Program-made: the position numbers and the translations under genes
Notes under the pieces: generated by a model
The model's database searches: none
What the model saw: only the letters and a program-made list of their open reading frames with translations
Told to the model about the DNA's origin: nothing
Shown here: in pieces, positions 1 through 64,000 of the stretch
Layout: each line of letters opens with the position of its first letter
How positions within the stretch are numbered: the first letter of the stretch is position 1
Assembly (NCBI RefSeq): GCF_019039215.1
Contig: NZ_JAHNZZ010000002.1
Coordinates: forward strand, 220,247-284,246
From: Bacillus sp. FJAT-29790
GTDB lineage: Bacteria > Bacillota > Bacilli > Bacillales > Cytobacillaceae
Length of the DNA: 64,000 bases
Direction: 5' to 3'

Positions 1-27
1 CAAACAACAATATATGCGAAAAAAGCC
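1..27 (-). repeat. End of a MITE-like intergenic repeat running off the left edge
   Basis: Read on the minus strand this stretch (GGCT, T-run, CGCATATATTGTTG) matches the left end of the full repeat copy at 41035-41262. Only the terminal part lies in the window, so the rest presumably lies to the left. It has no coding content. Confidence 0.55.
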
Positions 28-88
28 AAAAATAATAATTAGAATTTCATAAATAAAAACAAAATTGAAAGCAAACTGATTCAATATT

Positions 89-120
89 TAAGGGACGGCT
101 TTATAAAAGGCCGTCCCTTT
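89..120. terminator. Hairpin at the end of the 50-aa gene
   Basis: AAGGGACGGC pairs with GCCGTCCCTT around a short AT loop. The hairpin overlaps the stop codon of the minus-strand small gene. The T-run is weak on both sides, so it may end transcription from either direction but is not a textbook terminator. Confidence 0.5.
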
Positions 121-253
121 CATCATCTTTGAATGGTTCCGTTTGCTTAGGCTTTTCAGAATCTAAAGCATGTTTAATAAAGGAGATTAATACTGCGCCT
201 ACAAGACCCAAAGCAATCAGCAATCCAAGAGTAGTTATCCATAATAGAACCAT
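101..253 (-). CDS. Small single-pass membrane protein (50 aa)
   Basis: This short reading frame begins with ATG behind a strong GGGAGGC ribosome-binding site and encodes 50 residues. Residues 2-28 are almost wholly hydrophobic (MVLLWITTLGLLIALGL and on) and form one membrane helix. A charged tail rich in Lys, Glu and Asp follows. The architecture resembles the very small accessory subunits found beside some bacterial transporters, but I do not recognise the family and any partner would lie outside the window. It ends in the hairpin at 89-120. The coding call rests on the ribosome-binding site, spacing and helix; function is unknown. Confidence 0.6.
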   Translation of the reverse strand: MVLLWITTLGLLIALGLVGAVLISFIKHALDSEKPKQTEPFKDDERDGLL

Positions 254-489
254 CTAAAAAGCCTCCCTTTTTTCTTCTGAAGAACCTTCATCTTGCTTCA
301 GCGAATATGTTTGGGATTGATAAAGCTAAATATGAAAGAAAATTCACTTAATAAAGATATATGCTGATAAAACATGATTCTTTACAGTTACTTCCCGATA
401 CAATTTGAAATTATGAAGGGATTATTGCTGTTTGTAGGGAATTAGAAATATATGTTTATCATCTAAATCTTAAAGGGGGATTGAAGATC
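254..489. other. Intergenic region, no clear feature
   Basis: AT-rich stretch between two divergent genes. It must carry promoters for both, but I could not pick out a confident -35/-10 pair. Only the GGGGGA ribosome-binding site at 475-480 is clear. Confidence 0.4.
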
Positions 490-969
490 ATGAATTTTAA
501 AACGGCTGATTTATGCGATGAGTTTGGGAATGAATTAGATGTTTGCCAGCAGGAATTTTATTCGTATGGAAAAAAGAATCAGTTTTATGGTCCTATTTCA
601 ACTGTGAAAGTGTTCGAAGATAATGTTTTGGTAAAAACGGCGTTAGAAACAATTCCTGAAGGGAATATTCTGGTTGTGGATGGAGGGGGCTCTAAAAAAT
701 GTGCTTTATTAGGAGACCGTCTTGGAGAAATCGCATCGTCCAGAAAGCTTGCAGGAGTCATTGTTAACGGTTGTGTCCGTGATACAGCGGATCTCGCTGA
801 ATTAGAAATAGGGATTCTCGCCCTTGGCAGTAATCCTTTGAAAAGCAAAAAGGAAGGAAAGGGCGAAGCGGATATAACAGTTACTTTCGGGGACATCAAT
901 TGGAACCCGGGGGCTTATGTATATGCAGATAAAGATGGCGTCATTGTCAGTGCTAAAAAGCTGATATAG
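490..969 (+). CDS. RraA family protein (RNase E inhibitor-like / HMG aldolase-like)
   Basis: The 159-residue protein has the length and pattern of the RraA/MenG-like family: an N-terminal TADLCDEF helix, VVDGGGS, and a [10 protein letters not shown] strand-turn carrying the conserved Arg-Asp. In gamma-proteobacteria RraA binds RNase E. Many relatives in other bacteria act instead as divalent-metal 4-hydroxy-4-methyl-2-oxoglutarate or oxaloacetate aldolases. Bacilli lack canonical RNase E, so a metal-dependent lyase role is at least as likely. ATG at 490 is chosen because it sits 9 bases after GGGGGA, whereas the in-frame TTG at 481 touches that site. It is monocistronic and followed by a strong terminator. 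Confidence 0.85.
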
Positions 970-1007
970 AAAGCGAAGGGGGATTTAATTTCCTCCTTCG
1001 CTTTTAT
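970..1007 (+). terminator. Rho-independent terminator after the RraA-like gene
   Basis: A 14-bp stem with one G-U pair (AAAGCGAAGGGGGA with TCCTCCTTCGCTTT) is followed by Ts. It starts directly after the stop codon and also faces the convergent VanW gene. Confidence 0.8.
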
Positions 1008-1050
1008 AGATTAACGGGTAAGGAAAGTTTCAGAGCGAAAATAGACTTTC

Positions 1051-1983
1051 TTAATCCAGCATCCTCAAGTCCGCATTCGCATCAAGCGGGATTTCCTGCG
1101 GAAGCATTTTTGAGGCACCTGGCACAGGTCGCGGTTCATAATCAATTTCATCTGAAGAAAAAATCCGGATGCTCATCTGGCCTCCCAGCACTTTTGCCCG
1201 AATAAGCAAAGGAAAGCTATAGACATTTTTAAAGCTGAAATCCGGGCCATACCAACTGACCGTAGCATCACGTCCAGGAGGAACGTACGGAACTCTTTTT
1301 GAGTGTGAGAAACGTTCAACCATCTTGACTCCCGCACGGTCGGCAGCGTTAAAAAGTGTGGAAGACACTTGGCAAATTCCCCCGCCAATATCCTCTGATA
1401 ATTCTCCTCTCACAATTACAGGTGCGCGCAAATAGCCGCGCTCCTTCGTTCTTTTTCCAACGATTCGGTTAAAGGAAAATGTTTCACCGGGAAAAACGAC
1501 ATAGTTATTTATCGCTTCTGCAGCAAGTGAAATATTATGGGAGCGTGATTGATTATTTCGGTTAAAGTAGGTTACATATTGCCCGATTTGCTTTACCCGT
1601 ATTTGCAAAAGCAAATCCTGATCCACCCTCGGATAAACAGGAAGCATTGGGATTTCGATTGTTGACGCACTTGTTTTATAAAAATATGTATAGAACAAGT
1701 CAGTAAAAGCTTTTCGATACAATTTACTGCCTAGTTGCCCTTCGATCACTTTTCCGGATTCATTAATATAGGCGTTAACAGGGGCTTTATATGTTTTTTT
1801 GTCCAAATCTTCAAGAAATTCTTTGAGTTTTGCTGAATCAACAAAAGGCGTTCCCGGAATGGGAATGGAAAAGTCCGTTCGGTTAATATTCATGACATTT
1901 TCTCCCTGACTTTCAATCGTTAAGCTATCAGGTTGATTGATAGGGTGAATCAATAGTAAGAGTCCATAAATCCAAGCAATCAA
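1051..1983 (-). CDS. VanW family protein, membrane-anchored
   Basis: The protein (about 310 residues) has an N-terminal hydrophobic signal anchor (IAWIYGLLLLIHP) and a C-terminal VanW domain with the family signature FPGETFSFN, G-rich turn and GGGICQVSSTLFNAA. VanW is found in some glycopeptide-resistance clusters, but its chemistry is unknown. Bacilli carry several chromosomal relatives (YoaR-type) thought to work at the cell wall. The start is TTG at 1983, 8 bases after GGAGGTG. A longer frame from TTG at 2001 would begin inside that ribosome-binding site. It lies divergent from the lia genes, which fits an envelope role only loosely. No resistance genes are nearby. Confidence 0.85.
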   Translation of the reverse strand: MIAWIYGLLLLIHPINQPDSLTIESQGENVMNINRTDFSIPIPGTPFVDSAKLKEFLEDLDKKTYKAPVNAYINESGKVIEGQLGSKLYRKAFTDLFYTYFYKTSASTIEIPMLPVYPRVDQDLLLQIRVKQIGQYVTYFNRNNQSRSHNISLAAEAINNYVVFPGETFSFNRIVGKRTKERGYLRAPVIVRGELSEDIGGGICQVSSTLFNAADRAGVKMVERFSHSKRVPYVPPGRDATVSWYGPDFSFKNVYSFPLLIRAKVLGGQMSIRIFSSDEIDYEPRPVPGASKMLPQEIPLDANADLRMLD

Positions 1984-2161
1984 TGTTCTTGCACCTCCCA
2001 AACATAGTATGGGTTTCGAGGATTGTTTTCATGTGAAGAAAATTGAAAAAGTCAGTCCTATTACCCTCTCCGTCTTAGGCCCTAGATGAAAATCAAGCGC
2101 AGGTTCGTTATAGGAAACCTTAAATCCAGGTAAGATGAAATCATGAAAGGAGGAAATGAAC

Positions 2162-2506
2162 ATGAAAAAATTTGGTTTACTGTTAGCGGGAGGAATTGCA
2201 GCGCTGGTGCTGGTGTCAAACCTTGGCCCGATGGTAGGTTTAGCGGTCAGCGTCGCAATTTTATACTTTGTATTTAAACAGTTTTTACAAGCAGATTCAA
2301 TGCTAGGAAAAATCGGGTGGGTAATCATCGGGTTTGTTGCGCTGATGGCTGCTGCATCAAATGTTCCTGCTATTCTTGGAATCGCAGCTGCATACGTTTT
2401 GTTCCTTGTTTATAAAAAATGGAACAATACAAAATCAGCTGTAAAAGAAGATAATGATCCATTTACCAATTTCGAAAAGCAATGGTCTGAATTAAAACAA
2501 AACTAA
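2162..2506 (+). CDS. liaI: LiaI-like small membrane protein
   Basis: This 114-residue protein has three or four hydrophobic segments (residues 3-20, 22-40, 48-75) and a charged C-terminal tail ending FEKQWSELK. In B. subtilis, LiaI is the small membrane partner that brings LiaH to the membrane under envelope stress. The call rests mainly on position: it is followed 27 bases later by a LiaH/PspA gene and then liaFSR. ATG at 2162 is used because it sits 8 bases from AAAGGAGG, while an ATG at 2156 is only 2 bases away. A LiaR-dependent promoter is expected just upstream, but I could not define the operator by eye. Confidence 0.8.
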   Translation: MKKFGLLLAGGIAALVLVSNLGPMVGLAVSVAILYFVFKQFLQADSMLGKIGWVIIGFVALMAAASNVPAILGIAAAYVLFLVYKKWNNTKSAVKEDNDPFTNFEKQWSELKQN

Positions 2507-2533
2507 AAACTACTTATTTAAGGAGAGATAAAA

Positions 2534-3181
2534 ATGGCAAACTTATTTACACGAATGAAAAATACGGTATTAGCTGATATTCATGAGGCATTAGATCAAA
2601 AGGAGAAAAAGAATCCGATTACTTTATTAAACCAGTACTTACGTGAATGTGAATTGGAAACAGAAAAGGTTCGCAAGCTATTAGAACGTCAGTATTCGTT
2701 GAAAGAGGAATTTACTCGTGAACTCCGATATGCGCAGGAGTTAGCAGGGAAACGGAAACGCCAGGCGGAAATTGCCTCACAGGCGGGAGAGAATGAATTA
2801 TATCTATTTGCAAGTGAGGAGCATACCCAATTTGAAGACCGTGCAGCCCGTTTGAAGGTTACGTTGAACCAGGTTGTTCAGCAGCTTGTCGAGCTGGAAA
2901 GAAAATACGAGGAAATGAAACATAAACTGAAAGATATGCATATCCGACGCATGGAATTAATGGGCCGTGAGAATATGACTCGTGCTCAAGCGAAAATGAA
3001 TCAAGTGCTTGATAATAATACGTACTCGAATCAGTCATTTTCTAAATTTCAAGAAATCGAGTCCTATCTTGACCGCTTAGAGCATCAAGTGAATAGCTCA
3101 TACCACCGGAACACAATCGATGCTCGTATCGCTCAACTAGAAAAAGACTTGAAAAAGGAAGAAACTCATTCTATTTCATAA
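2534..3181 (+). CDS. liaH: LiaH, PspA/IM30 family membrane-stress protein
   Basis: The 215-residue protein is almost entirely helical and highly charged, with long coiled coils from about residue 25 to 145 and a final helix (IDARIAQLEKDLKKEE), matching the PspA/IM30/Vipp1 family. LiaH forms large oligomers that dock on the membrane when cell-wall antibiotics damage it. It starts at a good RBS (AAGGAGAG) directly after liaI, so the two are co-transcribed. A 15-bp hairpin just after the stop separates it from liaFSR, which fits strong stress-induced expression of liaIH over a low basal level of the regulators. Confidence 0.9.
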   Translation: MANLFTRMKNTVLADIHEALDQKEKKNPITLLNQYLRECELETEKVRKLLERQYSLKEEFTRELRYAQELAGKRKRQAEIASQAGENELYLFASEEHTQFEDRAARLKVTLNQVVQQLVELERKYEEMKHKLKDMHIRRMELMGRENMTRAQAKMNQVLDNNTYSNQSFSKFQEIESYLDRLEHQVNSSYHRNTIDARIAQLEKDLKKEETHSIS

Positions 3182-3195
3182 TGTAAACATGGTAT

Positions 3196-3230
3196 GCTAA
3201 AAAGGCGTAGATAAGCTACGTCTTTTTAGC
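3196..3230 (+). terminator. Hairpin separating liaIH from liaFSR
   Basis: GCTAAAAAGGCGTAG pairs with CTACGTCTTTTTAGC over 15 bp with one G-U pair, and the T-run lies within the stem. It is likely a partial terminator or an mRNA-stabilising end for liaIH. Confidence 0.7.
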
Positions 3231-3520
3231 CATAGGATGGGGAATTAAGCATCATGTTTAGATGTCTGCATCAAAAGTGGAAATTGCCCATAAAGGTTTG
3301 CAATTGCCCTTATAAAATCGCGAGACTCGCGCAAAAGTTGTCGAGGTCGCCGTATGAGGTCTCTAAGCTCATGATTGTGACATTGAAATCTGAATTATAT
3401 AGTAGAACTCTATAATCAAATTCGCCTTGGCGTATTTGCGCCCAGATTCGTTTAGAGAATTCTGCTGAATAAAGTTAAAAAAATGTTCATTCCAATCAAA
3501 CTTAGAAGGGAGGATACCCG
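3231..3520. other. Intergenic region with a degenerate palindromic repeat
   Basis: No gene seen. About 3386-3449 holds an imperfect inverted repeat with arms AATCTG/CAGATT, an inner TATAGTAGAACTCTATA hairpin and the phrase TTCGCCTTGGCGTATTTG. I associate that phrase with intergenic repeats in Bacillaceae, but from memory only. A separate promoter for liaF may lie here. The liaF ribosome-binding site is GAAGGGAGG. Confidence 0.35.
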
Positions 3521-4255
3521 ATGTTAAACAAAGTGAAAAGCGATTATATTAGTTGGATTTTATTACTGGGGATTGTTGTTCTATTATTGGAATTCTCCTT
3601 TTTTAACCGAGGTCTGATTTTCTCCCTTCTTGTGGATATCGGGATGATTTATATTGGAAGAAAAAGGATGCCGCGAACATCTGGAAAGATCTTATTTTGG
3701 CTCGGTCTTATCTTTTTAATTATTAGCATTTTTAGCATGATGACCTTTAAATTCTTTCTGCTTGCCATCTTGCTTCATTTCTTGATTCAATATGCACAAT
3801 CAAAACGTAATCCAGCGCATATCCGGCCTATCGTAATGGAACCGAGTCTGTTCTCGGAAAAAGAGACCATCATCAAAAAAGAGCCGCTATTTTCCAATTT
3901 TTTATTTGGCCAGCAGAAAACGCCCGAACATGTATATAAATGGAGCGATATCAATATTCAAGCAGGAATTGGGGATTCTGTAATCGATTTAAGCTACACG
4001 GTTCTGCCAAAAGGCGAGACTGTTATCTTCATTCGGAACTTTGTCGGTAACATCCGAGTTCTAATTCCTTATGATGTGGAAATTAGTGTTAATCATTCCG
4101 TCATAGCAGGCACTAGCGAAATCTTTGAATTTCAAGAAACGAAAATATTTAACCAGACTTTACAAGTTCAGACGCCTGGATTTGAACAAGCTGAACAGAA
4201 AGTAAAAATCTTCACCTCTCTACTCGTTGGTGATCTTGAGGTGAAGCGCGTATGA
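3521..4255 (+). CDS. liaF: LiaF, membrane inhibitor of the LiaRS system
   Basis: The 244-residue protein has four closely spaced membrane helices in the first 95 residues. A soluble C-terminal domain follows, with the LiaF/YvqF pattern (WSDINIQAGIGDSVIDLS, then IRNFVGNIRVLIPYDVEISV). LiaF keeps the histidine kinase LiaS in its non-stimulated state when the envelope is intact. It overlaps liaS by 4 bases (ATGA), so the two are translationally coupled. The liaG gene found upstream of liaF in B. subtilis is absent here. Confidence 0.92.
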   Translation: MLNKVKSDYISWILLLGIVVLLLEFSFFNRGLIFSLLVDIGMIYIGRKRMPRTSGKILFWLGLIFLIISIFSMMTFKFFLLAILLHFLIQYAQSKRNPAHIRPIVMEPSLFSEKETIIKKEPLFSNFLFGQQKTPEHVYKWSDINIQAGIGDSVIDLSYTVLPKGETVIFIRNFVGNIRVLIPYDVEISVNHSVIAGTSEIFEFQETKIFNQTLQVQTPGFEQAEQKVKIFTSLLVGDLEVKRV

Positions 4256-5274
4256 GTATTGTTCAGCGTCAAATTGTTTGGGGAGCGGGCATGTCTATTT
4301 TTATTTGCGCCACCTTGGCCGTATCATTTCTTATCAGGGTTCCGTTTTCCGATTGGAGAGAATTATGGGATACGGATATCATGGATATTCCTTTCATTTT
4401 ATTCATACCGAGTGTGAGTATTGCAATCGGAATCCTTTTTGGCTTTATTTCAGGCCTTTATTGGCGGAGGCAGCTTCAATCGATTGACAGCTGGCTTCAT
4501 CATATTGAAGAAGGCCGTCAAATTGATGTTAAAAAACTAAATGCAGGAACTGAACTTTTATCTATTACAAACAGAGTTGGAAAAATCCAAAAACAAATTG
4601 CCGAACAGGCGAAGCTTTCCCAAAAGCTAGCTACCGAGAACGCAGAGGATATTGAAAGTCGAATGCAGGAAATTATTTCGCAGGAAAGAAACCGACTGGC
4701 CCGCGAACTCCATGATTCAGTCAGTCAGCAGCTCTTTGCCGCTTCCATGTTAATGTCTGCCATTAATGAAGCAAAGAATGAGACAAATGATCGGGAAACG
4801 AAGCAATTGAAAATGGTTGAGGAAATGATTCATCAATCCCAACTAGAAATGCGGGCTCTTCTTCTCCATTTAAGGCCGGCCGCATTAAAAGGCAAGACAC
4901 TACAAGAAGGAATTAAGGAATTGCTAATCGAATTATCACAAAAAGTAACGATGCAGATAAAATGGAAGATAGAGGATTTTCCGCTCGATAAAGGAGTAGA
5001 GGACCATTTATTCCGAATCCTTCAAGAATCTGTTTCTAATACCCTTCGCCATGCAAAATCAACGACACTTGATGTGCTGCTGATCCAAAGGGATGAGTTT
5101 GTTATTTTACGAGTGGTAGATGATGGTATTGGATTTGATGTGGAAGAAACAAAGGCCGGCTCTTATGGATTGCAGAATATGTATGAGAGGGCAGTTGAAG
5201 TTGGGGGAACAATCAAGATTATTAGCTTGAAAAATAGCGGAACACGTCTTGAAGTGAAGGTTCCAGTTATATAG
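4252..5274 (+). CDS. liaS: LiaS, NarL-type sensor histidine kinase
   Basis: Two membrane helices (about residues 10-30 and 45-65) flank a very short extracellular loop, as in intramembrane-sensing kinases. A HAMP-like linker follows. The HisKA_3 dimerisation box carries the phospho-accepting His in RLARELHDSVSQQLFA (around residue 153). The HATPase domain has the N box (FRILQESVSNTLRHA) and G box (VVDDGIGFD). LiaS phosphorylates LiaR when lipid-II-cycle antibiotics act. At 340 residues it is close to the B. subtilis protein. It overlaps liaF; a repeat element separates it from liaR. Confidence 0.92.
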   Translation: MSIVQRQIVWGAGMSIFICATLAVSFLIRVPFSDWRELWDTDIMDIPFILFIPSVSIAIGILFGFISGLYWRRQLQSIDSWLHHIEEGRQIDVKKLNAGTELLSITNRVGKIQKQIAEQAKLSQKLATENAEDIESRMQEIISQERNRLARELHDSVSQQLFAASMLMSAINEAKNETNDRETKQLKMVEEMIHQSQLEMRALLLHLRPAALKGKTLQEGIKELLIELSQKVTMQIKWKIEDFPLDKGVEDHLFRILQESVSNTLRHAKSTTLDVLLIQRDEFVILRVVDDGIGFDVEETKAGSYGLQNMYERAVEVGGTIKIISLKNSGTRLEVKVPVI

Positions 5275-5283
5275 AAAAGAGGA

Positions 5284-5407
5284 GAGCGCCAGCCTTTAAG
5301 GAATGCGAAATAAAATCGCCACTTCCTCGCAAAAGCTATCACTTTTGGTCGAGCGATGTATCGCTGCCGCAACTAGACACGCTTATGAACTCGAGCCGCT
5401 GGCGCTC
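5284..5407 (-). repeat. Intergenic repeat inserted between liaS and liaR
   Basis: The element is bounded by the inverted repeat GAGCGCCAGC/GCTGGCGCTC. On the minus strand it begins with a GTCTGGCTCCGAGCGCC phrase. I recognise this as a common Bacillaceae intergenic repeat type (GTCTAGCTCCAGCGCC family); a related sequence lies at 36682-36800. It sits inside the lia operon and is expected to form a strong hairpin in the liaFSR mRNA. Confidence 0.65.
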
Positions 5408-5440
5408 GGAGCCAGACAATATATATAGGGGATGAGGCCG

Positions 5441-6073
5441 ATGATTAAAGTATTGTTTGTAGATGATCATGAGATGGTAAGAATAGGCGTTTCTTCTTAT
5501 TTGTCGGCGCAAAAGGATATCGAGGTAATTGGGGAAGCAGACAATGGTAGAACGGCTATTGATCTTGCACTCAGTTTGCGACCGGATATTATTTTAATGG
5601 ATTTGGTCATGAAGGAAATGGACGGAATCGAGGCAACAAGAAACATTATTGAAAAATGGCCTGAAGCAAAAATCATTATTGTAACAAGCTTCCTTGACGA
5701 TGAAAAAGTCTATCCTGCACTTGAGGCAGGGGCAACGAGCTATATGCTGAAAACGTCTAAAGCCAGTGAAATTGCGGATGCTGTTCGCTCAACCTATCAT
5801 GGCCAATCGGTTTTAGAGCCTGAAGTGACAGGGAAAATGATGGTGAAAATGAGACAGAAGCCGCAGCAACTTCTCCATGAAGAGTTGACAAGCAGAGAAA
5901 TGGAAATACTTCTTCTAATGGCAGAAGGAAAAGCAAACCAGGAAATAGCCGATGAACTTTTTATTGCTTTAAAAACGGTCAAAACGCATGTAAGCAATAT
6001 CCTTAGCAAGCTTCAAGTACAGGACCGTACTCAAGCTGTGATTTATGCGTTTAAGCATTCATTGGTGGAATAA
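5441..6073 (+). CDS. liaR: LiaR, NarL/FixJ family response regulator
   Basis: The N-terminal receiver domain shows [11 protein letters not shown] (acidic pocket), phosphorylatable Asp in [12 protein letters not shown] (about residue 54), VTS and the Lys of MLKTS. The C-terminal LuxR-type HTH reads [26 protein letters not shown]. LiaR activates liaIH under envelope stress. ATG at 5441 is chosen because GGGG at 5428-5431 gives a 9-base spacing and the resulting [13 protein letters not shown] start aligns with known LiaR; the upstream ATG at 5432 abuts that site. A good terminator follows. Confidence 0.93.
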
Positions 6074-6087
6074 TCCGTTACGGTTGT

Positions 6088-6122
6088 AAAGAGCTAAAGG
6101 ATAATGATTTAGCTCTTTTTAT
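6088..6122 (+). terminator. Rho-independent terminator of the lia operon
   Basis: AAAGAGCTAAA pairs with TTTAGCTCTTT, followed by a T-run. Confidence 0.85.
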
Positions 6123-6238
6123 ATTACTTGGAATGGGCGAAAAATTATGAAAGGTGTTTGAAATAGAAATGGATCAAGAACGCTGATTTTATTGTTAATG
6201 AAAAGCTGATCAGATTTGGATATCACAGCTTTTCGAAT

Positions 6239-6937
6239 TTAGTTCGTTTGATTGGTCTGTACGAAAATACCGTCACCCTCTAGCCATTCAGCTAGGAAAA
6301 CGTCCTTATAATTAGAAATATTGTGCGAAGATAGCTGCATTTTCAACCAAGATTCATCATACCCCAAATCTTTTATTTCGTCCCATAAAACTTTCCCGTC
6401 CCTGATGAGTGTAACGGGGATGTAAACAGCACTCCTAGGAAGATTAAAATCCTCCATTGTTGTTTTTTGGTAGCGTGCTTTTTTTAGAATGCTAAGCGCG
6501 CCATTGGCCTCTAAATAGCAAAACGCTACCTCTCGAATTGAAAAGGTTTCACTTTGACGAAGCAAGCTTTGCAGTTGATTTAGATTCATACGGCATTTCT
6601 TTAGCGCCTCGCGATCAACAACTCCATTTTTAATGAGTGCAGTAGGTTTCCCCTGGAAAATCCCTCTGAAAAATAATGACTTTCTTTCCAGGAATTCGAC
6701 GATAAATAACAGCGCTCCCCATAAACACATTGAATAAATAATGTGGAAAACCCCAACCCTTTTCTCATACATCGCATTTCCAAGCATCTCACTTAACATG
6801 AGTGATGTTATAAAAGTAAAGGGGGAAATATGATTAATGATCTTCCTTCCCACCACTTTTACAATAATAAACATCAAAAAGAAGCCAGTAACTAAGTCAA
6901 TGGTGATTTTTAAGAAACTCAATGTCAAATGCCCCAA
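6239..6937 (-). CDS. DUF421 (YetF-type) membrane protein
   Basis: The protein has three N-terminal membrane helices (about residues 8-25, 40-55, 65-85). A soluble alpha/beta domain follows with the YetF/DUF421 pattern: the GRK turn, LLRQSETFSIREVAFCYLEANGALSILKK, then PVTLIRDGKVLWDEI. Bacilli carry several such proteins, some linked to spores, with no defined activity. The start is uncertain: TTG at 6937 gives 232 residues but has no good RBS, while TTG at 6922 lies 9 bases after GGGG. It stands alone, convergent with lia. Confidence 0.8.
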   Translation of the reverse strand: MGHLTLSFLKITIDLVTGFFLMFIIVKVVGRKIINHISPFTFITSLMLSEMLGNAMYEKRVGVFHIIYSMCLWGALLFIVEFLERKSLFFRGIFQGKPTALIKNGVVDREALKKCRMNLNQLQSLLRQSETFSIREVAFCYLEANGALSILKKARYQKTTMEDFNLPRSAVYIPVTLIRDGKVLWDEIKDLGYDESWLKMQLSSHNISNYKDVFLAEWLEGDGIFVQTNQTN

Positions 6938-6979
6938 TCTGTCTTTATTGCTTTTATATTTAAGCTCTGTTAGTGGTTA

Positions 6980-7086
6980 ATGTTGAAAAACTAAGACTAG
7001 CGGGGCGATTTTGCCTGGAGAGAACCTTTTGAGCGATAGCGAGAACCGCTTCTCGGAAGGTAAATCGAACACGCGGGTCTATCAAC
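6980..7086. repeat. 107-bp imperfect palindromic intergenic element
   Basis: The ends are TGTTGA and TCAACA. Further matching blocks (GAC, GCG/CGC, CGATTT/AAATCG) pair inward in the same order, so the whole element can fold on itself. It lies in a 450-base gap holding no gene. Confidence 0.5.
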
Positions 7087-7391
7087 AACATTGTTTAACA
7101 AAGCCTATTTAAGTAAACAGTTTCTATATATCTTACCCAAAATCATACTGTTTCCATGTCCAAAAATTACATTTATAACGAGGGGTGACTCAATCGGTCG
7201 AACTCATTTCAATATGAATGCTTAAGGACCCAATTCAATGACGTTTATGCTTTACAATTAACCGCTTTAATCTCCAAAATACTTCCTAGCTAGAAAATGA
7301 AAATATTCTCCAGACTTGTCTCATATCATGTAAAGAATGTGGACGGCGGCTATTAAGGTCGAACACTCTTAAATGATGAGGAGAGGCATGG
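7087..7391. other. Intergenic region, nothing clear
   Basis: AT-rich stretch ahead of the flippase gene. I see no gene or convincing promoter, apart from the GAGGAGAGG ribosome-binding site just before 7392. Confidence 0.35.
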
Positions 7392-8717
7392 ATGAATAAA
7401 TTTTTCAAAGGAACATTATTATTGGCAGCAGCTGCTTTTGCGGCTGAGTGCATTGAGTTTATCGTGAATATGGTACTTGCAAGGGAATTGGGGGAGAGAG
7501 GCCTTGGCATGTATATGTCCATTCTTCCGACGATTTTTTTAATTGTTCTGATTGCGAGCTTTGAACTGCCTATTTCAATTTCAAAATTCATTGCTGAAAG
7601 GGACAAAAAATACCACAAAAGCATGCTCAACCATGTCATTAAATTGACGATCGTTTTTACAGCAATTATTCTGCCGCTAGCGATTTTTATCATGCCCATT
7701 GTGCCAATTTTTGATCAGTATCACCCTTTGCTAAGATGGGTTGTCATTGCCTTTATTCCGATTGTTTCTTTTTCCTCCATTGCAAGAGGGTTTTTTATGG
7801 GCAAGCAGCAGATGGGGAAAATTGCGACGTCTAATTTCTTGCGTAAAATGGTCCAGCTTTTATTATTGGTTACTTTGTATCAGTTCTTTCAATTCGACAC
7901 AGTGACTGCGGTCTTTATTGCATTTTGTACGTTTGTAGGTAGTGAGATTGTTGTCTTCTTGTACTTGCTGCATATGTTTATTATTCAATACCAGCAAGTG
8001 AAAAAGGAGCCAAGTGAAGGCATGAGCGGAAGAATGGTACGCAAAAGTTTGATGGCAGTGTCGATTCCAACCACTGCGATGAGAGTATTCCATGCTCTGT
8101 CACACGCAGTAGAGCCATTTTTAATAAAAGCAGCCCTTTTAAAAGCAGGAGTAAGCGGCATTGTTGCGACAGAGCATTTTGGTATGCTTGCCGGTGTTGC
8201 ATTAACCATTGGCTTTTTTCCTGCCTTCATCGCCCATTCATTCTTAATTATGTTAATCCCGACAGTGTCAGAAACCTATGCTGAGAGGAATATAGAGAAG
8301 CTGCAAAGCCTTCTCCAGCAAGTATTTATGATTACTTTTTTATACGGGATTCCGGCTGTTGTTTTTTTCTATTTCTATGCCGAGCCTTTAACTAATATTT
8401 TTTTCCATTCATCTGATTCTGCGGTTTATTTACAAATGCTTTGGCCGTTTTTCCTGCTTCATTATTTCATTATTCCGATGCAGGCCTTTTTAATCGGGCT
8501 CGGTCTAATGAAGGAAGCCCTTTTCCATTTTGTGTGGTCGACGGTTGTCTCTTTCTCCGTCATGTATGTGCTCGGTTCCATGCAAAGCTTTCAAATGGAC
8601 GGTATTATAATTGGCATGAATACAGGAGCGGCCGTATTGACACTCATGCATTATTTAACGATTTGCAAAAAAATTGGCGTAAATCTGCTGCTTGCTCCTG
8701 TTAGGAGATTTAATTAA
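7392..8717 (+). CDS. SpoVB/YkvU-like lipid or polysaccharide flippase (MOP superfamily)
   Basis: This 441-residue protein has about 12-14 hydrophobic helices and begins with the phrase FKGTLLLAAAAFAAECIEFIVN, typical of SpoVB-like flippases in the MurJ/Wzx superfamily. These proteins move lipid-linked precursors across the membrane; SpoVB is needed for spore cortex synthesis and YkvU is a sporulation paralogue in B. subtilis. The match to YkvU is from memory and moderate. ATG at 7392 sits 5 bases after GAGGAGAGG. It is monocistronic. Confidence 0.75.
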   Translation: MNKFFKGTLLLAAAAFAAECIEFIVNMVLARELGERGLGMYMSILPTIFLIVLIASFELPISISKFIAERDKKYHKSMLNHVIKLTIVFTAIILPLAIFIMPIVPIFDQYHPLLRWVVIAFIPIVSFSSIARGFFMGKQQMGKIATSNFLRKMVQLLLLVTLYQFFQFDTVTAVFIAFCTFVGSEIVVFLYLLHMFIIQYQQVKKEPSEGMSGRMVRKSLMAVSIPTTAMRVFHALSHAVEPFLIKAALLKAGVSGIVATEHFGMLAGVALTIGFFPAFIAHSFLIMLIPTVSETYAERNIEKLQSLLQQVFMITFLYGIPAVVFFYFYAEPLTNIFFHSSDSAVYLQMLWPFFLLHYFIIPMQAFLIGLGLMKEALFHFVWSTVVSFSVMYVLGSMQSFQMDGIIIGMNTGAAVLTLMHYLTICKKIGVNLLLAPVRRFN

Positions 8718-8757
8718 TAATTTTGGATGTGTAAAACTTTATATTGATAATTGCACT

Positions 8758-8801
8758 TGTTGATTGTAGCGGAAGGCGAGTGCCTGCAGCGGAAATCAAC
8801 A
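8758..8801. repeat. Short deletion derivative of the GTTGATT...AATCAAC repeat
   Basis: It has perfect ends TGTTGATT/AATCAACA and carries the inner phrases AGCGGAAGGC and AGTGCCTGCAGCGGAAATC of the larger repeat at 41035-41262, but lacks its centre. Internal deletion of a longer palindrome explains it best. Confidence 0.55.
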
Positions 8802-8937
8802 GCTACATTTAACGCAGCTATAAATTTAATAGGCGAAAAAGTTTGACGGTATAGACTACGAGAAATTAACTTCAGGCATCACAACTTTGTTAAAATAGTA
8901 AATAGAGAAAGTATTTTGAAAAAAGGGGTAAAACGAA

Positions 8938-9369
8938 TTGAGTTTAAGATTAAGAGGACATCATTTACTTTGTGTGCACGGGTTTCGGGGAATGGGCTAC
9001 AGCCCTGAATTTGTAGAAAAAATGAGTGGGGTTGTTGAGAAAATTAGAAATGACCATGATGATTTTCCAATCCAGGTCGTCGCTGCCCTTGATGATACAT
9101 GCATGACTTGCCCCCATCATGGAATAACAACATGCGAAGCAAGCGAAGAGTCAAACGACCATGTTTTGTCTATGGATCGAAAAGTAATTAAACAACTTGG
9201 CTTACAAGAAGGAGAGACATACGAGAAATCCTTTTTAGTAGCCTTAACTTCAGCGAAAGTCAGACCTGATGATCTAGATGAATTGTGCAAGGGCTGTTCC
9301 TGGCTTTCTTATGGGGTATGCAAGGAAGGTATTGCAGACATTAGGGAAAAGTATTGTGACACGCTTTAA
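8938..9369 (+). CDS. DUF1284 cysteine-rich protein
   Basis: The 143-residue protein opens with the DUF1284 signature LRLRGHHLLCVHGFRGMGYS. It has ordered cysteines: CMTCPHHGITTC in the middle and LCKGCSWLSYGVC near the end. The Cys/His pattern suggests an iron-sulfur or zinc site, but no function is established. It starts at TTG, 7 bases after a GGGG ribosome-binding site. It appears to be a single gene. Confidence 0.75.
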   Translation: MSLRLRGHHLLCVHGFRGMGYSPEFVEKMSGVVEKIRNDHDDFPIQVVAALDDTCMTCPHHGITTCEASEESNDHVLSMDRKVIKQLGLQEGETYEKSFLVALTSAKVRPDDLDELCKGCSWLSYGVCKEGIADIREKYCDTL

Positions 9370-9429
9370 CTTTATTCAGCAAAAGTCTCTAAACGATATA
9401 AGTGTCGATTTGAAGCAATGCACGAAGAA

Positions 9430-9469
9430 AAAGAGGAGCGGTGTATGATACTGTACGACCGGCCTCTTT
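9430..9469. terminator. Likely bidirectional terminator
   Basis: AAAGAGG pairs with CCTCTTT around a partly paired inner section (GCGGT/ACCGG). It lies between two convergent genes. Confidence 0.5.
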
Positions 9470-9481
9470 ATTAGAATTAAA

Positions 9482-9991
9482 TTAGGAATTATGAGTCCCG
9501 TATAATTTCGCTCTGCTTTCACTGTCTTTTCTTCTTTTTTTGCGAATGTCAGCCCGTTCCTTTGCTGTGTTGTATAAGCTTTTCTCCTCTTCTGATTCTG
9601 GGATGACTGCTGGGACGGGAATCGGTTTTCCATTTTCATCGATTGCGACCATTGTCAGGAAAGACATCGCGCAAACATTTGTTTTTCCAGATAATAGATC
9701 CTCAGCGATGACCTTCACAAATATTTCCATGGACGATCTTCCTGTATAGGTGACGAATGCTTCTAGACAAACCGAGTTTCCCTGATAAATGGGATGAAGA
9801 AAATCTACGGAATCAGTTGAGGCTGTTACGACATTACTTCTTGCATGACGCATCGCCGAAATGCCGGCAACATCATCTATGTAGGCCATTAACTTTCCTC
9901 CAAATAACGTACCATGTGAATTCGTATCAGGCGGAAGTACGATACTTGTTTTTACAACAAAAGATTCCTTACATTGTTTTGATTCGTTCAT
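9482..9991 (-). CDS. ykhA: Hot-dog fold acyl-CoA thioesterase (YkhA-like)
   Basis: The 169-residue protein shows the acyl-CoA hydrolase signature: PPDTNSHGTLFGGKLMAYID with the active-site Asp, then VVTASTDSVDFLHPI and a final strand pair. Such enzymes hydrolyse acyl-CoA to free acid and CoA in the cytoplasm and may trim the CoA pool or release fatty acids. A basic tail (KKRRKDSESRAKLYG) follows the single hot-dog domain, as in YkhA. ATG at 9991 lies 8 bases from AGGGGGA. Confidence 0.88.
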   Translation of the reverse strand: MNESKQCKESFVVKTSIVLPPDTNSHGTLFGGKLMAYIDDVAGISAMRHARSNVVTASTDSVDFLHPIYQGNSVCLEAFVTYTGRSSMEIFVKVIAEDLLSGKTNVCAMSFLTMVAIDENGKPIPVPAVIPESEEEKSLYNTAKERADIRKKRRKDSESRAKLYGTHNS

Positions 9992-10104
9992 AAAAATAAT
10001 CCCCCTTAATTGTCCTGCTTTAAAACATTCCTTCTAAATGTAATAATAGCAAAGAAGCGGAAATTTAGTTAACCGATTAATTTGAAATTTTTTCAATAAA
10101 GGGA

Positions 10105-10153
10105 TTGCGAAATAAAGGGAATTCAGCATATAATCTAATTGACCAGTGTTCAA
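10105..10153 (+). promoter_or_regulatory. Promoter and palindromic operator of the TetR gene
   Basis: TTGCGA (10105-10110) and TATAAT (10129-10134), 18 bases apart, form a plausible sigma-A promoter. The 15-bp near-palindrome TTGACCAGTGTTCAA (10139-10153) covers the expected transcription start. The same palindrome, inverted and with one changed base, lies before the next gene at 10781-10795. This points to autorepression by the TetR protein. Confidence 0.7.
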
Positions 10154-10171
10154 AAATGAAAGGTGATTTGA

Positions 10172-10744
10172 TTGACTCCGAGAAAATCAGCCAATGAAGA
10201 ATTGACTAAAGATGCAATTATCGATGTCGCCCGTGATCTATTCGTTTCAGAAGGATATGCGTCTACGTCTATGCGCAAAATTGCCCAGATCCTTAATTGC
10301 AGTCACGGCGCTATTTATTATCATTTCAAAAATAAGGCAGAGCTGTTCTTTGAAATTGTTGAGGCAGATTTCAAGAAGCTTGATCAAGAATTGGATGATG
10401 TCATGGCAGATACTTTTGCATCAAATGATGAAAAAATCTTTGCCATATTGTACAGGTTTATTCAATTTGGACTTACCCATCAAAATCATTATGAAGTGAT
10501 GTTCATGATCCGAAACGATGACCTTAAATGCTATGTGCAAGACGGTCCAAATCAGAGCTATTATCATTTTGCTCAGGCCATAGCATTTTTGAGCTCTAAA
10601 CAACTGACGACTAATGAAATTTGGTCTCTTTTCCTTAGTATGCACGGTTTTGTTTCACATTATTGCGGGATGGAAATAACCTTCGAAGATGTAAGAGATC
10701 TTGTTTCGTCGCATGTACACTTTCTACTCAAAGCGATTAAATAA
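10172..10744 (+). CDS. TetR/AcrR family transcriptional regulator
   Basis: The 190-residue protein has a TetR DNA-binding domain: IIDVARDLFVSEGYASTSMRKIAQILNCSHGAIYYHFKNKAELFFEI (residues about 15-60). An all-helical ligand-binding domain follows. TTG at 10172 lies 4 bases after AAAGGTGA. The likely targets are itself and the downstream dehydrogenase, because both carry the same operator palindrome. The inducer is unknown; substrates of the neighbouring oxidoreductase are candidates. Confidence 0.88.
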   Translation: MTPRKSANEELTKDAIIDVARDLFVSEGYASTSMRKIAQILNCSHGAIYYHFKNKAELFFEIVEADFKKLDQELDDVMADTFASNDEKIFAILYRFIQFGLTHQNHYEVMFMIRNDDLKCYVQDGPNQSYYHFAQAIAFLSSKQLTTNEIWSLFLSMHGFVSHYCGMEITFEDVRDLVSSHVHFLLKAIK

Positions 10745-10771
10745 AGAAATGCCAGACATTTCTTTTATTTT
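10743..10771 (+). terminator. Rho-independent terminator after tetR
   Basis: AAAGAAATG pairs with CATTTCTTT around a 5-base loop, followed by ATTTTT. Confidence 0.75.
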
Positions 10772-10780
10772 TGAAGGGAT

Positions 10781-10795
10781 TTGAACAGTGGTCAA
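10781..10795 (+). promoter_or_regulatory. Second TetR operator, ahead of the dehydrogenase gene
   Basis: TTGAACAGTGGTCAA is the reverse complement of the tetR operator except for its central base. It lies 25 bases before the start codon at 10820, so bound repressor would block transcription or initiation. Confidence 0.7.
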
Positions 10796-10819
10796 TTAAA
10801 TAAAAAGGAGTTAATATTT

Positions 10820-11755
10820 ATGAAAACAGCTGCAGTGCTAGGCGCAACTGGCGGAATGGGGTTTGCCTTGACGGAAGCGCTTATTAACAAGAATATAAAA
10901 ACCATTGCCTTTGCGCGCTCTAAACAAAACTTACTTAAATACCAAAAAGAATGGGGACCATTGGCGGAAATCATGAAGGGTGATGCAATGGATCCTCAAG
11001 ATATCGAATTGGTCGTGTCGAAAGCAGATATTATCTTTCACTCTATTAATATACCATATCAGGACTGGGATCCGGCTCTTACTGTCATGCTCTCTAACAT
11101 TCTCAAGGAATGCCGCAAGCAGCAAAAGCGATTTATTTACGTTGACAATATTTATTCATACGGTTTACAAGATTCTAAAGTAAAAGAAGTAGCCAAGAAG
11201 AATCCTCACACAAAGAAGGGAAAGTTACGCCAAGGTCTGCTTGACCAAATTGAAGCTTCAGACGTTCCCTACATCATCGCTCATTTCCCGGACTTTTATG
11301 GCCCACACACCGGAAATACCCTATTGCAATATACATTTGATCAAATACTAGTGAATAAATCAGGCAAATTTGTTGGAAAAATGAACATACCAAGGGAGTT
11401 TATTTATATAAAAGATGGAGCCCGTGCATTGGTGGAATTAGCAATGAGGAAAGATGCCTACGGAGAAACATGGAATATTCCCGGAGCAGGGACAATTACC
11501 GGACAAGAAATTGAACAGTTAGCTGCCGCTCATCTCCAGAAGAAAGTTGTTTTGAAGCCTGTTCATAAATGGATGATAAATGCATTAGGGCTATTCAATT
11601 CTTTTATGAGAGAGTATGCTGAGTTGATGTATCTAAATGAAAGCCCAGTCATTTTGGACGGAAGTAAATATGAACAACGCATCGGAGCCATTCCAAAAAC
11701 GCCTTATAAAGAGGGGATTGGAGTAACATTAGACTATTTAATGAAAGCCAATTAA
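10820..11755 (+). CDS. NAD(P)-dependent extended SDR / epimerase-like protein
   Basis: The 311-residue protein begins with a Rossmann motif, VLGATGGMG, and keeps the extended/atypical SDR layout: DAMD, ADIIFHSINIP and an FIYVDNIYSYG segment where the catalytic Tyr is expected. The classic YxxxK pair is not clear, so it may belong to the atypical, NmrA-like branch. A C-terminal substrate region includes FIYIKDGARALVELAM. ATG at 10820 is used because of AAAAAGGAG at 10802-10810; an upstream in-frame TTG lies within the operator. The operator and adjacency indicate control by the TetR regulator. Confidence 0.78.
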   Translation: MKTAAVLGATGGMGFALTEALINKNIKTIAFARSKQNLLKYQKEWGPLAEIMKGDAMDPQDIELVVSKADIIFHSINIPYQDWDPALTVMLSNILKECRKQQKRFIYVDNIYSYGLQDSKVKEVAKKNPHTKKGKLRQGLLDQIEASDVPYIIAHFPDFYGPHTGNTLLQYTFDQILVNKSGKFVGKMNIPREFIYIKDGARALVELAMRKDAYGETWNIPGAGTITGQEIEQLAAAHLQKKVVLKPVHKWMINALGLFNSFMREYAELMYLNESPVILDGSKYEQRIGAIPKTPYKEGIGVTLDYLMKAN

Positions 11756-11770
11756 GATGGTTAGATATGC

Positions 11771-11808
11771 GAGAAGTACAGCCAATTGTAAAAGAGGTTG
11801 TACTTCTC
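11771..11808. terminator. Hairpin after the SDR gene
   Basis: GAGAAGTACA pairs with TGTACTTCTC with an 18-base loop. No T-run follows, so termination is uncertain. Confidence 0.4.
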
Positions 11809-11832
11809 TACGATTGCCAGGAACTATCGAAT

Positions 11833-12330
11833 TTAAAGAAACAAAACCATATGCTCATCATCATAATACGTATTGCCAATTTTCAACGCTCTTTTATCTT
11901 CTCCAAACACTTCAAACCCAAAAGAAGAATAAAGCTTCTTGGCTGATTCGTTCGCTGAAACGACGGATAAATAAACCTGCTCAATCCCTTTCACTTCTTT
12001 TGCCTTCTCGAGTGCAGCTGTGATTAATGCCTTGCCGGTACCCATCCTTCGTTTCTCAGCTGAAACGTACATGGCGACGATATTTGCCCGGTGTTTTAGT
12101 TTTAGCTTGTTTTCCTTAAGTAAAGTAACGGTACCAATTAGCTTTTCACTTTCGAAGGCACCAAATGTAAAAGAATCCACAGAGAGGAATCTGCTTTCAT
12201 AAACTTCAGCTGAGGTTTCTACTTCCTCCTCATAGCTTGAAGCGAATGCCTCTGGATGATTCTTTAAAGCTTCTAATCTTACTTTTCGATAATCATTGGC
12301 ATCACTTGGTTTCAAAAGTCGTATATTCAT
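11833..12330 (-). CDS. GNAT family N-acetyltransferase
   Basis: The 165-residue protein has the GNAT fold markers: strand-turn ANIVAMYVSAEKRRMGTGKALI containing the acetyl-CoA pyrophosphate-binding R/Q-x-x-G-x-G/A-like motif, then VYLSVVSANESAKKLYSSFGFEVFG. Substrate unknown. ATG at 12330 follows GGAGAGGA with suitable spacing; the in-frame GTG at 12348 precedes that RBS and is rejected. Confidence 0.85.
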   Translation of the reverse strand: MNIRLLKPSDANDYRKVRLEALKNHPEAFASSYEEEVETSAEVYESRFLSVDSFTFGAFESEKLIGTVTLLKENKLKLKHRANIVAMYVSAEKRRMGTGKALITAALEKAKEVKGIEQVYLSVVSANESAKKLYSSFGFEVFGEDKRALKIGNTYYDDEHMVLFL

Positions 12331-12456
12331 GAAATCCTCTCCATTCACTATTGGTTAAAGACGAATAGATTGTACCGGCTGAGTGTAATGATTTTCATTT
12401 ATCGAAGTTTGACTGTCAGTACGACTTCCACAGATGGAGTTTCGTTTTGTTTCACA

Positions 12457-14001
12457 TTATTTAACAAACCTTCTAGTGCCAGCAAATTCAGATTTATATG
12501 GCTGTGTATTAATCGATATGATTTCGATGCTTTTGCTTGAGTTAGGGGAATGGATCATTTGCCCATTTCCAATATACATACTGACGTGGTGAACACGTCC
12601 TTTTCCGTTGTTGTAGGCAAAAAACATTAAATCACCTGGTTGCATTTTACTTTTTTCTACCACTGTACCTTGTTGAAATTGAACGGAAGCATCCCTAGGG
12701 ATCATGATTCCATGCCGTTTATAAACGGCATGCGTAAATCCGGAGCAATCAAATCCAAATCCAGATGTCCCAGCCCATAAATAGGGAAGGCCAATAAACT
12801 TTTTGGCAGTATTGACAATATCCTGTTGGCTTGGTTTAGGAATGCTTTTTTCATTACTAATTAGCATTGCATCTTGCTTCCGAATATATTTGACACCATT
12901 TGCAGGAGTTTGAATCTGAAGCCAATTTGTCTCTTCCTTAATGACTGGAAATCTAGTATTAAAGCTAACATCCAGAAACTTATCTTTCGTCGAAGCAGCG
13001 TTGTATAAAGTGACGGTTTGATCGTCTATTATTGCTATTTTACATGTTTCATAATTTGGGTAGGTTTCAGTAATATGGGATTTAGGAACCCAGCCTGCAT
13101 AGCCATTTTTATTTTTAGGTGTATATTGATCTTTAACAGCAACTTGATGCCAATTACCTTTCGATTGTAAAATAACTACTTCTTGTCCGTATAGTGCTTG
13201 TGTTTCTAATTTTCCGACTAACCATGCCTTCTGGTTCACATTCATCCCTTTCGTCCATTTAGCTAAATCTACTGGGTTCGATAAAGCCGATTTGTCGAGT
13301 GTGCGTTGCTTGTCAGGCTCGGCCCAGAGAGTTGCAACCGCAACATTGATTACAAACTTTTTCGTATTATCAGGCTTGTAACATGCAATCGTCTGTTTAA
13401 AGCTTGGATTAAGGATACGAGCCAAAAAAACCGCAAATTGAGCTCGTGAAATATGCTCATTCGGCTTAAACGTGTTGTCGGAATAGCCAGTGGTAATATT
13501 GTTTGCGAATAAAATTTTAATTTCGCTAGAAGCCCAGTGGTCTTTGCCTACATCACGAAATGAATAGGCATCTGTTCCTTTTAAATCGTATGCTTTCACA
13601 AGGATCGCAGCCATTTGGGCTCTTGTTAGTTTGTCTTCAGGTTTAAATTCCCCTTGTTGATTCCCATTCATGATCCCTTCGTCAGCGATTGTAGCAATAA
13701 TCGTGTATCCATTGTCATCTGGTGTAACATCTTTGAAATTTGGAGCAGGACGATTGCTCGTCTGTAAGTGCCTTGCTTTAATAATCATTTCAGCTGCTTG
13801 GATGCGTGTAATTTTATCGTTAGTGCTGAACCGCCCATTCGAATCATTATTAAGGATATCTCGTTTTGCTAAATATTCAATTTCGGAATATGCCCAGAAA
13901 TTAGAATCTACATCCTTAAAAGATTGCGAAGCAAATGCGGATTCAATGTTAATAAATATGAATAGGACAGCTAATAATAATGTAATTATTTTTTTCGTCA
14001 T
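12457..14001 (-). CDS. Secreted SLH-anchored NlpC/P60 cell-wall endopeptidase
   Basis: The precursor (about 514 residues) has a signal peptide (TKKIITLLLAVLFIFINI, cleavage after AFA) and three SLH domains (about residues 28-70, 88-135 and 148-195). Two SH3-like segments follow, then an NlpC/P60 domain from about 390. The catalytic Cys is in FGFDCSGFTHAVYKR and the His in RVHHVSMYIG. The SH3-SH3-NlpC arrangement resembles YkfC-type gamma-D-glutamyl-diamino acid endopeptidases. The SLH modules should hold it on pyruvylated secondary wall polymer. ATG at 13999-14001 follows AAGTGGTGA. A wall-remodelling role fits, but the exact cut site is inferred. Confidence 0.88.
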   Translation of the reverse strand: MTKKIITLLLAVLFIFINIESAFASQSFKDVDSNFWAYSEIEYLAKRDILNNDSNGRFSTNDKITRIQAAEMIIKARHLQTSNRPAPNFKDVTPDDNGYTIIATIADEGIMNGNQQGEFKPEDKLTRAQMAAILVKAYDLKGTDAYSFRDVGKDHWASSEIKILFANNITTGYSDNTFKPNEHISRAQFAVFLARILNPSFKQTIACYKPDNTKKFVINVAVATLWAEPDKQRTLDKSALSNPVDLAKWTKGMNVNQKAWLVGKLETQALYGQEVVILQSKGNWHQVAVKDQYTPKNKNGYAGWVPKSHITETYPNYETCKIAIIDDQTVTLYNAASTKDKFLDVSFNTRFPVIKEETNWLQIQTPANGVKYIRKQDAMLISNEKSIPKPSQQDIVNTAKKFIGLPYLWAGTSGFGFDCSGFTHAVYKRHGIMIPRDASVQFQQGTVVEKSKMQPGDLMFFAYNNGKGRVHHVSMYIGNGQMIHSPNSSKSIEIISINTQPYKSEFAGTRRFVK

Positions 14002-14262
14002 AGCATTCACCACTTATATGTATTTTTAAAGGTTACTTTATCTTTCGTGTTTCTTGTAAAAAAGAGAAAGGGTTAGGAGGAATTTACTATAATTATACAA
14101 TAATTGTTTCCACATTTAATAGATTCAGGAGGAAATCCTCATAAAATCCTTCAATAGATTCCGCCTTCGGTATTTAAAGTTTACTGCTTTTTGTTAAATG
14201 CAATTTATTTAGGAAAGGATATATTCTAAGTAAGGATGAAATTAAATGTTGGGAAGGTTGAC

Positions 14263-15774
14263 ATGAGAAAGCGCCGGATCGAGTTTATAATTGCCTTTAT
14301 TTTAATCACATCACTGTACTTGATATTTTTTAGCCACTACAATATGGTGATAAAATCTGGGTTCATGTTTTTATATGTTTCCGCCATTATGGTTAGCATT
14401 TATTCGTTAATGCTTGAGAATCGTTCACCACAGCATACCCTTCTATGGATATATGTTCTTGTGTTTTTCCCAGTAGTGGGGTATTTGTTTTATTTATTTT
14501 CCGGTCAGCTTTATTTGAAGGGACATCTCTTCAAAAGCAAGCGGAAGAAGGATCGGGATGAATGGAAGAAATTGCTGAAACAGGAATCCGCGCCTGATCT
14601 TTCCTTTTTACAGGATAGTCAGCATTCTTTTGCTAAATTTGCCGAGAACGCTTCCCCGAGCGCGATTAGTACCGCCTCCCGTGCCTATATTTTAAAAAAT
14701 GGAGAAGTAACTTTTTCAGAAATTAGGAAAAAGCTAAAAGAAGCTGAAGCATTTATTCATCTGGAATATTATATTTTCCGCTCAGACCCCCTTGGGAAGG
14801 AAATTATCGGCATCCTTATAGAAAAAGCGAGAAAAGGTGTTGAGGTCTTATTTATTTTCGATGCAGCAGGCAGCCGGAAAATTGCTTCGGAAGATATTGA
14901 AGCAATGGAGGCTGCGGGAGTGAAAGTGTTTCCGTTCTCGCCGCTGAAGTATGGATTCTTTAATCAGAAATTTAATTTTCGAAACCACCGGAAGATTATT
15001 ATTATTGACGGGAAGATCGGTTTTGTAGGCGGGCTGAATGTAGGGATTGAATATCTCGGGAAAGATGAGAGGGTTGGATTTTGGCGGGACACGCATATGT
15101 TGCTGAAAGGTGAAGCTGTATATTCACTTCACATGGTTTTTTTGCTGGATTGGGAATATGTCAGTGGCGAAAAGGTTCTACAAAAGCATCCAATCGGCAA
15201 ATCGGTTATTCAAGATGATGTACTGGATGGGGCTGTACAGGTTGTGGCGAGCGGACCAGATACCCAACAAGGAATTATGAGTGATTTTTATTATTCAATG
15301 ATTTCATGCGCGACAAAGTCCATTTGGATTGCCAGCCCCTATTTTGTCCCGGATGAAGCGATTCGAACAGCATTAAGAGTGGCAGCGGCAAAAGGGATTG
15401 AGGTACGGATCATGGTCCCTGAAATTAATGATGGGTTCTTAACCCAATATGCCAGTCGATCCTATTTCTCGGAATTACTGCGGTACGGCGTAGAAATTTA
15501 TTCATATAAAAAGGGCTTTCTTCATCAAAAGGTCATTATCGTTGATGGGAATCTGGCTTCGATTGGGACAGCAAATATGGACATGCGCAGTTTTCATCTG
15601 AATTTCGAAGTCAATGTTTTCCTTTACGGAACAAGTTCTATTCGTGATTTGGTCGCCCATTATGAAGAGGATATGGAAGAGAGCGAGATAATAAGTCCAG
15701 TTCAATATTATAAAAGAGGATTCGTGGAAAGATCGAAGGAATCGTTTGCGAGGCTGTTTTCAGGGATTCTATAG
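14263..15774 (+). CDS. cls: Cardiolipin synthase (phospholipase D family)
   Basis: Two N-terminal membrane helices are followed by two HKD motifs: NHRKIIIIDGKIGFVGGLN and HQKVIIVDGNLASIGTANMD. These are the duplicated PLD catalytic centres that join two phosphatidylglycerols into cardiolipin and glycerol at the membrane. The length (about 503 residues) fits Bacillus ClsA/YwnE. ATG at 14263 is preferred because GGGAAGG lies 5 bases before it; ATG at 14236 has AAGG directly against it and would add nine residues. Confidence 0.92.
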   Translation: MRKRRIEFIIAFILITSLYLIFFSHYNMVIKSGFMFLYVSAIMVSIYSLMLENRSPQHTLLWIYVLVFFPVVGYLFYLFSGQLYLKGHLFKSKRKKDRDEWKKLLKQESAPDLSFLQDSQHSFAKFAENASPSAISTASRAYILKNGEVTFSEIRKKLKEAEAFIHLEYYIFRSDPLGKEIIGILIEKARKGVEVLFIFDAAGSRKIASEDIEAMEAAGVKVFPFSPLKYGFFNQKFNFRNHRKIIIIDGKIGFVGGLNVGIEYLGKDERVGFWRDTHMLLKGEAVYSLHMVFLLDWEYVSGEKVLQKHPIGKSVIQDDVLDGAVQVVASGPDTQQGIMSDFYYSMISCATKSIWIASPYFVPDEAIRTALRVAAAKGIEVRIMVPEINDGFLTQYASRSYFSELLRYGVEIYSYKKGFLHQKVIIVDGNLASIGTANMDMRSFHLNFEVNVFLYGTSSIRDLVAHYEEDMEESEIISPVQYYKRGFVERSKESFARLFSGIL

Positions 15775-15824
15775 CATACACAGTTTCACTGCTTTTTTGT
15801 GTCAGTGGGCAAATTTCAAGGATA

Positions 15825-15851
15825 ATAACAACAATATATGCGAAAATAGCC
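15825..15851 (-). repeat. Solo end of the MITE-like repeat
   Basis: It matches the left end of the copy at 41035 (AACAACAATATATGCGAAAA then AGCC), with no recognisable remainder. The window's left edge carries the same end. Confidence 0.45.
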
Positions 15852-15859
15852 TAAATTAA

Positions 15860-15888
15860 AAAGAAGGGAAGGATCCCTTCTTTCATTT
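15860..15888. terminator. Bidirectional terminator between cls and the BI-1 gene
   Basis: AAAGAAGGGA pairs with TCCCTTCTTT around a 4-base loop, with T-runs on both strands. Confidence 0.8.
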
Positions 15889-15899
15889 TAACATATAGG

Positions 15900-16541
15900 T
15901 TAATCTCTACTTCCCAGAATACCAAATATTCTCAGTATATTAATGAACAAATTAATAAAATCAAGGTATAAATTGAGAGCCATTAAAGGCACTTCCTCGG
16001 CTGTCACTCCATACTGCTTCATGCGGTTAAAATCAAAGAGAACATAGCCACTGAATACTAGCACACCAACAAAAGAGAAAGCGAGCATTCCAGTTGAGCT
16101 TAATGGCCAGAAAATATTAAAGATAGAGATTGCAATCAAGGCGAGCAATGCGGCCATCAGTATCCCGCCTAAGAAAGTTAAATCACGTTTTGTTGTTGAT
16201 GCATAAACGGCGAGACCAGTAAATACGGTGGTCGTTGTCGCAAGTGCGAGCAATACAGGGTTTGGACCGATCGTAGTGAGATAATGCGAAACAATCGGAT
16301 ACGTCGTAATACCTGAAATAAAGGTGAAAACATACAGAAATGTGTAAGAGATCGCTTTTTTTCGGCGCAGGAGAAAGGCAAATAACAGCATCCCAATCTC
16401 AAGAATTACGAGTGGCAAAAACAGTGCGGGTGGAACAAAAACGCCTGCCATCGTTCCGAGAAAGGCAAATCCCAATGAGAAAGCAAAGGCTCTTAAAACG
16501 GATGGCAAATAGGTTCCATTAGCTGTTTGTTGTACATACAT
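15900..16541 (-). CDS. yetJ: Bax inhibitor-1/YccA family protein (YetJ-like)
   Basis: The 213-residue protein has seven membrane helices and the BI-1 (TMBIM) hallmark end: FDFNRMKQYG, then ALNLYLDFINLFINILRIFG, with the paired acidic residues on the last helices. B. subtilis YetJ is a pH-sensitive calcium leak channel. ATG at 16541 is preceded by GAGGTGA. It lies next to mscL on the same strand, separated by 75 bases, but nothing shows they form an operon. Confidence 0.85.
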   Translation of the reverse strand: MYVQQTANGTYLPSVLRAFAFSLGFAFLGTMAGVFVPPALFLPLVILEIGMLLFAFLLRRKKAISYTFLYVFTFISGITTYPIVSHYLTTIGPNPVLLALATTTTVFTGLAVYASTTKRDLTFLGGILMAALLALIAISIFNIFWPLSSTGMLAFSFVGVLVFSGYVLFDFNRMKQYGVTAEEVPLMALNLYLDFINLFINILRIFGILGSRD

Positions 16542-16616
16542 ATAATAATTTCACCTCATAATAATTTATCTTACTTTTATATACGTAATTCGTAAAAAAG
16601 AGTTTCAATAAAAGTA

Positions 16617-16991
16617 TTATTTTTCTTTTAATAAATCTCTAATTTCAGAAAGAAGCTCTACCTTCTTATCCACTTCAACTGCTGAGGGCTTTTCTTCTTC
16701 CTTCTTTTTAAACCGGTTATTAATAATTCGAATGAACATAAAAATTGAAAATGCTACGATGAGGAAGTCAACGACAGTTTGGATGAATGCTCCATATTTA
16801 ACTTCAGCCTCTCCCAATTTGACGGAAAGCCGTGAAAAATCCACTCCACCTATAAGCAGCCCGACTAGTGGCATAATAATATCATCAACGAGCGAAGCAA
16901 CAATTTTCCCAAATGCAGCTCCGATAATAACCCCGACGGCAAGATCCAATACATTTCCCTTAAGTGCAAACTTCTTAAATTCTTTCAACAA
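16617..16991 (-). CDS. mscL: MscL, large-conductance mechanosensitive channel
   Basis: The 124-residue protein matches MscL throughout: N-terminal [27 protein letters not shown] (TM1 and pore constriction), a periplasmic-type loop, TM2 ([18 protein letters not shown]) and the charged C-terminal bundle ending LLSEIRDLL. It opens on membrane tension to release solutes after hypo-osmotic shock. The start is TTG at 16991, about 10 bases after AAAGGTG. Confidence 0.95.
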
Positions 16992-17321
16992 AACTTTGCA
17001 ACACCTTTCACAAAAAAATTAATGTTATTATACTATGGAGGCTGTGAAGAAACTAGGTAATATTGTCATGATTAGTATTATTGTAATAGCAAGCCGATTT
17101 TACAGTTTTTCCAGCTATCTTCGTATGAAGTAGAAAGCAGATATATATTATTATCGAATATGATCTTATAAAACCTGAACGAAAGAGCTGTTTTTGAAAA
17201 TGGGTATATTGGAAGATTTGTAGAATCCGATCCTATTTGTTACACTTTTAACATACTAATATTTTTTAACCGTTAACAATCTTTGAAACCAAAAATGTTT
17301 TAATAAACTAGGGAGACTTTA
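16992..17321. other. Intergenic region, no feature identified
   Basis: AT-rich spacer between divergent genes. I see no reading frame with an RBS and no convincing repeat. Promoters must lie here, but none is clear to me. Confidence 0.4.
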
Positions 17322-18509
17322 ATGAAAAATTTTATATATAAATTATCTTTAATTGTGCTATCAGGAATTGTAACAGCTTGTACAAATGAAACGAATGCTT
17401 CGATTAATATAGAGAAAACAACTTATGAAAAAAACAGATTGGCAACTGCAAAGGATAAGCCAGCTGTCGTCCAAGAGGGAAAAGAAAAGAAAGATACGGT
17501 ATGGCTAAAAGAAAAATCACTTTACCAATTTGAAGCCATGGACGGGATGCTTGAATACAATGTGTTTCTTTTTGCTGAAGATGAACAAAGTATTTTGAAT
17601 GAAGAAGATCGTCCAGAAGGGAAAAAGGGCGATCCGATAAAAAAAGGCCATTATTCTGTATATCTTGCTGAAAAGGATTCAACCGTCGCCTTTAAACAGG
17701 ATGTTTTCGATGATTTAGGCGCATTAATTTTTAATTCTAAGACTGAACAGGGCTTTTCATTAAATTTGGGGAATAAAATGCTAATTGCCATTATTCAGCA
17801 TGAGGATCAAGGATATTCAACGCCCTATATAATTGCGATTAAAGATGGTGAAATAAAGAGGGTTCAATTAGAGGGAGATTTACCCTTCATTTTTGGAACA
17901 CAAATAAAGATCATTAACCAGAAATACATGCAAACAGCCCATTTGCTTGAAGATCGCGATTTTGTATTTATAACCTGGGAATTTGACGCGGAAGCGATGA
18001 CATTATTAAAGTTAGATGAATCATATTTGAAAGAGGGCAGTAAAGCCGAAAATTTAGGGGAGTATTGGTACAAACTTTGGAGTGAGAAGAGAGAGCATTA
18101 TTTTCCATTCCTGAATCTCGAGCTTACTAAAGATGTCATTGAAAAAGCGAAGAAAGGCATCCCATTAGGAAGTCCTTATCCGATTGGAACGAATATTACT
18201 GAAATCAAAAAGACGGACCCTAATTTCATGGAAGAAGGCTTTCAGAATGGAGAGCCTTATTTGATGTACCCTGAAATTACCTATTATTATGAAGAGGCAT
18301 CAGGCATCGTGACGGCTGTTTCTATCCCCGGTGAGCGGATGAAAACAACCTTAGAGGAAGTAAAGAAATTGTTTGGCGAACCCTTTCAAGAAGGCAAAGA
18401 TGACTTAAATGACGGAATTCGTGCTGTTTACATGGCTGACAAATATATAATCGAAATTGTGACTGATGAAGACGGAAAAGTGACAAGTGTTTATCTGCGG
18501 AAAAAGTAA
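17322..18509 (+). CDS. Predicted lipoprotein, DUF4309-like C-terminus
   Basis: The 395-residue protein has a lipoprotein signal peptide (KLSLIVLSGIVTAC, lipobox Cys about residue 20). It should be acylated and held on the outer face of the membrane. The last 120 residues (GIPLGSPYPIGTNITEIKK, then LEEVKKLFGEPFQEG and an IIEIVTDEDGKVTSVYL end) resemble the DUF4309 repeat of YjgB-type Bacillus proteins. The middle is unrecognised. Monocistronic with its own terminator. Confidence 0.7.
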   Translation: MKNFIYKLSLIVLSGIVTACTNETNASINIEKTTYEKNRLATAKDKPAVVQEGKEKKDTVWLKEKSLYQFEAMDGMLEYNVFLFAEDEQSILNEEDRPEGKKGDPIKKGHYSVYLAEKDSTVAFKQDVFDDLGALIFNSKTEQGFSLNLGNKMLIAIIQHEDQGYSTPYIIAIKDGEIKRVQLEGDLPFIFGTQIKIINQKYMQTAHLLEDRDFVFITWEFDAEAMTLLKLDESYLKEGSKAENLGEYWYKLWSEKREHYFPFLNLELTKDVIEKAKKGIPLGSPYPIGTNITEIKKTDPNFMEEGFQNGEPYLMYPEITYYYEEASGIVTAVSIPGERMKTTLEEVKKLFGEPFQEGKDDLNDGIRAVYMADKYIIEIVTDEDGKVTSVYLRKK

Positions 18510-18550
18510 AGAGAAACTTCCATTTTGAAAGCTGCCTGTTAGTAAAATAC

Positions 18551-18589
18551 GAAAAAAATCATGCGGTATAATTCCACATGATTTTTTCT
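18551..18589 (+). terminator. Terminator after the lipoprotein gene
   Basis: GAAAAAAATCATG pairs with CATGATTTTTTC with inner GG/CC pairing, and the T-rich arm ends the hairpin. Confidence 0.75.
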
Positions 18590-18606
18590 CGTGTCAATAA
18601 TTAGAT

Positions 18607-18730
18607 TTAAAACGCCCAATCCCCACATAAATGCTGCTCTATTTTCAGCAAGGGCTTCCATTTCTTTCGCGCGCCATTCTGGATATTTATTAACTGCCTC
18701 ATCTGAAGCTAAATCGTATTTGTGCGCATG
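18607..18730 (-). pseudogene. Deletion remnant of an AmpS-type aminopeptidase gene
   Basis: On the minus strand about 100 bases (encoding KYDLASDEAVNKYPEWRA and on to ALAEN) are close to codons 62-100 of the intact aminopeptidase at 21654-22886. They run straight into GGGGATTGGGCGTTTTAA, the counterpart of that gene's last codons (GDWAF, stop), with about 0.9 kb missing between. The join is out of frame and there is no start or RBS. It marks a former second aminopeptidase copy at this end of the cluster. Confidence 0.8.
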
Positions 18731-18905
18731 ACTCAAGAATCTTTATTGGCAAGCCTTTATTGTATGTTTTTTTATCATTTATAGCAGTTTTTAACCTTAA
18801 TAAAATAATCAATAGAAATCTTGTTTCAGAAAAAAGTATAATAGTTACAATCTGAATATACTGAAAATTGCGAATCAACCTAGATGATTCAGTCGTTTTA
18901 ACATT

Positions 18906-18968
18906 AAATAGTTTACTTTAAAGGGAGGCATTCATTTGGAAAATTTACACCATTAGTTTTTGTAAGGT
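18906..18968 (+). pseudogene. Decayed duplicate of the binding-protein gene start
   Basis: AAATAGTTTACTTTAAAGGG, then a TTG and GAAAATTTACACC, parallels the sequence 63-65 bases downstream that leads into the real gene (AAATAAAGTATTTAATCC, RBS, ATGAGAAAGTTTACAC). One missing A shifts the frame, and a TAG follows after six codons. It looks like the first few codons and RBS of a lost substrate-binding-protein copy. Confidence 0.6.
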
Positions 18969-19000
18969 AAATAAAGTATTTAATCCAAGGGGGGAATTCA

Positions 19001-19843
19001 ATGAGAAAGTTTACACTTTTTACTTTAGTCATGATTTTCACACTAATTCTAGCAGCTTGTGGTTCAAGCCAGACTAGTAACGGAAGCAATAGTAATGGCG
19101 AAAAGCCGGCCAATAATGAAAGCAATGAATCAGATAAAGAAAAGAAAAAACTCAAGATTGGAACAGATGCGCATTATCCACCGTTTCAATCGATTGAAAA
19201 TGGCGTGATTGTCGGATTCGATGCCGATTTATTAGTGGAGCTTGGAAAAGAAACAGGATATGAATATGAATACGTCAATCTAGGATGGGAACCATTATTT
19301 CTTGAGGTTAAAGACGGCATTTCAGATTTTGGATTGTCTGCTATTACAATCAGTGATGATCGGAAACAAACGTATGATTTTTCAGTTCCTTACTTTTTAT
19401 CGACAAACAAGATCTTAGTTTCTGAAGGCAGTGATATTAAAAGTATAGCTGACCTAGAAGGCAAAGTAGTGGCCATTCAAAACGGAGCATCAGGTCAGGC
19501 AGCTCTTGACAAAGTTCTTGGCAAAAACAATCCAAATGTTAAAAAATTCGAAAATAATGGTCTCGTAATTATGGAATTGGCGAGCGGTGGGGCTGATGCG
19601 GCCGTTGCCGACAATGCTACACTCGAAGAGTATGTCAAAAAGAATCCAGATCAAAAACTTGTTGTTGTTGAAGATAAAGAAGGCTTTGACAATGAATTTT
19701 ACGGAATGATGTTTCAAAAAGGCAGTCCACTAAAAGCTGAAATTGATGCAGCTCTTACGAAGCTTATCGACAATGGAACATATGCCGAAATATATGAGAA
19801 ATGGTTTGGTGTACAGCCAGATTTAGAAACATTAAAAGAATAG
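19001..19843 (+). CDS. Polar amino-acid ABC transporter, substrate-binding lipoprotein (copy 1)
   Basis: The 280-residue protein has a lipoprotein signal (FTLILAACG; Cys about residue 20), a Ser/Asn-rich linker and a family-3 solute-binding fold: LKIGTDAHYPPFQSIE, VGFDADLLVELGKE, FSVPYFLSTNKIL and a final EIYEKWFGV. It captures a polar or charged amino acid or analogue outside the membrane and passes it to the adjacent permease. The ligand cannot be read from the sequence; its place beside hut-like enzymes suggests a histidine-like compound. A strong GGGGGG RBS precedes ATG. A paralogue with the same layout lies at 27187. Confidence 0.88.
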   Translation: MRKFTLFTLVMIFTLILAACGSSQTSNGSNSNGEKPANNESNESDKEKKKLKIGTDAHYPPFQSIENGVIVGFDADLLVELGKETGYEYEYVNLGWEPLFLEVKDGISDFGLSAITISDDRKQTYDFSVPYFLSTNKILVSEGSDIKSIADLEGKVVAIQNGASGQAALDKVLGKNNPNVKKFENNGLVIMELASGGADAAVADNATLEEYVKKNPDQKLVVVEDKEGFDNEFYGMMFQKGSPLKAEIDAALTKLIDNGTYAEIYEKWFGVQPDLETLKE

Positions 19844-19862
19844 AATTAATAAATAGAGAAAT

Positions 19863-19902
19863 AAAATTGCGTAATTCTTAAAAAATAGTATTACGCAATT
19901 TT
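19863..19902 (+). terminator. Intra-operon hairpin between binding protein and permease (copy 1)
   Basis: AAAATTGCGTAAT pairs with ATTACGCAATTTT. A homologous hairpin occupies the same place in the second transporter operon. It probably limits read-through or protects the binding-protein mRNA, giving excess binding protein over permease. Confidence 0.65.
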
Positions 19903-19924
19903 AGATTAATAAGGAGGTAGGTTA

Positions 19925-20581
19925 ATGGGATTTCGCTTAGATCTCATCGCAGAATATATTCCATTCTTTTTGAAAGGGACGTTGTTGACAATCGGGTTAT
20001 CGATCGTAGGGACTTTGCTTGGGACCGTATTGGGGTTAGGAATCGGACTAGGTAAAATGGCTAAGAAGAAGCCGATTGCATTTTTTTTCCATTGCTATAT
20101 TACATTTTTCCGTGGAACACCTTTATTTGTGCAATTATTTTTAGTTCATTTTGGGGTAGTTCCTTTTTTTATTGGACATACCAATGGGATTTTGGCCACA
20201 ATTATAGCTCTATCTTTAAATGCAGGAGCTTACATTGCTGAAATTTTCAGGGCCGGAATCCAATCCATTGATAAGGGTCAAATGGAAGCAGCCCGTTCTT
20301 TGGGTATGAATCATGTTCAAGCAATGAAAAATGTTATTTTGCCTCAGGCTTTTAAGAGAATGATCCCGCCTCTTGGGAACGAATTCGTTGTTCTTATAAA
20401 AGATTCTTCCCTTGCAGCAATTGTGGCAACTCCTGAACTTATGTACTGGGGACGGGCAATGGCTGGTAATTATTTCATCGTATGGGAGCCGTACATCACA
20501 GTCGCACTTATTTATCTTGTGTTAACTACTTCTATGAGTTTCTTATTAAATCGTCTTGAAAGAAGGTTGACAACAGAATGA
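19925..20581 (+). CDS. Amino-acid ABC transporter permease (copy 1)
   Basis: The 218-residue HisM/GlnP-type permease has about five helices. The N-terminal segment is [19 protein letters not shown], and the EAA loop that docks the ATPase reads [25 protein letters not shown]. It forms the membrane channel with its likely homodimer partner. It overlaps the ATPase gene by 4 bases (ATGA). It is closely similar to copy 2 at 28117-28773, so the two systems arose by duplication. Confidence 0.92.
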
Positions 20582-21300
20582 TTCAAGTGAAGAATTTAAA
20601 AAAATCTTTTGGCACTAATGAAATTTTAAAAGATATTAATGTAGATATTAAGCCTCGGGAAGTTGTGGTGGTTATTGGACCGTCAGGATCAGGAAAATCT
20701 ACATTCTTAAGGTGCTTAAATATGCTTGAATCGATTACAGGCGGACATGTTTTGATAGAAGGCATTGATCTAACTGACAAGAAGACAGACATTAATAAAG
20801 TAAGAACCGAAGTAGGAATGGTCTTTCAGCAATTTAATTTATTTCCACATAAAACCGTAATTGAAAATATTATGCTTGCCCCAATGAAAGTAAGAAATAT
20901 ATCTGCGCATAAGGCAAGGGAAAAAGGCCTTGAACTTTTACGCAAAGTAGGGCTTGAAGAGAAAGCGAATGTATATCCGGATTCATTGTCTGGCGGGCAA
21001 AAGCAGCGTGTCGCCATAGCGAGGTCTCTTGCAATGGAGCCGAAAATTATGCTCTTTGATGAGCCGACATCAGCATTGGATCCAGAAATGGTCGGAGAAG
21101 TACTAGAAGTAATGAAACAACTAGCTAAAGAAGGAATGACAATGGTTGTAGTGACCCATGAAATGGGATTTGCTCGTGAAGTTGGCGACCGTGTCTTGTT
21201 TATGGACGGAGGCTACATAGTTGAGGAAAATCAACCTAAAGAGATATTTGAAAATCCGCAGGAAGAAAGAACAAAAGCCTTCTTAAGTAAGGTTTTATAA
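20578..21300 (+). CDS. Amino-acid ABC transporter ATP-binding protein (copy 1)
   Basis: The 240-residue GlnQ/HisP-type ATPase has Walker [10 protein letters not shown] (about residue 35), Q loop [12 protein letters not shown], signature [16 protein letters not shown], Walker [13 protein letters not shown] and the switch His in VVTHEMGFA. It energises import through the adjacent permease. The copy at 28770 is almost the same protein. It overlaps the permease gene. Confidence 0.95.
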
Positions 21301-21515
21301 GACATTCGGTATTAGAAGTTTTTCTCAGATTAACGGACAGCAAAACCCCCACATCAAGACTTCTGAAGCCAAAAAAAAAAATCCTACCTTGAATATAACT
21401 TTACCAGAAAGAGTAAATGTTTAAATGACCGTATGGAATACTGAGGAAATTGATTACTTTCTTAAACACTCTCAAAATCACCGCTTTTACACAGTGTTTT
21501 TAATAGCAATAAATA

Positions 21516-21553
21516 CAGCCACGTGTTACCTAGTATGCAAAAACACGTGGCTG
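21516..21553. terminator. Perfect 12-bp hairpin in the intergenic region
   Basis: CAGCCACGTGTT pairs exactly with AACACGTGGCTG around a 14-base loop between two convergent genes. No T-run follows on either side, so it may be a terminator relic or another mRNA structure. The rest of 21301-21653 shows nothing clear. Confidence 0.5.
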
Positions 21554-21653
21554 AAGAATTATGATAAATTGCTTAATTTTTAATATAATGTGACCAATTT
21601 TGTGACCATGCAATAGAAGTAAAGCTCTAATTGGCTATATATCAAGGGAATTC

Positions 21654-22886
21654 TTAAAACGCCCAGTCTCCATTACGGAAGACAGGCTCAGTTGTTCCAT
21701 CTTCTTTCACGCCGTCAATATCCATTTTGGCTGAGCCAATCATGAAGTCAACATGTGTTAAACTATCGTTTAAACCGTGCTCTTTTAGCTCATCGCTGGA
21801 CATCTGCTTCCCGCCTTCAAGACAGAATGCATAGGCACTGCCAATCGCAAGGTGGTTTGAAGCATTTTCGTCAAATAATGTGTTATAGAAAAGAAGGTTT
21901 GACTGAGAAATCGGCGAATTGAACGGGACGAGGGCAACTTCTCCAAGATAATGAGAACCTTCATCTGTGCTCACTAGCTGTTTTAAGATTTCTTCACCTT
22001 CTTCTGCCTTTACATCGACAATGCGGCCATTTTCAAATGTCAGTGTGAAGTTATCGATTATATTTCCGCCGTAGCTCAAAGGTTTCGTACTTGAGACAGT
22101 ACCATTGACGCCGGTTCTTAATGGAACAGTGAATACTTCTTCTGTCGGCATATTCGCCATAAATTCATGGCCCTTCTCATTCACACTGCCAGCCCCAACC
22201 CAAAGGTGTTTTTCAGGAAGCTCGATTGTTAAGTCTGTTCCAGGTGCTTTATAGTGAAGTTTTTTATATTTTTTACTGTTTAAGTAATCCACTTTTTCAT
22301 GCAAGGCCTCGTCATGTTTTTTCCAGGCTTCAACAGGATTTTCTAAGTCAGTACGTGTTGCTTTAAAAATCGCTTCCCAGAGCTTTTGTACCCGTGTTTC
22401 TGCGGGCTCATTCGGAAATACTTTATCTGCCCAAGCTGCAGAAGGTGCTGCAATAACTGTCCAGCTAACTTTATCGGACATGACAAATTTGCGGTATTTA
22501 GAAAGAGCTGTCCCAGCTGCCTTTTGGAAGTTGCTAATCCGCTCCGATTTGACCCCTTTTAAAAGATCAGGGCTTGCGGAAACAATCGACATAAATGCTG
22601 CACCATTTTCAGCAAGGGCTTCCATTTCTTTAGCACGCCATTCTGGATATTCATTAAATGCTTCATCTGGAGCTAAATCGTATTTCGTCTTAGTGACGGC
22701 ATCATCCGTCCAGTTAACAATCACATTATAAGCGCCTGCCTCATATGCCTTTTTGACAACAAGGCGGACTAATTCGGCTGAATCAAGAGTCGTATTAATA
22801 ACAAGTGTCTGGCCCTTTTGGACATTAACACCTACCTGAACAGCTAAATCCGCATATTTCTCTAAGTTCTTATGAAAATCAGTCAT
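21654..22886 (-). CDS. ampS: M29 family aminopeptidase (AmpS-like)
   Basis: The 410-residue protein matches M29 metallo-aminopeptidases. It has an N-terminal domain (FHKNLEKYADLAVQVGVNVQKG), then a catalytic domain with GTDLTIELPEKHLWVGAG, the FMANMPTEEVFTVP metal region, EGSHYLGEVALVPFNSPI, FYNTLFDENASNHLAIG and a final HVDFMIGS. These enzymes remove N-terminal residues from peptides using two Co/Zn ions. It lies on the same strand as the sigma-54 activator, 198 bases downstream. A broken second copy sits at 18607-18730. Its place suggests a link to peptides that supply the pathway's amino acid, but this is inference. Confidence 0.9.
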   Translation of the reverse strand: MTDFHKNLEKYADLAVQVGVNVQKGQTLVINTTLDSAELVRLVVKKAYEAGAYNVIVNWTDDAVTKTKYDLAPDEAFNEYPEWRAKEMEALAENGAAFMSIVSASPDLLKGVKSERISNFQKAAGTALSKYRKFVMSDKVSWTVIAAPSAAWADKVFPNEPAETRVQKLWEAIFKATRTDLENPVEAWKKHDEALHEKVDYLNSKKYKKLHYKAPGTDLTIELPEKHLWVGAGSVNEKGHEFMANMPTEEVFTVPLRTGVNGTVSSTKPLSYGGNIIDNFTLTFENGRIVDVKAEEGEEILKQLVSTDEGSHYLGEVALVPFNSPISQSNLLFYNTLFDENASNHLAIGSAYAFCLEGGKQMSSDELKEHGLNDSLTHVDFMIGSAKMDIDGVKEDGTTEPVFRNGDWAF

Positions 22887-23084
22887 TATGTAATCTCCTT
22901 TTCCAGAAACTTCATTAGTATTGTAGCTTTTCTGATTGAAAAAAGAAACTTTCTAAAGTAATTCGACCACCACTATCATAACTAAACCCATCTAAAAAAA
23001 TAGAAGTTCTGTTAATTCCTAATGCCAGTGATATCGTTTATGGAAAAATGAGCTTCTCTTCTACACTTATGAAGCAAATTTACC

Positions 23085-24809
23085 TTATTTCTGGGTGCGA
23101 ACCGGCTTTTCAAGGCCAAGCTTTTTTATATGATACTGCAGGCTTTGCCGGGTAATTCCAAGTGATTTTGCAGCCTTAGATATGTTCCAATCCATTTGTT
23201 CTAATGTCTTTTGGACATAGTGTTCCTGAGCGTTCGTAAATAAGGATTTAAGGGGCTTGTTATTGATTTTTTTTTGATCATTCGTTTGATCTGTAAGATC
23301 GGAAAGGATTTTTCTTCTCATATAAGCTGGAAGGTGATCAACTTCAATGGCATGATCGGATTCATTCGCTCGTATAATCAAATTTTCGATTAAATGCTCA
23401 AGTTCCCGCGTATTTCCAGGCCAATGATATTGGAGTAGAATTGAAAACAATGCTTTTGAAAGATCCGGAACGGATTTGGTGAATTTCTTCCGATAAAACT
23501 CGAGGAAGTATTCGACAAAAAAGTGAATATCTTCTGTACGCTCCCTTAAAGGCGGGATGTAGAGGCTTGTATGAGCAATTCTGTAAAATAGATCAAGACG
23601 CATTTTTCCTTCCGAGATCATTTCCTCTGGGTCCTCGTTTGAGGCACTGATGACAGTACACTCCACAGGCGTAACTTCATTGGATCCTACTCTTCGAACG
23701 AAACGATCCTGTAATACTCGCATTAACTTTGATTGTAATGTTATCGGCATTGAGTTAATTTCGTCGAGAAAGAGAGTGCCGTCTTTTGCATATTCAAACA
23801 GTCCAATTTGGTTCGTTGCCCCAGTAAAGGCTCCTTTCACCGTTCCAAATAAGGTGCTTTCCAATAGGTTTTCAGGAATTGCCGCGCAGTTAATCGCAAC
23901 GAAAGGGCTCCCCGCTCGCGGACTGTGATTATGCATACTTTGCGCAAACAGTTCCTTTCCTGTTCCTGTTTCGCCAATTATTAGAACATCGGTATTATGA
24001 ATAGAAATATTTTGCGCTTCTTTTATTAAATTTTTTAATGCGAGGCTTTTGCCTTTAATATGGTCAAACGTAAAGATCGTTCCGTTTTTCAAATCCAATT
24101 TATCCTTATCGTCCATTTCAACAATTTGTCTTTTTTGCTCAATTGTTTGATGGAGCCGATCCTTAAGCCTAGATTCATTTGTACTTAGTGAAAAAACAGC
24201 AATCGTTTCTCCATCCTTTTGAATTGGAAATGTGCTGTAATTTACATACTTAGGTTTTCCGTTAACTGTCGAGTGTGCTCTATATCTAGAGAAAATAGGT
24301 TTTCCAGTCTTAAATGTGTGCTTGTGCTCGGAATTTTGCGGTTTATAATTATAGGCTGACCATAGATGTTTACCAATAACCTCTTGGCTATTTAATCCTT
24401 CCATTTTTTCCTGCGCTATATTATATAAGACAATCTCTCCTTCAGGATTACTCATCATTACCCCTTCATCCAGTGATTCGATAATCTTTTCAAGACAATA
24501 TAATCGGGCTTTCGAATTTGTTAATAAATTAGTTTTATCATCAATACATAAAACGATGTATTGATCGTCTGCAGGGAAAATTTTCACTTCAAATTGAAGC
24601 TTCTTTTGGCCAATTGTCATGCAAAATGTTTCATTATTTACAAAGCTTATTTCTTCGCAAGGGATAATTTCAGAAATATGTATGCCGGATATGACTTCTA
24701 TTGGGATTTGTGTATTGATATCAGTCCATACAACCTCATGTAGTTCATTTAATACGATAACACCGTCTACAAAACTTCTAATTAATGACCCGATTGATGC
24801 TGCAATCAA
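23085..24809 (-). CDS. PAS-domain sigma-54-dependent transcriptional activator
   Basis: The 574-residue enhancer-binding protein has an N-terminal sensory part with PAS-like segments (about residues 10-230, including EGEIVLYNIAQEKMEGL). The AAA+ domain follows: Walker A GETGTGKELFA, the sigma-54 loop GAFTGA, Walker B DGTLFLDEIN and a TPVECTVISASNEDPEEM stretch. A C-terminal Fis-type HTH reads ISKAAKSLGITRQSLQYHIKKL. The start is TTG behind AGGAGGGG. It is transcribed away from the first urocanase gene, which has a -24/-12 promoter, so it very likely activates the cluster in response to a small ligand or redox cue sensed by the PAS region. Confidence 0.93.
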   Translation of the reverse strand: MIAASIGSLIRSFVDGVIVLNELHEVVWTDINTQIPIEVISGIHISEIIPCEEISFVNNETFCMTIGQKKLQFEVKIFPADDQYIVLCIDDKTNLLTNSKARLYCLEKIIESLDEGVMMSNPEGEIVLYNIAQEKMEGLNSQEVIGKHLWSAYNYKPQNSEHKHTFKTGKPIFSRYRAHSTVNGKPKYVNYSTFPIQKDGETIAVFSLSTNESRLKDRLHQTIEQKRQIVEMDDKDKLDLKNGTIFTFDHIKGKSLALKNLIKEAQNISIHNTDVLIIGETGTGKELFAQSMHNHSPRAGSPFVAINCAAIPENLLESTLFGTVKGAFTGATNQIGLFEYAKDGTLFLDEINSMPITLQSKLMRVLQDRFVRRVGSNEVTPVECTVISASNEDPEEMISEGKMRLDLFYRIAHTSLYIPPLRERTEDIHFFVEYFLEFYRKKFTKSVPDLSKALFSILLQYHWPGNTRELEHLIENLIIRANESDHAIEVDHLPAYMRRKILSDLTDQTNDQKKINNKPLKSLFTNAQEHYVQKTLEQMDWNISKAAKSLGITRQSLQYHIKKLGLEKPVRTQK

Positions 24810-24883
24810 CTTTTTCCCCTCCTAAGTGACTCCCTTGCTCTGAATATATCACTAATTTACAATTTTTAAAATAGTCTGCGTGA

Positions 24884-24980
24884 TGCAAATTCTGTCTGCA
24901 CACTAATAATAAAAGCGTTTGCAGTAACTTGACCGGTGATTGATAAATTGAAATCAAATAACTGCAAGAAATATCTGCGA
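24884..24980 (+). promoter_or_regulatory. Two candidate activator sites (UAS) upstream of urocanase gene 1
   Basis: TGCAAATTCTGTCTGCAC (24884-24901) and TGCAAGAAATATCTGCGA (24963-24980) share the pattern TGCAAR-N6-CTGCRM, a partial dyad. The downstream one lies 148 bases before the -24 element. The second urocanase gene has two matching sites at nearly the same distances. Placement fits binding sites for the sigma-54 activator encoded next door. Confidence 0.6.
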
Positions 24981-25110
24981 TTTTTTTCACCGGAATTTTT
25001 TATTTTTGTTAGTAGAAGTGTTTATTTACGAATGGGGAATTGTCAATACCCTAGGTTAGAGACTAGATTTTAGCATATATATCTGAGAATTCTGCCTAAT
25101 GTGATTCATT

Positions 25111-25126
25111 TGGCATAGTACTTGCA
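25111..25126 (+). promoter_or_regulatory. Sigma-54 (-24/-12) promoter of urocanase gene 1
   Basis: TGGCAT-N5-TTGCA has the invariant GG and GC at the correct spacing, with one deviation from TGGCAC. It lies 48 bases before the start codon. Confidence 0.88.
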
Positions 25127-25173
25127 ATATATAAAGTTAGGATCGAAAAATTCTTATTTAGGAGGAAACATAG

Positions 25174-26895
25174 ATGTCAAAACCAGAAATCTTATATTCA
25201 GTTAAAGCGCAAAGAGGACCAGAACTTCGTTGTAAGGGCTGGAGACAAGAATCTATTTTGCGGATGCTTGAAAACAATATGGAGAATGCTGAAAAACCAG
25301 AAGAGCTAGTAATCTATGGTGGAATCGGAAAAGCGGCTCGTAACTGGGAATCCTACCATGCCATCGTCAAATCATTAAAAGAGCTTGAAGATAACGAAAC
25401 ACTTGTCGTGCAATCAGGGATGCCGGTTGCGGTATTTAAAACACATAAATATGCGCCAACAGTTGTAATGGCAACGACAAATATTATGAAGGCAGACTGG
25501 CCAACTTTCTATGATTTACAAGATAAGAACTTAACGATGTATGCCAACTATACGGCTGCTCCTTGGGAATACATAGGAACACAGGGTGTTATCCAAGGCA
25601 CATTCGAAACATTATCAGCGATTGCACGCCTTTATTACAATGATTCCCTTGTTGGAAAAATCCTTTTAACAGCTGGTGCTGGTGGAATGGGCGGAAACCA
25701 AACGAGAGCGATGACAATGCATGGCGGCGTAGCGATTCTATGTGACTCGAATGTTGAAATTATCAACAGAAGAATTGAAAAAGGATTTATTGATTGTTTG
25801 GCAGATTCCTTGGATGATGCGATTGCGATGGCAAAACAACATGCAGCTGAAGGCAAACCACTTGGTGTAGCGGTTGTTGGAAATGCAGCTGATATTTTCG
25901 AAGAAGTTCTTGAAAAAGGATGGTTACCAGACATCTCAACTTCCATGACTCCAGGACACGATCCAATTTCCTACTTGCCAGCAGGTTATACGGTTGAAGA
26001 AGCGGAAAAGCTTCGTGATACAGATCGTGATCTTTATTTAGAAAAAGCACGCGAAACTATGGTTCGTGAGTTGAAAGCACTAATCAAATTTATGGACCTT
26101 GGTGTGCATTCATTTGAATACGGCACAAGCCACCGTAAAGAGTGTATCGATGCAGGCATGGATGAAAAAGAAGCAAAGCGTTTACCAGGTTTTGTAGCTG
26201 AATACCTGCGTCCGCTCTTCTGTGAAGGCCGCGGCCCATTCCGTTGGATCTGTCTATCAGGCGATGCAGAAGACTTAAGAAAAATTGATGATATGATTTT
26301 AGAGAAATTTAGTGATGACTATCTTGTAACGCGCTGGATTAAACTTGCGAAACAGCATATTCCAATTGAAGCATTGCCAGCTCGTATTTGTTACATGGGC
26401 TTTGGACAGCGTAAAGCATTTGCATTAGAAGTTAACGATATGATCCGCCGCGGCGAACTATCAGGTCCGGTTGCATTCTCACGTGATAACTTAGACTCTG
26501 GTTCGATCGTGAATCCGACTTTCGAATCTGAAAACATGAAAGACGGCAGTGACTTAATCTCTGACTGGCCGGTATTGAACGGACTTCTAAACGCTGTTGG
26601 CATGTGTGACCTGATCGCCCTTCAAGCGAACTACTCCATGGGCGAGGCTGTGCATACAGGTGTAACAATGATTGCGGATGGAACAGATGAGTCTGATATG
26701 AGATTAGAAGTCGCGATGACCGTTGACTCTGGAATCGGAGTTGTCCGCCACGCGCAAGCAGGTTATGAAATTGCCCAAGATGTGGCTAACGGGAAAGGGA
26801 AATTAACAAAAGAAAGCATTCAAATCCCATTATGGTGGTCACCGAAAGCGACATTTGGTCCGAAAGATTTAGAGAAAGAAGATGTGAAGGCGTAG
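25174..26895 (+). CDS. Urocanase-family hydratase, divergent (HutU-like copy 1)
   Basis: The 573-residue protein follows urocanate hydratase along its length: YGGIGKAARNWESYH, VQSGMPVAVFKTH, an NAD-binding GAGGMGGNQ, PLFCEGRGPFRWICLSGDAEDL, and Cys406 in PARICYMGFG, the counterpart of the conserved urocanase Cys. Three usual urocanase motifs are altered, however. YGNNIR reads YGTSHR, the glycine-rich HHGGGVG loop is replaced by QANYSMGEAVHTG, and TSAHD reads TPGHD. Orthodox urocanase hydrates urocanate to imidazolone propionate with NAD+. I infer hydration of a related but different imidazole acrylate. Copy 2 at 30306 differs at only a handful of residues. Sigma-54 control is likely. RBS TTAGGAGG. 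Confidence 0.85.
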   Translation: MSKPEILYSVKAQRGPELRCKGWRQESILRMLENNMENAEKPEELVIYGGIGKAARNWESYHAIVKSLKELEDNETLVVQSGMPVAVFKTHKYAPTVVMATTNIMKADWPTFYDLQDKNLTMYANYTAAPWEYIGTQGVIQGTFETLSAIARLYYNDSLVGKILLTAGAGGMGGNQTRAMTMHGGVAILCDSNVEIINRRIEKGFIDCLADSLDDAIAMAKQHAAEGKPLGVAVVGNAADIFEEVLEKGWLPDISTSMTPGHDPISYLPAGYTVEEAEKLRDTDRDLYLEKARETMVRELKALIKFMDLGVHSFEYGTSHRKECIDAGMDEKEAKRLPGFVAEYLRPLFCEGRGPFRWICLSGDAEDLRKIDDMILEKFSDDYLVTRWIKLAKQHIPIEALPARICYMGFGQRKAFALEVNDMIRRGELSGPVAFSRDNLDSGSIVNPTFESENMKDGSDLISDWPVLNGLLNAVGMCDLIALQANYSMGEAVHTGVTMIADGTDESDMRLEVAMTVDSGIGVVRHAQAGYEIAQDVANGKGKLTKESIQIPLWWSPKATFGPKDLEKEDVKA

Positions 26896-26913
26896 GGACT
26901 CATGGATAGAATA

Positions 26914-26948
26914 TAGAGATCCGAATAGTATTGGATCTCTACCATTCT
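26914..26948 (+). terminator. Terminator after urocanase gene 1
   Basis: TAGAGATCC pairs with GGATCTCTA around a 10-base loop, followed by CCATTCTTTT. An equivalent hairpin follows gene 2. Confidence 0.75.
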
Positions 26949-27186
26949 TTTAACATTATTCCTGTAAAAAACATTTGAATCCCAGCTAAACCATAGCCAA
27001 AAAAGAGTAATTACTATTCTAGTAGTGTATAATCATGCGAAAAAAATTATATTAAATTATCCTTGCATAAAGAAAAGGATAAATGTAAAATAAATTTGAA
27101 TCTGAATTTACAGAATATTTGGAACCCCACCTTGATTATTCAGGTTGTACTGTAATAAATATATTTAATCTAAAGGGGGCAATTAA
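26949..27186. other. Intergenic region before the second transporter operon
   Basis: No gene. Its last 60 bases resemble the region before copy 1 (AATAAA, TTTAATC, polyG RBS), showing shared ancestry. I found no -24/-12 promoter here. Confidence 0.4.
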
Positions 27187-28047
27187 ATGAAAAAGTTCAC
27201 ACTTCTAGCTATTGTTATGATTTTCTCTCTTATTCTAGGAGCATGTGGGACAAGCCAGTCTAGCGGCGAAAGTCAGACAACTGGTGGAAATCAAACCGCG
27301 GATGAAAATGAGAGTAAAGACCCAGGGTCAGAAAAGAAAAAACTTAAAATCGTAACAGATGCAAACTATGCACCATTTGTATTTTTAGATAAAGGTGAAA
27401 TGGTAGGATTTGATGTAGACTTTATGAATGCGGTTGCAAAAGAAGCGGGATATGAATTTGAAATGGTTAATGTTGGCTGGGACCCTTTATTTGTCGAGGT
27501 TAAAGGCAAGACTGCTGATCTAGGAATAAATGCGATTACGATAAATGATGATCGGAAACAAACATACGATTTTTCAGTTCCATACTATTTATCAACAAAT
27601 GAAATTCTAGTTCCTGAAGGCAGTGATATAAAAAGTGCTGCTGACCTAAAGAACGACAAGATCGTATCAGTTCTAGGCGGAACGACAGGGCAGGAAGCAA
27701 TTGAGGCCCTACTAGGCAAAAATCATAAGAATATTAAAAAATTCGATAATAATAATCTGGCAATTTTGGAGATGATTAGCGGCGGAGCTGATGCTGTTGT
27801 TGCGGACAACGCAGTAGTTGAAGAATACGCAAAAAATAATCCTAACCAAAAACTAGCTATAATTAAGGATGAGGAAGGCTTCGAGAATGAATTTTATGGC
27901 CTTATGTTTCCGAAAGGCAGTGAATATAAAGCCGATTTTGATGCAGCCGTTACGAAAGTTCTTGAAAACGGAACATATGCAGAAATTTATGAGAAATGGT
28001 TTGGTGTAGCACCTGACACAGATACGATACTAAAGCAACAGCAATAA
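27187..28047 (+). CDS. Polar amino-acid ABC transporter, substrate-binding lipoprotein (copy 2)
   Basis: The 286-residue paralogue of the protein at 19001 has a lipobox FSLILGACG (Cys about residue 20), a Ser/Gly/Asn linker and the family-3 binding fold (LKIVTDANYAPFVFLD, VGFDVDFMNAVAKE, FSVPYYLSTNEIL, EIYEKWFGV). It has drifted further from copy 1 than the permease and ATPase have. Differences around the ligand pocket (DANYAPFVFL against DAHYPPFQSI) suggest related but not identical ligands. The RBS AAAGGGGG is clear. Confidence 0.88.
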   Translation: MKKFTLLAIVMIFSLILGACGTSQSSGESQTTGGNQTADENESKDPGSEKKKLKIVTDANYAPFVFLDKGEMVGFDVDFMNAVAKEAGYEFEMVNVGWDPLFVEVKGKTADLGINAITINDDRKQTYDFSVPYYLSTNEILVPEGSDIKSAADLKNDKIVSVLGGTTGQEAIEALLGKNHKNIKKFDNNNLAILEMISGGADAVVADNAVVEEYAKNNPNQKLAIIKDEEGFENEFYGLMFPKGSEYKADFDAAVTKVLENGTYAEIYEKWFGVAPDTDTILKQQQ

Positions 28048-28057
28048 GCAGCAAAAC

Positions 28058-28096
28058 AAATTGCGTAACTCTTAGAGAATAGTTACGCAATTTTGG
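28058..28096 (+). terminator. Intra-operon hairpin between binding protein and permease (copy 2)
   Basis: AAATTGCGTAACT pairs with AGTTACGCAATTT, followed by a short T-rich stretch. It occupies the same place as the hairpin at 19863-19902 with compensating base changes (TAAT to TAACT). Confidence 0.65.
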
Positions 28097-28116
28097 TTTA
28101 ATTGGGGGGGAAATTA

Positions 28117-28773
28117 ATGGACTTTAGACTGGACATCATAGTAGAATATGTTCCTTTCTTTTTGAAGGGGACGCTCTTGACAATCGGATTATCGATTGCA
28201 GGGATTTTGATAGGGACAGTACTTGGATTAATCATTGGATTAGGGAAAATGACGAAAAATAAACCTATTTCATTATTCTTCAATTGCTATATTATATTTT
28301 TCCGTGGAACGCCTTTATTTGTGCAATTATTATTAGTCCATTTTGGTGTAGTGCCCATGTTAATTGGACATACAAACGGGATCGTAGCTAGCATCATTGC
28401 TCTTTCCTTGATTGCGGGTGCATATATTGCTGAAATCTTCAGGGCAGGTATCCAATCCATTGATAAGGGTCAAATGGAAGCAGCCCGTTCCCTAGGCATG
28501 AATCATGTCCAAGCAATGAAAGATGTTATTTTGCCTCAAGCCTTTAAGCGAATGATTCCACCCCTTGGGAATGAATTCATTGTTCTTGTGAAAGAATCCT
28601 CACTGGCGGCAATTGTGGCAACCCCTGAACTTATGTATTACGGACGAGCACTAGCAAACACATATTACCGCGTATGGGAGCCGTACCTCACAGCAGCACT
28701 TATTTATCTCGTGTTGACTACTACTTTAAGCTTTTTATTAAATCGTCTTGAAAGAAGGTTGGCAACAGAATGA
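28117..28773 (+). CDS. Amino-acid ABC transporter permease (copy 2)
   Basis: The 218-residue permease matches copy 1 along its length, with the same EAA loop ([25 protein letters not shown]). ATG at 28117 is chosen because the GGGGGGG RBS sits 5 bases before it; a TTG at 28102 lies before that RBS and would make copy 2 longer than copy 1. It overlaps the ATPase gene by 4 bases. Confidence 0.92.
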
Positions 28774-29492
28774 TTCTAGTAAAGAATCTAAAGAAATCGT
28801 TTGGGGAAAACGAAATTTTAAAGGATATAAATGTAGCCATTAAGCCTCGGGAAGTCGTGGTAGTTATTGGACCATCGGGATCAGGAAAATCGACATTTTT
28901 GAGGTGTCTAAATTTGCTTGAGTCCATTACTGGCGGTCATGTTACGATCGAAGGCACTGATATTACGGACAAGAAAACAGACATTAATAAAGTAAGAACC
29001 GAAGTAGGCATGGTATTCCAGCAATTTAATTTATTTCCGCATAAAACCGTCATTGAGAATATTATGCTTGCTCCGATGAGAGTAAGAAATATCCCTGCGG
29101 AGAAGGCGAGGGCAAAAGGAATTGAACTCCTTCGTAAAGTAGGGCTTGAAGAGAAGGCAAATGCTTATCCGGATTCGTTATCAGGCGGGCAAAAACAGCG
29201 TGTCGCCATTGCGAGGGCCCTAGCGATGGAACCGAAAATTATGCTCTTTGATGAACCAACCTCTGCATTGGATCCAGAAATGGTTGGAGAAGTGCTTGAA
29301 GTAATGAAACAACTGGCCAAAGAGGGGATGACAATGGTTGTTGTGACCCATGAAATGGGATTTGCCCGTGAAGTCGGTGATCGTGTTTTATTTATGGATG
29401 GCGGTTTCATAGTAGAAGAAAATATCCCTAATGAATTATTTGAAAACCCGCAGCAAGAAAGGACGAAATCCTTCCTAAGTAAAGTATTATAG
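28770..29492 (+). CDS. Amino-acid ABC transporter ATP-binding protein (copy 2)
   Basis: The 240-residue GlnQ-type ATPase has [37 protein letters not shown] and VVTHEMGFA. Its length equals copy 1 and most residues are identical, so the subunits might be interchangeable between the two transporters. Confidence 0.95.
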
Positions 29493-29506
29493 ATTGTTAA
29501 TATCTA

Positions 29507-29537
29507 ACATCGACTGAAATTGGGTCGATGTTTTTTT
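29507..29537 (+). terminator. Terminator of transporter operon 2
   Basis: ACATCGAC pairs with GTCGATGT, followed by seven Ts. Confidence 0.88.
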
Positions 29538-29624
29538 GAAGGCTGTTTTCTAAAATTTGTTGTTGTTTGCATGAACTGCAATATCGCGCTTATAGATCCG
29601 CTTGAACATTTTTTACGTACCGGG

Positions 29625-29845
29625 CAAATAGAACGGCTCTATAAGCCCTTAACCACGGTATTTCTTCATAAGATGTCCAATAGAACGGCTCTATAAGCCC
29701 TTAACCATGGTATTTCTCTATAAGATGTCCAATAGAACGGCTCTATAAGCCCTTAACCATGGTATTTCTCTATAAGATGTCCAATAGAACGGCTCTATAA
29801 GCCCTTAACCATGATATTTCTCTATAAGTTGTCCAATAGAACCAC
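29625..29845. repeat. Tandem array of a 52-bp repeat (four copies plus a partial fifth)
   Basis: Units beginning CAATAGAACGGCTCTATAAG start at about 29625, 29678, 29730, 29782 and 29834 (partial). The middle copies are almost identical, and each carries the near-palindrome ATAGAACGGCTCTAT. There are no unique spacers, so this is not a CRISPR array. It lies between the transporter terminator and the second urocanase promoter. The rest of 29538-30008 shows nothing else clear. Confidence 0.92.
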
Positions 29846-30019
29846 TTAAGGAGTCTTGAAAGCGGAATACGCGAACATCAATAGTTGTTCATAATTAAAA
29901 TCTCTATAGAATTAATACTTTGAAAACGGAATTCCCTTGAAAGATTAAAAGATCACAATTTAAGTTTTTTATTAAAAAAGTTTTTGAGGATATTGGATTA
30001 AGAAATTTAATAGTCTGCA

Positions 30020-30114
30020 TGCAAAAATTATCTGCACCCTATTAATGAAATCGTTTACAACCTTTTAGACAATAATTGTCGGAATACTGGAAAAGGTGCA
30101 AAAAACACCTGCGA
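30020..30114 (+). promoter_or_regulatory. Two candidate activator sites (UAS) upstream of urocanase gene 2
   Basis: TGCAAAAATTATCTGCAC (30020-30037) and TGCAAAAAACACCTGCGA (30097-30114) fit TGCAAR-N6-CTGCRM. They are 77 bases apart, and the second is 145 bases before the -24 element, against 79 and 148 for gene 1. The sequence between the sites is much less alike, so the sites look selectively kept. Confidence 0.6.
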
Positions 30115-30241
30115 TTAATTTTTTCTGAAATTATTTTTTTAGTAAAAGGAGAAGGAGTTTTTGCTGAGTGGTTTTCGAAAATAGTTATTAGAGGGCCCGT
30201 TTTTATATATTGTCAAAAAAATTGATTTAATTAGATAACAT

Positions 30242-30257
30242 TGGCACGAGACTTGCA
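30242..30257 (+). promoter_or_regulatory. Sigma-54 (-24/-12) promoter of urocanase gene 2
   Basis: TGGCAC-N5-TTGCA is a perfect consensus sigma-54 promoter, 49 bases before the start codon. The bases after it (ATATATAAAGTTAG) are the same as at gene 1. Confidence 0.92.
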
Positions 30258-30305
30258 ATATATAAAGTTAGAATCGCAATTACACTAATTTAGGAGGACA
30301 AATAC

Positions 30306-32027
30306 ATGTCAAAACCAGAAATCTTATATTCAGTGAAAGCACAGAGAGGCCCTGAACTTCGTTGTAAGGGCTGGAGACAAGAATCTATTTTGCGGATGCT
30401 TGAAAACAATATGGAAAATGCGGAGAAACCAGAAGAGCTAGTAATCTATGGTGGAATCGGAAAAGCGGCTCGTAACTGGGAATCCTACCATGCCATCGTC
30501 AAATCATTAAAAGAGCTTGAAGATAACGAAACACTTGTCGTGCAATCAGGGATGCCGGTTGCGGTATTTAAAACACATAAATATGCGCCAACAGTTGTAA
30601 TGGCAACGACAAATATTATGAAGGCAGACTGGCCAACTTTCTATGATTTACAAGATAAGAACTTAACGATGTATGCCAACTATACAGCGGCTCCTTGGGA
30701 ATACATAGGTACTCAGGGCGTTATCCAAGGCACATTCGAAACATTATCAGCGATTGCACGCCTTCATTACAATGATTCCCTTGTTGGAAAAATCCTTTTA
30801 ACAGCTGGTGCTGGTGGAATGGGCGGAAACCAAACGAGAGCGATGACAATGCATGGTGGCGTGGCGATTCTATGTGACTCGAATGTAGAAATTATCAACA
30901 GAAGAATTGAAAAAGGATTCATTGATTGTTTAGCAGATTCCTTGGATGATGCGATTGCGATGGCAAAACAACATGCAGCTGAAGGCAAACCACTTGGTGT
31001 AGCGGTTGTTGGAAATGCAGCTGATATTTTCGAAGAAGTTCTTGAAAAAGGATGGTTACCAGACATCTCAACTTCTATGACACCAGGCCATGACCCAATT
31101 TCCTACTTACCAGCTGGCTATACAGTAGAAGAAGCAGAAAAGCTTCGTGATACTGATCGTGATCTTTATTTAGAAAAAGCACGCGAAACAATGGTTCGTG
31201 AGTTGAAAGCGTTGATTAAATTTATGGATTTGGGTGTGCATTCATTTGAATACGGCACAAGCCACCGTAAAGAGTGTATCGATGCAGGCATGGATGAAAA
31301 AGATGCGAAGCGTTTACCAGGTTTTGTAGCTGAATACCTGCGTCCGCTCTTCTGCGAAGGCCGCGGCCCATTCCGCTGGATCTGTCTATCAGGTGATGCA
31401 GAAGATTTAAGAAAAATCGATGATATGATCCTAGAGAAATTTAGTGACGATTACCTTGTAACGCGCTGGATTAAACTTGCGAAAGAGCATATTCCAATTG
31501 AAGCATTACCAGCTCGTATTTGTTACATGGGCTTTGGTCAACGTAAGGCATTTGCATTAGAAGTAAATGATATGATCCGCCGCGGCGAACTATCAGGTCC
31601 AGTTGCATTCTCACGTGATAACTTAGACTCTGGTTCGATCGTGAATCCGACTTTCGAATCTGAAAACATGAAAGACGGCAGTGACTTAATCTCTGACTGG
31701 CCGGTATTGAACGGACTTCTGAACGCTGTTGGCATGTGTGACCTGATCGCGCTTCAAGCGAACTACTCCATGGGTGAGGCTGTTCATACAGGTGTAACAA
31801 TGATTGCGGACGGAACTGCCGAGTCTGACATGAGACTTGAAGTTGCGATGACCGTTGACTCTGGAATAGGGGTTGTCCGTCATGCACAAGCAGGTTATGA
31901 AATCGCACAAGATGTGGCCAACGGAAAAGGGAAGTTAACGAAAGAAAGCATCCAAATCCCATTATGGTGGTCACCGAAAGCGACGTTTGGCCCGAAAGAT
32001 TTAGAGCCGGAAAACGTAAAGGCATAA
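30306..32027 (+). CDS. Urocanase-family hydratase, divergent (HutU-like copy 2)
   Basis: This 573-residue protein differs from copy 1 at about seven positions (for example LHYND for LYYND, EKDAKR for EKEAKR, LAKEH for LAKQH, GTAES for GTDES, and the tail LEPENVKA). It has the same altered urocanase motifs. Stretches of identical DNA, one about 250 bases long, alternate with stretches carrying silent changes, as expected after gene conversion. RBS TTAGGAGG. It heads the run urocanase, HutI-like, M20 hydrolase, HutH-like, all on one strand. Confidence 0.85.
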   Translation: MSKPEILYSVKAQRGPELRCKGWRQESILRMLENNMENAEKPEELVIYGGIGKAARNWESYHAIVKSLKELEDNETLVVQSGMPVAVFKTHKYAPTVVMATTNIMKADWPTFYDLQDKNLTMYANYTAAPWEYIGTQGVIQGTFETLSAIARLHYNDSLVGKILLTAGAGGMGGNQTRAMTMHGGVAILCDSNVEIINRRIEKGFIDCLADSLDDAIAMAKQHAAEGKPLGVAVVGNAADIFEEVLEKGWLPDISTSMTPGHDPISYLPAGYTVEEAEKLRDTDRDLYLEKARETMVRELKALIKFMDLGVHSFEYGTSHRKECIDAGMDEKDAKRLPGFVAEYLRPLFCEGRGPFRWICLSGDAEDLRKIDDMILEKFSDDYLVTRWIKLAKEHIPIEALPARICYMGFGQRKAFALEVNDMIRRGELSGPVAFSRDNLDSGSIVNPTFESENMKDGSDLISDWPVLNGLLNAVGMCDLIALQANYSMGEAVHTGVTMIADGTAESDMRLEVAMTVDSGIGVVRHAQAGYEIAQDVANGKGKLTKESIQIPLWWSPKATFGPKDLEPENVKA

Positions 32028-32047
32028 TACACATAGAACATTGCATG

Positions 32048-32080
32048 TAGAGATCCAAGTAAGTTGGGTCTCTACCGTTC
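32048..32080 (+). terminator. Terminator after urocanase gene 2
   Basis: TAGAGATCC pairs with GGGTCTCTA (one G-U), followed by CCGTTCTTTT. It is homologous to the hairpin at 26914. Confidence 0.7.
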
Positions 32081-32225
32081 TTTTAAATTGCTAGATTTAT
32101 TACGATTTTTCGTATTATAAAAGAGTTCCCTCTTATTATTGGAATTCTTTAAAATAAAACGTGGTTTTGCACACGATTTTTCAAAAACTAAACTGTGCGC
32201 TTTCCTAAATGGAGGTATTGTAAAA

Positions 32226-33473
32226 ATGTCTGAAACAAAAGTGAAGGTAAAGGTTGATTTAGTAATCAGCAATGCTGCAGAAGCAGTTACTTGTGTAGGA
32301 GAAAGCATGGAGGATATCGGCGTACTAACATATGCCTGGATAGCTATCAAAGATGACAAAATTGTTGGCGTTGGATCGGAAGATGAGGTCAAAAACAAAT
32401 TTGACATTGAGCAATCGGATTTTATTGATGCAACCGGGAAAGTGGTTGCACCCGGGTTTGTAGACTCACATACCCATTTAGTTTTCTATGGGACTCGTGT
32501 CGAAGAGTATGCTGCTAAATTGACCGGAAAACCAGAAAAGTTAGAAAAGCTTGCTATAACAACAGGTCCGAATCGTACGGTTGAGCTTACTCGCAATACA
32601 CCGGCTGAAGAATTATTTGAACAATCAAAAAAACGTGTCATGTCGATGCTAGAGCATGGAATAACCACTATTGAAAGTAAAAGCGGCTACGGATTGACGA
32701 CAGAGAGTGAGATCAAAATTCTAGAAGTGGGCAGAAGGCTTGGGGAAGAGACACCACTTGATGTGTTAAATACATTTTTAGGAGCACATGGCTTTCCAGA
32801 AAATATGACAAAAAGTGAGTACCTTGACGTTATTATCAACGAAATGATCCCCCAAGTAGGTGAGCGCGGACTCGCAGAATTTTGCGATGTTTGGTGCGAT
32901 GAAGGCTATTTTACGGCTGAAGAATCAGAATTAATTTTGAAGGCTGGCCTAAAGTACGGTATGAAGCCGAAAATTCATGCAGACGCCTACTCATATATTG
33001 GCGGAACCGATTTAGCGGCGGAAATGAAAATGGTGTCTGTTGACCATTTAAATTACACACCTGTGGAAGTAATGGAAAAACTGGCAGAGGCAAAAGTTAC
33101 CGGCGTTCTAATGCCAGCATTAGATTTTGCTGTTGGCCATAAGCAGCCGTTTGATGCCCGGAAAATGCTTGATTTAGGTATGAACATCGCTTTGGCAACT
33201 GATCTCTGTCCAGCATGCTATACAGAATCGATGCAATTTGTTATCAACCTTGCCTGCCGATTGTATAAATTTTCAGTTGAGGAAGCCCTAAAGGCTGCTA
33301 CATACGGCGGAGCAAAAGCGCTTGATTTAGATGACAGAGGCGTAATTCAAGAAGGAAAATTAGCAGACTTGCAAATATGGGATGTCCCTACGTATAAGCA
33401 TATTGCTTATGAGCTAGGAACGAACATCGTAGAGACAGTAATTAAAAATGGAAAAGTCGTAGTAAATCGCTAG
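32226..33473 (+). CDS. Imidazolonepropionase-like amidohydrolase, divergent (HutI-like)
   Basis: The 415-residue metal-dependent amidohydrolase aligns with HutI. Metal ligands are kept (H82 and H84 in DSHTHLVF, H251 in KIHAD, D326 in LATD), as are H274 (SVDHL), R91, Y155 (SKSGYGL) and H188 (FLGAHGF). The Glu of the HADE motif, catalytic or substrate-binding in HutI, is Ala254 here. The GGGI loop and the NPGS turn are also replaced (AITTGPNRT; CPACYTES). Orthodox HutI opens the imidazolone ring to formiminoglutamate, so a differently substituted ring is likely here. ATG at 32226 follows ATGGAGG; an upstream in-frame TTG lacks any RBS. Confidence 0.82.
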   Translation: MSETKVKVKVDLVISNAAEAVTCVGESMEDIGVLTYAWIAIKDDKIVGVGSEDEVKNKFDIEQSDFIDATGKVVAPGFVDSHTHLVFYGTRVEEYAAKLTGKPEKLEKLAITTGPNRTVELTRNTPAEELFEQSKKRVMSMLEHGITTIESKSGYGLTTESEIKILEVGRRLGEETPLDVLNTFLGAHGFPENMTKSEYLDVIINEMIPQVGERGLAEFCDVWCDEGYFTAEESELILKAGLKYGMKPKIHADAYSYIGGTDLAAEMKMVSVDHLNYTPVEVMEKLAEAKVTGVLMPALDFAVGHKQPFDARKMLDLGMNIALATDLCPACYTESMQFVINLACRLYKFSVEEALKAATYGGAKALDLDDRGVIQEGKLADLQIWDVPTYKHIAYELGTNIVETVIKNGKVVVNR

Positions 33474-33656
33474 TTGAGTGAATTTCATAATGTATTAAAC
33501 CAAACCGAAAACGAATGAGATTATAGTTATTATCGTATTATTCTAGTTTAAGTGAACATAAGAATATTAACCTAAATAAACTGTTCGTTTTCAGTAAAAA
33601 AGTGCTTTATTAAATTCATTCAGTTTAAAAGATATTTAGAAAATGGAGGGAATCCA

Positions 33657-34823
33657 ATGGAAACAAAACAGGTTTCGACTGCCGCTGAAAAAGTAAATGC
33701 TGATCGCCTGCTAGATTTATTCCTTGAACTTGCAAAAATTAATGGTCCGAGTACGAAGGAGCAGCTCGTTGCAGATTATTTAATCAAAGCCTTGCCTGAA
33801 CTTGGATTTACATTTGAGTTTGATGAAGCCCATAAAAATTTTGGCGGTGAAGTTGGAAATTTAATTGCTTGGCGTGAGGGAACAGACTCAACGATCCCGC
33901 CATTATTTTTTTCGACACATATGGATACCGTGCTGCCAACAGAAGGATTAAATCCTGTCATTAAAGATGGAGTGATTCATTCGGATGGAACGACAATTTT
34001 AGGAGCGGACGATCGTGCGGCATTGGCAGCTTACTTAGAAGCCATTCGGGCAATTATTGAAAGTGGCGTTCCACACGGCCCAATAGAATTCATTTTAACA
34101 GTCAATGAGCAGCCAGGACTTGTCGGAGCAACATATATGGATTACAGCAAGGCAAAAAGTAAAACGGGATATATTTTCGACAGCAGCGGCGATGTCGGAC
34201 AAACCATTCTGAAAGGGCCATACAGCAGCCGGATTTGGATGGAAGTTGAAGGGAATGCTGCACATATTGCCCTAAATGCGGATGAAGGAAACAGTGCATT
34301 TCTTATTTCAGCTGAAGGATTGTTACAAATGCGACTCGGGACGATCGATGAAGAGACTCTTGCGAATATAGGGATTATTAATGGCGGGGAGCTGACATCA
34401 ATTATACCTGGGCGTGTAACGGTTGCAGGAGAAGTTCGAAGTTTTTCAAAAGAGAAACTTGATCAGCAGCTGAAGCATATGGGAGAAGTAATGCAACAAG
34501 CTGCTGAAAAAAAGGGCGGCAAAGTGAACATCAGAATTGAAAAAAAATATAGCGGATTTAATATTCCTGAAGACCATATTTTAACGAAAACGGTTGAAGC
34601 GGCTGCTCACAAAATTAACGTTAAATCGTATTTAACAGAAACATTAGGCGGTGCCGATACAAATGTGCTAAACGAAAATGGCTTAACTTGTTTGACACTT
34701 GGACTTGGTTTCCAAAACATCCATTCTTTCAGAGAGTGTATCAGCATTGAAAACTTAATCAATACAGGCAGATTAACGGCTGCTCTTATTGAGCAATGGT
34801 ATGTAAATCATAAAAAGGCATAA
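33657..34823 (+). CDS. M20 family metallohydrolase (PepT/YqjE-like), altered metal site
   Basis: The 388-residue protein has the M20 layout: STHMDTV (H88, D90), LGADDRAA (D118), general-base E151, D175 in IFDSSG, a dimerisation domain with the AAH motif and a final GGADTN and IHSFRE. The usual Glu-Glu pair reads E151-Q152, so a metal-ligand carboxylate is missing. M20 enzymes include tripeptidases, carnosinases and N-carbamoyl or N-acyl amidohydrolases. Lying after the HutI-like gene, where formiminoglutamate hydrolase would be expected and is absent, it may release glutamate from an N-substituted product. This is inference. Confidence 0.78.
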   Translation: METKQVSTAAEKVNADRLLDLFLELAKINGPSTKEQLVADYLIKALPELGFTFEFDEAHKNFGGEVGNLIAWREGTDSTIPPLFFSTHMDTVLPTEGLNPVIKDGVIHSDGTTILGADDRAALAAYLEAIRAIIESGVPHGPIEFILTVNEQPGLVGATYMDYSKAKSKTGYIFDSSGDVGQTILKGPYSSRIWMEVEGNAAHIALNADEGNSAFLISAEGLLQMRLGTIDEETLANIGIINGGELTSIIPGRVTVAGEVRSFSKEKLDQQLKHMGEVMQQAAEKKGGKVNIRIEKKYSGFNIPEDHILTKTVEAAAHKINVKSYLTETLGGADTNVLNENGLTCLTLGLGFQNIHSFRECISIENLINTGRLTAALIEQWYVNHKKA

Positions 34824-34941
34824 TCAAATAATGAATGATAAGCATTAGAGCATTAGCGGAATTTATGCAGGCGGAACATGATCATATTGGGATACACTTG
34901 TTCTAGATATTTATTTACCTTAATATTCCGTAATTTATATT

Positions 34942-34957
34942 TGGCGTAATTTATGCA
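34942..34957 (+). promoter_or_regulatory. Candidate sigma-54 promoter before the HutH-like gene
   Basis: TGGCGT-N5-ATGCA keeps the GG and GC doublets at the right spacing but departs from the consensus at two or three places. No TGCAAR-N6-CTGCRM site was seen upstream. It lies 66 bases before the start codon. Confidence 0.5.
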
Positions 34958-35022
34958 CTAGTTTTATAATGTTTTAGAATGACGAAATATTCAGTCGAAA
35001 ATCAAAGGGAGCTGGACATCAT

Positions 35023-36543
35023 ATGAAGAGCAGTGAAGCAGTCGATATAGAAATAGTTGAATTAGATGGATTTACATTAGACCGTCAAAAAGTACAAAAT
35101 GTTGTTAATGGCAGTGCAAAGGTTTCTATCCCGGAAGAAAGCTTATTAAGGGTTCGGGCAAGCCGGAATCGAATTGAAAAACAAATTAATGATGGAAAAA
35201 TCATATACGGTGTGAATACGGGGTTCGGAAAATTAAGTGACATTGAAATTGAAAAAGATGATATTGCAAAATTACAATTGAACTTATTGCGGGCAGATGC
35301 GGTTGGTGTCGGTGAACCACTTCCAATCCCTGTTGTAAGGGCAATGATGACGCTTCGTGCAAATGCACTCGCTAAGGGGTTTTCTGGAATTCGTGAAGAA
35401 ACACTCACGTTGCTAGTTGAAATGATTAATAAAGGAATTCATCCCATCGTTCCTTGTAAAGGTTCGGTTGGTGCAAGTGGAGATTTAGCGCCTCTTTCTC
35501 ATATTGCCATCGTGTTAATTGGCGAAGGAAAAGCAGAGTATAAGGGAGAAATTCTTTCAGGCGGAGAAGCATTAAAAAGGGCTGGCCTTACACCGGTAGC
35601 ATTAGAAGCGAAGGAAGGTCTTGCGTTAATTAACGGAACACAGGCAATGTCTGGTGTCGGAGTCATTGCTCTTAATGAAGCAGAGCGTGTCGGCCTTGCA
35701 GCAGATATGGCAGCATGCTTAACGATGGAAGCACTTAACGGCATTATTACTGCCTTTGATAGCGAATTATTAGCCGTTCGTCCGCATCCTGAACTAGAAT
35801 TTGTTGCATCAAGAATGAGAAAATGGCTCGAGGGCAGTAAACGAATCTCACATCAAGGAGAAATCCGTATGCAAGATGCGTATTCCATTCGTTGCATCCC
35901 GCAAGTGCATGGTGCATCTTGGCAAGCATTTAATTATGTAGAGGAACGACTAAAAGTAGAAATGAATTCTGCTACAGACAATCCGATTGTTTTGGAAAGC
36001 GGCGAAATTGTATCAGGAGGCCATTTCCATGGACAGCCGATTGCCCTTTCGATGGACTTTCTAAAAGTTGCAGCAGCAGAGTGGGCGAATATTTCAGAGC
36101 GAAGAACGGAACGTCTTGTTAACCCGCAATTAAGTGGCCTGTCGCCATTCTTAGCAGTAGATCCAGGTTTAGAATGTGGTTTGATGGTTCCTCAATATGC
36201 AGCGGCTGCTCTCGTTTCCGAGAATAAAGTTCTTGCCCATCCAGCAAGTGTTGACTCGATTCCAACATCTGCTAACCAAGAAGATCATGTCAGCATGGGA
36301 ACGATCGCATCACGCCAAGCTCGAGAAATCATTCATAATTCTGCTCGCGTCATTGCGATTGAAATGATTTGTGCTTCGCAAGCAATCTACTTGGAAAAAG
36401 CGGAAAACCAATTAGCACCGGTAACAAGAGACTTTTTAGAGAAGGTCCGAGAAATTTGTCCCCCACTGGAAAGCGACCGCGCGATCTCTGATCAGATGGA
36501 AGAGTTGGCACAGTTTATCTTACGAGAAGATGTATTAAAATAA
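35023..36543 (+). CDS. MIO-dependent ammonia-lyase, divergent (HutH-like 1)
   Basis: The 506-residue member of the histidine/phenylalanine ammonia-lyase family has Tyr62 in YGVNTGFG, MIO-forming ASG 151-153 ([14 protein letters not shown]), LINGTQ, CIPQVHG and [11 protein letters not shown]. Two positions depart from HALs. The Ser-His of the substrate pocket (SHACGVG in the orthodox copy) is Ala91-Asp92, and the Asn of GGNFHGQP is His334. It should still eliminate ammonia from an alpha-amino acid, but Asp92 suggests a side chain other than plain histidine. It is far from identical to the orthodox enzyme at 41383. RBS AGGGAG. Confidence 0.85.
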   Translation: MKSSEAVDIEIVELDGFTLDRQKVQNVVNGSAKVSIPEESLLRVRASRNRIEKQINDGKIIYGVNTGFGKLSDIEIEKDDIAKLQLNLLRADAVGVGEPLPIPVVRAMMTLRANALAKGFSGIREETLTLLVEMINKGIHPIVPCKGSVGASGDLAPLSHIAIVLIGEGKAEYKGEILSGGEALKRAGLTPVALEAKEGLALINGTQAMSGVGVIALNEAERVGLAADMAACLTMEALNGIITAFDSELLAVRPHPELEFVASRMRKWLEGSKRISHQGEIRMQDAYSIRCIPQVHGASWQAFNYVEERLKVEMNSATDNPIVLESGEIVSGGHFHGQPIALSMDFLKVAAAEWANISERRTERLVNPQLSGLSPFLAVDPGLECGLMVPQYAAAALVSENKVLAHPASVDSIPTSANQEDHVSMGTIASRQAREIIHNSARVIAIEMICASQAIYLEKAENQLAPVTRDFLEKVREICPPLESDRAISDQMEELAQFILREDVLK

Positions 36544-36570
36544 TGGCTACCATTTTATATTAGGAAAAAA

Positions 36571-36613
36571 GGGGCTGTTCAAAAAGTCAGTGCTTGACTT
36601 TTTGGACAGCCCC
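36571..36613. terminator. Strong bidirectional terminator after the HutH-like gene
   Basis: GGGGCTGTTCAAAAAGTCA pairs with TGACTTTTTGGACAGCCCC over about 18 bp. Confidence 0.8.
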
Positions 36614-36681
36614 CGTGATTTAAGTCGCGTTAGCGATTTAGTTTAAAGCTAAGAAAGTATAAGTTTTTTGAAGTTAGATGG

Positions 36682-36800
36682 TGGTCTAGCTCCAGGCACC
36701 ATTGGCTCAAAGGTCATAAGCCAATCCGCCAAAAAGGTTAAAGAACAACCTTTCTGTCGGCTCGTCTTATGATTGTCGCTGATAGGCGGGCGCCCTGCAC
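36682..36800 (+). repeat. Bacillaceae intergenic repeat (GTCTAGCTCCAG type)
   Basis: It begins GGTCTAGCTCCAGGCACC, contains GGTCATAAGCC with its inverted counterpart CTTATGATTGTCGC, and a central AAAGGTTAAAGAACAACCTTT hairpin, and ends GCGGGCGCCCTGC. It is related to the element between liaS and liaR. Confidence 0.55.
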
Positions 36801-36843
36801 TTTTCTAATTTAACGTGAATTTCAAACGGACGAAAGCTTCACA

Positions 36844-38316
36844 TTACGAAACGTTCTTTTTCTCTTTCTTTTCTGAACTTTGGTACCCATTTGCCCAGAA
36901 ATCAGCATTCTTAATTCCATATTTAGTTGAATTGAATTCTGGATCTTTACCTTCCTTAAGCTGCTCTTCGTAATCCTTTAAAGCAATAGCCGCTGGTTTA
37001 AATAACAATAGAATCGCAATTAAGTTCAGCCATACCATAATTCCGAGTCCGATATCGCCCATTGCCCATGCTGTTGATGCAGTTTTTACTGATCCATAGA
37101 AAATGGAAGCTAAAAGGACGAGTTTTAGTCCAACAAAAGCAATTCCCCTGAATTTACCACGTACTAGATATGCAAGGTTTGTCTCTGCGATATAGTAATA
37201 AGCATAAATGGTCGTGAAGGCAAAGAAGAATAGGGCAATGGCAACAAATCCTGCACCGAATCCTGGAAGGAGCGTATCAACTGCCGCTTGAGTGTAACCA
37301 GCTCCTGGTTCAACTCCTGGAAGGTTTTCAGTTAGTACTCCCCCAGTTTTTTCATCGATAACATTGTATGATTGTGTAAATAAAATCATCATTGCAGTTG
37401 CTGTAACAACTAAGAATACATCCAAATAAATTGAAAACGCTTGCACAAGACCTTGCTTTGCAGGGTGAGATACCTCAGCTGCTGCCGCAGGGTGAGCACC
37501 AGTACCTTGCCCGGCTTCATTCGCATAAAGACCGCGTTTTACTCCCCACATAATAGCTGAACCAATAATACCACCAAACATTTCTTCAGTTCCGAAAGCG
37601 CTTTTAAAAATTAGAGCAAATACGGCTGGAACTTCTCCAATGTTAACCCCTATAATTGCAAGTGCAAGTAACACATAACCGGCTGCCATAAAAGGAACGA
37701 CCAATTCTGCAACTTTAGCAATACGCTTAACACCGCCAAAAATAGTAAAACCAATAAGTGCGGCAACGATTAGACCAGTCATTTTATTGTCAAGACCAAA
37801 AGCGTTATTTACGCCATCTGCAATTGAATTTGCCTGTATTCCTGGCATCAAGACAGCCATAGCAAGCAGAGTTGCCACTGCGAAAACTACCGCAAACCAT
37901 TTCCAGCCAAGTCCCTTTTCTATATAGAATGCAGGACCTCCTCGATACTCACCATCTTGCTTTTCTTTATAGATTTGAGCAAGAGTCGACTCCACAAAAG
38001 CTGATGATGCACCGATAAAGGTAATGACCCACATCCAAAATACGGCACCTGGTCCTCCAAAAGCAATACCTGTTGCGGTTCCAGCGATATTCCCTACGCC
38101 GATACGGCCGGATAAAGACATCGCTAATGCCTGAAACGAAGAAACCCCCGCATCGGAACCCTTCCCTGAGACCACGAGTTTAACCATTTCTTTGAAGTGA
38201 CGAATTTGCAGGAATCTAGTGCGAAAACTAAAATACAAGCCACATAAAACAATGAATCCTACCAATACAGGGCTCCACAGCCACCCGTTAATAGTATTTA
38301 CAATTTGATCAACCAC
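36844..38316 (-). CDS. Alanine/glycine:cation symporter (AGCS family)
   Basis: The 490-residue protein has about 11 helices and the AGCS signatures: GRIGVGNIAGTATGIAFGGPGAVFWMW near residue 70 and GVKRGLYANEAGQGTGAHPAAAAEVSHPAKQG near 260. It imports small neutral amino acids with sodium or protons. The start is GTG behind AAAGGGGGA. It faces the HutH-like gene tail to tail; a share in feeding the pathway is possible but not shown. Confidence 0.92.
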   Translation of the reverse strand: MVDQIVNTINGWLWSPVLVGFIVLCGLYFSFRTRFLQIRHFKEMVKLVVSGKGSDAGVSSFQALAMSLSGRIGVGNIAGTATGIAFGGPGAVFWMWVITFIGASSAFVESTLAQIYKEKQDGEYRGGPAFYIEKGLGWKWFAVVFAVATLLAMAVLMPGIQANSIADGVNNAFGLDNKMTGLIVAALIGFTIFGGVKRIAKVAELVVPFMAAGYVLLALAIIGVNIGEVPAVFALIFKSAFGTEEMFGGIIGSAIMWGVKRGLYANEAGQGTGAHPAAAAEVSHPAKQGLVQAFSIYLDVFLVVTATAMMILFTQSYNVIDEKTGGVLTENLPGVEPGAGYTQAAVDTLLPGFGAGFVAIALFFFAFTTIYAYYYIAETNLAYLVRGKFRGIAFVGLKLVLLASIFYGSVKTASTAWAMGDIGLGIMVWLNLIAILLLFKPAAIALKDYEEQLKEGKDPEFNSTKYGIKNADFWANGYQSSEKKEKKNVS

Positions 38317-38577
38317 AAAAATCCCCCTTTAAAATTTTTTGTATTGAATAGTAGATTTAGAATTTTAGTATAATTAAGATAGATCCAAATATCAATATTT
38401 TTTTTATTGTCGGAATATTATAATTAAAATATAAGTACCATTTGGGGAGAAAAAAACTCTAATAGAATAAGTAGAAAGCATTTTGTCAATATAGGATTGG
38501 AATTTTTGGAAATAACGGAATCCATTAGACACGTATGCTATATTTAACTTACGGAAATTCGAAAGGATGTTTTAAAT

Positions 38578-40767
38578 ATGGCAAAAAGTGTTGTAATTGC
38601 TGAAAAGCCTTCTGTCGCACGTGATATTGCACGTGTGCTAAATTGTAATAAAAAAGGAAATGGGTATCTTGAAGGTGATAAATATATCGTGACGTGGGCA
38701 CTTGGTCATCTAGTCACACTTGCTGACCCAGAAAGTTACGATGTGAAATATAAAACATGGAATTTAGAAGATCTTCCTATGCTGCCTGATCGTTTGAAAT
38801 TGACAGTCATTAAACAGACTGGAAAACAGTTCCATGCTGTTAAAAGTCAACTGACTAGAAATGATGTCAACGAAATAATCGTGGCTACAGACGCAGGGAG
38901 AGAAGGAGAATTAGTCGCACGTTGGATTATTGATAAAGTAAAAATCAATAAACCTATGAAACGTCTATGGATCTCATCTGTTACTGATAAAGCGATTAAA
39001 AACGGCTTTGCAAATTTGAAGCCTGGCAAGTCTTATGACAATTTATATGCTTCAGCTGTTGCCCGTTCAGAAGCTGACTGGTATATAGGTCTTAATGCAA
39101 CACGTGCATTAACAACTAGGTTCAACGCCCAGTTAAACTGTGGCCGTGTACAAACACCAACTGTTGCAATGATTGCAGCACGTGAGGACGAAATCAAAAA
39201 TTTCAAAGCACAAACTTATTACGGTATTGAAGCCCAAACAACAGACATATTAAAGCTGACTTGGCAAGATGCAAAGGGAAACAGCCGTAGTTTTGATAAA
39301 GAGAAAGTCGATGCGATTGTGAAAAAACTGGGCAAACAAAATGCCATTGTAACAGAAATAGAGAAAAAGCCGAAGAAGTCATTCTCACCAGGTCTTTATG
39401 ATTTAACCGAACTGCAACGTGATGCGAATAAAATCTTTGGCTATTCTGCAAAGGAAACGTTAAACATTATGCAAAAGCTGTACGAGCAGCACAAAGTTTT
39501 AACGTATCCTCGTACTGATTCACGTTATATCTCTTCAGATATTGTAGGAACGCTACCAGAACGCTTAAAAGCTTGTGGAGTTGGAGAATACCGTTCGTTA
39601 GCAAACAAGGTCTTAAACAAACCTATAAAAAGTTCGAAAGCTTTTGTTGATGACAGTAAAGTATCAGATCACCATGCCATCATTCCAACCGAAAGCTTTG
39701 TAAACTTCTCAGCCTTTACAGATAAAGAGCGCAAAATTTATGACTTAGTTATAAAACGATTCTTAGCAGTATTATTCCCAGTATTCGAGTACGAGCAATT
39801 AACGCTCCGTGCGAAAATCGGTGATGAGAACTTTGTTGCTAGAGGAAAAACCATTTTATCGATTGGGTGGAAAGAAGTATACGATAATCGCTTTGAAGAT
39901 GAGGATGCAGCAGACGATCTGAAAGAACAGATTTTACCTCGCATCGAAAAGAGCGATACATTAAACGTAAACTTTATCGCTCAAACATCAGGTCAAACTA
40001 ATCCACCTGCACGCTTCAATGAGGCGACATTACTTTCGGCAATGGAAAACCCTACGAAGTATATGGAAACAAAAAATAAACAACTTGTAGACACATTAAA
40101 ATCGACTGGTGGACTTGGCACAGTTGCTACACGTGCTGACATTATTGACAAGCTATTCAATTCGTTCTTAATTGAAAAGCGCGGTAAAGACATTCATATT
40201 ACTTCTAAAGGTCGTCAATTGCTTGATTTAGTGCCAGAGGAGCTTAAATCTCCTACTTTAACAGCTGAGTGGGAACAAAAGCTTGATCAAATTGCTCATG
40301 GTAAGTTGAAAAAAGAAGTATTCATCGGTGAAATGAAAAGCTACACAAAAGAAATCGTTGCTGAAATTAAAGCAAGTAATAAAAAATACAAGCACGATAA
40401 TATTTCCACAAAATCTTGTCCAGACTGTGGAAAACCAATGCTAGAAGTGAATGGCAAAAAAGGCAAAATGCTCGTGTGCCAAGATCGTGAATGTGGACAT
40501 CGTAAAAATGTCGCACGGGTCACAAACGCACGTTGTCCACAATGCCATAAAAAACTGGAGCTGCGTGGCGAAGGTGAAGGCCAAATCTTTGCATGTAAAT
40601 GTGGATATCGTGAAAAACTGTCTGCTTTCGAGGCACGCCGAAAAAAAGAATCTAAGGGCAAAGTGGATAAACGGACTGTACAAAAGTATTTGAAAAACCA
40701 GCACAAGGATGAGGAACCTGTGAATAATGCGTTTGCAGAAGCATTAAAAGGATTGAAGTTTGATTAA
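38578..40767 (+). CDS. topB: DNA topoisomerase III
   Basis: The 729-residue type IA topoisomerase has a Toprim domain (KSVVIAEKPSVARDIARVL, then VATDAGREGELVARW with the DxD-type acidic site) and the central domain with catalytic Tyr in LTYPRTDSRYI. A C-terminal pair of zinc ribbons follows (CPDCGKPML, CQDRECGHR, CPQCHKKL, CKCGYRE). It relaxes and decatenates negatively supercoiled DNA. Monocistronic with a strong terminator. Confidence 0.96.
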   Translation: MAKSVVIAEKPSVARDIARVLNCNKKGNGYLEGDKYIVTWALGHLVTLADPESYDVKYKTWNLEDLPMLPDRLKLTVIKQTGKQFHAVKSQLTRNDVNEIIVATDAGREGELVARWIIDKVKINKPMKRLWISSVTDKAIKNGFANLKPGKSYDNLYASAVARSEADWYIGLNATRALTTRFNAQLNCGRVQTPTVAMIAAREDEIKNFKAQTYYGIEAQTTDILKLTWQDAKGNSRSFDKEKVDAIVKKLGKQNAIVTEIEKKPKKSFSPGLYDLTELQRDANKIFGYSAKETLNIMQKLYEQHKVLTYPRTDSRYISSDIVGTLPERLKACGVGEYRSLANKVLNKPIKSSKAFVDDSKVSDHHAIIPTESFVNFSAFTDKERKIYDLVIKRFLAVLFPVFEYEQLTLRAKIGDENFVARGKTILSIGWKEVYDNRFEDEDAADDLKEQILPRIEKSDTLNVNFIAQTSGQTNPPARFNEATLLSAMENPTKYMETKNKQLVDTLKSTGGLGTVATRADIIDKLFNSFLIEKRGKDIHITSKGRQLLDLVPEELKSPTLTAEWEQKLDQIAHGKLKKEVFIGEMKSYTKEIVAEIKASNKKYKHDNISTKSCPDCGKPMLEVNGKKGKMLVCQDRECGHRKNVARVTNARCPQCHKKLELRGEGEGQIFACKCGYREKLSAFEARRKKESKGKVDKRTVQKYLKNQHKDEEPVNNAFAEALKGLKFD

Positions 40768-40779
40768 TACAATAATTAA

Positions 40780-40828
40780 GGGGCTATTCACAAAGATTTA
40801 AGATCTTTATGAATAGTCCCTTTTTTTG
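40780..40828 (+). terminator. Terminator of topB
   Basis: GGGGCTATTCACAAAGAT pairs with ATCTTTATGAATAGTCCC, followed by seven Ts. Confidence 0.88.
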
Positions 40829-41034
40829 TAGTTATTTAATTTCTTAGTATAACGTATTTTTATAGCGTAGGACAAATGAGTTTGAAGCTGGATACATCAC
40901 TTTAGCCTACTAATGATCTAATAATCTAACGATCTAACTTGTTAAAAACTGGTAAATTATTATTGACAAGGCAGGTGGCCAGGAAATAGAATTATTATAT
41001 TCAGAAAATTATTTAATTAGGAATAAAAAATTCT

Positions 41035-41262
41035 GGCTGTTTTCGCATATATTGTTGTTTTGGCCATCAAAGTTTGCCCGTTGATTTCCGCTGCGGGCAC
41101 TTGCTTTCCTCGGGGAGGGACGGGAGCCTCCTCGGCGTTACCGCCTGTGGGGTCTCCCGTTCCCTCTATTTCCGCAGGAGTCAAGTGCCCTCCGCTCCAA
41201 ATCAACTCAGATTATTAAATAAAAGTCATATTATAAAAGCAACAAACTTTACGAAAACAGCC
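41035..41262. repeat. Full-length MITE-like intergenic repeat (228 bp)
   Basis: Terminal inverted repeats GGCTGTTTTCG/CGAAAACAGCC enclose a second inverted pair (GTTGATTT with AAATCAAC) and a GC-rich palindromic core (GCGGGCACTTGC with a CAAGTGCCCTCCGC counterpart, GACGGGAGCCTCC with GTCTCCCGTTCC). It is the only complete copy here. Shortened relatives lie at 1, 8758, 15825, 50143, 58284 and 60927. No coding capacity. The surrounding gap (40829-41368) has no gene. Confidence 0.8.
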
Positions 41263-41368
41263 TAAATTTTTGACATGTAAGAATTTTTAATTGTTGACTA
41301 GATTGCAGTAAGGCTGTATTTCAAAAATTAAGTTTGAAACAATGCCTTTTTTATATTGCGTTTATGTA

Positions 41369-41500
41369 CAAGGAGGAACAAAATGTCTATTTTAACTGAC
41401 AACACTTTAACATTACATGAAGACAATAACGTACCAAGGGGGAAGGAAATGGTTACTTTATCTGGTCACACGTTAACATTAAATGAAGTGAAGCGGGTTT
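41369..41500 (+). repeat. 66-bp duplication of the hutH start region
   Basis: The segment from CAAGGAGGAACAAAATG (41369) and that from CAAGGGGGAAGGAAATG (41435) align with no gaps over 66 bases, covering the RBS, start codon and first 16 or so codons, including the shared TTAACATTA. Both starts are in one frame. Confidence 0.75.
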
Positions 41501-42942
41501 TATTTGATAAGGAAAAAGTTCGTGCATCAGAGGAAAGTTTAGTTGCGGTAAAGGAGAGCCATAATGCTGTCAAAAAGATTGTCAGCGAAGGAAGGGTCAT
41601 TTACGGCATTAATACCGGTTTTGGCAAGTTCAGCGACGTGCTTATTAATCAAGAGGATGTAAAAGACCTTCAGCTCAATCTAATCCGTTCACATGCTTGC
41701 GGAGTAGGGGAGCCATTTCCGGAGTCTGTCTCACGGGCCATGCTGCTATTAAGAGCAAACGCATTACTAAAAGGATTTTCAGGCGCACGTCCGGTTCTTA
41801 TCGAGCGATTGCTTGAACTAGTTAATCGGGAAATTCACCCTGTGATTCCACAGCAGGGATCGTTAGGTGCAAGCGGGGATTTGGCGCCACTTTCTCATTT
41901 AGCATTGGTTCTCGTTGGAGAAGGAGAGGTTTTTTATAAAGGCGAAAGGAAGCCTGCGTTAGAAGTCCTTACGCAAGAAGGACTGGCACCTCTATCTCTT
42001 GAAGCTAAAGAAGGGCTTGCTTTAATTAATGGTACCCAAGCGATGACAGCAATGGGAGTAGTTGCTTATCTCGAAGCGGAGAAGCTTGCCTACCAAAGCG
42101 AGTTAATTGCTGCCATGACGATGGAAGGCTTGAATGGAATTATTGATGCCTTCGATGAAAAAATTCATTTAGCTAGAGGATATAAACAACAGGTTGATAC
42201 GGCAAAAAGAATGAGAGAATATCTATCAGGCAGTGAATTGATCACGAAGCAAGGTAAAATCCGAGTTCAAGATGCCTATTCGCTCCGCTGTATTCCGCAA
42301 GTTCATGGGGCTTCTTGGCAGGCACTCGATTATGTAAAAGAAAAGCTTGAAATCGAAATGAATGCGGCAACAGATAATCCACTTATCTTTGATGAAGGAG
42401 ATCGCGTCATCTCGGGTGGAAATTTCCATGGGCAGCCAATTGCATTTGCCGTGGACTTTATGAAAATTGCCATAGCCGAGCTGGCTAATATTTCTGAACG
42501 AAGAATCGAGCGGTTAGTAAATCCGCAGCTTAATGATTTACCGCCATTTTTAAGCCCGGAGCCTGGACTGCAATCAGGTGCCATGATCCTGCAATACAGC
42601 GCAGCTTCGCTTGTATCCGAGAATAAAACGTTAGCACACCCGGCAAGTGTCGACTCGATTCCTTCCTCTGCCAACCAGGAGGATCATGTCAGCATGGGAA
42701 CGATTGGTTCGAGACATGCGTATCAAATTATTCAAAATGCGAATAATGTCCTAGCCATTGAGCTCATGTGCGCCCTTCAGGCTGTAGAGTATAGAGGGGT
42801 AGAAAAAATGGCAGAGAAAACGAAAAGCTTTTATTTAGAAGCGAGAAAAACGGTTCCTTCTATTAAAAAGGATCGCATTTTTTCGAAAGATATTGCTGCA
42901 TGTTCAGCGTGGTTGAAAGGGCTGGATATAACATCTTTATAA
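41383..42942 (+). CDS. hutH: Histidine ammonia-lyase (orthodox)
   Basis: It is very like B. subtilis Hut[16 protein letters not shown], the pocket [15 protein letters not shown] triad in [38 protein letters not shown] and [11 protein letters not shown]. It converts histidine to urocanate and ammonia. Two in-frame starts exist. ATG at 41383 has the stronger RBS (AAGGAGG). ATG at 41449 (RBS AGGGGGAAGGA) aligns with the B. subtilis start (MVTL). The extra 22 residues come from a 66-bp duplication. No hutP, hutU, hutI or hutG adjoin it, unlike the B. subtilis operon. Confidence 0.93.
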
Positions 42943-42949
42943 TTGGAAC

Positions 42950-42980
42950 GGGTCTAAAGCATCTTTAGACCCTGTTTTTT
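42950..42980 (+). terminator. Terminator of hutH
   Basis: GGGTCTAAAG pairs with CTTTAGACCC around a 3-base loop, then a T-run. Confidence 0.88.
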
Positions 42981-43006
42981 CACCTGGGAAAGCATCGGAA
43001 AATACT

Positions 43007-43186
43007 TCATTTATTTCTAAATTCTGTTCCATCATGCCCCTCAATTCGATTTTTAAAAGCTTCCTGAACGACAAGAAATTCCTCGTCCTCCTGTGCTTCT
43101 GTCGCTTTCTTTTCTACGATCGAATTTTCAGGGAAATTACCTGGATGCTGTTTGTTTTTGTGATTAAAATGTTCACCTCGAGCCAT
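43007..43186 (-). CDS. Small hydrophilic protein (59 aa), unknown
   Basis: The protein is charged and lacks hydrophobic segments (ARGEHFNHKNKQHPGN at the start, AQEDEEFLVVQEAFKNRIEG later). ATG at 43186 sits 9 bases after AAAGGAG; an upstream GTG at 43195 abuts that site. It resembles short Bacillus proteins of unknown role, some made in spores. I cannot name it. Confidence 0.6.
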   Translation of the reverse strand: MARGEHFNHKNKQHPGNFPENSIVEKKATEAQEDEEFLVVQEAFKNRIEGHDGTEFRNK

Positions 43187-43440
43187 TAAACCCACTCCTT
43201 TCTCTTTTCTTCCTGTATCATACCCCTTCTTGAAAATCCTATGTATTTTATTAGTTGTTTAACTAAGATCTTCTTATTGTCATACATACGATTAACTTCT
43301 CTTTATTGGATAGACAACCAACGATACTTAAAGATTTTCTAAAAAAATTTAAAAAAGAAGTGTATGTATTAGACGTTTGTCCATACCAATTTTGTTAAAA
43401 AACATAGTCTATATAAGAAATATAGAAAGGAGGGGTTAAC

Positions 43441-43710
43441 ATGGATGGAATGATGAGAAAAAGAACTGATCGCAGAAGTCATCGTAGAACTCGCAGAACT
43501 CGTAACAGATGTGGAAATGTATTTGTAAATTGTAGAAGCGGACGCAGAACTTTCAGAAGTACCCGTAGATCTTGCAGAAGTCGCCGTAGAACTAATCGTA
43601 GGTGCGGAGATATCTTTGTAAATTGTGGAAATCGCAGAAGCAGCCGTAGATCTTGTCGTAGAAGCTTCAGAAGAGGTTGCGGATGTGGATGTGGAGGCTT
43701 TTTCTTCTAA
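43441..43710 (+). CDS. Arginine/cysteine-rich basic protein (89 aa)
   Basis: About a third of the 89 residues are arginine (30) and nine are cysteine. The sequence is repetitive: RCGNVFVNCRSGRR recurs as RCGDIFVNCGNRR, separated by Arg-Ser-Thr tracts, and it ends in GCGCGCGGFFF. A strong RBS (AAAGGAGG) lies 8 bases before ATG, and a good terminator follows, so it is an expressed gene. Low-complexity, Cys-rich basic proteins in Bacilli are often spore coat components, but nucleic-acid or polyphosphate binding is also possible. No family recognised. Confidence 0.75.
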   Translation: MDGMMRKRTDRRSHRRTRRTRNRCGNVFVNCRSGRRTFRSTRRSCRSRRRTNRRCGDIFVNCGNRRSSRRSCRRSFRRGCGCGCGGFFF

Positions 43711-43725
43711 TTAGTTATTAAAAGG

Positions 43726-43757
43726 AGACAGGGAGCTCAAATCCCTGTCTTTTTTTA
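43726..43757 (+). terminator. Terminator of the Arg/Cys-rich gene
   Basis: AGACAGGGA pairs with TCCCTGTCT, followed by a T-run. Confidence 0.88.
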
Positions 43758-44030
43758 ATTTCTAGTCCTTTTTAACCGTGTGAAAGATATTTATGGAAAC
43801 AAATAAGTGAATTTGCCTAAAGTTTATGTAGAATTTGTCGAAATAAGAATAGAGAATCCGTTTTTTAAGCTGTTTTTTTCTAAAGAACAAGTTTATCAAC
43901 AAAATTCTGAATTTTACGGTGAAAAAGCAAAAATATCAGCGGAATCTAGATATATCCATGAAAAAAACTTAAAAAGTGTTATTAGAATTAAAGACATCGT
44001 TCGAATTTATTTGAGATGGGTGAGGCGCAT

Positions 44031-44825
44031 ATGGATAAAACATCGTTAATTGGCTTAATTTTAGGAGTAATTGCGGTCGGGGTTGGAATGGTTCTAAAAG
44101 GAGTTAGTCTTGCTGCTCTATTAAATCCGGCGGCCATACTGATCATCCTCCTTGGTACAGCGGCCACTGTTATAATTGCATTTCCGACAAGTGAAATTAA
44201 GCGGGTACCAAAGTTATTTGGGGTTATTTTCAAAGAACAGAAATTAATGAATCCAGTAGATTTAATTAAAATGATCTCAGATTGGGCACAGCTAGCAAGA
44301 AAAGAAGGTTTGCTTGCACTTGAAGCAAAGACAAATGAAGTGGACGATCCGTTCCTAAGAAACGGACTATCTTTGGCTGTTGACGGACAGAGTGCCGATT
44401 ACATACGTGACATATTAACTGAAGAAATTGAAACAATGGAAGAAAGACATCTAGCAGGAGCACAGATTTTTTCACAGGCAGGGACTTATGCTCCGACTCT
44501 GGGTGTCTTGGGAGCTGTTGTCGGACTTATTGCTGCGCTTTCAAATATGAATGATACTGATAGCTTAGGATATGCAATTAGTGCGGCGTTTGTCGCAACC
44601 TTGCTAGGAATATTCACAGGTTATGTGCTTTGGCATCCGTTTGCAAACAAGCTAAAACGGAAATCTAAGCAGGAAGCTAAACTGAAATCAATGATGATAG
44701 AAGGAATTTTATCCGTTTTAGAGGGGGAGGCGCCAAGGATAATTGAGCAAAAATTAGCTTCTTATTTACCTGCAGGAGAAAGAAAGAAGTTTCTTGAAGA
44801 AAGCGGTGTGAAGACGGATGAGTAG
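44031..44825 (+). CDS. motA: MotA, flagellar stator proton channel subunit
   Basis: This 264-residue protein has four membrane helices and the MotA pattern: DKTSLIGLILGVIAVGVGMVLKGV at the start, the cytoplasmic charged loop, then GTYAPTLGVLGAVVGLIAALS and FVATLLGIFTGYVLWHPFANKLKRKS. With MotB it forms the stator that drives flagellar rotation. Similarity to B. subtilis MotA rather than the sodium-driven MotP is strong. ATG at 44031 follows GGGTGAGG. It overlaps motB by 8 bases. Confidence 0.93.
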   Translation: MDKTSLIGLILGVIAVGVGMVLKGVSLAALLNPAAILIILLGTAATVIIAFPTSEIKRVPKLFGVIFKEQKLMNPVDLIKMISDWAQLARKEGLLALEAKTNEVDDPFLRNGLSLAVDGQSADYIRDILTEEIETMEERHLAGAQIFSQAGTYAPTLGVLGAVVGLIAALSNMNDTDSLGYAISAAFVATLLGIFTGYVLWHPFANKLKRKSKQEAKLKSMMIEGILSVLEGEAPRIIEQKLASYLPAGERKKFLEESGVKTDE

Positions 44826-45591
44826 ACGTAAAAAGAAGGATAAGGGTGAGGAACACATCGATGAGTCATGGCTCCTTCCCTATGCTGATCTTTTAACATT
44901 GCTGTTAGCTTTGTTTATTGTTCTATACTCGTCTAGCTCAATAGATGCTCAAAAGTTCCAGGAAATATCAAGAGCCTTTAATAGCGCTTTTACCGGGGGA
45001 ACAGGGATTTTTGAATTCCCAAGTCCAATGCCGGAGGGGCAAATGCAGACATCAGATGTTGATAAGAAAGATGAAGTGAACAAGGAAAATGAAGAAAAAG
45101 AGAAGGAATTTAAGCACCAAGCAGATCAGCAGGAGCTTGCCACTATACAAAATAAGGTGAACACATATATTGAGAAAAATCGTTTATCCGATAAATTAGA
45201 AACCTCCTTAACAGTAGAGGGTTTATTAGTATCAATTAGAGATAATGTTTTATTCTCTCCAGGAAGTGCAGATGTCAGACCAAATGATTTAAAAATTGCT
45301 AATGAAATTGCCGAGCTTCTAGTGATGGAACCACCGAGGAATATTATTATTAGCGGACATACCGATAATGTACCAATCGGGAATGCGCCTTTCGAATCGA
45401 ACTGGGAATTAAGTGTCATGCGGGCAATCAATTTTATGAAAATTGTTTTGAAGAACGATAAGCTAGACCCGAGATGGTTTAGTGCAAAGGGATTTGGTGA
45501 ATATCAGCCTGTAGCATCCAATGATTCAAGTCAAGGAAGAGCGAAAAATAGAAGGGTAGAAATTTTAATCTTACCAAGAATCGGAAGCTAG
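44818..45591 (+). CDS. motB: MotB, flagellar stator anchor subunit
   Basis: The 257-residue protein has one N-terminal helix with the proton-carrying Asp in LLPYADLLTLLLALFIVLYS, a plug/linker segment and an OmpA-like peptidoglycan-binding domain (IISGHTDNVPIGNAPFESNWELSVMRA, then GFGEYQPVASND and GRAKNRRVEI). It fixes the MotA4-5/MotB2 stator to the wall. Confidence 0.94.
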   Translation: MSRRKKKDKGEEHIDESWLLPYADLLTLLLALFIVLYSSSSIDAQKFQEISRAFNSAFTGGTGIFEFPSPMPEGQMQTSDVDKKDEVNKENEEKEKEFKHQADQQELATIQNKVNTYIEKNRLSDKLETSLTVEGLLVSIRDNVLFSPGSADVRPNDLKIANEIAELLVMEPPRNIIISGHTDNVPIGNAPFESNWELSVMRAINFMKIVLKNDKLDPRWFSAKGFGEYQPVASNDSSQGRAKNRRVEILILPRIGS

Positions 45592-45616
45592 CCTAAATTG
45601 GGTTAGCTTCTTTTTC
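45583..45616 (+). terminator. Terminator of motAB
   Basis: GAAGCTAGCC pairs with GGTTAGCTTC (one G-U), then TTTTTC. It overlaps the motB stop. Confidence 0.8.
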
Positions 45617-45681
45617 TATAATAAAAATAAAAGAAACCGGCTCATTCGCCGATTACCTCCAATCTTACCTCTCACTCTAAC

Positions 45682-46887
45682 CTATAAAGGTAGATCTGCT
45701 TTCGAATATCCGGTTTTCCGGGCTGCCATTTGTTTGCCATGCAACAAGTAATATGCCAGCAGGGCAAGGAAAATCACTCCGACTAAAATAAGATATACGG
45801 ATGAAAAGCTTGTAGATACAGCGATCATTCCAAGAACATAGGATCCAAGGCCAATTCCAACATCAAAAAATGTAAAAAATGTTGAAGTAGCTAAACCTCG
45901 TTTCGAAGGGTCAGAATTATTGATGGCAACTGTTTGCAAACAAGGCACAAGGCTTCCATAGCCTAAGCCAATGATGGCACCGGCAAGTAGAAATACAAAG
46001 GTAGTATTCGCCTGACTTAGCAAAAACATACCGAAGGCGAATAAAATTATCGCCGGGTAAACGATCTTATTTTCCCCATAGATGTCAAACCATCTTCCGG
46101 TAAACGGCCGGGAAATAAGCATAAAAGCAGCATAAACAACAAAAAAGAAGCTAGCCGCTTCAAATAAACCAAGTTCTTTTGCATAAACAGAGATAAACGC
46201 AAGAATTCCGGAGTAACTAACAGCAAGAATACCTGCCACAATTGCAACGGGCATCGCCTTTTTTTCAAAAAGACTGGCAAAAGAAAATGGTGGCTGCTGT
46301 GATTTCGGACTTGAGGATCCCCCTTTTGGCAAGCGGACAGCAAAAGATAGAAGCAATGCAAGGAATGCTAAAACTGCACATAAACCAAAAATCAAGTGAA
46401 AGCCTGAATACTGAATAATCGTCAGACCAGCAAAAGGGCCAATAACCATTGCTAGATTCATAAACATCGAATAATAGCCAAGTCCTTCGCCTTTTCTTTC
46501 ATTCGGGACAATATCAGCTGCGATAGCACCTGCTGCTGTAGTCACCATTCCAAATCCGATCCCATGTATGAATCGTAACACAAGCAAGACGGCTATTGAA
46601 TTAGCCCAAAAATAAAAAATAGTGGATACGGAAAATAAGATTAAAGAAATGAACAAAATCTTTTTCCGACCAATCTCGTCCAGCCATTTTCCTGTTAGGG
46701 GCCTGATAATTACAGCAGCAATAAGGAAAACAGATGTAATTAATCCAACTTCAGTCCCATCCCCCTTTAAATCGTCCAAAACATAAATCGGGAGCGTCGT
46801 CAGCAAAATATAAAACCCGATAAACATAAAAAAACTTGTAATCGAAATACTTAAAAATTCTTTTGTCCATAAACGCTGTTTCTTCAT
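45682..46887 (-). CDS. MFS transporter (drug-efflux type, YwoG-like)
   Basis: This 401-residue protein has twelve helices. The loop 2-3 motif reads RPLTGKWLDEIGRKK, and RPFTGRWFDIYGENK is its second-half echo. Such proteins export small toxic compounds by proton antiport. ATG at 46887 has GGAGG 5 bases before it. It follows a MarR gene on the same strand, which recalls the ywoG-ywoH pair of B. subtilis and suggests it is the regulator's target. Confidence 0.85.
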   Translation of the reverse strand: MKKQRLWTKEFLSISITSFFMFIGFYILLTTLPIYVLDDLKGDGTEVGLITSVFLIAAVIIRPLTGKWLDEIGRKKILFISLILFSVSTIFYFWANSIAVLLVLRFIHGIGFGMVTTAAGAIAADIVPNERKGEGLGYYSMFMNLAMVIGPFAGLTIIQYSGFHLIFGLCAVLAFLALLLSFAVRLPKGGSSSPKSQQPPFSFASLFEKKAMPVAIVAGILAVSYSGILAFISVYAKELGLFEAASFFFVVYAAFMLISRPFTGRWFDIYGENKIVYPAIILFAFGMFLLSQANTTFVFLLAGAIIGLGYGSLVPCLQTVAINNSDPSKRGLATSTFFTFFDVGIGLGSYVLGMIAVSTSFSSVYLILVGVIFLALLAYYLLHGKQMAARKTGYSKADLPL

Positions 46888-47080
46888 GATGACCTCCATA
46901 ATTAGTAAAATTAGATTTCGTACGCTGCTGTGTTTGCGAACGAGTCAAATCACTTCGCGGGTAATTTAGATGCCTGAAATTGAGAGAATGGATGTGGGAA
47001 TAGAAGCAATTGGCAAGCTAGCGAGAGCATTTAATGAAGCCAACATAATTGATCCATGCAAAATTCAAATTGAAAAGGGT
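46888..47080. other. Spacer between marR and the MFS gene
   Basis: No supported gene. An open frame exists on the plus strand, but it has no RBS and overlaps the marR end, so I leave it out. A transcript from marR could run through into the MFS gene. Confidence 0.35.
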
Positions 47081-47503
47081 CTATCGCAAAAGGCTTTCAT
47101 TCATTTTTTTCACAACAGTGAGGATGGTGGTGATTTCTTCCTCACTTACATTCCTTAAAAGTTGTTTTTCATATGTGCGGACTGCATTTAGCCAATGATC
47201 GTATTCCTTGTTGGCATTCTCAGTGAGCATAATTCGTTTTTCCCGTTTATCAGAACCAGAGATTTTTGAAATCCAACCGGAGTTCTCCATTCTGGCCAAT
47301 GTCCTAGTCATTGTAGGTGCCTCAACCCCAAGGTAGAGCGATAAATCCTTCTGGGTAGCAGGTCCATTTGTTTTCAGCAAGTAGATAATTGCCCATTGAG
47401 CCGAATATAAACCAAGCGGAACAAGAACCTCATTTAAAGATTTTGAAAAATGGCGTGAAAATTGATTAATAGAATGAAATAGTTCATTTTGTATAATTTG
47501 CAT
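47081..47503 (-). CDS. MarR family transcriptional regulator
   Basis: The 140-residue protein has a winged helix: ATQKDLSLYLGVEAPTMTRTLARMENSGWI, then the wing KISGSDKREKRIMLTE. It likely represses itself and the adjacent MFS gene. A palindrome just upstream of its start (47521-47538) is the probable operator. Confidence 0.88.
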   Translation of the reverse strand: MQIIQNELFHSINQFSRHFSKSLNEVLVPLGLYSAQWAIIYLLKTNGPATQKDLSLYLGVEAPTMTRTLARMENSGWISKISGSDKREKRIMLTENANKEYDHWLNAVRTYEKQLLRNVSEEEITTILTVVKKMNESLLR

Positions 47504-47520
47504 AATATCACCTGATTTGA

Positions 47521-47538
47521 ATTAGTTACCTAGCTAAT
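47521..47538 (-). promoter_or_regulatory. Candidate MarR operator
   Basis: ATTAGTTACCTAGCTAAT is an imperfect palindrome (ATTAG-TA on each side) 18 bases before the marR start codon, of the size and AT-rich style MarR proteins bind. Confidence 0.55.
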
Positions 47539-47603
47539 TATATTCCTATAATCTTGAATTGTCTAGGCGGCTATAAGAAAAAATAATTGTTTCCGATCCG
47601 CAA

Positions 47604-47954
47604 TTATTTATTTCCCTCGTTATTTTTCTTGAATTTAATAAAATCTAAATAATAGGCAAAATCATCCTTCGTTATTCCTTGGTTAATGGCTTCGTGGACG
47701 AGTTGGATCCAATCACTATCGATTTTCCATATGTCTGATGACTTGCCATCCTTATTTGTATCTAAAAGATCCTCCACATTTGTGCCGAGTGTACTTGCCA
47801 ATTTAGAGATTACTTGCAAGGAAGGGTTTCGTTGAATCCCTCTTTCGATATAGCTTAAATAAGACTTGGATACGCCTGCTTTTTCAGAAAGCTCATTAAT
47901 GGAATATCCTTTTTCGAGCCGTAGCCGTTTAATTCGATTTCCAACCATAGGCAT
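47604..47954 (-). CDS. SinR-like XRE regulator with SinI-type dimerisation tail
   Basis: The 116-residue protein has an N-terminal Xre helix-turn-helix (LSEKAGVSKSYLSYIERGIQRNPSLQVISKLAST). Its C-terminal helical hook (DSDWIQLVHEAINQGITKDDFAYYLDFIKF) is of the type SinR uses to bind itself and SinI. It is a paralogue of the SinR at 49630, with a slightly longer linker. It may be antagonised by the nearby SinI or form mixed complexes, as SlrR does in B. subtilis. Start ATG at 47954 (AAGGAG, short spacing) or 47948. Confidence 0.82.
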   Translation of the reverse strand: MPMVGNRIKRLRLEKGYSINELSEKAGVSKSYLSYIERGIQRNPSLQVISKLASTLGTNVEDLLDTNKDGKSSDIWKIDSDWIQLVHEAINQGITKDDFAYYLDFIKFKKNNEGNK

Positions 47955-48063
47955 ATTTCTCCTTATATTCAGTCTACATATACATTATAACGAACGAAAT
48001 ACTTAACGAAAAATTCAAAAAACTAAGAAAAATCAAGCTAGGGTGAGTATATTCACGAAAATT

Positions 48064-48144
48064 GTTCTTTAAAACGAAAAAACGGATAAATTTAGTTTTT
48101 TAAAAAACGGTACATATGAACTATACTGGTTTTAGGTGTTCTTT
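48064..48144 (+). promoter_or_regulatory. Two GTTCTTT sites, candidate SinR boxes
   Basis: GTTCTTT occurs at 48064-48070 and 48138-48144, both followed by AAAA. This fits the B. subtilis SinR-box consensus GTTCTYT. They lie in the divergent region between the SinR-like gene and the zinc-ribbon gene. Confidence 0.5.
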
Positions 48145-48240
48145 AAAAGAAACGGATTCGTTAATTCCGTTGAAGGAACGTGGTTATTCTAGAAGTAAAA
48201 TCTGTTTACATCGTCCTGATAATAAAAGGGGTGGTAAACT

Positions 48241-48483
48241 ATGTATCAAAAAAAATGTGATAAATGCGAGCGACCATCCTATAGCAGCAGTGAAATAGGT
48301 GAGTGGCTCTGTCCTGTTTGCGGAAATGATTTAACAAAGTTTCCGTTTTTTGATGCAATGACCATTGAAAGGATTCATATGAAGAAACCTATCTTTTATA
48401 GGGAGGAAAAAGGGGGGAGAAAGAAGGAAATAGTAATAAAAATAACATCTCTTGTTTACAGGAATCATTTAAGGAAAAAATAG
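48241..48483 (+). CDS. Small zinc-ribbon protein (80 aa)
   Basis: The protein has two CxxC pairs, CDKCERP and LCPVCGND, 18-20 residues apart, as in a zinc ribbon, followed by a basic tail (REEKGGRKKEIVIK). ATG follows AAAAGGGGTGG. Role unknown. It lies downstream of the two SinR-like boxes, so it may belong to that regulon. Confidence 0.6.
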   Translation: MYQKKCDKCERPSYSSSEIGEWLCPVCGNDLTKFPFFDAMTIERIHMKKPIFYREEKGGRKKEIVIKITSLVYRNHLRKK

Positions 48484-48564
48484 GATTTAGAGCAGACTGC
48501 GATTTACTAGTTATTCCAAATAAGCTCGGCCTTTAACGAGCAATTGAATTCGAGCTGATTAATA

Positions 48565-48873
48565 ATGGAGTTAGATTTAAAAAAGATTATCTATTTTCTT
48601 GCCTTTTTAAATATCTTCGATGGTGTTGTCACTTATGTGGGACTTCGTTATTCCCTTATCGAGGAGGGTAATCCTCTAATGAGCCTTTTATACAACAGTA
48701 ATTCAGAAATTTTTATTGGCTATAAACTATTTCTCTCATTGCTTCTATGCGCTTTATTGCTTCTGAAGAAAATTCCAACGAAAGGATTAGTAAAAAATTT
48801 AGCCTTTTCAGCTTCGATTCTTTACATGATTGTTTGTGCATACCATGGTTTTTGGATCCTATTTTTTTTGTAA
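48565..48873 (+). CDS. DUF5658-type small membrane protein
   Basis: The 102-residue protein has three hydrophobic helices and the family pattern FLNIFDGVVTYVGLRYSLIEEGNPLM. Function is unknown. The RBS before ATG at 48565 is weak, so the start is uncertain. Confidence 0.65.
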   Translation: MELDLKKIIYFLAFLNIFDGVVTYVGLRYSLIEEGNPLMSLLYNSNSEIFIGYKLFLSLLLCALLLLKKIPTKGLVKNLAFSASILYMIVCAYHGFWILFFL

Positions 48874-49359
48874 CTCTTGTAAAATTAGTCTTAAAATGGT
48901 GTATCTCACGAGCAAGGTCATATTGTAAATGATGTTCAACTGATAAAACATAGAAAATGAACGATATATATTAACTAGAACGCAACTAATATTCAATGAC
49001 TAAAGTTACAAGTTGTCCATAAATTTCGAAAAGAGTTCGACTGTTTATTACAACATAATGTATAAAGTAATGCTTCTTTTGGATCCTTTTACATGAAAAA
49101 TGTTTCGGAATAAGTAGATTATGTTAGGATCATGCGGAAGTTGTCGTGTTTTGGGTTAATAAATTGATTGCTAAGTTTTCGGAGTAGACAAAAAGTAACA
49201 TGGATAAATGACTGGAGCAATTATAATACAAATAGGTGAAATTAGTTGACAAAAAGAGGAAAACTAAAGGGGACAAAGCCAAAAGAAAAAGTATTTGGGG
49301 ATCATATACTTCATTGGTGGATTATCTTGAATATGATTTGATTTTTTGGGGGGAAGAGA
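48874..49359. other. Intergenic region upstream of sinI
   Basis: 486 bases with no supported gene. It must hold the sinI promoter. I could not mark a clear Spo0A box or -35/-10 pair by eye. Confidence 0.35.
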
Positions 49360-49512
49360 GTGATTAAGACGAAAGTAACCACCGAGGGGATAGACAGTGA
49401 ATGGCTGCAATTAATACTTGAAGCTAAAAACATGGGCATGCAGAAAGAGGAAATACTGGCCTATCTTTCAAACAAAAGTGCTAAAGATCAATTGGTAAAA
49501 ACTAATAAATAG
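49360..49512 (+). CDS. sinI: SinI-like anti-repressor (50 aa)
   Basis: The short protein contains DSEWLQLILEAKNMGMQKEEILAYLSNK, matching the SinI helical hook (EW, two-helix arrangement) that pairs with SinR and strips it from DNA, freeing biofilm genes. It starts at GTG behind a G-rich RBS (GGGGGGAAGAG). Unlike B. subtilis, where sinI precedes sinR on the same strand, here the two genes face each other and the gene has its own terminator. Confidence 0.82.
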   Translation: MIKTKVTTEGIDSEWLQLILEAKNMGMQKEEILAYLSNKSAKDQLVKTNK

Positions 49513-49518
49513 ACTCCC

Positions 49519-49567
49519 AAAAGTATTTCTAGGAAAGAAAAGTCTTTCTGAAGAAATGCTTTTTTAT
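49519..49567 (+). terminator. Terminator of sinI
   Basis: AAAAGTATTTCT pairs fully (one G-U) with AGAAATGCTTTT, followed by Ts. Confidence 0.8.
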
Positions 49568-49571
49568 TTTT

Positions 49572-49616
49572 GCAAAAAAAGACGCGTAACTCAAATTTCT
49601 TATAGCTATTGCGTCT
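49572..49616 (-). terminator. Terminator of sinR
   Basis: On the minus strand AGACGC pairs with GCGTCT through a partly paired loop and is followed by seven Ts. Confidence 0.75.
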
Positions 49617-49629
49617 CTAGGTAATATAA

Positions 49630-49953
49630 TTATTTGTTCTGTTCAATTCTCCACTTATTGAAGTCAAGGAACTCGCGGAACTGCTCTTTGGAGACGCCGG
49701 AATTCATCGCTGCTTGTACAATCTCAAGCCACTCCGAATCCAAATCGTCGGTATTCGGCTGTTCATGGATTAAATGATCGACAGGAACATGTAATACAGC
49801 AGCTATTTTCTCAAGAAATTGTATAGAAGGGTTTGTTTGCAGGTTTCTTTCTAGCGAGCTTAAATATGATTTAGCAACGCCAGCTTGTTCTGCAAGCTCG
49901 GATAACGACATCTTCTTTTCTAGGCGGAGTGTTTTAACGCGATTTCCGATCAT
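49630..49953 (-). CDS. sinR: SinR, master biofilm repressor
   Basis: This 107-residue protein is close to B. subtilis SinR: IGNRVKTLRLEKKMSLSELA, AGVAKSYLSSLERNLQTNPS (HTH), and tail DSEWLEIVQAAMNSGVSKEQ then FREFLDFNKWR. It represses matrix and related genes by binding GTTCTYT boxes and is neutralised by SinI. Its orientation is opposite to sinI. Confidence 0.93.
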   Translation of the reverse strand: MIGNRVKTLRLEKKMSLSELAEQAGVAKSYLSSLERNLQTNPSIQFLEKIAAVLHVPVDHLIHEQPNTDDLDSEWLEIVQAAMNSGVSKEQFREFLDFNKWRIEQNK

Positions 49954-50024
49954 CCAATCTCACACACCTTATCATAATATGTAATTTCTATCATAACAAA
50001 AACAAATTAGAAGTTCCATATTAA

Positions 50025-50037
50025 GAACAACTTGTTC
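50025..50037 (-). promoter_or_regulatory. GAACAACTTGTTC palindrome upstream of sinR
   Basis: A perfect 6+6 dyad around a central C lies 72 bases before the sinR start. Its arms resemble half of a SinR box (AAGAAC), so self-control by SinR or its paralogue is possible. Confidence 0.4.
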
Positions 50038-50142
50038 AAAAAAATTCCTAATTTCTTACTATAAATATTCAATATATATATTAAATGTCCTTTAAATTTA
50101 GTGAATCTTCCCACGCACGAAGGAAATGCGATAGCATTTTCG

Positions 50143-50227
50143 AGGAGTCAAGTGCCCTCCGCTCCAATCAACTCAGATTATTAAATAAAAATCACATTAT
50201 AAAGACAACAAATTTAAGAAAATAGCC
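50143..50227. repeat. Right-half copy of the MITE-like repeat
   Basis: It matches the right part of the full copy at 41035-41262 (GGAGTCAAGTGCCCTCCGCT, ATCAACTCAGATTATTAAAT and the terminal GAAAATAGCC). The left half is missing. Confidence 0.65.
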
Positions 50228-50246
50228 TTTAAAAAAGAAAAAATGC

Positions 50247-51305
50247 TCATCTGACTAGAGCATTTTGGGATTGAATGATTTGAATGACTTCATCAACAGC
50301 TAAATCAGTATGATCGGCATCGACATGAAGGAAAGGCCCTTCATATTCAGACTGCTTATGTGCATATCGGGGATCATAATATGCTTCCAGTAGAATTTGA
50401 ATAACCAATTTATAGTTTTGACCCTTAGCTGCCTCGTCCAGAAGGGAATTGATTTCTTGATTCTTTAAACGTTTTTTAATAAAAGCTAAGAGCTCAATTA
50501 CTTTTTCTTGAAACCAATCATCTTTAAGGTATGGCATAACATAGTCATGATAAATTCGCTCTACTCTTGATGACATTGACGCTTGAAGATTAATATGGAT
50601 TCCAAGCTGTTTTCTGTTTATTAGCTCTTCCGGTTGAACAATTTTACCTATTCGTTTGCTTTCTGCCTCTAGGATAAAAAATGGAGTACCCTCAATTTTA
50701 GTTAAAGTTTGAAACAGAAGCGCGTCGAATGTTTTCTGGTTATTGCCGGCGCCTCGCCCAATTGTTCCGAAAATAGACCCGCGATGGCCAGCCAATTCTT
50801 CTAAGTCAATAATCGGGAATCCTCTGTCGCTCAACTTTTTTAAAACATCTGTTTTACCTACGCCTGTCATGCCATGGAGAGTAATCGCTCTTGGAGGCAG
50901 AAAGCTTGGGATCTTCTCCAAAATAAACTGGCGGTACGCTCTGTACCCTCCGGTTAAACGAGGAGTAGAAATTCCTGCAAATGACAAAAAGGTCGCCACT
51001 GCTTTACTGCGCATTCCACCTCTCCAGCAATAGATAACAGGGTGATGATTATCCACTTGCAAATCTTTTATTTGTCCCAAAATAGAAGGGATCTTCGGAG
51101 ATACAATCTCCATGGCCTGCCATTTAGCCGCATCCGAGCCTTCTTGCTTATAAAGCGTTCCAATAATGACGCGTTCTTCATCAGAAAATAATGGGATATT
51201 GACGGCTCCAGGAATTCTGAACTCGTTAAATTCACCGGGCGATCTAACATCAATAGGAATTGCTTTTTTTAATTCGATAAGTCCTTCAACGGTTATTTCT
51301 CTCAT
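50247..51305 (-). CDS. mnmH: tRNA 2-selenouridine synthase
   Basis: The 352-residue protein has an N-terminal rhodanese domain with the active-site Cys in YCWRGGMRSKA (residue about 93). A P-loop domain follows (HGMTGVGKTDVLKKL, then LEELAGHRGSIFG). MnmH (SelU) replaces sulfur by selenium in the wobble 2-thiouridine of tRNAs via a geranylated intermediate, using selenophosphate. The partner selD is not in the window. Monocistronic. Confidence 0.93.
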   Translation of the reverse strand: MREITVEGLIELKKAIPIDVRSPGEFNEFRIPGAVNIPLFSDEERVIIGTLYKQEGSDAAKWQAMEIVSPKIPSILGQIKDLQVDNHHPVIYCWRGGMRSKAVATFLSFAGISTPRLTGGYRAYRQFILEKIPSFLPPRAITLHGMTGVGKTDVLKKLSDRGFPIIDLEELAGHRGSIFGTIGRGAGNNQKTFDALLFQTLTKIEGTPFFILEAESKRIGKIVQPEELINRKQLGIHINLQASMSSRVERIYHDYVMPYLKDDWFQEKVIELLAFIKKRLKNQEINSLLDEAAKGQNYKLVIQILLEAYYDPRYAHKQSEYEGPFLHVDADHTDLAVDEVIQIIQSQNALVR

Positions 51306-51446
51306 TCGATTCCTCCAAGTGAAATTGTATAAGCTTATTTTAGCGATAAATGGAAGGGGTGACTACTTTAGCTTTTTTAAATTTAGGGGTATTACCAGCT
51401 TTATTTCCATTCTTGAACACTAATATGCATTAGGAAGAGAGGCAAC

Positions 51447-51478
51447 AAATAAAGCAGCCTTCGAAGGCTGCTTTATTT
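51447..51478. terminator. Perfect palindromic bidirectional terminator
   Basis: AAATAAAGCAGCCTTC and its exact reverse complement form a 32-base perfect palindrome with T-rich ends. It terminates the yfkK transcript on the minus strand. Confidence 0.8.
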
Positions 51479-51480
51479 CA

Positions 51481-51708
51481 CTATTTATTTTTTCTAAGAT
51501 TCCCGAGCTCCTCAACTAATGCTTGCATTTCATTCGGACTGAATGAGTTTTTTTTCATGACGAGATCGTAAATATCCTTTAATTCCTCATACATTTCTTC
51601 ATCAAAATGCGATGGTTTAATGGCACCGAAGTTTAATACTTTAAGTTTCTCTTTTATTGCTTCGATCATATATTCAACGTTTTCTACCGATTTTTCTGTT
51701 AAATTCAT
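51481..51708 (-). CDS. yfkK: DUF1128/UPF0435 protein YfkK
   Basis: The 75-residue helical acidic protein ([57 protein letters not shown]) matches UPF0435. No function is known. It sits beside yfkI and yfkH homologues, as in B. subtilis. Confidence 0.85.
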
Positions 51709-51964
51709 TTCGGATTTCTCCCCCCATTAGTATAGATTATATACATTTGCTTTAAGTATCCTCATCTTTCCATGTTCTTTATTAATTGTCAACCGATATT
51801 TAATGCAGAGAGATCCCGTTATGTTCCTTAAAAGTTGCATGAGGCATGGGGTATAGAAGAAAATGAAGGGAAGAAGGATTTGTTCAGATAATAACTAGGG
51901 TTGTGAACTGCTGTTAAAAGATCTTCGTCATGCACATAATATTTAGATAGAAGGAGAGATGAAT

Positions 51965-52318
51965 ATGGGGAAATCATTATTTTGGAAAGGTGTCATATAC
52001 GGTGCACTTGCTGGCGGAGCTTTAAGCCTGCTTGATAAGAACACCCGGCAATCTGTTATGAAAAGTTGTAAAAAAACAACAAGTGAAATTTCTTTTTATG
52101 TGAAGCATCCTGATGAAGTAGTTAGTCATGTCAAAGAAGTGACAAATAAAATTAAAACCACGGTTGAGCAGGTAAGTGCAGATGTTTCGTTCATTACTGG
52201 GAAAGTGGGAGAATTAAGGGATGGAGCATCGCAAGTAGCCGAATTTGTTGAGGATACAAAGCATACGTTTTTACAAGAAGATCAGAATGAGGCTGATTCT
52301 GAAAAAAACAAGTCGTAA
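51965..52318 (+). CDS. yfkI: YtxH-like protein (YfkI-like)
   Basis: A glycine-rich N-terminal membrane helix (FWKGVIYGALAGGALSLLD) is followed by an amphipathic helical region (VKEVTNKIKTTVEQVSADVS) and an acidic tail, as in the YtxH family linked to general stress. ATG at 51965 is 8 bases from AAGGAG; ATG at 51959 is only 2 away. It is followed closely by the YfkH homologue, the pair seen in B. subtilis. Confidence 0.75.
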   Translation: MGKSLFWKGVIYGALAGGALSLLDKNTRQSVMKSCKKTTSEISFYVKHPDEVVSHVKEVTNKIKTTVEQVSADVSFITGKVGELRDGASQVAEFVEDTKHTFLQEDQNEADSEKNKS

Positions 52319-52347
52319 GCATAGAACGAAACGAGTGAGGTGTTGGA

Positions 52348-53172
52348 ATGGGACGAGCTTTTTCAACTCTGGTTCCGCGATTATGGAAAAGGGTGATGGT
52401 AGACGATTTATTTGGCTTTGCTGCACAATTGGCTTATTTCTTCCTGCTTTCACTCTTTCCATTACTCCTGTTTTTAGTTACATTGCTACCCTATTTGCCA
52501 ATTACACAGGAAGACATTCTTGGTGTGGTCCGTGACTTTGCGCCAGCAGAGAGCATGAATTTGATTGAGACGAACATCAAGGAGATTTCAACAAAAAACG
52601 GCAAGTTACTCTCATTTGGGATTATTGCAACGATTTGGTCTGCTTCAAATGGGATTGATGCCACTGTAAGGGCTTTTAACCGAGCTTATGAAGTGAAGGA
52701 AAGCCGTCCGTTCCTTGCTGCGAGGGGGATGGCCATTTTGTTTACTTTTGCTATGTTATTTGTTTTTATTGTTGCATTACTGCTGCCGGTTTTTGGTAAG
52801 CAGATTGGCGTCTATTTATTTGCTGAATTGGGCTTAACAGGGGAGTTTGTGGCCGCATGGAATATGCTGCGTTGGCTTGTTAGTTCTATCATTTTGTTTG
52901 TAGTGTTTACCGGTCTTTATTGGATGGCTCCTTATAAAAAGTTGACGTGCATAAGTGTTATTCCCGGGGCCATTTTTACCACGATAGGCTGGGTGCTGTC
53001 ATCTCTCGCTTTCTCCTATTATGTCTCGAATTTCGGCAACTTTTCGGCTACATATGGAAGTATTGGTGCGATTATTGTACTTATGATCTGGTTTTATCTG
53101 ACAGGAATCATTATCATCATCGGCGGAGAAATAAACGCGATATATAGTAAATATAAGAGTGCTGATTGTTGA
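52348..53172 (+). CDS. yfkH: YihY/BrkB family membrane protein (YfkH-like)
   Basis: The 274-residue protein has six helices and the YihY signature: AAQLAYFFLLSLFPLLLFL, then IWSASNGIDATVRAFNRAYE, and a final VLMIWFYLTGIIIIIGGEINA. Members were once called RNase BN in error; they are membrane proteins of unknown transport role. It follows yfkI after 29 bases, likely in an operon. Confidence 0.88.
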   Translation: MGRAFSTLVPRLWKRVMVDDLFGFAAQLAYFFLLSLFPLLLFLVTLLPYLPITQEDILGVVRDFAPAESMNLIETNIKEISTKNGKLLSFGIIATIWSASNGIDATVRAFNRAYEVKESRPFLAARGMAILFTFAMLFVFIVALLLPVFGKQIGVYLFAELGLTGEFVAAWNMLRWLVSSIILFVVFTGLYWMAPYKKLTCISVIPGAIFTTIGWVLSSLAFSYYVSNFGNFSATYGSIGAIIVLMIWFYLTGIIIIIGGEINAIYSKYKSADC

Positions 53173-53264
53173 ATTATATGTTATAAGTTTCCTTTGATAA
53201 TAAAAGGGATCTGTCAAAGAATAAGACAGGGGAAAAATTACTTTCATTGAAGGAGATATGGTAT

Positions 53265-53366
53265 ATGACGAAGCAAAAAAAAGACGGCGGAACGAAACAA
53301 AAAGGGAAAGGCTCGCCAAAAAATAAAACATCCGGCTCTGCAAACGGACAGAACGGGTATCATTAA
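53265..53366 (+). CDS. Small basic protein (33 aa), unknown
   Basis: This tiny frame encodes Lys/Gly/Asn/Ser-rich residues only (TKQKKDGGTKQKGKGSPKNK, ending NGQNGYH). GAAGGAG lies 9 bases before ATG. The composition resembles very small spore or stress peptides of Bacillus, but I cannot assign it. Confidence 0.5.
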   Translation: MTKQKKDGGTKQKGKGSPKNKTSGSANGQNGYH

Positions 53367-53419
53367 CTAAACGGGCTTTTTTTAAAACTAACTTAGATTG
53401 ATTATTACCCAACAAAAAT

Positions 53420-53454
53420 AGAAAAAGACGCTTAACTCAATCAGTTAAGCGTCT
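53420..53454 (-). terminator. Terminator of the zinc ATPase gene
   Basis: AGACGCTTAACT pairs exactly with AGTTAAGCGTCT and is followed on the minus strand by TTTTTC. Confidence 0.8.
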
Positions 53455-53539
53455 AAATGTAAAAACAGTTTATTTATAAACGTCACCGAGATTATCAATA
53501 AAAAGAAAGTCCTGCCTCAAAGAGAATCCAAAGATGAGA

Positions 53540-55459
53540 TTATGATCGCAACAGCCTCAAACTGTTCAAAATAACTAAAATTGTACTTCCTTCATGACCG
53601 ATGACCCCATATGGAAGGTCAAGAATCTGTAGGAAGTTTGAAGCGATCAGTAGCATAATTACGGTAATCGAAAAAATGACATTTTGCTTGATGATTCTGT
53701 TCATTTTTCGCGAAAGATTAATGGCTTCAGCAATGCGGGGCAGATCGTTTTTCATAAGAACGACGTCTGCAGTTTCGAGAGCAACATCGGATCCTTCACC
53801 CATTGCAATTCCTACATTGGCTGTCGCCAAAGCCGGGGCATCATTAATTCCGTCTCCAACCATTCCGACATTTTGATATTTTTCTTTTAATGCATGAAGT
53901 TGTTCGACTTTATTTTCAGGCAAGCATTCAGCGATATACTCATTAACATGGCATTGATTTGCAATGGCTGTTGCCGTGTATTGACTGTCGCCCGTAAGCA
54001 TAATCGTATATATGCCTTGATTTTTCAATTGATCAATGGCTTTGATCGTTTCTTTTCGAACAACGTCCTGGAGGGCGATGATCGCAGCAATTTTTCCATT
54101 CTTTTGAACGAAAACAACCGTCTTACCTTCACTTGCCATTTTGGCAGCTGCTCCTTCAGCAAAGCTCGCGGCAGATTCAGCACCAACAAATTTTGCTTTC
54201 CCAATTTTCCATTCATCCGCATCAATGAAGGCTTTTACACCCCAGCCAGGCACATCTTCAATACTTTTAGGATCAATAAGGGATTCAGTCAAGTTTTCTT
54301 TTGTATATTTGACAATCGCATTAGCTAATGGATGTGTCGAGTGGCTTTCAACGGAAGCGGCTATTAATAATACTTCTTCCTTTGAAAGGCCTTGTTCGAC
54401 GATGACATCTGTTACCTCAGGTTTTCCTTTTGTGAGCGTGCCCGTCTTGTCAAAGGCAATGGCTTTTAAATGACTTAAATTTTCTAAATGAACCCCGCCT
54501 TTAAATAGAATGCCGTGTTTGGCTCCGTTTGAAATCGCCGACAGGGTTGCAGGCATAATTGATGCAACAAGCGCACAGGGAGAGGCAACAACGAGTAAAA
54601 TCATCGCCCGGTAAAAGCTTTCCGTCCAGCTCCATCCTAAAACGAAGTGAGGAACAAACATCATCAGAACAACAACGGCCAAGACAACTTTTACATACGT
54701 CCCTTCAAACCGTTCAATAAAAAGCTGGGAAGGGGATTTTTCACTTTGTGCTGATTGAACAAGCTGAATGATTTTTTGAAAAAGGGTTTCGCTGTTTGGT
54801 TTCGTAATCTCGACTGTGATCGAGCCATTTAAATTGACCGTTCCTGCAAAAACGACATCTTCAGCACCTTTTGATACAGGGATCGATTCACCGGTAATTG
54901 CGGCCTCATCCAAAGTCGTTTGCCCTCTTAAAATAGTTCCGTCAGAAGGGACTCGTTCACCAGGCTTAACTAAAATGAGGTCACTAACAGCAAGTTGGGA
55001 TACATGTACTTTTTCTTCGATCCCTTTATTGATTCTTAAAGCTTCTTCTGGCTGGATTTCCATTAAAGCGGAGATTTCCTTATGGCTTTTATTCATTGTA
55101 TATGTTTCTAATGCCCCGCTCACAGCAAAGATAAAAATCAGAATGGCTCCTTCTGTCCAGTAGCCGATTAGGCCAGAACCAACGGCTGCAAAAACCATTA
55201 ACATTTCAACATTTAACTCTTTGTTGGCAATCGTTTCTTCAATGCCTTCTTTTGCTTTTGCAAATCCGCCGATGACGAAAGCTAAAATATAGGCAGAAAC
55301 AGAGGCAGTGGCAAAATCATTCCTGTCTAAAATCCAGCCTGCGACAATCAGTGCACCGCTAAAAAGAGCAGCCACTAATTCTGCATGAGGTTTTATTTTT
55401 TCAATGAAGCTTTCATTTTCCTTCACACTTCCTAATAAAGCTTTTGCTTCCGCGCTCAT
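53540..55459 (-). CDS. zosA: Heavy-metal P1B-type ATPase (ZosA-like, zinc)
   Basis: The 639-residue pump lacks an N-terminal HMA domain. It has about eight helices, an actuator TGES motif (AAITGESIPVS), the transport site ASPCALVAS, phosphorylated Asp in FDKTGTLTKG, the HP motif (SHSTHPLANA) and hinge GDGINDAPALATANVGIA. Length, absence of HMA and the PCALVASIMPA sequence match B. subtilis ZosA, a zinc-uptake ATPase. Metal and direction cannot be proved from sequence. ATG follows GAGGAGGAAAAGG. Confidence 0.9.
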   Translation of the reverse strand: MSAEAKALLGSVKENESFIEKIKPHAELVAALFSGALIVAGWILDRNDFATASVSAYILAFVIGGFAKAKEGIEETIANKELNVEMLMVFAAVGSGLIGYWTEGAILIFIFAVSGALETYTMNKSHKEISALMEIQPEEALRINKGIEEKVHVSQLAVSDLILVKPGERVPSDGTILRGQTTLDEAAITGESIPVSKGAEDVVFAGTVNLNGSITVEITKPNSETLFQKIIQLVQSAQSEKSPSQLFIERFEGTYVKVVLAVVVLMMFVPHFVLGWSWTESFYRAMILLVVASPCALVASIMPATLSAISNGAKHGILFKGGVHLENLSHLKAIAFDKTGTLTKGKPEVTDVIVEQGLSKEEVLLIAASVESHSTHPLANAIVKYTKENLTESLIDPKSIEDVPGWGVKAFIDADEWKIGKAKFVGAESAASFAEGAAAKMASEGKTVVFVQKNGKIAAIIALQDVVRKETIKAIDQLKNQGIYTIMLTGDSQYTATAIANQCHVNEYIAECLPENKVEQLHALKEKYQNVGMVGDGINDAPALATANVGIAMGEGSDVALETADVVLMKNDLPRIAEAINLSRKMNRIIKQNVIFSITVIMLLIASNFLQILDLPYGVIGHEGSTILVILNSLRLLRS

Positions 55460-55713
55460 TCCTTTTCCTCCTCTTAATGAGTTTTGTTTTCATTTAGATT
55501 TTACAATTGAGAAGAATAATCAGCATCAATACCCCTAATAAACGACGAAAGCTGCCGCCATATAGGCGACAGCAAAAAAACAATTACAATCAGCGTAATG
55601 CCGAGATGGAATATTTATTTAATTTAAGTTTACTATATAGCCTATGAAATGAAAAGCAATATGTTCTTGTTTTTTATAATTATTATAATTAGTTAAGAAA
55701 TTCACAAAACCAT

Positions 55714-56889
55714 CTAGTACGTTTCTTTTTTTACTAATTCTGGTTTACTTCCAAAGATAGCTACTGTTAAGAAAATAAGAAAAAGCATGAGACTAATAAT
55801 ATTAAAAAAGCTGATTGATTTGAAATGTTGGATAAAGACACCACCCAAAAAAGGACCAGCTAAGCTACCGATACTAAAAGCAACTCCGCATAGCAAATTC
55901 CCGGTTGGAAGCAAGTTCTTTGGCATTAAATCGGCCATATAGCTGATACCAAGGGAAAAGGTGGAGCCAACGACCATTCCGGCTACAAATAGGCAAATCG
56001 TTAAACCAATGAGAATATCTTCTAAGAAGCCGGCAGTTGTAAAGCTTAAAAACCCGGCAAATAGAATAGCCATGATTATATTTCGCCTGCCATATTTATC
56101 ACTTAGGATGCCAAGCGGGAGTTGGAAAACAATCGCACCAACCGCAAAAGATGTTAGGAGCAGAGAAACATTCGATACCTCAAGGCCGATTCGCAGCCCG
56201 TAAACGGGAAAACTTCCATTTACTGAAGTTTCGAGGAAACCGTACCCAAATGGGGGCAGAAATGCGACCCACCCATACTTTGTCGCTTGCTTAAACCGTT
56301 TCAGTGTTTCTTTTAATGAGTTAATTTGGATCGTCTGCTCAGGAAAATCATTTTTCAATGTGAATAAAAACAACCACGCAATCAAACATAGACATGATGA
56401 CAAAATAAAAGGAAGTGTCTCATTAATATTAATAAGCGGAGCCATCAAAGGGCCTACTGCGAAGCCTGCACCGAAAAATAATCCATATAGCGAGATGTTT
56501 CGGCCTCGTTGATGTTCCGGCGAAAAAGATGTAATCCATGTTTGCGTCCCAAAATGAAGGGCGTGATCACCAATTCCGATTAATAGACGTAAAAAGAACC
56601 AAAACCAAAATGATTTCCAAAATGGAAACAAGACAAGTGAAAGGACAACAAGCAATCCTCCGAAAATGATCACCGGTTTATAACCATATTTTCTTAATGG
56701 ATATTCCATAAAGGGGGAAATAAGCAGGATGCCAATATACAATCCTGTTGCGTGCAGTCCATTTAAGCTTGATGAAACGCCATCATTTTCAAAAATAATT
56801 GCAATTAACGGGAGAAGCATCCCCTGGCTAAATCCAGAGATAGCAACGATACTAATTAAAATCCAAAATCGTATTTGTTCTTTATTCAT
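55714..56889 (-). CDS. yfkF: MFS transporter (YfkF-like)
   Basis: The 391-residue protein has twelve helices, with the loop motif altered in the first half (EYPLRKYGYKP) and a clear LPLGILSDKYGRRN in the second. It sits beside and divergent from a YfkE homologue, as I recall for B. subtilis. Substrate unknown. The gap 55460-55713 before the ATPase gene holds only a small inverted repeat near 55552-55574. Confidence 0.8.
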   Translation of the reverse strand: MNKEQIRFWILISIVAISGFSQGMLLPLIAIIFENDGVSSSLNGLHATGLYIGILLISPFMEYPLRKYGYKPVIIFGGLLVVLSLVLFPFWKSFWFWFFLRLLIGIGDHALHFGTQTWITSFSPEHQRGRNISLYGLFFGAGFAVGPLMAPLININETLPFILSSCLCLIAWLFLFTLKNDFPEQTIQINSLKETLKRFKQATKYGWVAFLPPFGYGFLETSVNGSFPVYGLRIGLEVSNVSLLLTSFAVGAIVFQLPLGILSDKYGRRNIIMAILFAGFLSFTTAGFLEDILIGLTICLFVAGMVVGSTFSLGISYMADLMPKNLLPTGNLLCGVAFSIGSLAGPFLGGVFIQHFKSISFFNIISLMLFLIFLTVAIFGSKPELVKKETY

Positions 56890-57081
56890 TTACAAAACCT
56901 CTATTTCTTCTGCCAAACAATTCTGTTGGTTAAAGGCATTTTTCATAATCGCTACTAGTCGATGGTATCTAGAATTGACAACGTTGGCAAGATAAATAGT
57001 GTTTTTTATTCTTTAAGTCTGGGGAAGAATAGGGATCAATGAGAAAAAATAAACTAATGAGTAGTGAGAATTCGCAAAGGC

Positions 57082-57175
57082 CGATAAATTGCAAAAGTAG
57101 CTGATATATAGAAAGGGGTACTGATATATATATAATGTCACCGTTATATCGGAAAAAGTATTGATATATAGAATT
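57082..57175. repeat. Short repeats of TGATATATA upstream of yfkE
   Basis: TGATATATA occurs at 57102, 57122 and 57162. Two copies are each preceded by a related CCG...GTA stretch (starting about 57081 and 57141), suggesting an approximately 60-bp duplicated unit in the promoter region. Confidence 0.5.
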
Positions 57176-57223
57176 GTGCCAAAGATGAATACAGAAAAAT
57201 CATCTATGAAAGGAGTACCAATA

Positions 57224-58282
57224 ATGAATAAAGTTTTTATAGTGCTTGTATTTGGAGGAGTTCCGCTGTCGGTGATTGGAACACTGATGCATTGGTCAAG
57301 TATTCTGCTTTTTATAATCTATTGCGTGACCATTATTGCGCTTGCTAGTTTTATGGGGAGAGCAACGGAAAGCCTGGCGATAATAGCAGGTCCAAGGATT
57401 GGCGGATTATTGAATGCCACTTTTGGTAATGCGGTCGAATTAATTATCTCGATCTTTGCCCTTAAAGCAGGCTTGATTGGCGTGGTACTAGCTTCATTAA
57501 CAGGCTCTGTTATTGGAAATTTGTTATTAGTAGCTGGATTGTCATTCTTTATTGGGGGTATAAAATTTAAGCGTCAGTCATTCAACGTCTATGATGCAAG
57601 GCATAATTCAGGATTGCTTATGTTTGGAGTGATTGTTGCCTTTGTCATTCCGGAGGTATTTTCCAAATCGATGGATGCGAGCAAAACGTTAATTTTCAGT
57701 ATCGGCATTTCGGTTATTTTGATTACGTTATATTTGGCGGCCTTATTTTTTAAACTTGTTACTCACCGTGGGGTTTATCAAACGAAAGATGAGAGTAGAG
57801 CGCTGCACGCTGACGAAGTCCCTGAGTGGAGCAAAGGGAAGGCGATAGCTGTCCTTTTCCTCGCAACAATTGCTGTTGCTTATATTTCTGAACATTTAGT
57901 ACATACCTTTACAGAAGTAGGGAAAACATTTGGCTGGACAGAATTATTTATAGGGGTAGTCATTGTTGCCATTGTTGGAAATGCGGCAGAACATGCGTCA
58001 GCAATCATCATGGCCTATAAAAACAAAATGGATGTTGCCGTTGAAATTGCAGTCGGGTCTACGCTTCAAATAGCGATGTTTGTCGCACCATTGCTTGTAT
58101 TAATTTCCTTGTTTTTCCCGACAACCATGCGGTTATTGTTTACTCTTCCAGAATTAATCGCAATGGTTACAGCCGCTTTACTCATGATCGTAATTTCGAA
58201 CGATGGCGAATCGAACTGGTTTGAAGGAGCCACATTGCTTGCTGCCTACGTAATTATGGGGATTGGATTTTATTTATTATGA
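57224..58282 (+). CDS. yfkE: Calcium/proton antiporter ChaA-type (YfkE)
   Basis: The 352-residue CaCA-family protein has about 11 helices. Its two inverted alpha-repeat motifs are GNAVELIISIFALKAGLIGVVLASLTGSVIGN and GNAAEHASAIIMAYKNKMDVAVEIAVGSTLQ, each with the calcium-binding Glu. B. subtilis YfkE is a Ca2+/H+ exchanger. ATG at 57224, 8 bases from AAAGGAG, gives the family length; an earlier in-frame start adds 21 unsupported residues. Confidence 0.93.
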   Translation: MNKVFIVLVFGGVPLSVIGTLMHWSSILLFIIYCVTIIALASFMGRATESLAIIAGPRIGGLLNATFGNAVELIISIFALKAGLIGVVLASLTGSVIGNLLLVAGLSFFIGGIKFKRQSFNVYDARHNSGLLMFGVIVAFVIPEVFSKSMDASKTLIFSIGISVILITLYLAALFFKLVTHRGVYQTKDESRALHADEVPEWSKGKAIAVLFLATIAVAYISEHLVHTFTEVGKTFGWTELFIGVVIVAIVGNAAEHASAIIMAYKNKMDVAVEIAVGSTLQIAMFVAPLLVLISLFFPTTMRLLFTLPELIAMVTAALLMIVISNDGESNWFEGATLLAAYVIMGIGFYLL

Positions 58283-58283
58283 A

Positions 58284-58403
58284 GGCTCTTTTCGCATATA
58301 TTGTTTTTTTTTCTTCAAAGTTTGCTCGTTGATTTCCGCTCCAATCAACTCAGATAGTTATATAAAAATCACACTAAAAAGCAACAAACTTTACGAAAAT
58401 TGC
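58284..58403. repeat. Core-deleted copy of the MITE-like repeat (120 bp)
   Basis: It starts GGCTCTTTTCGCATATATTG and ends in a decayed CGAAAATTGC. GTTGATTTCCGCT joins directly to CCAATCAAC, so the GC-rich palindrome found in the 41035 copy is gone. Confidence 0.7.
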
Positions 58404-58416
58404 TATTATGAAAAAC

Positions 58417-58452
58417 AAAACGACTCCGAATAATTCTCAGAGTCGTTTTTTA
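58417..58452 (+). terminator. Terminator downstream of yfkE
   Basis: AAAACGACTC pairs with GAGTCGTTTT (the inner pairs slightly offset), followed by Ts. Confidence 0.75.
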
Positions 58453-58851
58453 TTGATAAGTATCTTTTATTGGAATTTACGCTTTAAAAAGGAAATAAAT
58501 CTACTCGCTTTCAGGCATTGATCACCAACCTTTACGTTGTTATTTGACCACGAAACCTAATCCGGAATGATGACTTCTTAACAATAATTATTTCATCCTC
58601 CTTATTTTATATAAAAGCGAATCGACTTAACCGCCCTCCTTTTTATTGAAAGTAAATTAATTATACAATGTTTTTGAATGTTTGTAAATATTCTAATTTT
58701 TACAAAAGTATTACAAATATCAGTTTAATGAAATCATATTGTAAAAAATCACCGTACGATGATTTTCTTTCGTCGGATGGATAATATAACTGAACTACGA
58801 AAAAACTAAAAGCAAACTAAAAAGATAGTGAGTTGAAAGGAGTTCGACAGC
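58453..58851. other. Intergenic region, no gene assigned
   Basis: Two good minus-strand Shine-Dalgarno sequences (AAAAGGAGGG about 58640, AAGGAGG about 58600) are not followed by a frame longer than about 15 codons. They may be chance or belong to very short peptides. Confidence 0.35.
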
Positions 58852-59670
58852 ATGAAAAAATTCGTTTCCATGTTCCTAATAGGTCTACTTTTCATGTTAT
58901 CAATTCAACACCTAACATGGGCAGAAACGGGCCAGAAAAAGGAAGTGCCAGTCCCAAAGGGGATCACTGTGCCAAGCTCTGTTTTAAAAATCACGAAAGA
59001 AAACACATATCCAAATCCAACCCAGAATATGCCTACTCTCCAGCCAAGTGAATTAACCAAAAAGCTCATCGATTCGTCGAAAGTGAAAATTGAAAACCCT
59101 GACTTAATTCGAATGCTAAATGAATCATCGGTGAACAGCACTCCTTTTGCTGTTGGGTACCGAGCCATTATCTACCTTGGCCAATGGCCGCTGAATTATG
59201 AGTCATCAGAAACGTCACCAAACTGGGAATATCAAAAAATAAATACGAACTATTATGACAATCGGGGAGGGAAGGCAGCTTACCGAATCCATTACGTCCA
59301 AGAAGTACAAAAGGTTGTACGTGGCGGACTGACAGCAAAGGTTCCAAATATGGAAGATGTTAAAAAAATGATGTTATTAAAAGCGATGGAGAAATCAGGC
59401 TTACCGCTTGCTTTTGATACAGTGATCGGAGCCGGAACAAAAAAAGACCAAATCTATAACATCCATCCGAAAAATTTAGGCTATTTATACGGCTACGCTC
59501 CCGCCGTCAATGAAAAAGGAAAGGTAACCTATGGAGAAGTATATTTAATGCTGAAGGGAAACAAAAAAATGATTATTATTAAAAATGTAACATCCCAGGG
59601 CGTTGGAGCATGGATCCCGATTCAAGATCATGTATCATTTGGATTTTTAGTATCAGAACGTCCAAGATAA
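58852..59670 (+). CDS. yfkD: YfkD family secreted protein
   Basis: The 272-residue protein has a signal peptide (KKFVSMFLIGLLFMLSIQHLTWA, cleavage near WAE) and an extracytoplasmic domain matching the YfkD family (STPFAVGYRAIIYLGQWPLNYES, then GLTAKVPNMEDVKKMMLLKAM, and ITKNVTSQG-like strands near the end). B. subtilis YfkD has no known function. It faces yfkAB. Confidence 0.82.
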   Translation: MKKFVSMFLIGLLFMLSIQHLTWAETGQKKEVPVPKGITVPSSVLKITKENTYPNPTQNMPTLQPSELTKKLIDSSKVKIENPDLIRMLNESSVNSTPFAVGYRAIIYLGQWPLNYESSETSPNWEYQKINTNYYDNRGGKAAYRIHYVQEVQKVVRGGLTAKVPNMEDVKKMMLLKAMEKSGLPLAFDTVIGAGTKKDQIYNIHPKNLGYLYGYAPAVNEKGKVTYGEVYLMLKGNKKMIIIKNVTSQGVGAWIPIQDHVSFGFLVSERPR

Positions 59671-59696
59671 AAAACGCCAGATCTCTGGCGTTTTTA
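59669..59696. terminator. Terminator of yfkD
   Basis: AAAACGCCAGA pairs with TCTGGCGTTTT, followed by Ts. Confidence 0.85.
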
Positions 59697-59740
59697 TTTT
59701 GGACGTATAGAGCATGGAGTTAAATCGCTGGTTGTTGGAT

Positions 59741-60856
59741 TTACAAGTTTGATTTCCCTTTTTGAAAATCTACATCCTTATAATAACTATTTTTTACTAG
59801 AACATTTGGACCTAGGCAGCGAACTTCAGGACAATGGCAATTCAATGATTCAGCAAGGCTGGATCCTATCCATTGATCAAATACATCTGAAAGCGCATCC
59901 TTCTTTATATTGCCTAGAGAAGGAGTGTCACCGAAATCGGTCACGATCACATCGCCTGTAAAAATATTTACATTTAAGCGGGAACGTCCATCCGGGTCGT
60001 TTCGCACCGTTACCTTTTTAGCAGAATATAATCGACTCAAAAGATTCAAGTCTTCCTCCTTTGAACCGCAAGCATAAAAAGGAAGCGTACCAAATAGCAT
60101 CCATGTATTCTCATCCCGAATATCCAATAAATGATGAATGGCAGATCTGATTTCTTCTAAAGAAAGACTTTCTAAAGATGAGGCGAAATCTGAAGGGTAC
60201 ATAGGATGTATCTCGTGCCGCTGACAATTCATTTCGCTAACAATCTGCTTGTGAATCTTTTCAAGATGCGGCAATGTTCGTTTATTAAGCATCGTTTCAG
60301 CAGAAACCATTACTCCCGCTTTTACTAGTTCACGGCTGTTATCAATCATTCTTGTAAAAAGGCTTCTTCTTTGTTCAACTGTCGGTTTGCGTTCCATCAT
60401 GGCGAAGCCGCCTTCGACAAAGTCTTCTTCCGTTCCCCAGTTATGAGAAATATGCAGAACATCCAAGTATGGAATTATCGCGTCATAGCGGCTAAGTTCC
60501 AAAGTCAAATTCGAATTCATCTGTGTTTTCACACCTCTGCTATGGGCGTACCTCAGTAAAGGAACTACATATTTCTCCACGGATTTCTTCGAAAGCATCG
60601 GTTCTCCGCCCGTGATACTTAAAGATCTTAAATGTGGAATCTCGTCAAGTCTGTTAAGTAAAAGTTCAACTGGAAGAGCATCCGGGTCCTTGGGCTGAAG
60701 CGTATAACCGACTGCACAATGCTCGCAGCGCATATTGCATAAAACGGTGGTCGTAAATTCAATATTAGACAAAGTTAGTTTTCCATATTGGTTCATATCC
60801 ATATAAGCTTCCCATGGATCAAAGTCCGGGGTCATCTGTATTTTTTTAGAAATCAT
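59741..60856 (-). CDS. yfkAB: Radical SAM protein YfkAB (CxCxxxxC type)
   Basis: The 371-residue protein has the radical SAM cluster CNMRCEHC (CxxxCxxC), a SAM-binding ITGGEPM, a barrel core and a C-terminal NCHCPEVRC (CxCxxxxC) expected to hold a second cluster. The reaction is unknown. It is a single unbroken gene here. ATG follows AAGGAG. Confidence 0.9.
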   Translation of the reverse strand: MISKKIQMTPDFDPWEAYMDMNQYGKLTLSNIEFTTTVLCNMRCEHCAVGYTLQPKDPDALPVELLLNRLDEIPHLRSLSITGGEPMLSKKSVEKYVVPLLRYAHSRGVKTQMNSNLTLELSRYDAIIPYLDVLHISHNWGTEEDFVEGGFAMMERKPTVEQRRSLFTRMIDNSRELVKAGVMVSAETMLNKRTLPHLEKIHKQIVSEMNCQRHEIHPMYPSDFASSLESLSLEEIRSAIHHLLDIRDENTWMLFGTLPFYACGSKEEDLNLLSRLYSAKKVTVRNDPDGRSRLNVNIFTGDVIVTDFGDTPSLGNIKKDALSDVFDQWIGSSLAESLNCHCPEVRCLGPNVLVKNSYYKDVDFQKGKSNL

Positions 60857-60926
60857 CCTATTCTCCTTTAAAAATTATTCTTTTGATATGTGAGTAAATT
60901 TCATCATATAATTAATGAAAATGAAA

Positions 60927-61035
60927 GGCTGTTTTCGTAATCTTTGTTACTATTTAACAAAAATGAGGTCTAGTTGATTTCCGCTCCAATCAACATACAA
61001 AATCTATTTAAAAACGACAATTTTAGAAAACAGTC
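60927..61035. repeat. Shortened copy of the MITE-like repeat (109 bp)
   Basis: It has ends GGCTGTTTTCG and AGAAAACAGTC with inner GTTGATTTCCGCTCCAATCAAC. The core is deleted as in the copy at 58284, but the flanks have diverged. Confidence 0.65.
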
Positions 61036-61102
61036 AAATGAAAAAATGATAACACTATATAATACCACTATTATATATGGTATAAGTGAAATTATAGTAG
61101 GA

Positions 61103-62374
61103 TCAAAAATAAGTGGGCAAATCGAGTTCGTAAATGGCACGCGGGCGCCCTTGTTGATAAGTCATTTCTTCACCGACGACACGAGCATATCCATGGTCGA
61201 CTAATTTTTTAATTATGCGCTCTGTGGAACGTCTTGTCACTTGAAGATATTCAGCAAGTTCTTTAGAAGTAAATTGAAGTGACGGCCTAAATTTGCTGAA
61301 TTGCATGATTTTCGAGAGATTAGCAGGACTTAATTTCGTTCGTTTGGCTATTTGCAAAAATTCAGGATGATCATTTTTCAATCGCAGTTGTTTACTTTCT
61401 TGTGGAAAAGGACCAAGAAGCTCTTTCTTTTCCGTTAAAATGTACCCGCACTTTTCAACTGCATTTTTTTCGGCAAACCGGAGGGCGTCTGTTGCGTTTT
61501 GGTCAGCTTCCATTATTGTAGTCCCATAGCCGAAGCCGATGGTGATAGTTTCTTCCCATTTATTAAGGAAATGCTGGAGCATATCCCGCTTCATTAACGT
61601 TTCGATATCGCCCCGAGTGCTGTAAAGGACAAAAAGGGCATCATCCACCTGCTGTACGGATGCATTGATGTTATGAGCGAATGAATCAACTATTTCCCGC
61701 TGCTGATTATCCCAATTGTTTAGAGAGACATAGGCAACTGCTACTTGAGCGGATTGACTTTTTACAAGCTCGGCTTGGTCTTTCGCATCCTGCAGCCCTC
61801 GAATTAATACACTTATTGGATCCGTCATCCTTAAGGCAGGTACGCCAAGAAGCTGTAGCTGATCAAAAACGGCATGAATACTCGTTAAGGCTAAATCGAC
61901 AGAGCCTTGCTTCCAAAGTGAATAATGATAACTTGTGATTCGTTTCAAGTCGAACTCTTCTTTCTCAAGCATTTGATGATAATCCATTACATGAAAACGC
62001 TGCACATTAATATCTATCGACTCTAATACATTTGTTAAAAAAGAAGAATCGATTAAATCAATCGAAATGCGCTCCAACGGAACTTTTTTATGATAAAATA
62101 TAGAGAGTAAAGATGTCGTGATGGTCATTTCATCTTGGACTAGGTAGAGCGTAGGAATAGGTAAAGTTTCCCGATGTTTTTTCGAAAAATAATAAGGCAA
62201 AGCACCTGAAAAAAAGACAGCATCGCAAGGCTTAATATTTTTTACAAGGTTAGCTGCTCCTTGTGGTTCTTGATAAATATAGGGAATCAATTCAATATTA
62301 GCAACATATGGCTCAACGGATTGGATACTTTGAAAAAAATCAGCAGAGCAAATGACAGCAATTTTCGTACTCAT
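61103..62374 (-). CDS. Transcriptional regulator with degenerate GGDEF-like and C-terminal winged-helix domains
   Basis: The 423-residue protein has an N-terminal alpha/beta sensory region (IAVICSADFFQSIQSVEPYV). A middle segment recalls GGDEF domains without catalytic residues (ALFVLYSTRGD, then IGFGYGTTIMEADQNATDALRFAEKN). A final helix-turn-helix reads LQFTSKELAEYLQVTRRSTERIIKKLVDHGY. It lies divergent, 104 bases from the epimerase gene, so it probably controls that operon. The ligand is unknown, perhaps a peptidoglycan peptide if the neighbour is a dipeptide epimerase. Confidence 0.7.
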   Translation of the reverse strand: MSTKIAVICSADFFQSIQSVEPYVANIELIPYIYQEPQGAANLVKNIKPCDAVFFSGALPYYFSKKHRETLPIPTLYLVQDEMTITTSLLSIFYHKKVPLERISIDLIDSSFLTNVLESIDINVQRFHVMDYHQMLEKEEFDLKRITSYHYSLWKQGSVDLALTSIHAVFDQLQLLGVPALRMTDPISVLIRGLQDAKDQAELVKSQSAQVAVAYVSLNNWDNQQREIVDSFAHNINASVQQVDDALFVLYSTRGDIETLMKRDMLQHFLNKWEETITIGFGYGTTIMEADQNATDALRFAEKNAVEKCGYILTEKKELLGPFPQESKQLRLKNDHPEFLQIAKRTKLSPANLSKIMQFSKFRPSLQFTSKELAEYLQVTRRSTERIIKKLVDHGYARVVGEEMTYQQGRPRAIYELDLPTYF

Positions 62375-62478
62375 TAATTCAACTCCAAAAAAAGGGATTT
62401 ACATTTTTAAATAGCGACTATTTAACGACAACTATATCAAATCATTCATTATTTTGTAAACGAAAGGAAGTCATACTA

Positions 62479-63588
62479 ATGAAAATTACAGCTATTCATC
62501 TTTATGCCATTCATTTACCGCTTCATAACCCATTCGTCATCAGCTATGGTTCATACGACTATATGCCATCTATCATTGTGAAGATTGAAACGGACGAAGG
62601 CATTGTCGGCTACGGTGAAGGGGTGGCAGACGAACATGTGACAGGGGAATCATGGGAAGGCGTTTTTCATATATTGAAAAATACATTAGCACCTACTTTA
62701 CTGGGTAAAAACCCGATGGAAATCGAGAAGATTCACGATTTCATGAATAAGGCAATTTACGGGGCGCCGACTGCCAAGGCTGCAATTGATATTGCATGTT
62801 TTGATATTATGGGGAAAAAACTGGAGCAGCCAGTGTATCAGTTGATCGGCGGACGGTATCATGACGAGTTTCCAATCACCCATGTGCTAAGTATTGCTGA
62901 GCCTGTAGAGATGGCAGATGAAGCTGCATCAATGGTCGAAAAGGGCTACCGATCTTTTAAAATGAAAGTAGGAACAAAGGTCAGCCAAGATGTGAAGCGA
63001 ATCCAAGCTGTTCGTGAAAGAGTTGGAGAGGATATTGCGATTCGCGTAGATGTCAATCAAGGCTGGAGGAATAGTTCAACAACACTTGTGGCTTTAAACC
63101 AATTACGCGATTGCAATTTAGATTGGGTTGAACAGCCGGTAGTTGCTGATGATATTGACGGAATGGTTGAAGTAAAATCTAAGACTACTCTTCCTTTAAT
63201 GATCGATGAAGGCTTAAAAGGTTCTCGTGAAATGCTCGAAATCATCCAAAAACGCGCATCTGATAAAGTCAATATTAAATTAATGAAGTGCGGGGGAATT
63301 TATCCTGCTGTGAAGCTTGCTCATCAAGCGGAGCTTGCAGGCATCGAATGCCAAGTTGGGTCGATGGTCGAATCTTCTGTTGGATCTGCAGCAGGATTCC
63401 ATGTCGCTTTTTCCAAAAAGGTCATTACAAGTGTCGAATTAACGGGCCCCTTGAAGTTTTCAAAGGATATTGGTAATTTACACTATGATGTCCCGTTTAT
63501 CCGGTTAACTGAAAAGCCGGGATTAGGTGTCGAGGTCGATGAAGAAATACTGAGCGAATTAACCGTATTTCAGGATATTGTCCGCTAA
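62479..63588 (+). CDS. Enolase-superfamily enzyme, probable dipeptide epimerase
   Basis: The 369-residue protein has the muconate-lactonising-enzyme fold: a capping domain, then the catalytic Lys pair in SFKMKVGT (K-x-K), metal ligands in RVDVNQGW, WVEQP and MIDEG, and the second Lys in NIKLMKCGG. Relatives epimerise L-Ala-D/L-Glu from cell-wall turnover, racemise N-acyl amino acids or open lactones. Dipeptide epimerase is most likely, but the family is specificity-poor from sequence. RBS CGAAAGGAAG. A GNAT gene follows after 15 bases, probably in the same operon. Confidence 0.8.
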   Translation: MKITAIHLYAIHLPLHNPFVISYGSYDYMPSIIVKIETDEGIVGYGEGVADEHVTGESWEGVFHILKNTLAPTLLGKNPMEIEKIHDFMNKAIYGAPTAKAAIDIACFDIMGKKLEQPVYQLIGGRYHDEFPITHVLSIAEPVEMADEAASMVEKGYRSFKMKVGTKVSQDVKRIQAVRERVGEDIAIRVDVNQGWRNSSTTLVALNQLRDCNLDWVEQPVVADDIDGMVEVKSKTTLPLMIDEGLKGSREMLEIIQKRASDKVNIKLMKCGGIYPAVKLAHQAELAGIECQVGSMVESSVGSAAGFHVAFSKKVITSVELTGPLKFSKDIGNLHYDVPFIRLTEKPGLGVEVDEEILSELTVFQDIVR

Positions 63589-63603
63589 AAAGGAGGGAAA
63601 TTT

Positions 63604-64000
63604 GTGAACCATATTTATGAAGGTACACTCAATAAAAACGGTCAGGAGGGGCCCCTTCCATTTAGAGTTCGCACTTTAAATAGCGATCATTTGCCTGCTA
63701 TTTTAAACGTACAAGAAGAAGTTCTTCTTCAATTACAGGGCAAAGATACGCTGCAGCCACTTACGAAAGAAGAATTTGAATTTATTTTAACAGGAAAGGG
63801 ACTAATGATAGGTGCATTTGATGAGGAGAAGCTCATTGCATTTCGAGCGTTATTAGTTCCTCCGATCGATGAAGAACACTTAGGGATAGATATCGGGCTA
63901 CCAGAGGAGGAATTATCCAGGGTAATCTACCAGGAAATTTCGAATGTCCTCCCAGCCTACCGGGGAAATCAGCTGCAAAAGATCCTTGCGACCCTTATTA
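63604..64000 (+). CDS. Probable GNAT-like acetyltransferase, truncated by the window end
   Basis: The frame opens with GTG 7 bases after AGGAGGG and runs uninterrupted for 132 codons to the window edge (FRVRTLNSDHLPAILNVQEEV, then MIGAFDEEKLIAFRALLVPP, and AYRGNQLQKILATL). The last phrase has the R-G-x-x-L-Q spacing of an acetyl-CoA-binding loop. The C-terminus lies outside. Coupling with the epimerase gene suggests a shared peptide or amino-acid substrate. Confidence 0.7.
   Translation, partial: MNHIYEGTLNKNGQEGPLPFRVRTLNSDHLPAILNVQEEVLLQLQGKDTLQPLTKEEFEFILTGKGLMIGAFDEEKLIAFRALLVPPIDEEHLGIDIGLPEEELSRVIYQEISNVLPAYRGNQLQKILATLI

Follow-up and report, generated by a model that had tools for sequence, protein, structure and literature searches.

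A second hut-like gene cluster in Bacillus sp. FJAT-29790, probably for the degradation of N-tau-methylhistidine

The 64,000-nucleotide stretch of Bacillus sp. FJAT-29790 DNA analysed here (the window) contains a gene cluster that, judging from its sequence, probably degrades N-tau-methylhistidine through a copy of the histidine pathway, with its own enzyme for each step; we put the probability of this reading at roughly 0.8. The cluster most likely represents a second, complete and separately controlled hut-like set for a methylated histidine, beside the normal histidine-degrading genes. The initial annotation had suggested that a ring-modified histidine is handled by a parallel pathway, which is still the best reading, as the hydratase and the HutI paralogue belong to clades of their own and orthodox hut genes co-exist with the cluster. 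Among its candidate substrates methylhistidine is favoured, because the formimidoyltransferase and cyclodeaminase (FTCD) genes found in relatives point to an unsubstituted ring C2. The features of the cluster are listed in Table 1.

Table 1. Features of the hut-like cluster, in window coordinates
Feature	Position	Strand	Evidence
PAS and sigma-54-interaction activator, divergent; probable cluster regulator	23085..24809	-	Pfam PF00158 211 bits, PAS, HTH_8
Predicted -24/-12 (sigma-54) promoter of uroA, TGGCATAGTACTTGC	25111..25125	+	motif position as in relatives
UroA, N-methylurocanate-hydratase-like, first copy	25174..26895	+	hutU profile, urocanase tree
Terminator-like hairpin 3' of uroA, near-twin of the hairpin after uroB	26914..26941	+	hairpin scan
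Substrate-binding protein, polar amino-acid ABC family	27187..28047	+	PF00497
ABC permease	28102..28773	+	PF00528
ABC ATPase	28770..29492	+	PF00005
Predicted -24/-12 (sigma-54) promoter of uroB, TGGCACGAGACTTGC	30242..30256	+	motif
UroB, N-methylurocanate-hydratase-like, second copy	30306..32027	+	hutU profile, urocanase tree
Terminator-like hairpin separating uroB from the hutI-like gene	32047..32075	+	hairpin scan
HutI2, imidazolonepropionase paralogue, HxDA replacing HxDE	32226..33473	+	hutI profile, tree, alignment
M20 (YqjE/PepT-like) hydrolase, E-Q replacing E-E; proposed N-(N-methylformimidoyl)-glutamate hydrolase	33657..34823	+	profile, alignment
HutH2, MIO-type ammonia-lyase, H83-equivalent is D	35023..36543	+	hutH profile, tree, alignment

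All five enzyme genes are on the plus strand, and the open reading frame positions and strands given in the initial annotation proved right. For HutI2 a TTG start at 32139 is possible, but the ATG at 32226, after GGAGG, is likelier. The enzymes all exceed the curated NCBIfam cut-offs (hutU 646 and 650 bits, hutI 381, hutH 660, and 317 for the M20 protein on the PepT-like model TIGR01883, cut-off 274). With the three hut-like proteins all above the hut equivalog cut-offs, a cluster of this kind would be labelled as plain histidine degradation. UroA and UroB are near-copies, with 6 amino-acid and 92 nucleotide differences. The scanned region contains 16 terminator-like sites against 12.0 +/- 3.9 in shuffles, which is weak alone. 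An M29 aminopeptidase is encoded nearby (21654-22886). The orthodox-looking hutH at 41383, recognised from the start as separate, is present in the same window, and orthodox hutU and hutI are located on another contig of the genome, next to a gene for an arginase-family protein resembling HutG, whose 178 bits fall short of the hutG cut-off (229). The reported absence of formiminoglutamase holds for the window, and this HutG-like gene is a possible counterpart elsewhere in the genome.

Each enzyme of the cluster has altered active-site motifs, as had been noticed from the sequence, and the alterations are seen against the genome's orthodox copies as well as in related loci; residue names follow P. 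putida / B. subtilis numbering. In HutH2 the MIO Ala-Ser-Gly is kept and the H83-equivalent histidine is replaced by aspartate. Asp or Cys occupies this position in 55/55 lyases neighbouring uro genes, and in all 24 cluster-linked lyases of the comparison set versus His in 19/19 others. One of the 55, a protein of L085 encoded 3 kb from a uro gene, is MIO-less and perhaps not part of the pathway. In UroA and UroB, RDH is changed to RDN and a loop is two residues shorter; H439N and the catalytic Cys are each present in all 82 urocanase rows from related loci. HutI2 has HxDA instead of HxDE, the E252-equivalent being Ala in 66 of 67 rows of related loci and Gly in one; it is Ala in 24/24 cluster-linked rows, versus Glu in 16 and Gln in one of 17 orthodox ones. 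The window protein retains the Zn-ligand Asp; 17 of the 24 cluster-linked rows have Asn there. In the M20 hydrolase the catalytic/metal pair is E-Q, as in 41/41 related rows, versus E-E in the YqjE-like protein of this genome. These row numbers follow length filters, which leave 82 of 83 Uro, 67 of 68 HutI and 55 of 59 HutH rows. A chance origin of the altered motifs was ruled out, as was sequencing error, since the same changes are common to several phyla.

In the hydratase tree (midpoint root, for drawing only; L132, L133 and L139 left out), the 34 Uro2 rows group together at 100/100, apart from the 12 orthodox HutU rows. Sister to this clade (98/97) are the thiourocanate hydratases, joined by one protein that resembles S-methyl-thiourocanate hydratase. 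Cluster-linked and orthodox sequences are also split at 100/100 in the HutI tree. The expectation that the enzymes would fall outside the orthodox clades was therefore borne out for the hydratase and the HutI paralogue, but not for HutH2, which is sister to ordinary Bacilli HutH. The cluster lyases do not form one clade outside orthodox HutH, implying two or more origins of the H83 change. In the FTCD tree the two groups are not cleanly separated: it requires two changes, and the FTCD of L218, labelled orthodox, is among the cluster-linked ones. The labels in the HutI, HutH and FTCD trees were assigned from gene positions; the HutI and HutH trees exclude the partial L169 and L199, and genome matches lacking a locus sequence, such as the cluster lyase and HutI of G009, were not included.

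A conserved gene set was found in 75 loci. The linkage cluster of the activator is present in 49 of these (38/43 Bacilli, 11/32 other), although it may lump in other activators, and that of the substrate-binding protein in 14. The M20 gene occurs in 41 of 43 Bacilli loci; of the 32 non-Bacilli loci, 23 have FTCD genes. The two are never found in one locus, an exclusion fully confounded with taxonomy. In many non-Bacilli loci FTCD genes come after hutI, the place taken by the M20 gene here. Among 25 genomes examined for FTCD, there was none in the window's genome and none in any of the five Bacilli genomes. A further urocanase is encoded in 40 of the 44 relatives' genomes examined (covering 44 of the 75 loci), and a further HutI in 15 of 15. 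Together with the orthodox hutU and hutI of the window's genome, which the initial annotation had left to be looked for, this argues for a parallel pathway rather than the only route for histidine. The hydratase was recognised (by bit score, length and, for the look-alike G169, tree) in just the window's own genome out of 151 drawn evenly from the class, so its distribution is scattered, not general. MTTB-family genes, for which the proposed pathway does not account, were seen near some relatives' clusters. The non-Bacilli lineages are mostly anaerobic-looking by name.

Expression would be switched on by the PAS-containing activator, acting at the strong predicted -24/-12 promoters before each uro copy. 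Among relatives, 45 of the 50 uro genes from Bacilli have such a promoter at the corresponding position, versus 12 of 642 other upstream stretches. After import by the ABC transporter, HutH2 would strip ammonia by MIO chemistry to give N-tau-methylurocanate, to which UroA or UroB would add water with NAD+ (urocanase chemistry, the catalytic Cys being retained), yielding N-methyl-imidazolone propionate. HutI2 may then open the ring by cleaving the bond between N-tau and C=O, and the M20 hydrolase would release glutamate from the resulting N-(N-methylformimidoyl)-glutamate, along with N-methylformamide if a pathway reportedly described in 2022 is a guide. A profile search of the genome revealed no PF03069 formamidase to use the latter. 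The tau position is proposed because of this same precedent and because HutI2 has lost the glutamate that, by homology, presumably faces the leaving ring nitrogen. That FTCD replaces M20 outside the Bacilli suggests a fourth intermediate resembling formimidoyl-glutamate, with neither sulfur nor oxygen on ring C2; this argues against 2-thio substrates and for N-methylhistidine.

The M20 enzyme might instead act first, as a dipeptidase freeing methylhistidine from balenine-, anserine- or carnosine-type dipeptides, with the HutG-like enzyme performing the last step. Beta-Ala-His dipeptidases are M20 enzymes, the window protein has a weak TIGR01893 match (54 bits) and the M29 aminopeptidase is encoded close by; but the location of the M20 gene directly after hutI, in the FTCD slot of many non-Bacilli loci, and the mutual exclusion of the two make this order unlikely. 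The same logic could also apply to N-pi-methylhistidine (from anserine), leading to N-methyl-N-formimidoyl-glutamate and N-methylglutamate. The residue changes amount to lost ring-nitrogen contacts and do not specify which nitrogen, and both FTCD and M20 could act on the pi isomer. Against this, the 2022 precedent is said to concern the tau isomer, and among the annotated subset of neighbour clusters no N-methylglutamate-using gene was recognised; we regard the pi isomer as a rather improbable substrate.

A second hut set for ordinary histidine, with isozymes adapted to a different condition, would agree with the equivalog scores, with the sister relationship of HutH2 to ordinary Bacilli HutH and with the resemblance of the folate-linked clusters elsewhere to classic histidine fermentation. 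Ring-facing sites are nevertheless changed coordinately in every enzyme, orthodox sets co-exist in nearly all genomes examined and the H83 change recurred in lyases joining such clusters, so that isozymes seem very improbable. A pathway for a 2-thio- or S-methyl-thiohistidine, related to ergothioneine or ovothiol, was rejected and has hardly any probability left; a thiohistidine and an ergothioneine-related compound had been among the early candidates. The sister clade of the hydratases and the 'FSRD' they have in common with thiourocanate hydratases would fit such a substrate, but UroA and UroB score just 608 and 610 bits on NF058530 (cut-off 930) and 645 and 646 on NF058531 (cut-off 880), the Cys they retain is absent from 5/5 thiourocanate hydratases and the FTCD of relatives requires C2 at the formyl level.

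A folate-linked variant may exist outside the Bacilli, a proposal we consider evenly balanced: the same hydratase and HutI would be paired with a formimidoyltransferase and a cyclodeaminase specific to this pathway, passing the methylated formimino group to tetrahydrofolate, so that the ring carbon ends as methenyl-folate and methylamine is freed, not N-methylformamide. Lineages would have recruited their own histidine lyases, repeatedly changing the ring-facing His to Asp or Cys; these independent changes form a natural experiment on ring choice by histidine lyases. For the sigma-54 promoters, the repeated uro duplication, the repeated lyase recruitment and the folate-linked variant, no description was found among the open-licence papers listed, although they may still be published. 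Animals excrete methylhistidines, which arise as end products when muscle protein is turned over, and the cluster marks bacteria through which the nitrogen and carbon of these compounds are probably recycled. Asp or Cys for H83, HxDA, RDN and EQ provide a simple diagnostic for such clusters.

The cluster resembles hutHUIG in its enzyme families and order of chemistry, keeping the MIO motif, the catalytic Cys and most HutI contacts, but differs in the separate clades of its hydratase and HutI, the changed ring-facing residues, the M20 enzyme in place of HutG and the sigma-54 control. From the ergothioneine and S-methyl-thiourocanate hydratases, its sister clade, the window hydratases are set apart by scores well below both models and by the retained Cys. 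With folate-linked histidine degradation of the FTCD type it is connected through the non-Bacilli loci in which FTCD halves replace M20, although the window's genome lacks them.

The closest likeness is to the pathway of Bacillus terra, a related soil species, in which, reportedly (Beliaeva, Atac and Seebeck, 2022, ACS Chem Biol 17:1989), N-tau-methylhistidine is converted to glutamate and N-methylformamide by a lyase, a hydratase, an imidazolonepropionase and a final hydrolase that are paralogues of hut enzymes. The window clusters the same four kinds of paralogue beside orthodox hut genes. 'Bacillus terra' is Siminovitchia terrae in the NCBI taxonomy, and the Siminovitchia terrae locus L039, matched to the paper by species name, has the same cluster, in the order regulator, uro, Gate permease, hutI, M20, NhaC-type permease and hutH (identities to the window proteins: Uro 92, HutI 76, M20 83 and HutH 84%). 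L039 differs in having one uro copy in the examined stretch and Gate- and NhaC-type permeases, where the window has two near-identical copies flanking an ABC importer. By analogy, the window cluster is probably another member of this already described N-tau-methylhistidine pathway.

Features of the cluster, of its surroundings and of related genes in the same genome (window positions unless a locus is named)
Feature	Position	Strand	Remark
Amino-acid ABC importer (SBP, permease, ATPase)	19001-21300		upstream of the cluster
PAS/sigma-54 activator	23085-24809	-	divergent; cluster genes downstream of it
uroA	25174-26895	+	
ABC importer	27187-29492	+	between uroA and uroB
52-bp repeat unit	29627-29842		4.2 copies, 96% matches; between ABC genes and uroB
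uroB	30306-32027	+	
hutI-like gene (HutI2)	best start 32226	+	ATG preceded by GGAGG
M20 hydrolase	33657-34823	+	
hutH-like gene (HutH2)	35023-36543	+	
MIO-type HutH	41383-42942		usual His at the His83 site
MIO-type HutH	L092:7349-8887		usual His at the His83 site
Orthodox hutU, hutI and HutG-like gene	L091:4205-13458 (C1, about 2.789-2.798 Mb)		one co-directional run

In the hydratases of the cluster and their relatives, the urocanase RDH motif is RDN in 82 of 82 rows, with the catalytic Cys always retained, and 51 columns are fixed differently from orthodox HutU (34 versus 12 aligned sequences). The HutI HxDE glutamate is Ala in 66 of 67 rows and Gly in one; in the tree set it is Ala in all 24 cluster-linked proteins (encoded near such a hydratase), versus Glu (16) or Gln (1) in 17 orthodox ones. 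The Tyr102 equivalent is gone from 23 of these 24, and the zinc-ligand Asp is Asn in 17, HutI2 itself keeping Asp. The HutH position equivalent to His83 is Asp in 38/38 Bacilli and Asp (9) or Cys (8) in 17 others; in the tree set, Asp or Cys occupies it in 24/24 cluster-linked lyases, versus His in 19/19 others. The M20 Glu-Glu pair is Glu-Gln in 41/41, whereas the YqjE-like protein of the window's genome keeps it (539 bits, versus 317 for the cluster M20). The roles of His83, Glu252, Tyr102 and Cys410 are taken over from the P. putida and B. subtilis enzymes. A proposed His83-zinc-histidine contact is mentioned in one paper (PMC11432326).

The cluster hydratases form one clade (support 100/100) outside 12 orthodox HutU, in a midpoint-rooted tree with several long branches elsewhere; its sister (98/97) comprises thiourocanate hydratases and an S-methyl-thiourocanate-hydratase-like protein. 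Cluster-linked and orthodox HutI split cleanly (100/100; 100% of 200 bootstrap trees, the bootstrap not being fully settled). HutH shows no clean split: the cluster-linked label changes four times, at least two changes being forced by well-supported branches, with the Bacilli lyases sister to ordinary Bacilli HutH (100/99) and those from the Clostridium sp. and Lutibacter sp. loci among other HutH. Lyases thus joined the clusters more than once, the His83 site changing each time. The departure from orthodox motifs seen in the initial annotation extends to the trees of hydratase and HutI, not to that of HutH. A different divergent urocanase-like group (L124, L125, L126 and L137, in genomes of the class; 546-784 bits on TIGR01228) is separate from the orthodox, thiourocanate and cluster-hydratase clades.

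Between UroA and UroB there are 6 amino-acid and 92 nucleotide differences; as 79 codons show silent changes, both copies are under selection. Each gene has a -24/-12 promoter and a 3' terminator-like hairpin, the latter weak by itself (16 sites in the region versus 12.0 ± 3.9 in shuffles). TGGCA-N6-TTGC occurs within 300 bases upstream of 45/50 Bacilli and 13/33 other uro genes, versus 12/642 and 6/332 other upstream stretches, respectively. Among ten genomes with two nearby copies, the within-genome pair is closest in DNA, relative to the other fetched genomes, in six, tied in one and not mutually closest in three (L020, L041, L077), which points to repeated duplication or gene conversion rather than a single ancient duplication.

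The proposal of a parallel pathway is borne out by an orthodox hutU (989 bits, versus 646-650 for UroA/B) and hutI (506 versus 381 for HutI2) on another contig of this genome, and by relatives' genomes: 40 of the 44 examined, which represent 44 of 75 loci, encode a further urocanase of classic or long type (about 680 residues), some fragmentary; none was found in the draft genomes G022, G025, G030 and G044. All 15 genomes tested have at least two HutI copies and at least two HutH-family genes, and the window's genome has four of the latter. The cluster thus exists alongside the orthodox set, whose HutG-like arginase-family gene scores 178 bits, under the hutG cut-off of 229. That run also holds an OpuAC-type (betaine-like) importer and a HutH homologue lacking the MIO Ala-Ser-Gly triad (GSVGY---LTH; PDB matches HAL, 398 bits, and ergothionase, 237). 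On the model of ergothionase, it may eliminate trimethylamine from hercynine, feeding urocanate into hut. Neither extra MIO-type HutH adjoins hutU or hutI; HutH4 lies near acetate kinase and 2-hydroxyacid dehydrogenase genes.

Relatives of UroB were located at 75 loci (43 Bacilli, 32 others; from 80 kept of 170 confirmed). Neighbour counts are lower bounds, since many contigs stop close to the cluster: at least 68 loci have hutI-like, 59 hutH-like and 41 M20 genes, at least 49 a sigma-54 activator (55 proteins, perhaps including unrelated ones), 30 NhaC-type and 23 Gate-domain permeases, 19 and 18 the N and C halves of FTCD (formimidoyltransferase/cyclodeaminase), and 14 an amino-acid SBP. MTTB-family (PF06253) methyltransferase genes lie near the hydratase in L061, L064, L065, L066, L072, L082 and L088; the one scored on TIGR02369 reached 315 bits (cut-off 525) and thus is no clear member of the pyrrolysine type. 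Aconitase-X genes adjoin the hydratase in L070, L071, L074 and L086, and in several of these loci DUF126 and TRAP-transporter genes are also close by; such loci may be islands that deal with several modified amino acids.

M20 (41/43 Bacilli loci) and FTCD halves (23/32 others) never share a locus, an exclusion confounded with taxonomy. No FTCD was found in five Bacilli genomes searched; all 20 non-Bacilli genomes searched have it, 14 with at least two copies, often one adjoining an orthodox urocanase and another in the hydratase cluster. FTCD transfers a one-carbon unit at the formate level, so the substrate's ring C2 should be without S or O, which argues against the ergothioneine-type candidates entertained initially. 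FTCD clusters would be compatible with plain histidine too, but the altered residues counter this. Among known natural ring-modified histidines, N-methylation would then be the remaining option.

The genes, residue changes, trees and promoters are direct observations; from them and from precedent we infer substrate, products and isomer. The ABC importer would take up the substrate, HutH2 would yield N-tau-methylurocanate, UroA/B would convert this to N-methyl-imidazolone propionate, and HutI2, whose loss of the ring-facing Glu may make space for the methyl, would produce N-methylformimidoyl-glutamate, which M20 would split into glutamate and N-methylformamide. Bacillus terra and other soil bacteria reportedly degrade N-tau-methylhistidine to L-glutamate and N-methylformamide (work of Beliaeva, Atac and Seebeck, 2022). 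In NCBI taxonomy Bacillus terra corresponds to Siminovitchia terrae, which at locus L039 carries the cluster genes in matching order; the window cluster is therefore probably a further example of this already described pathway.
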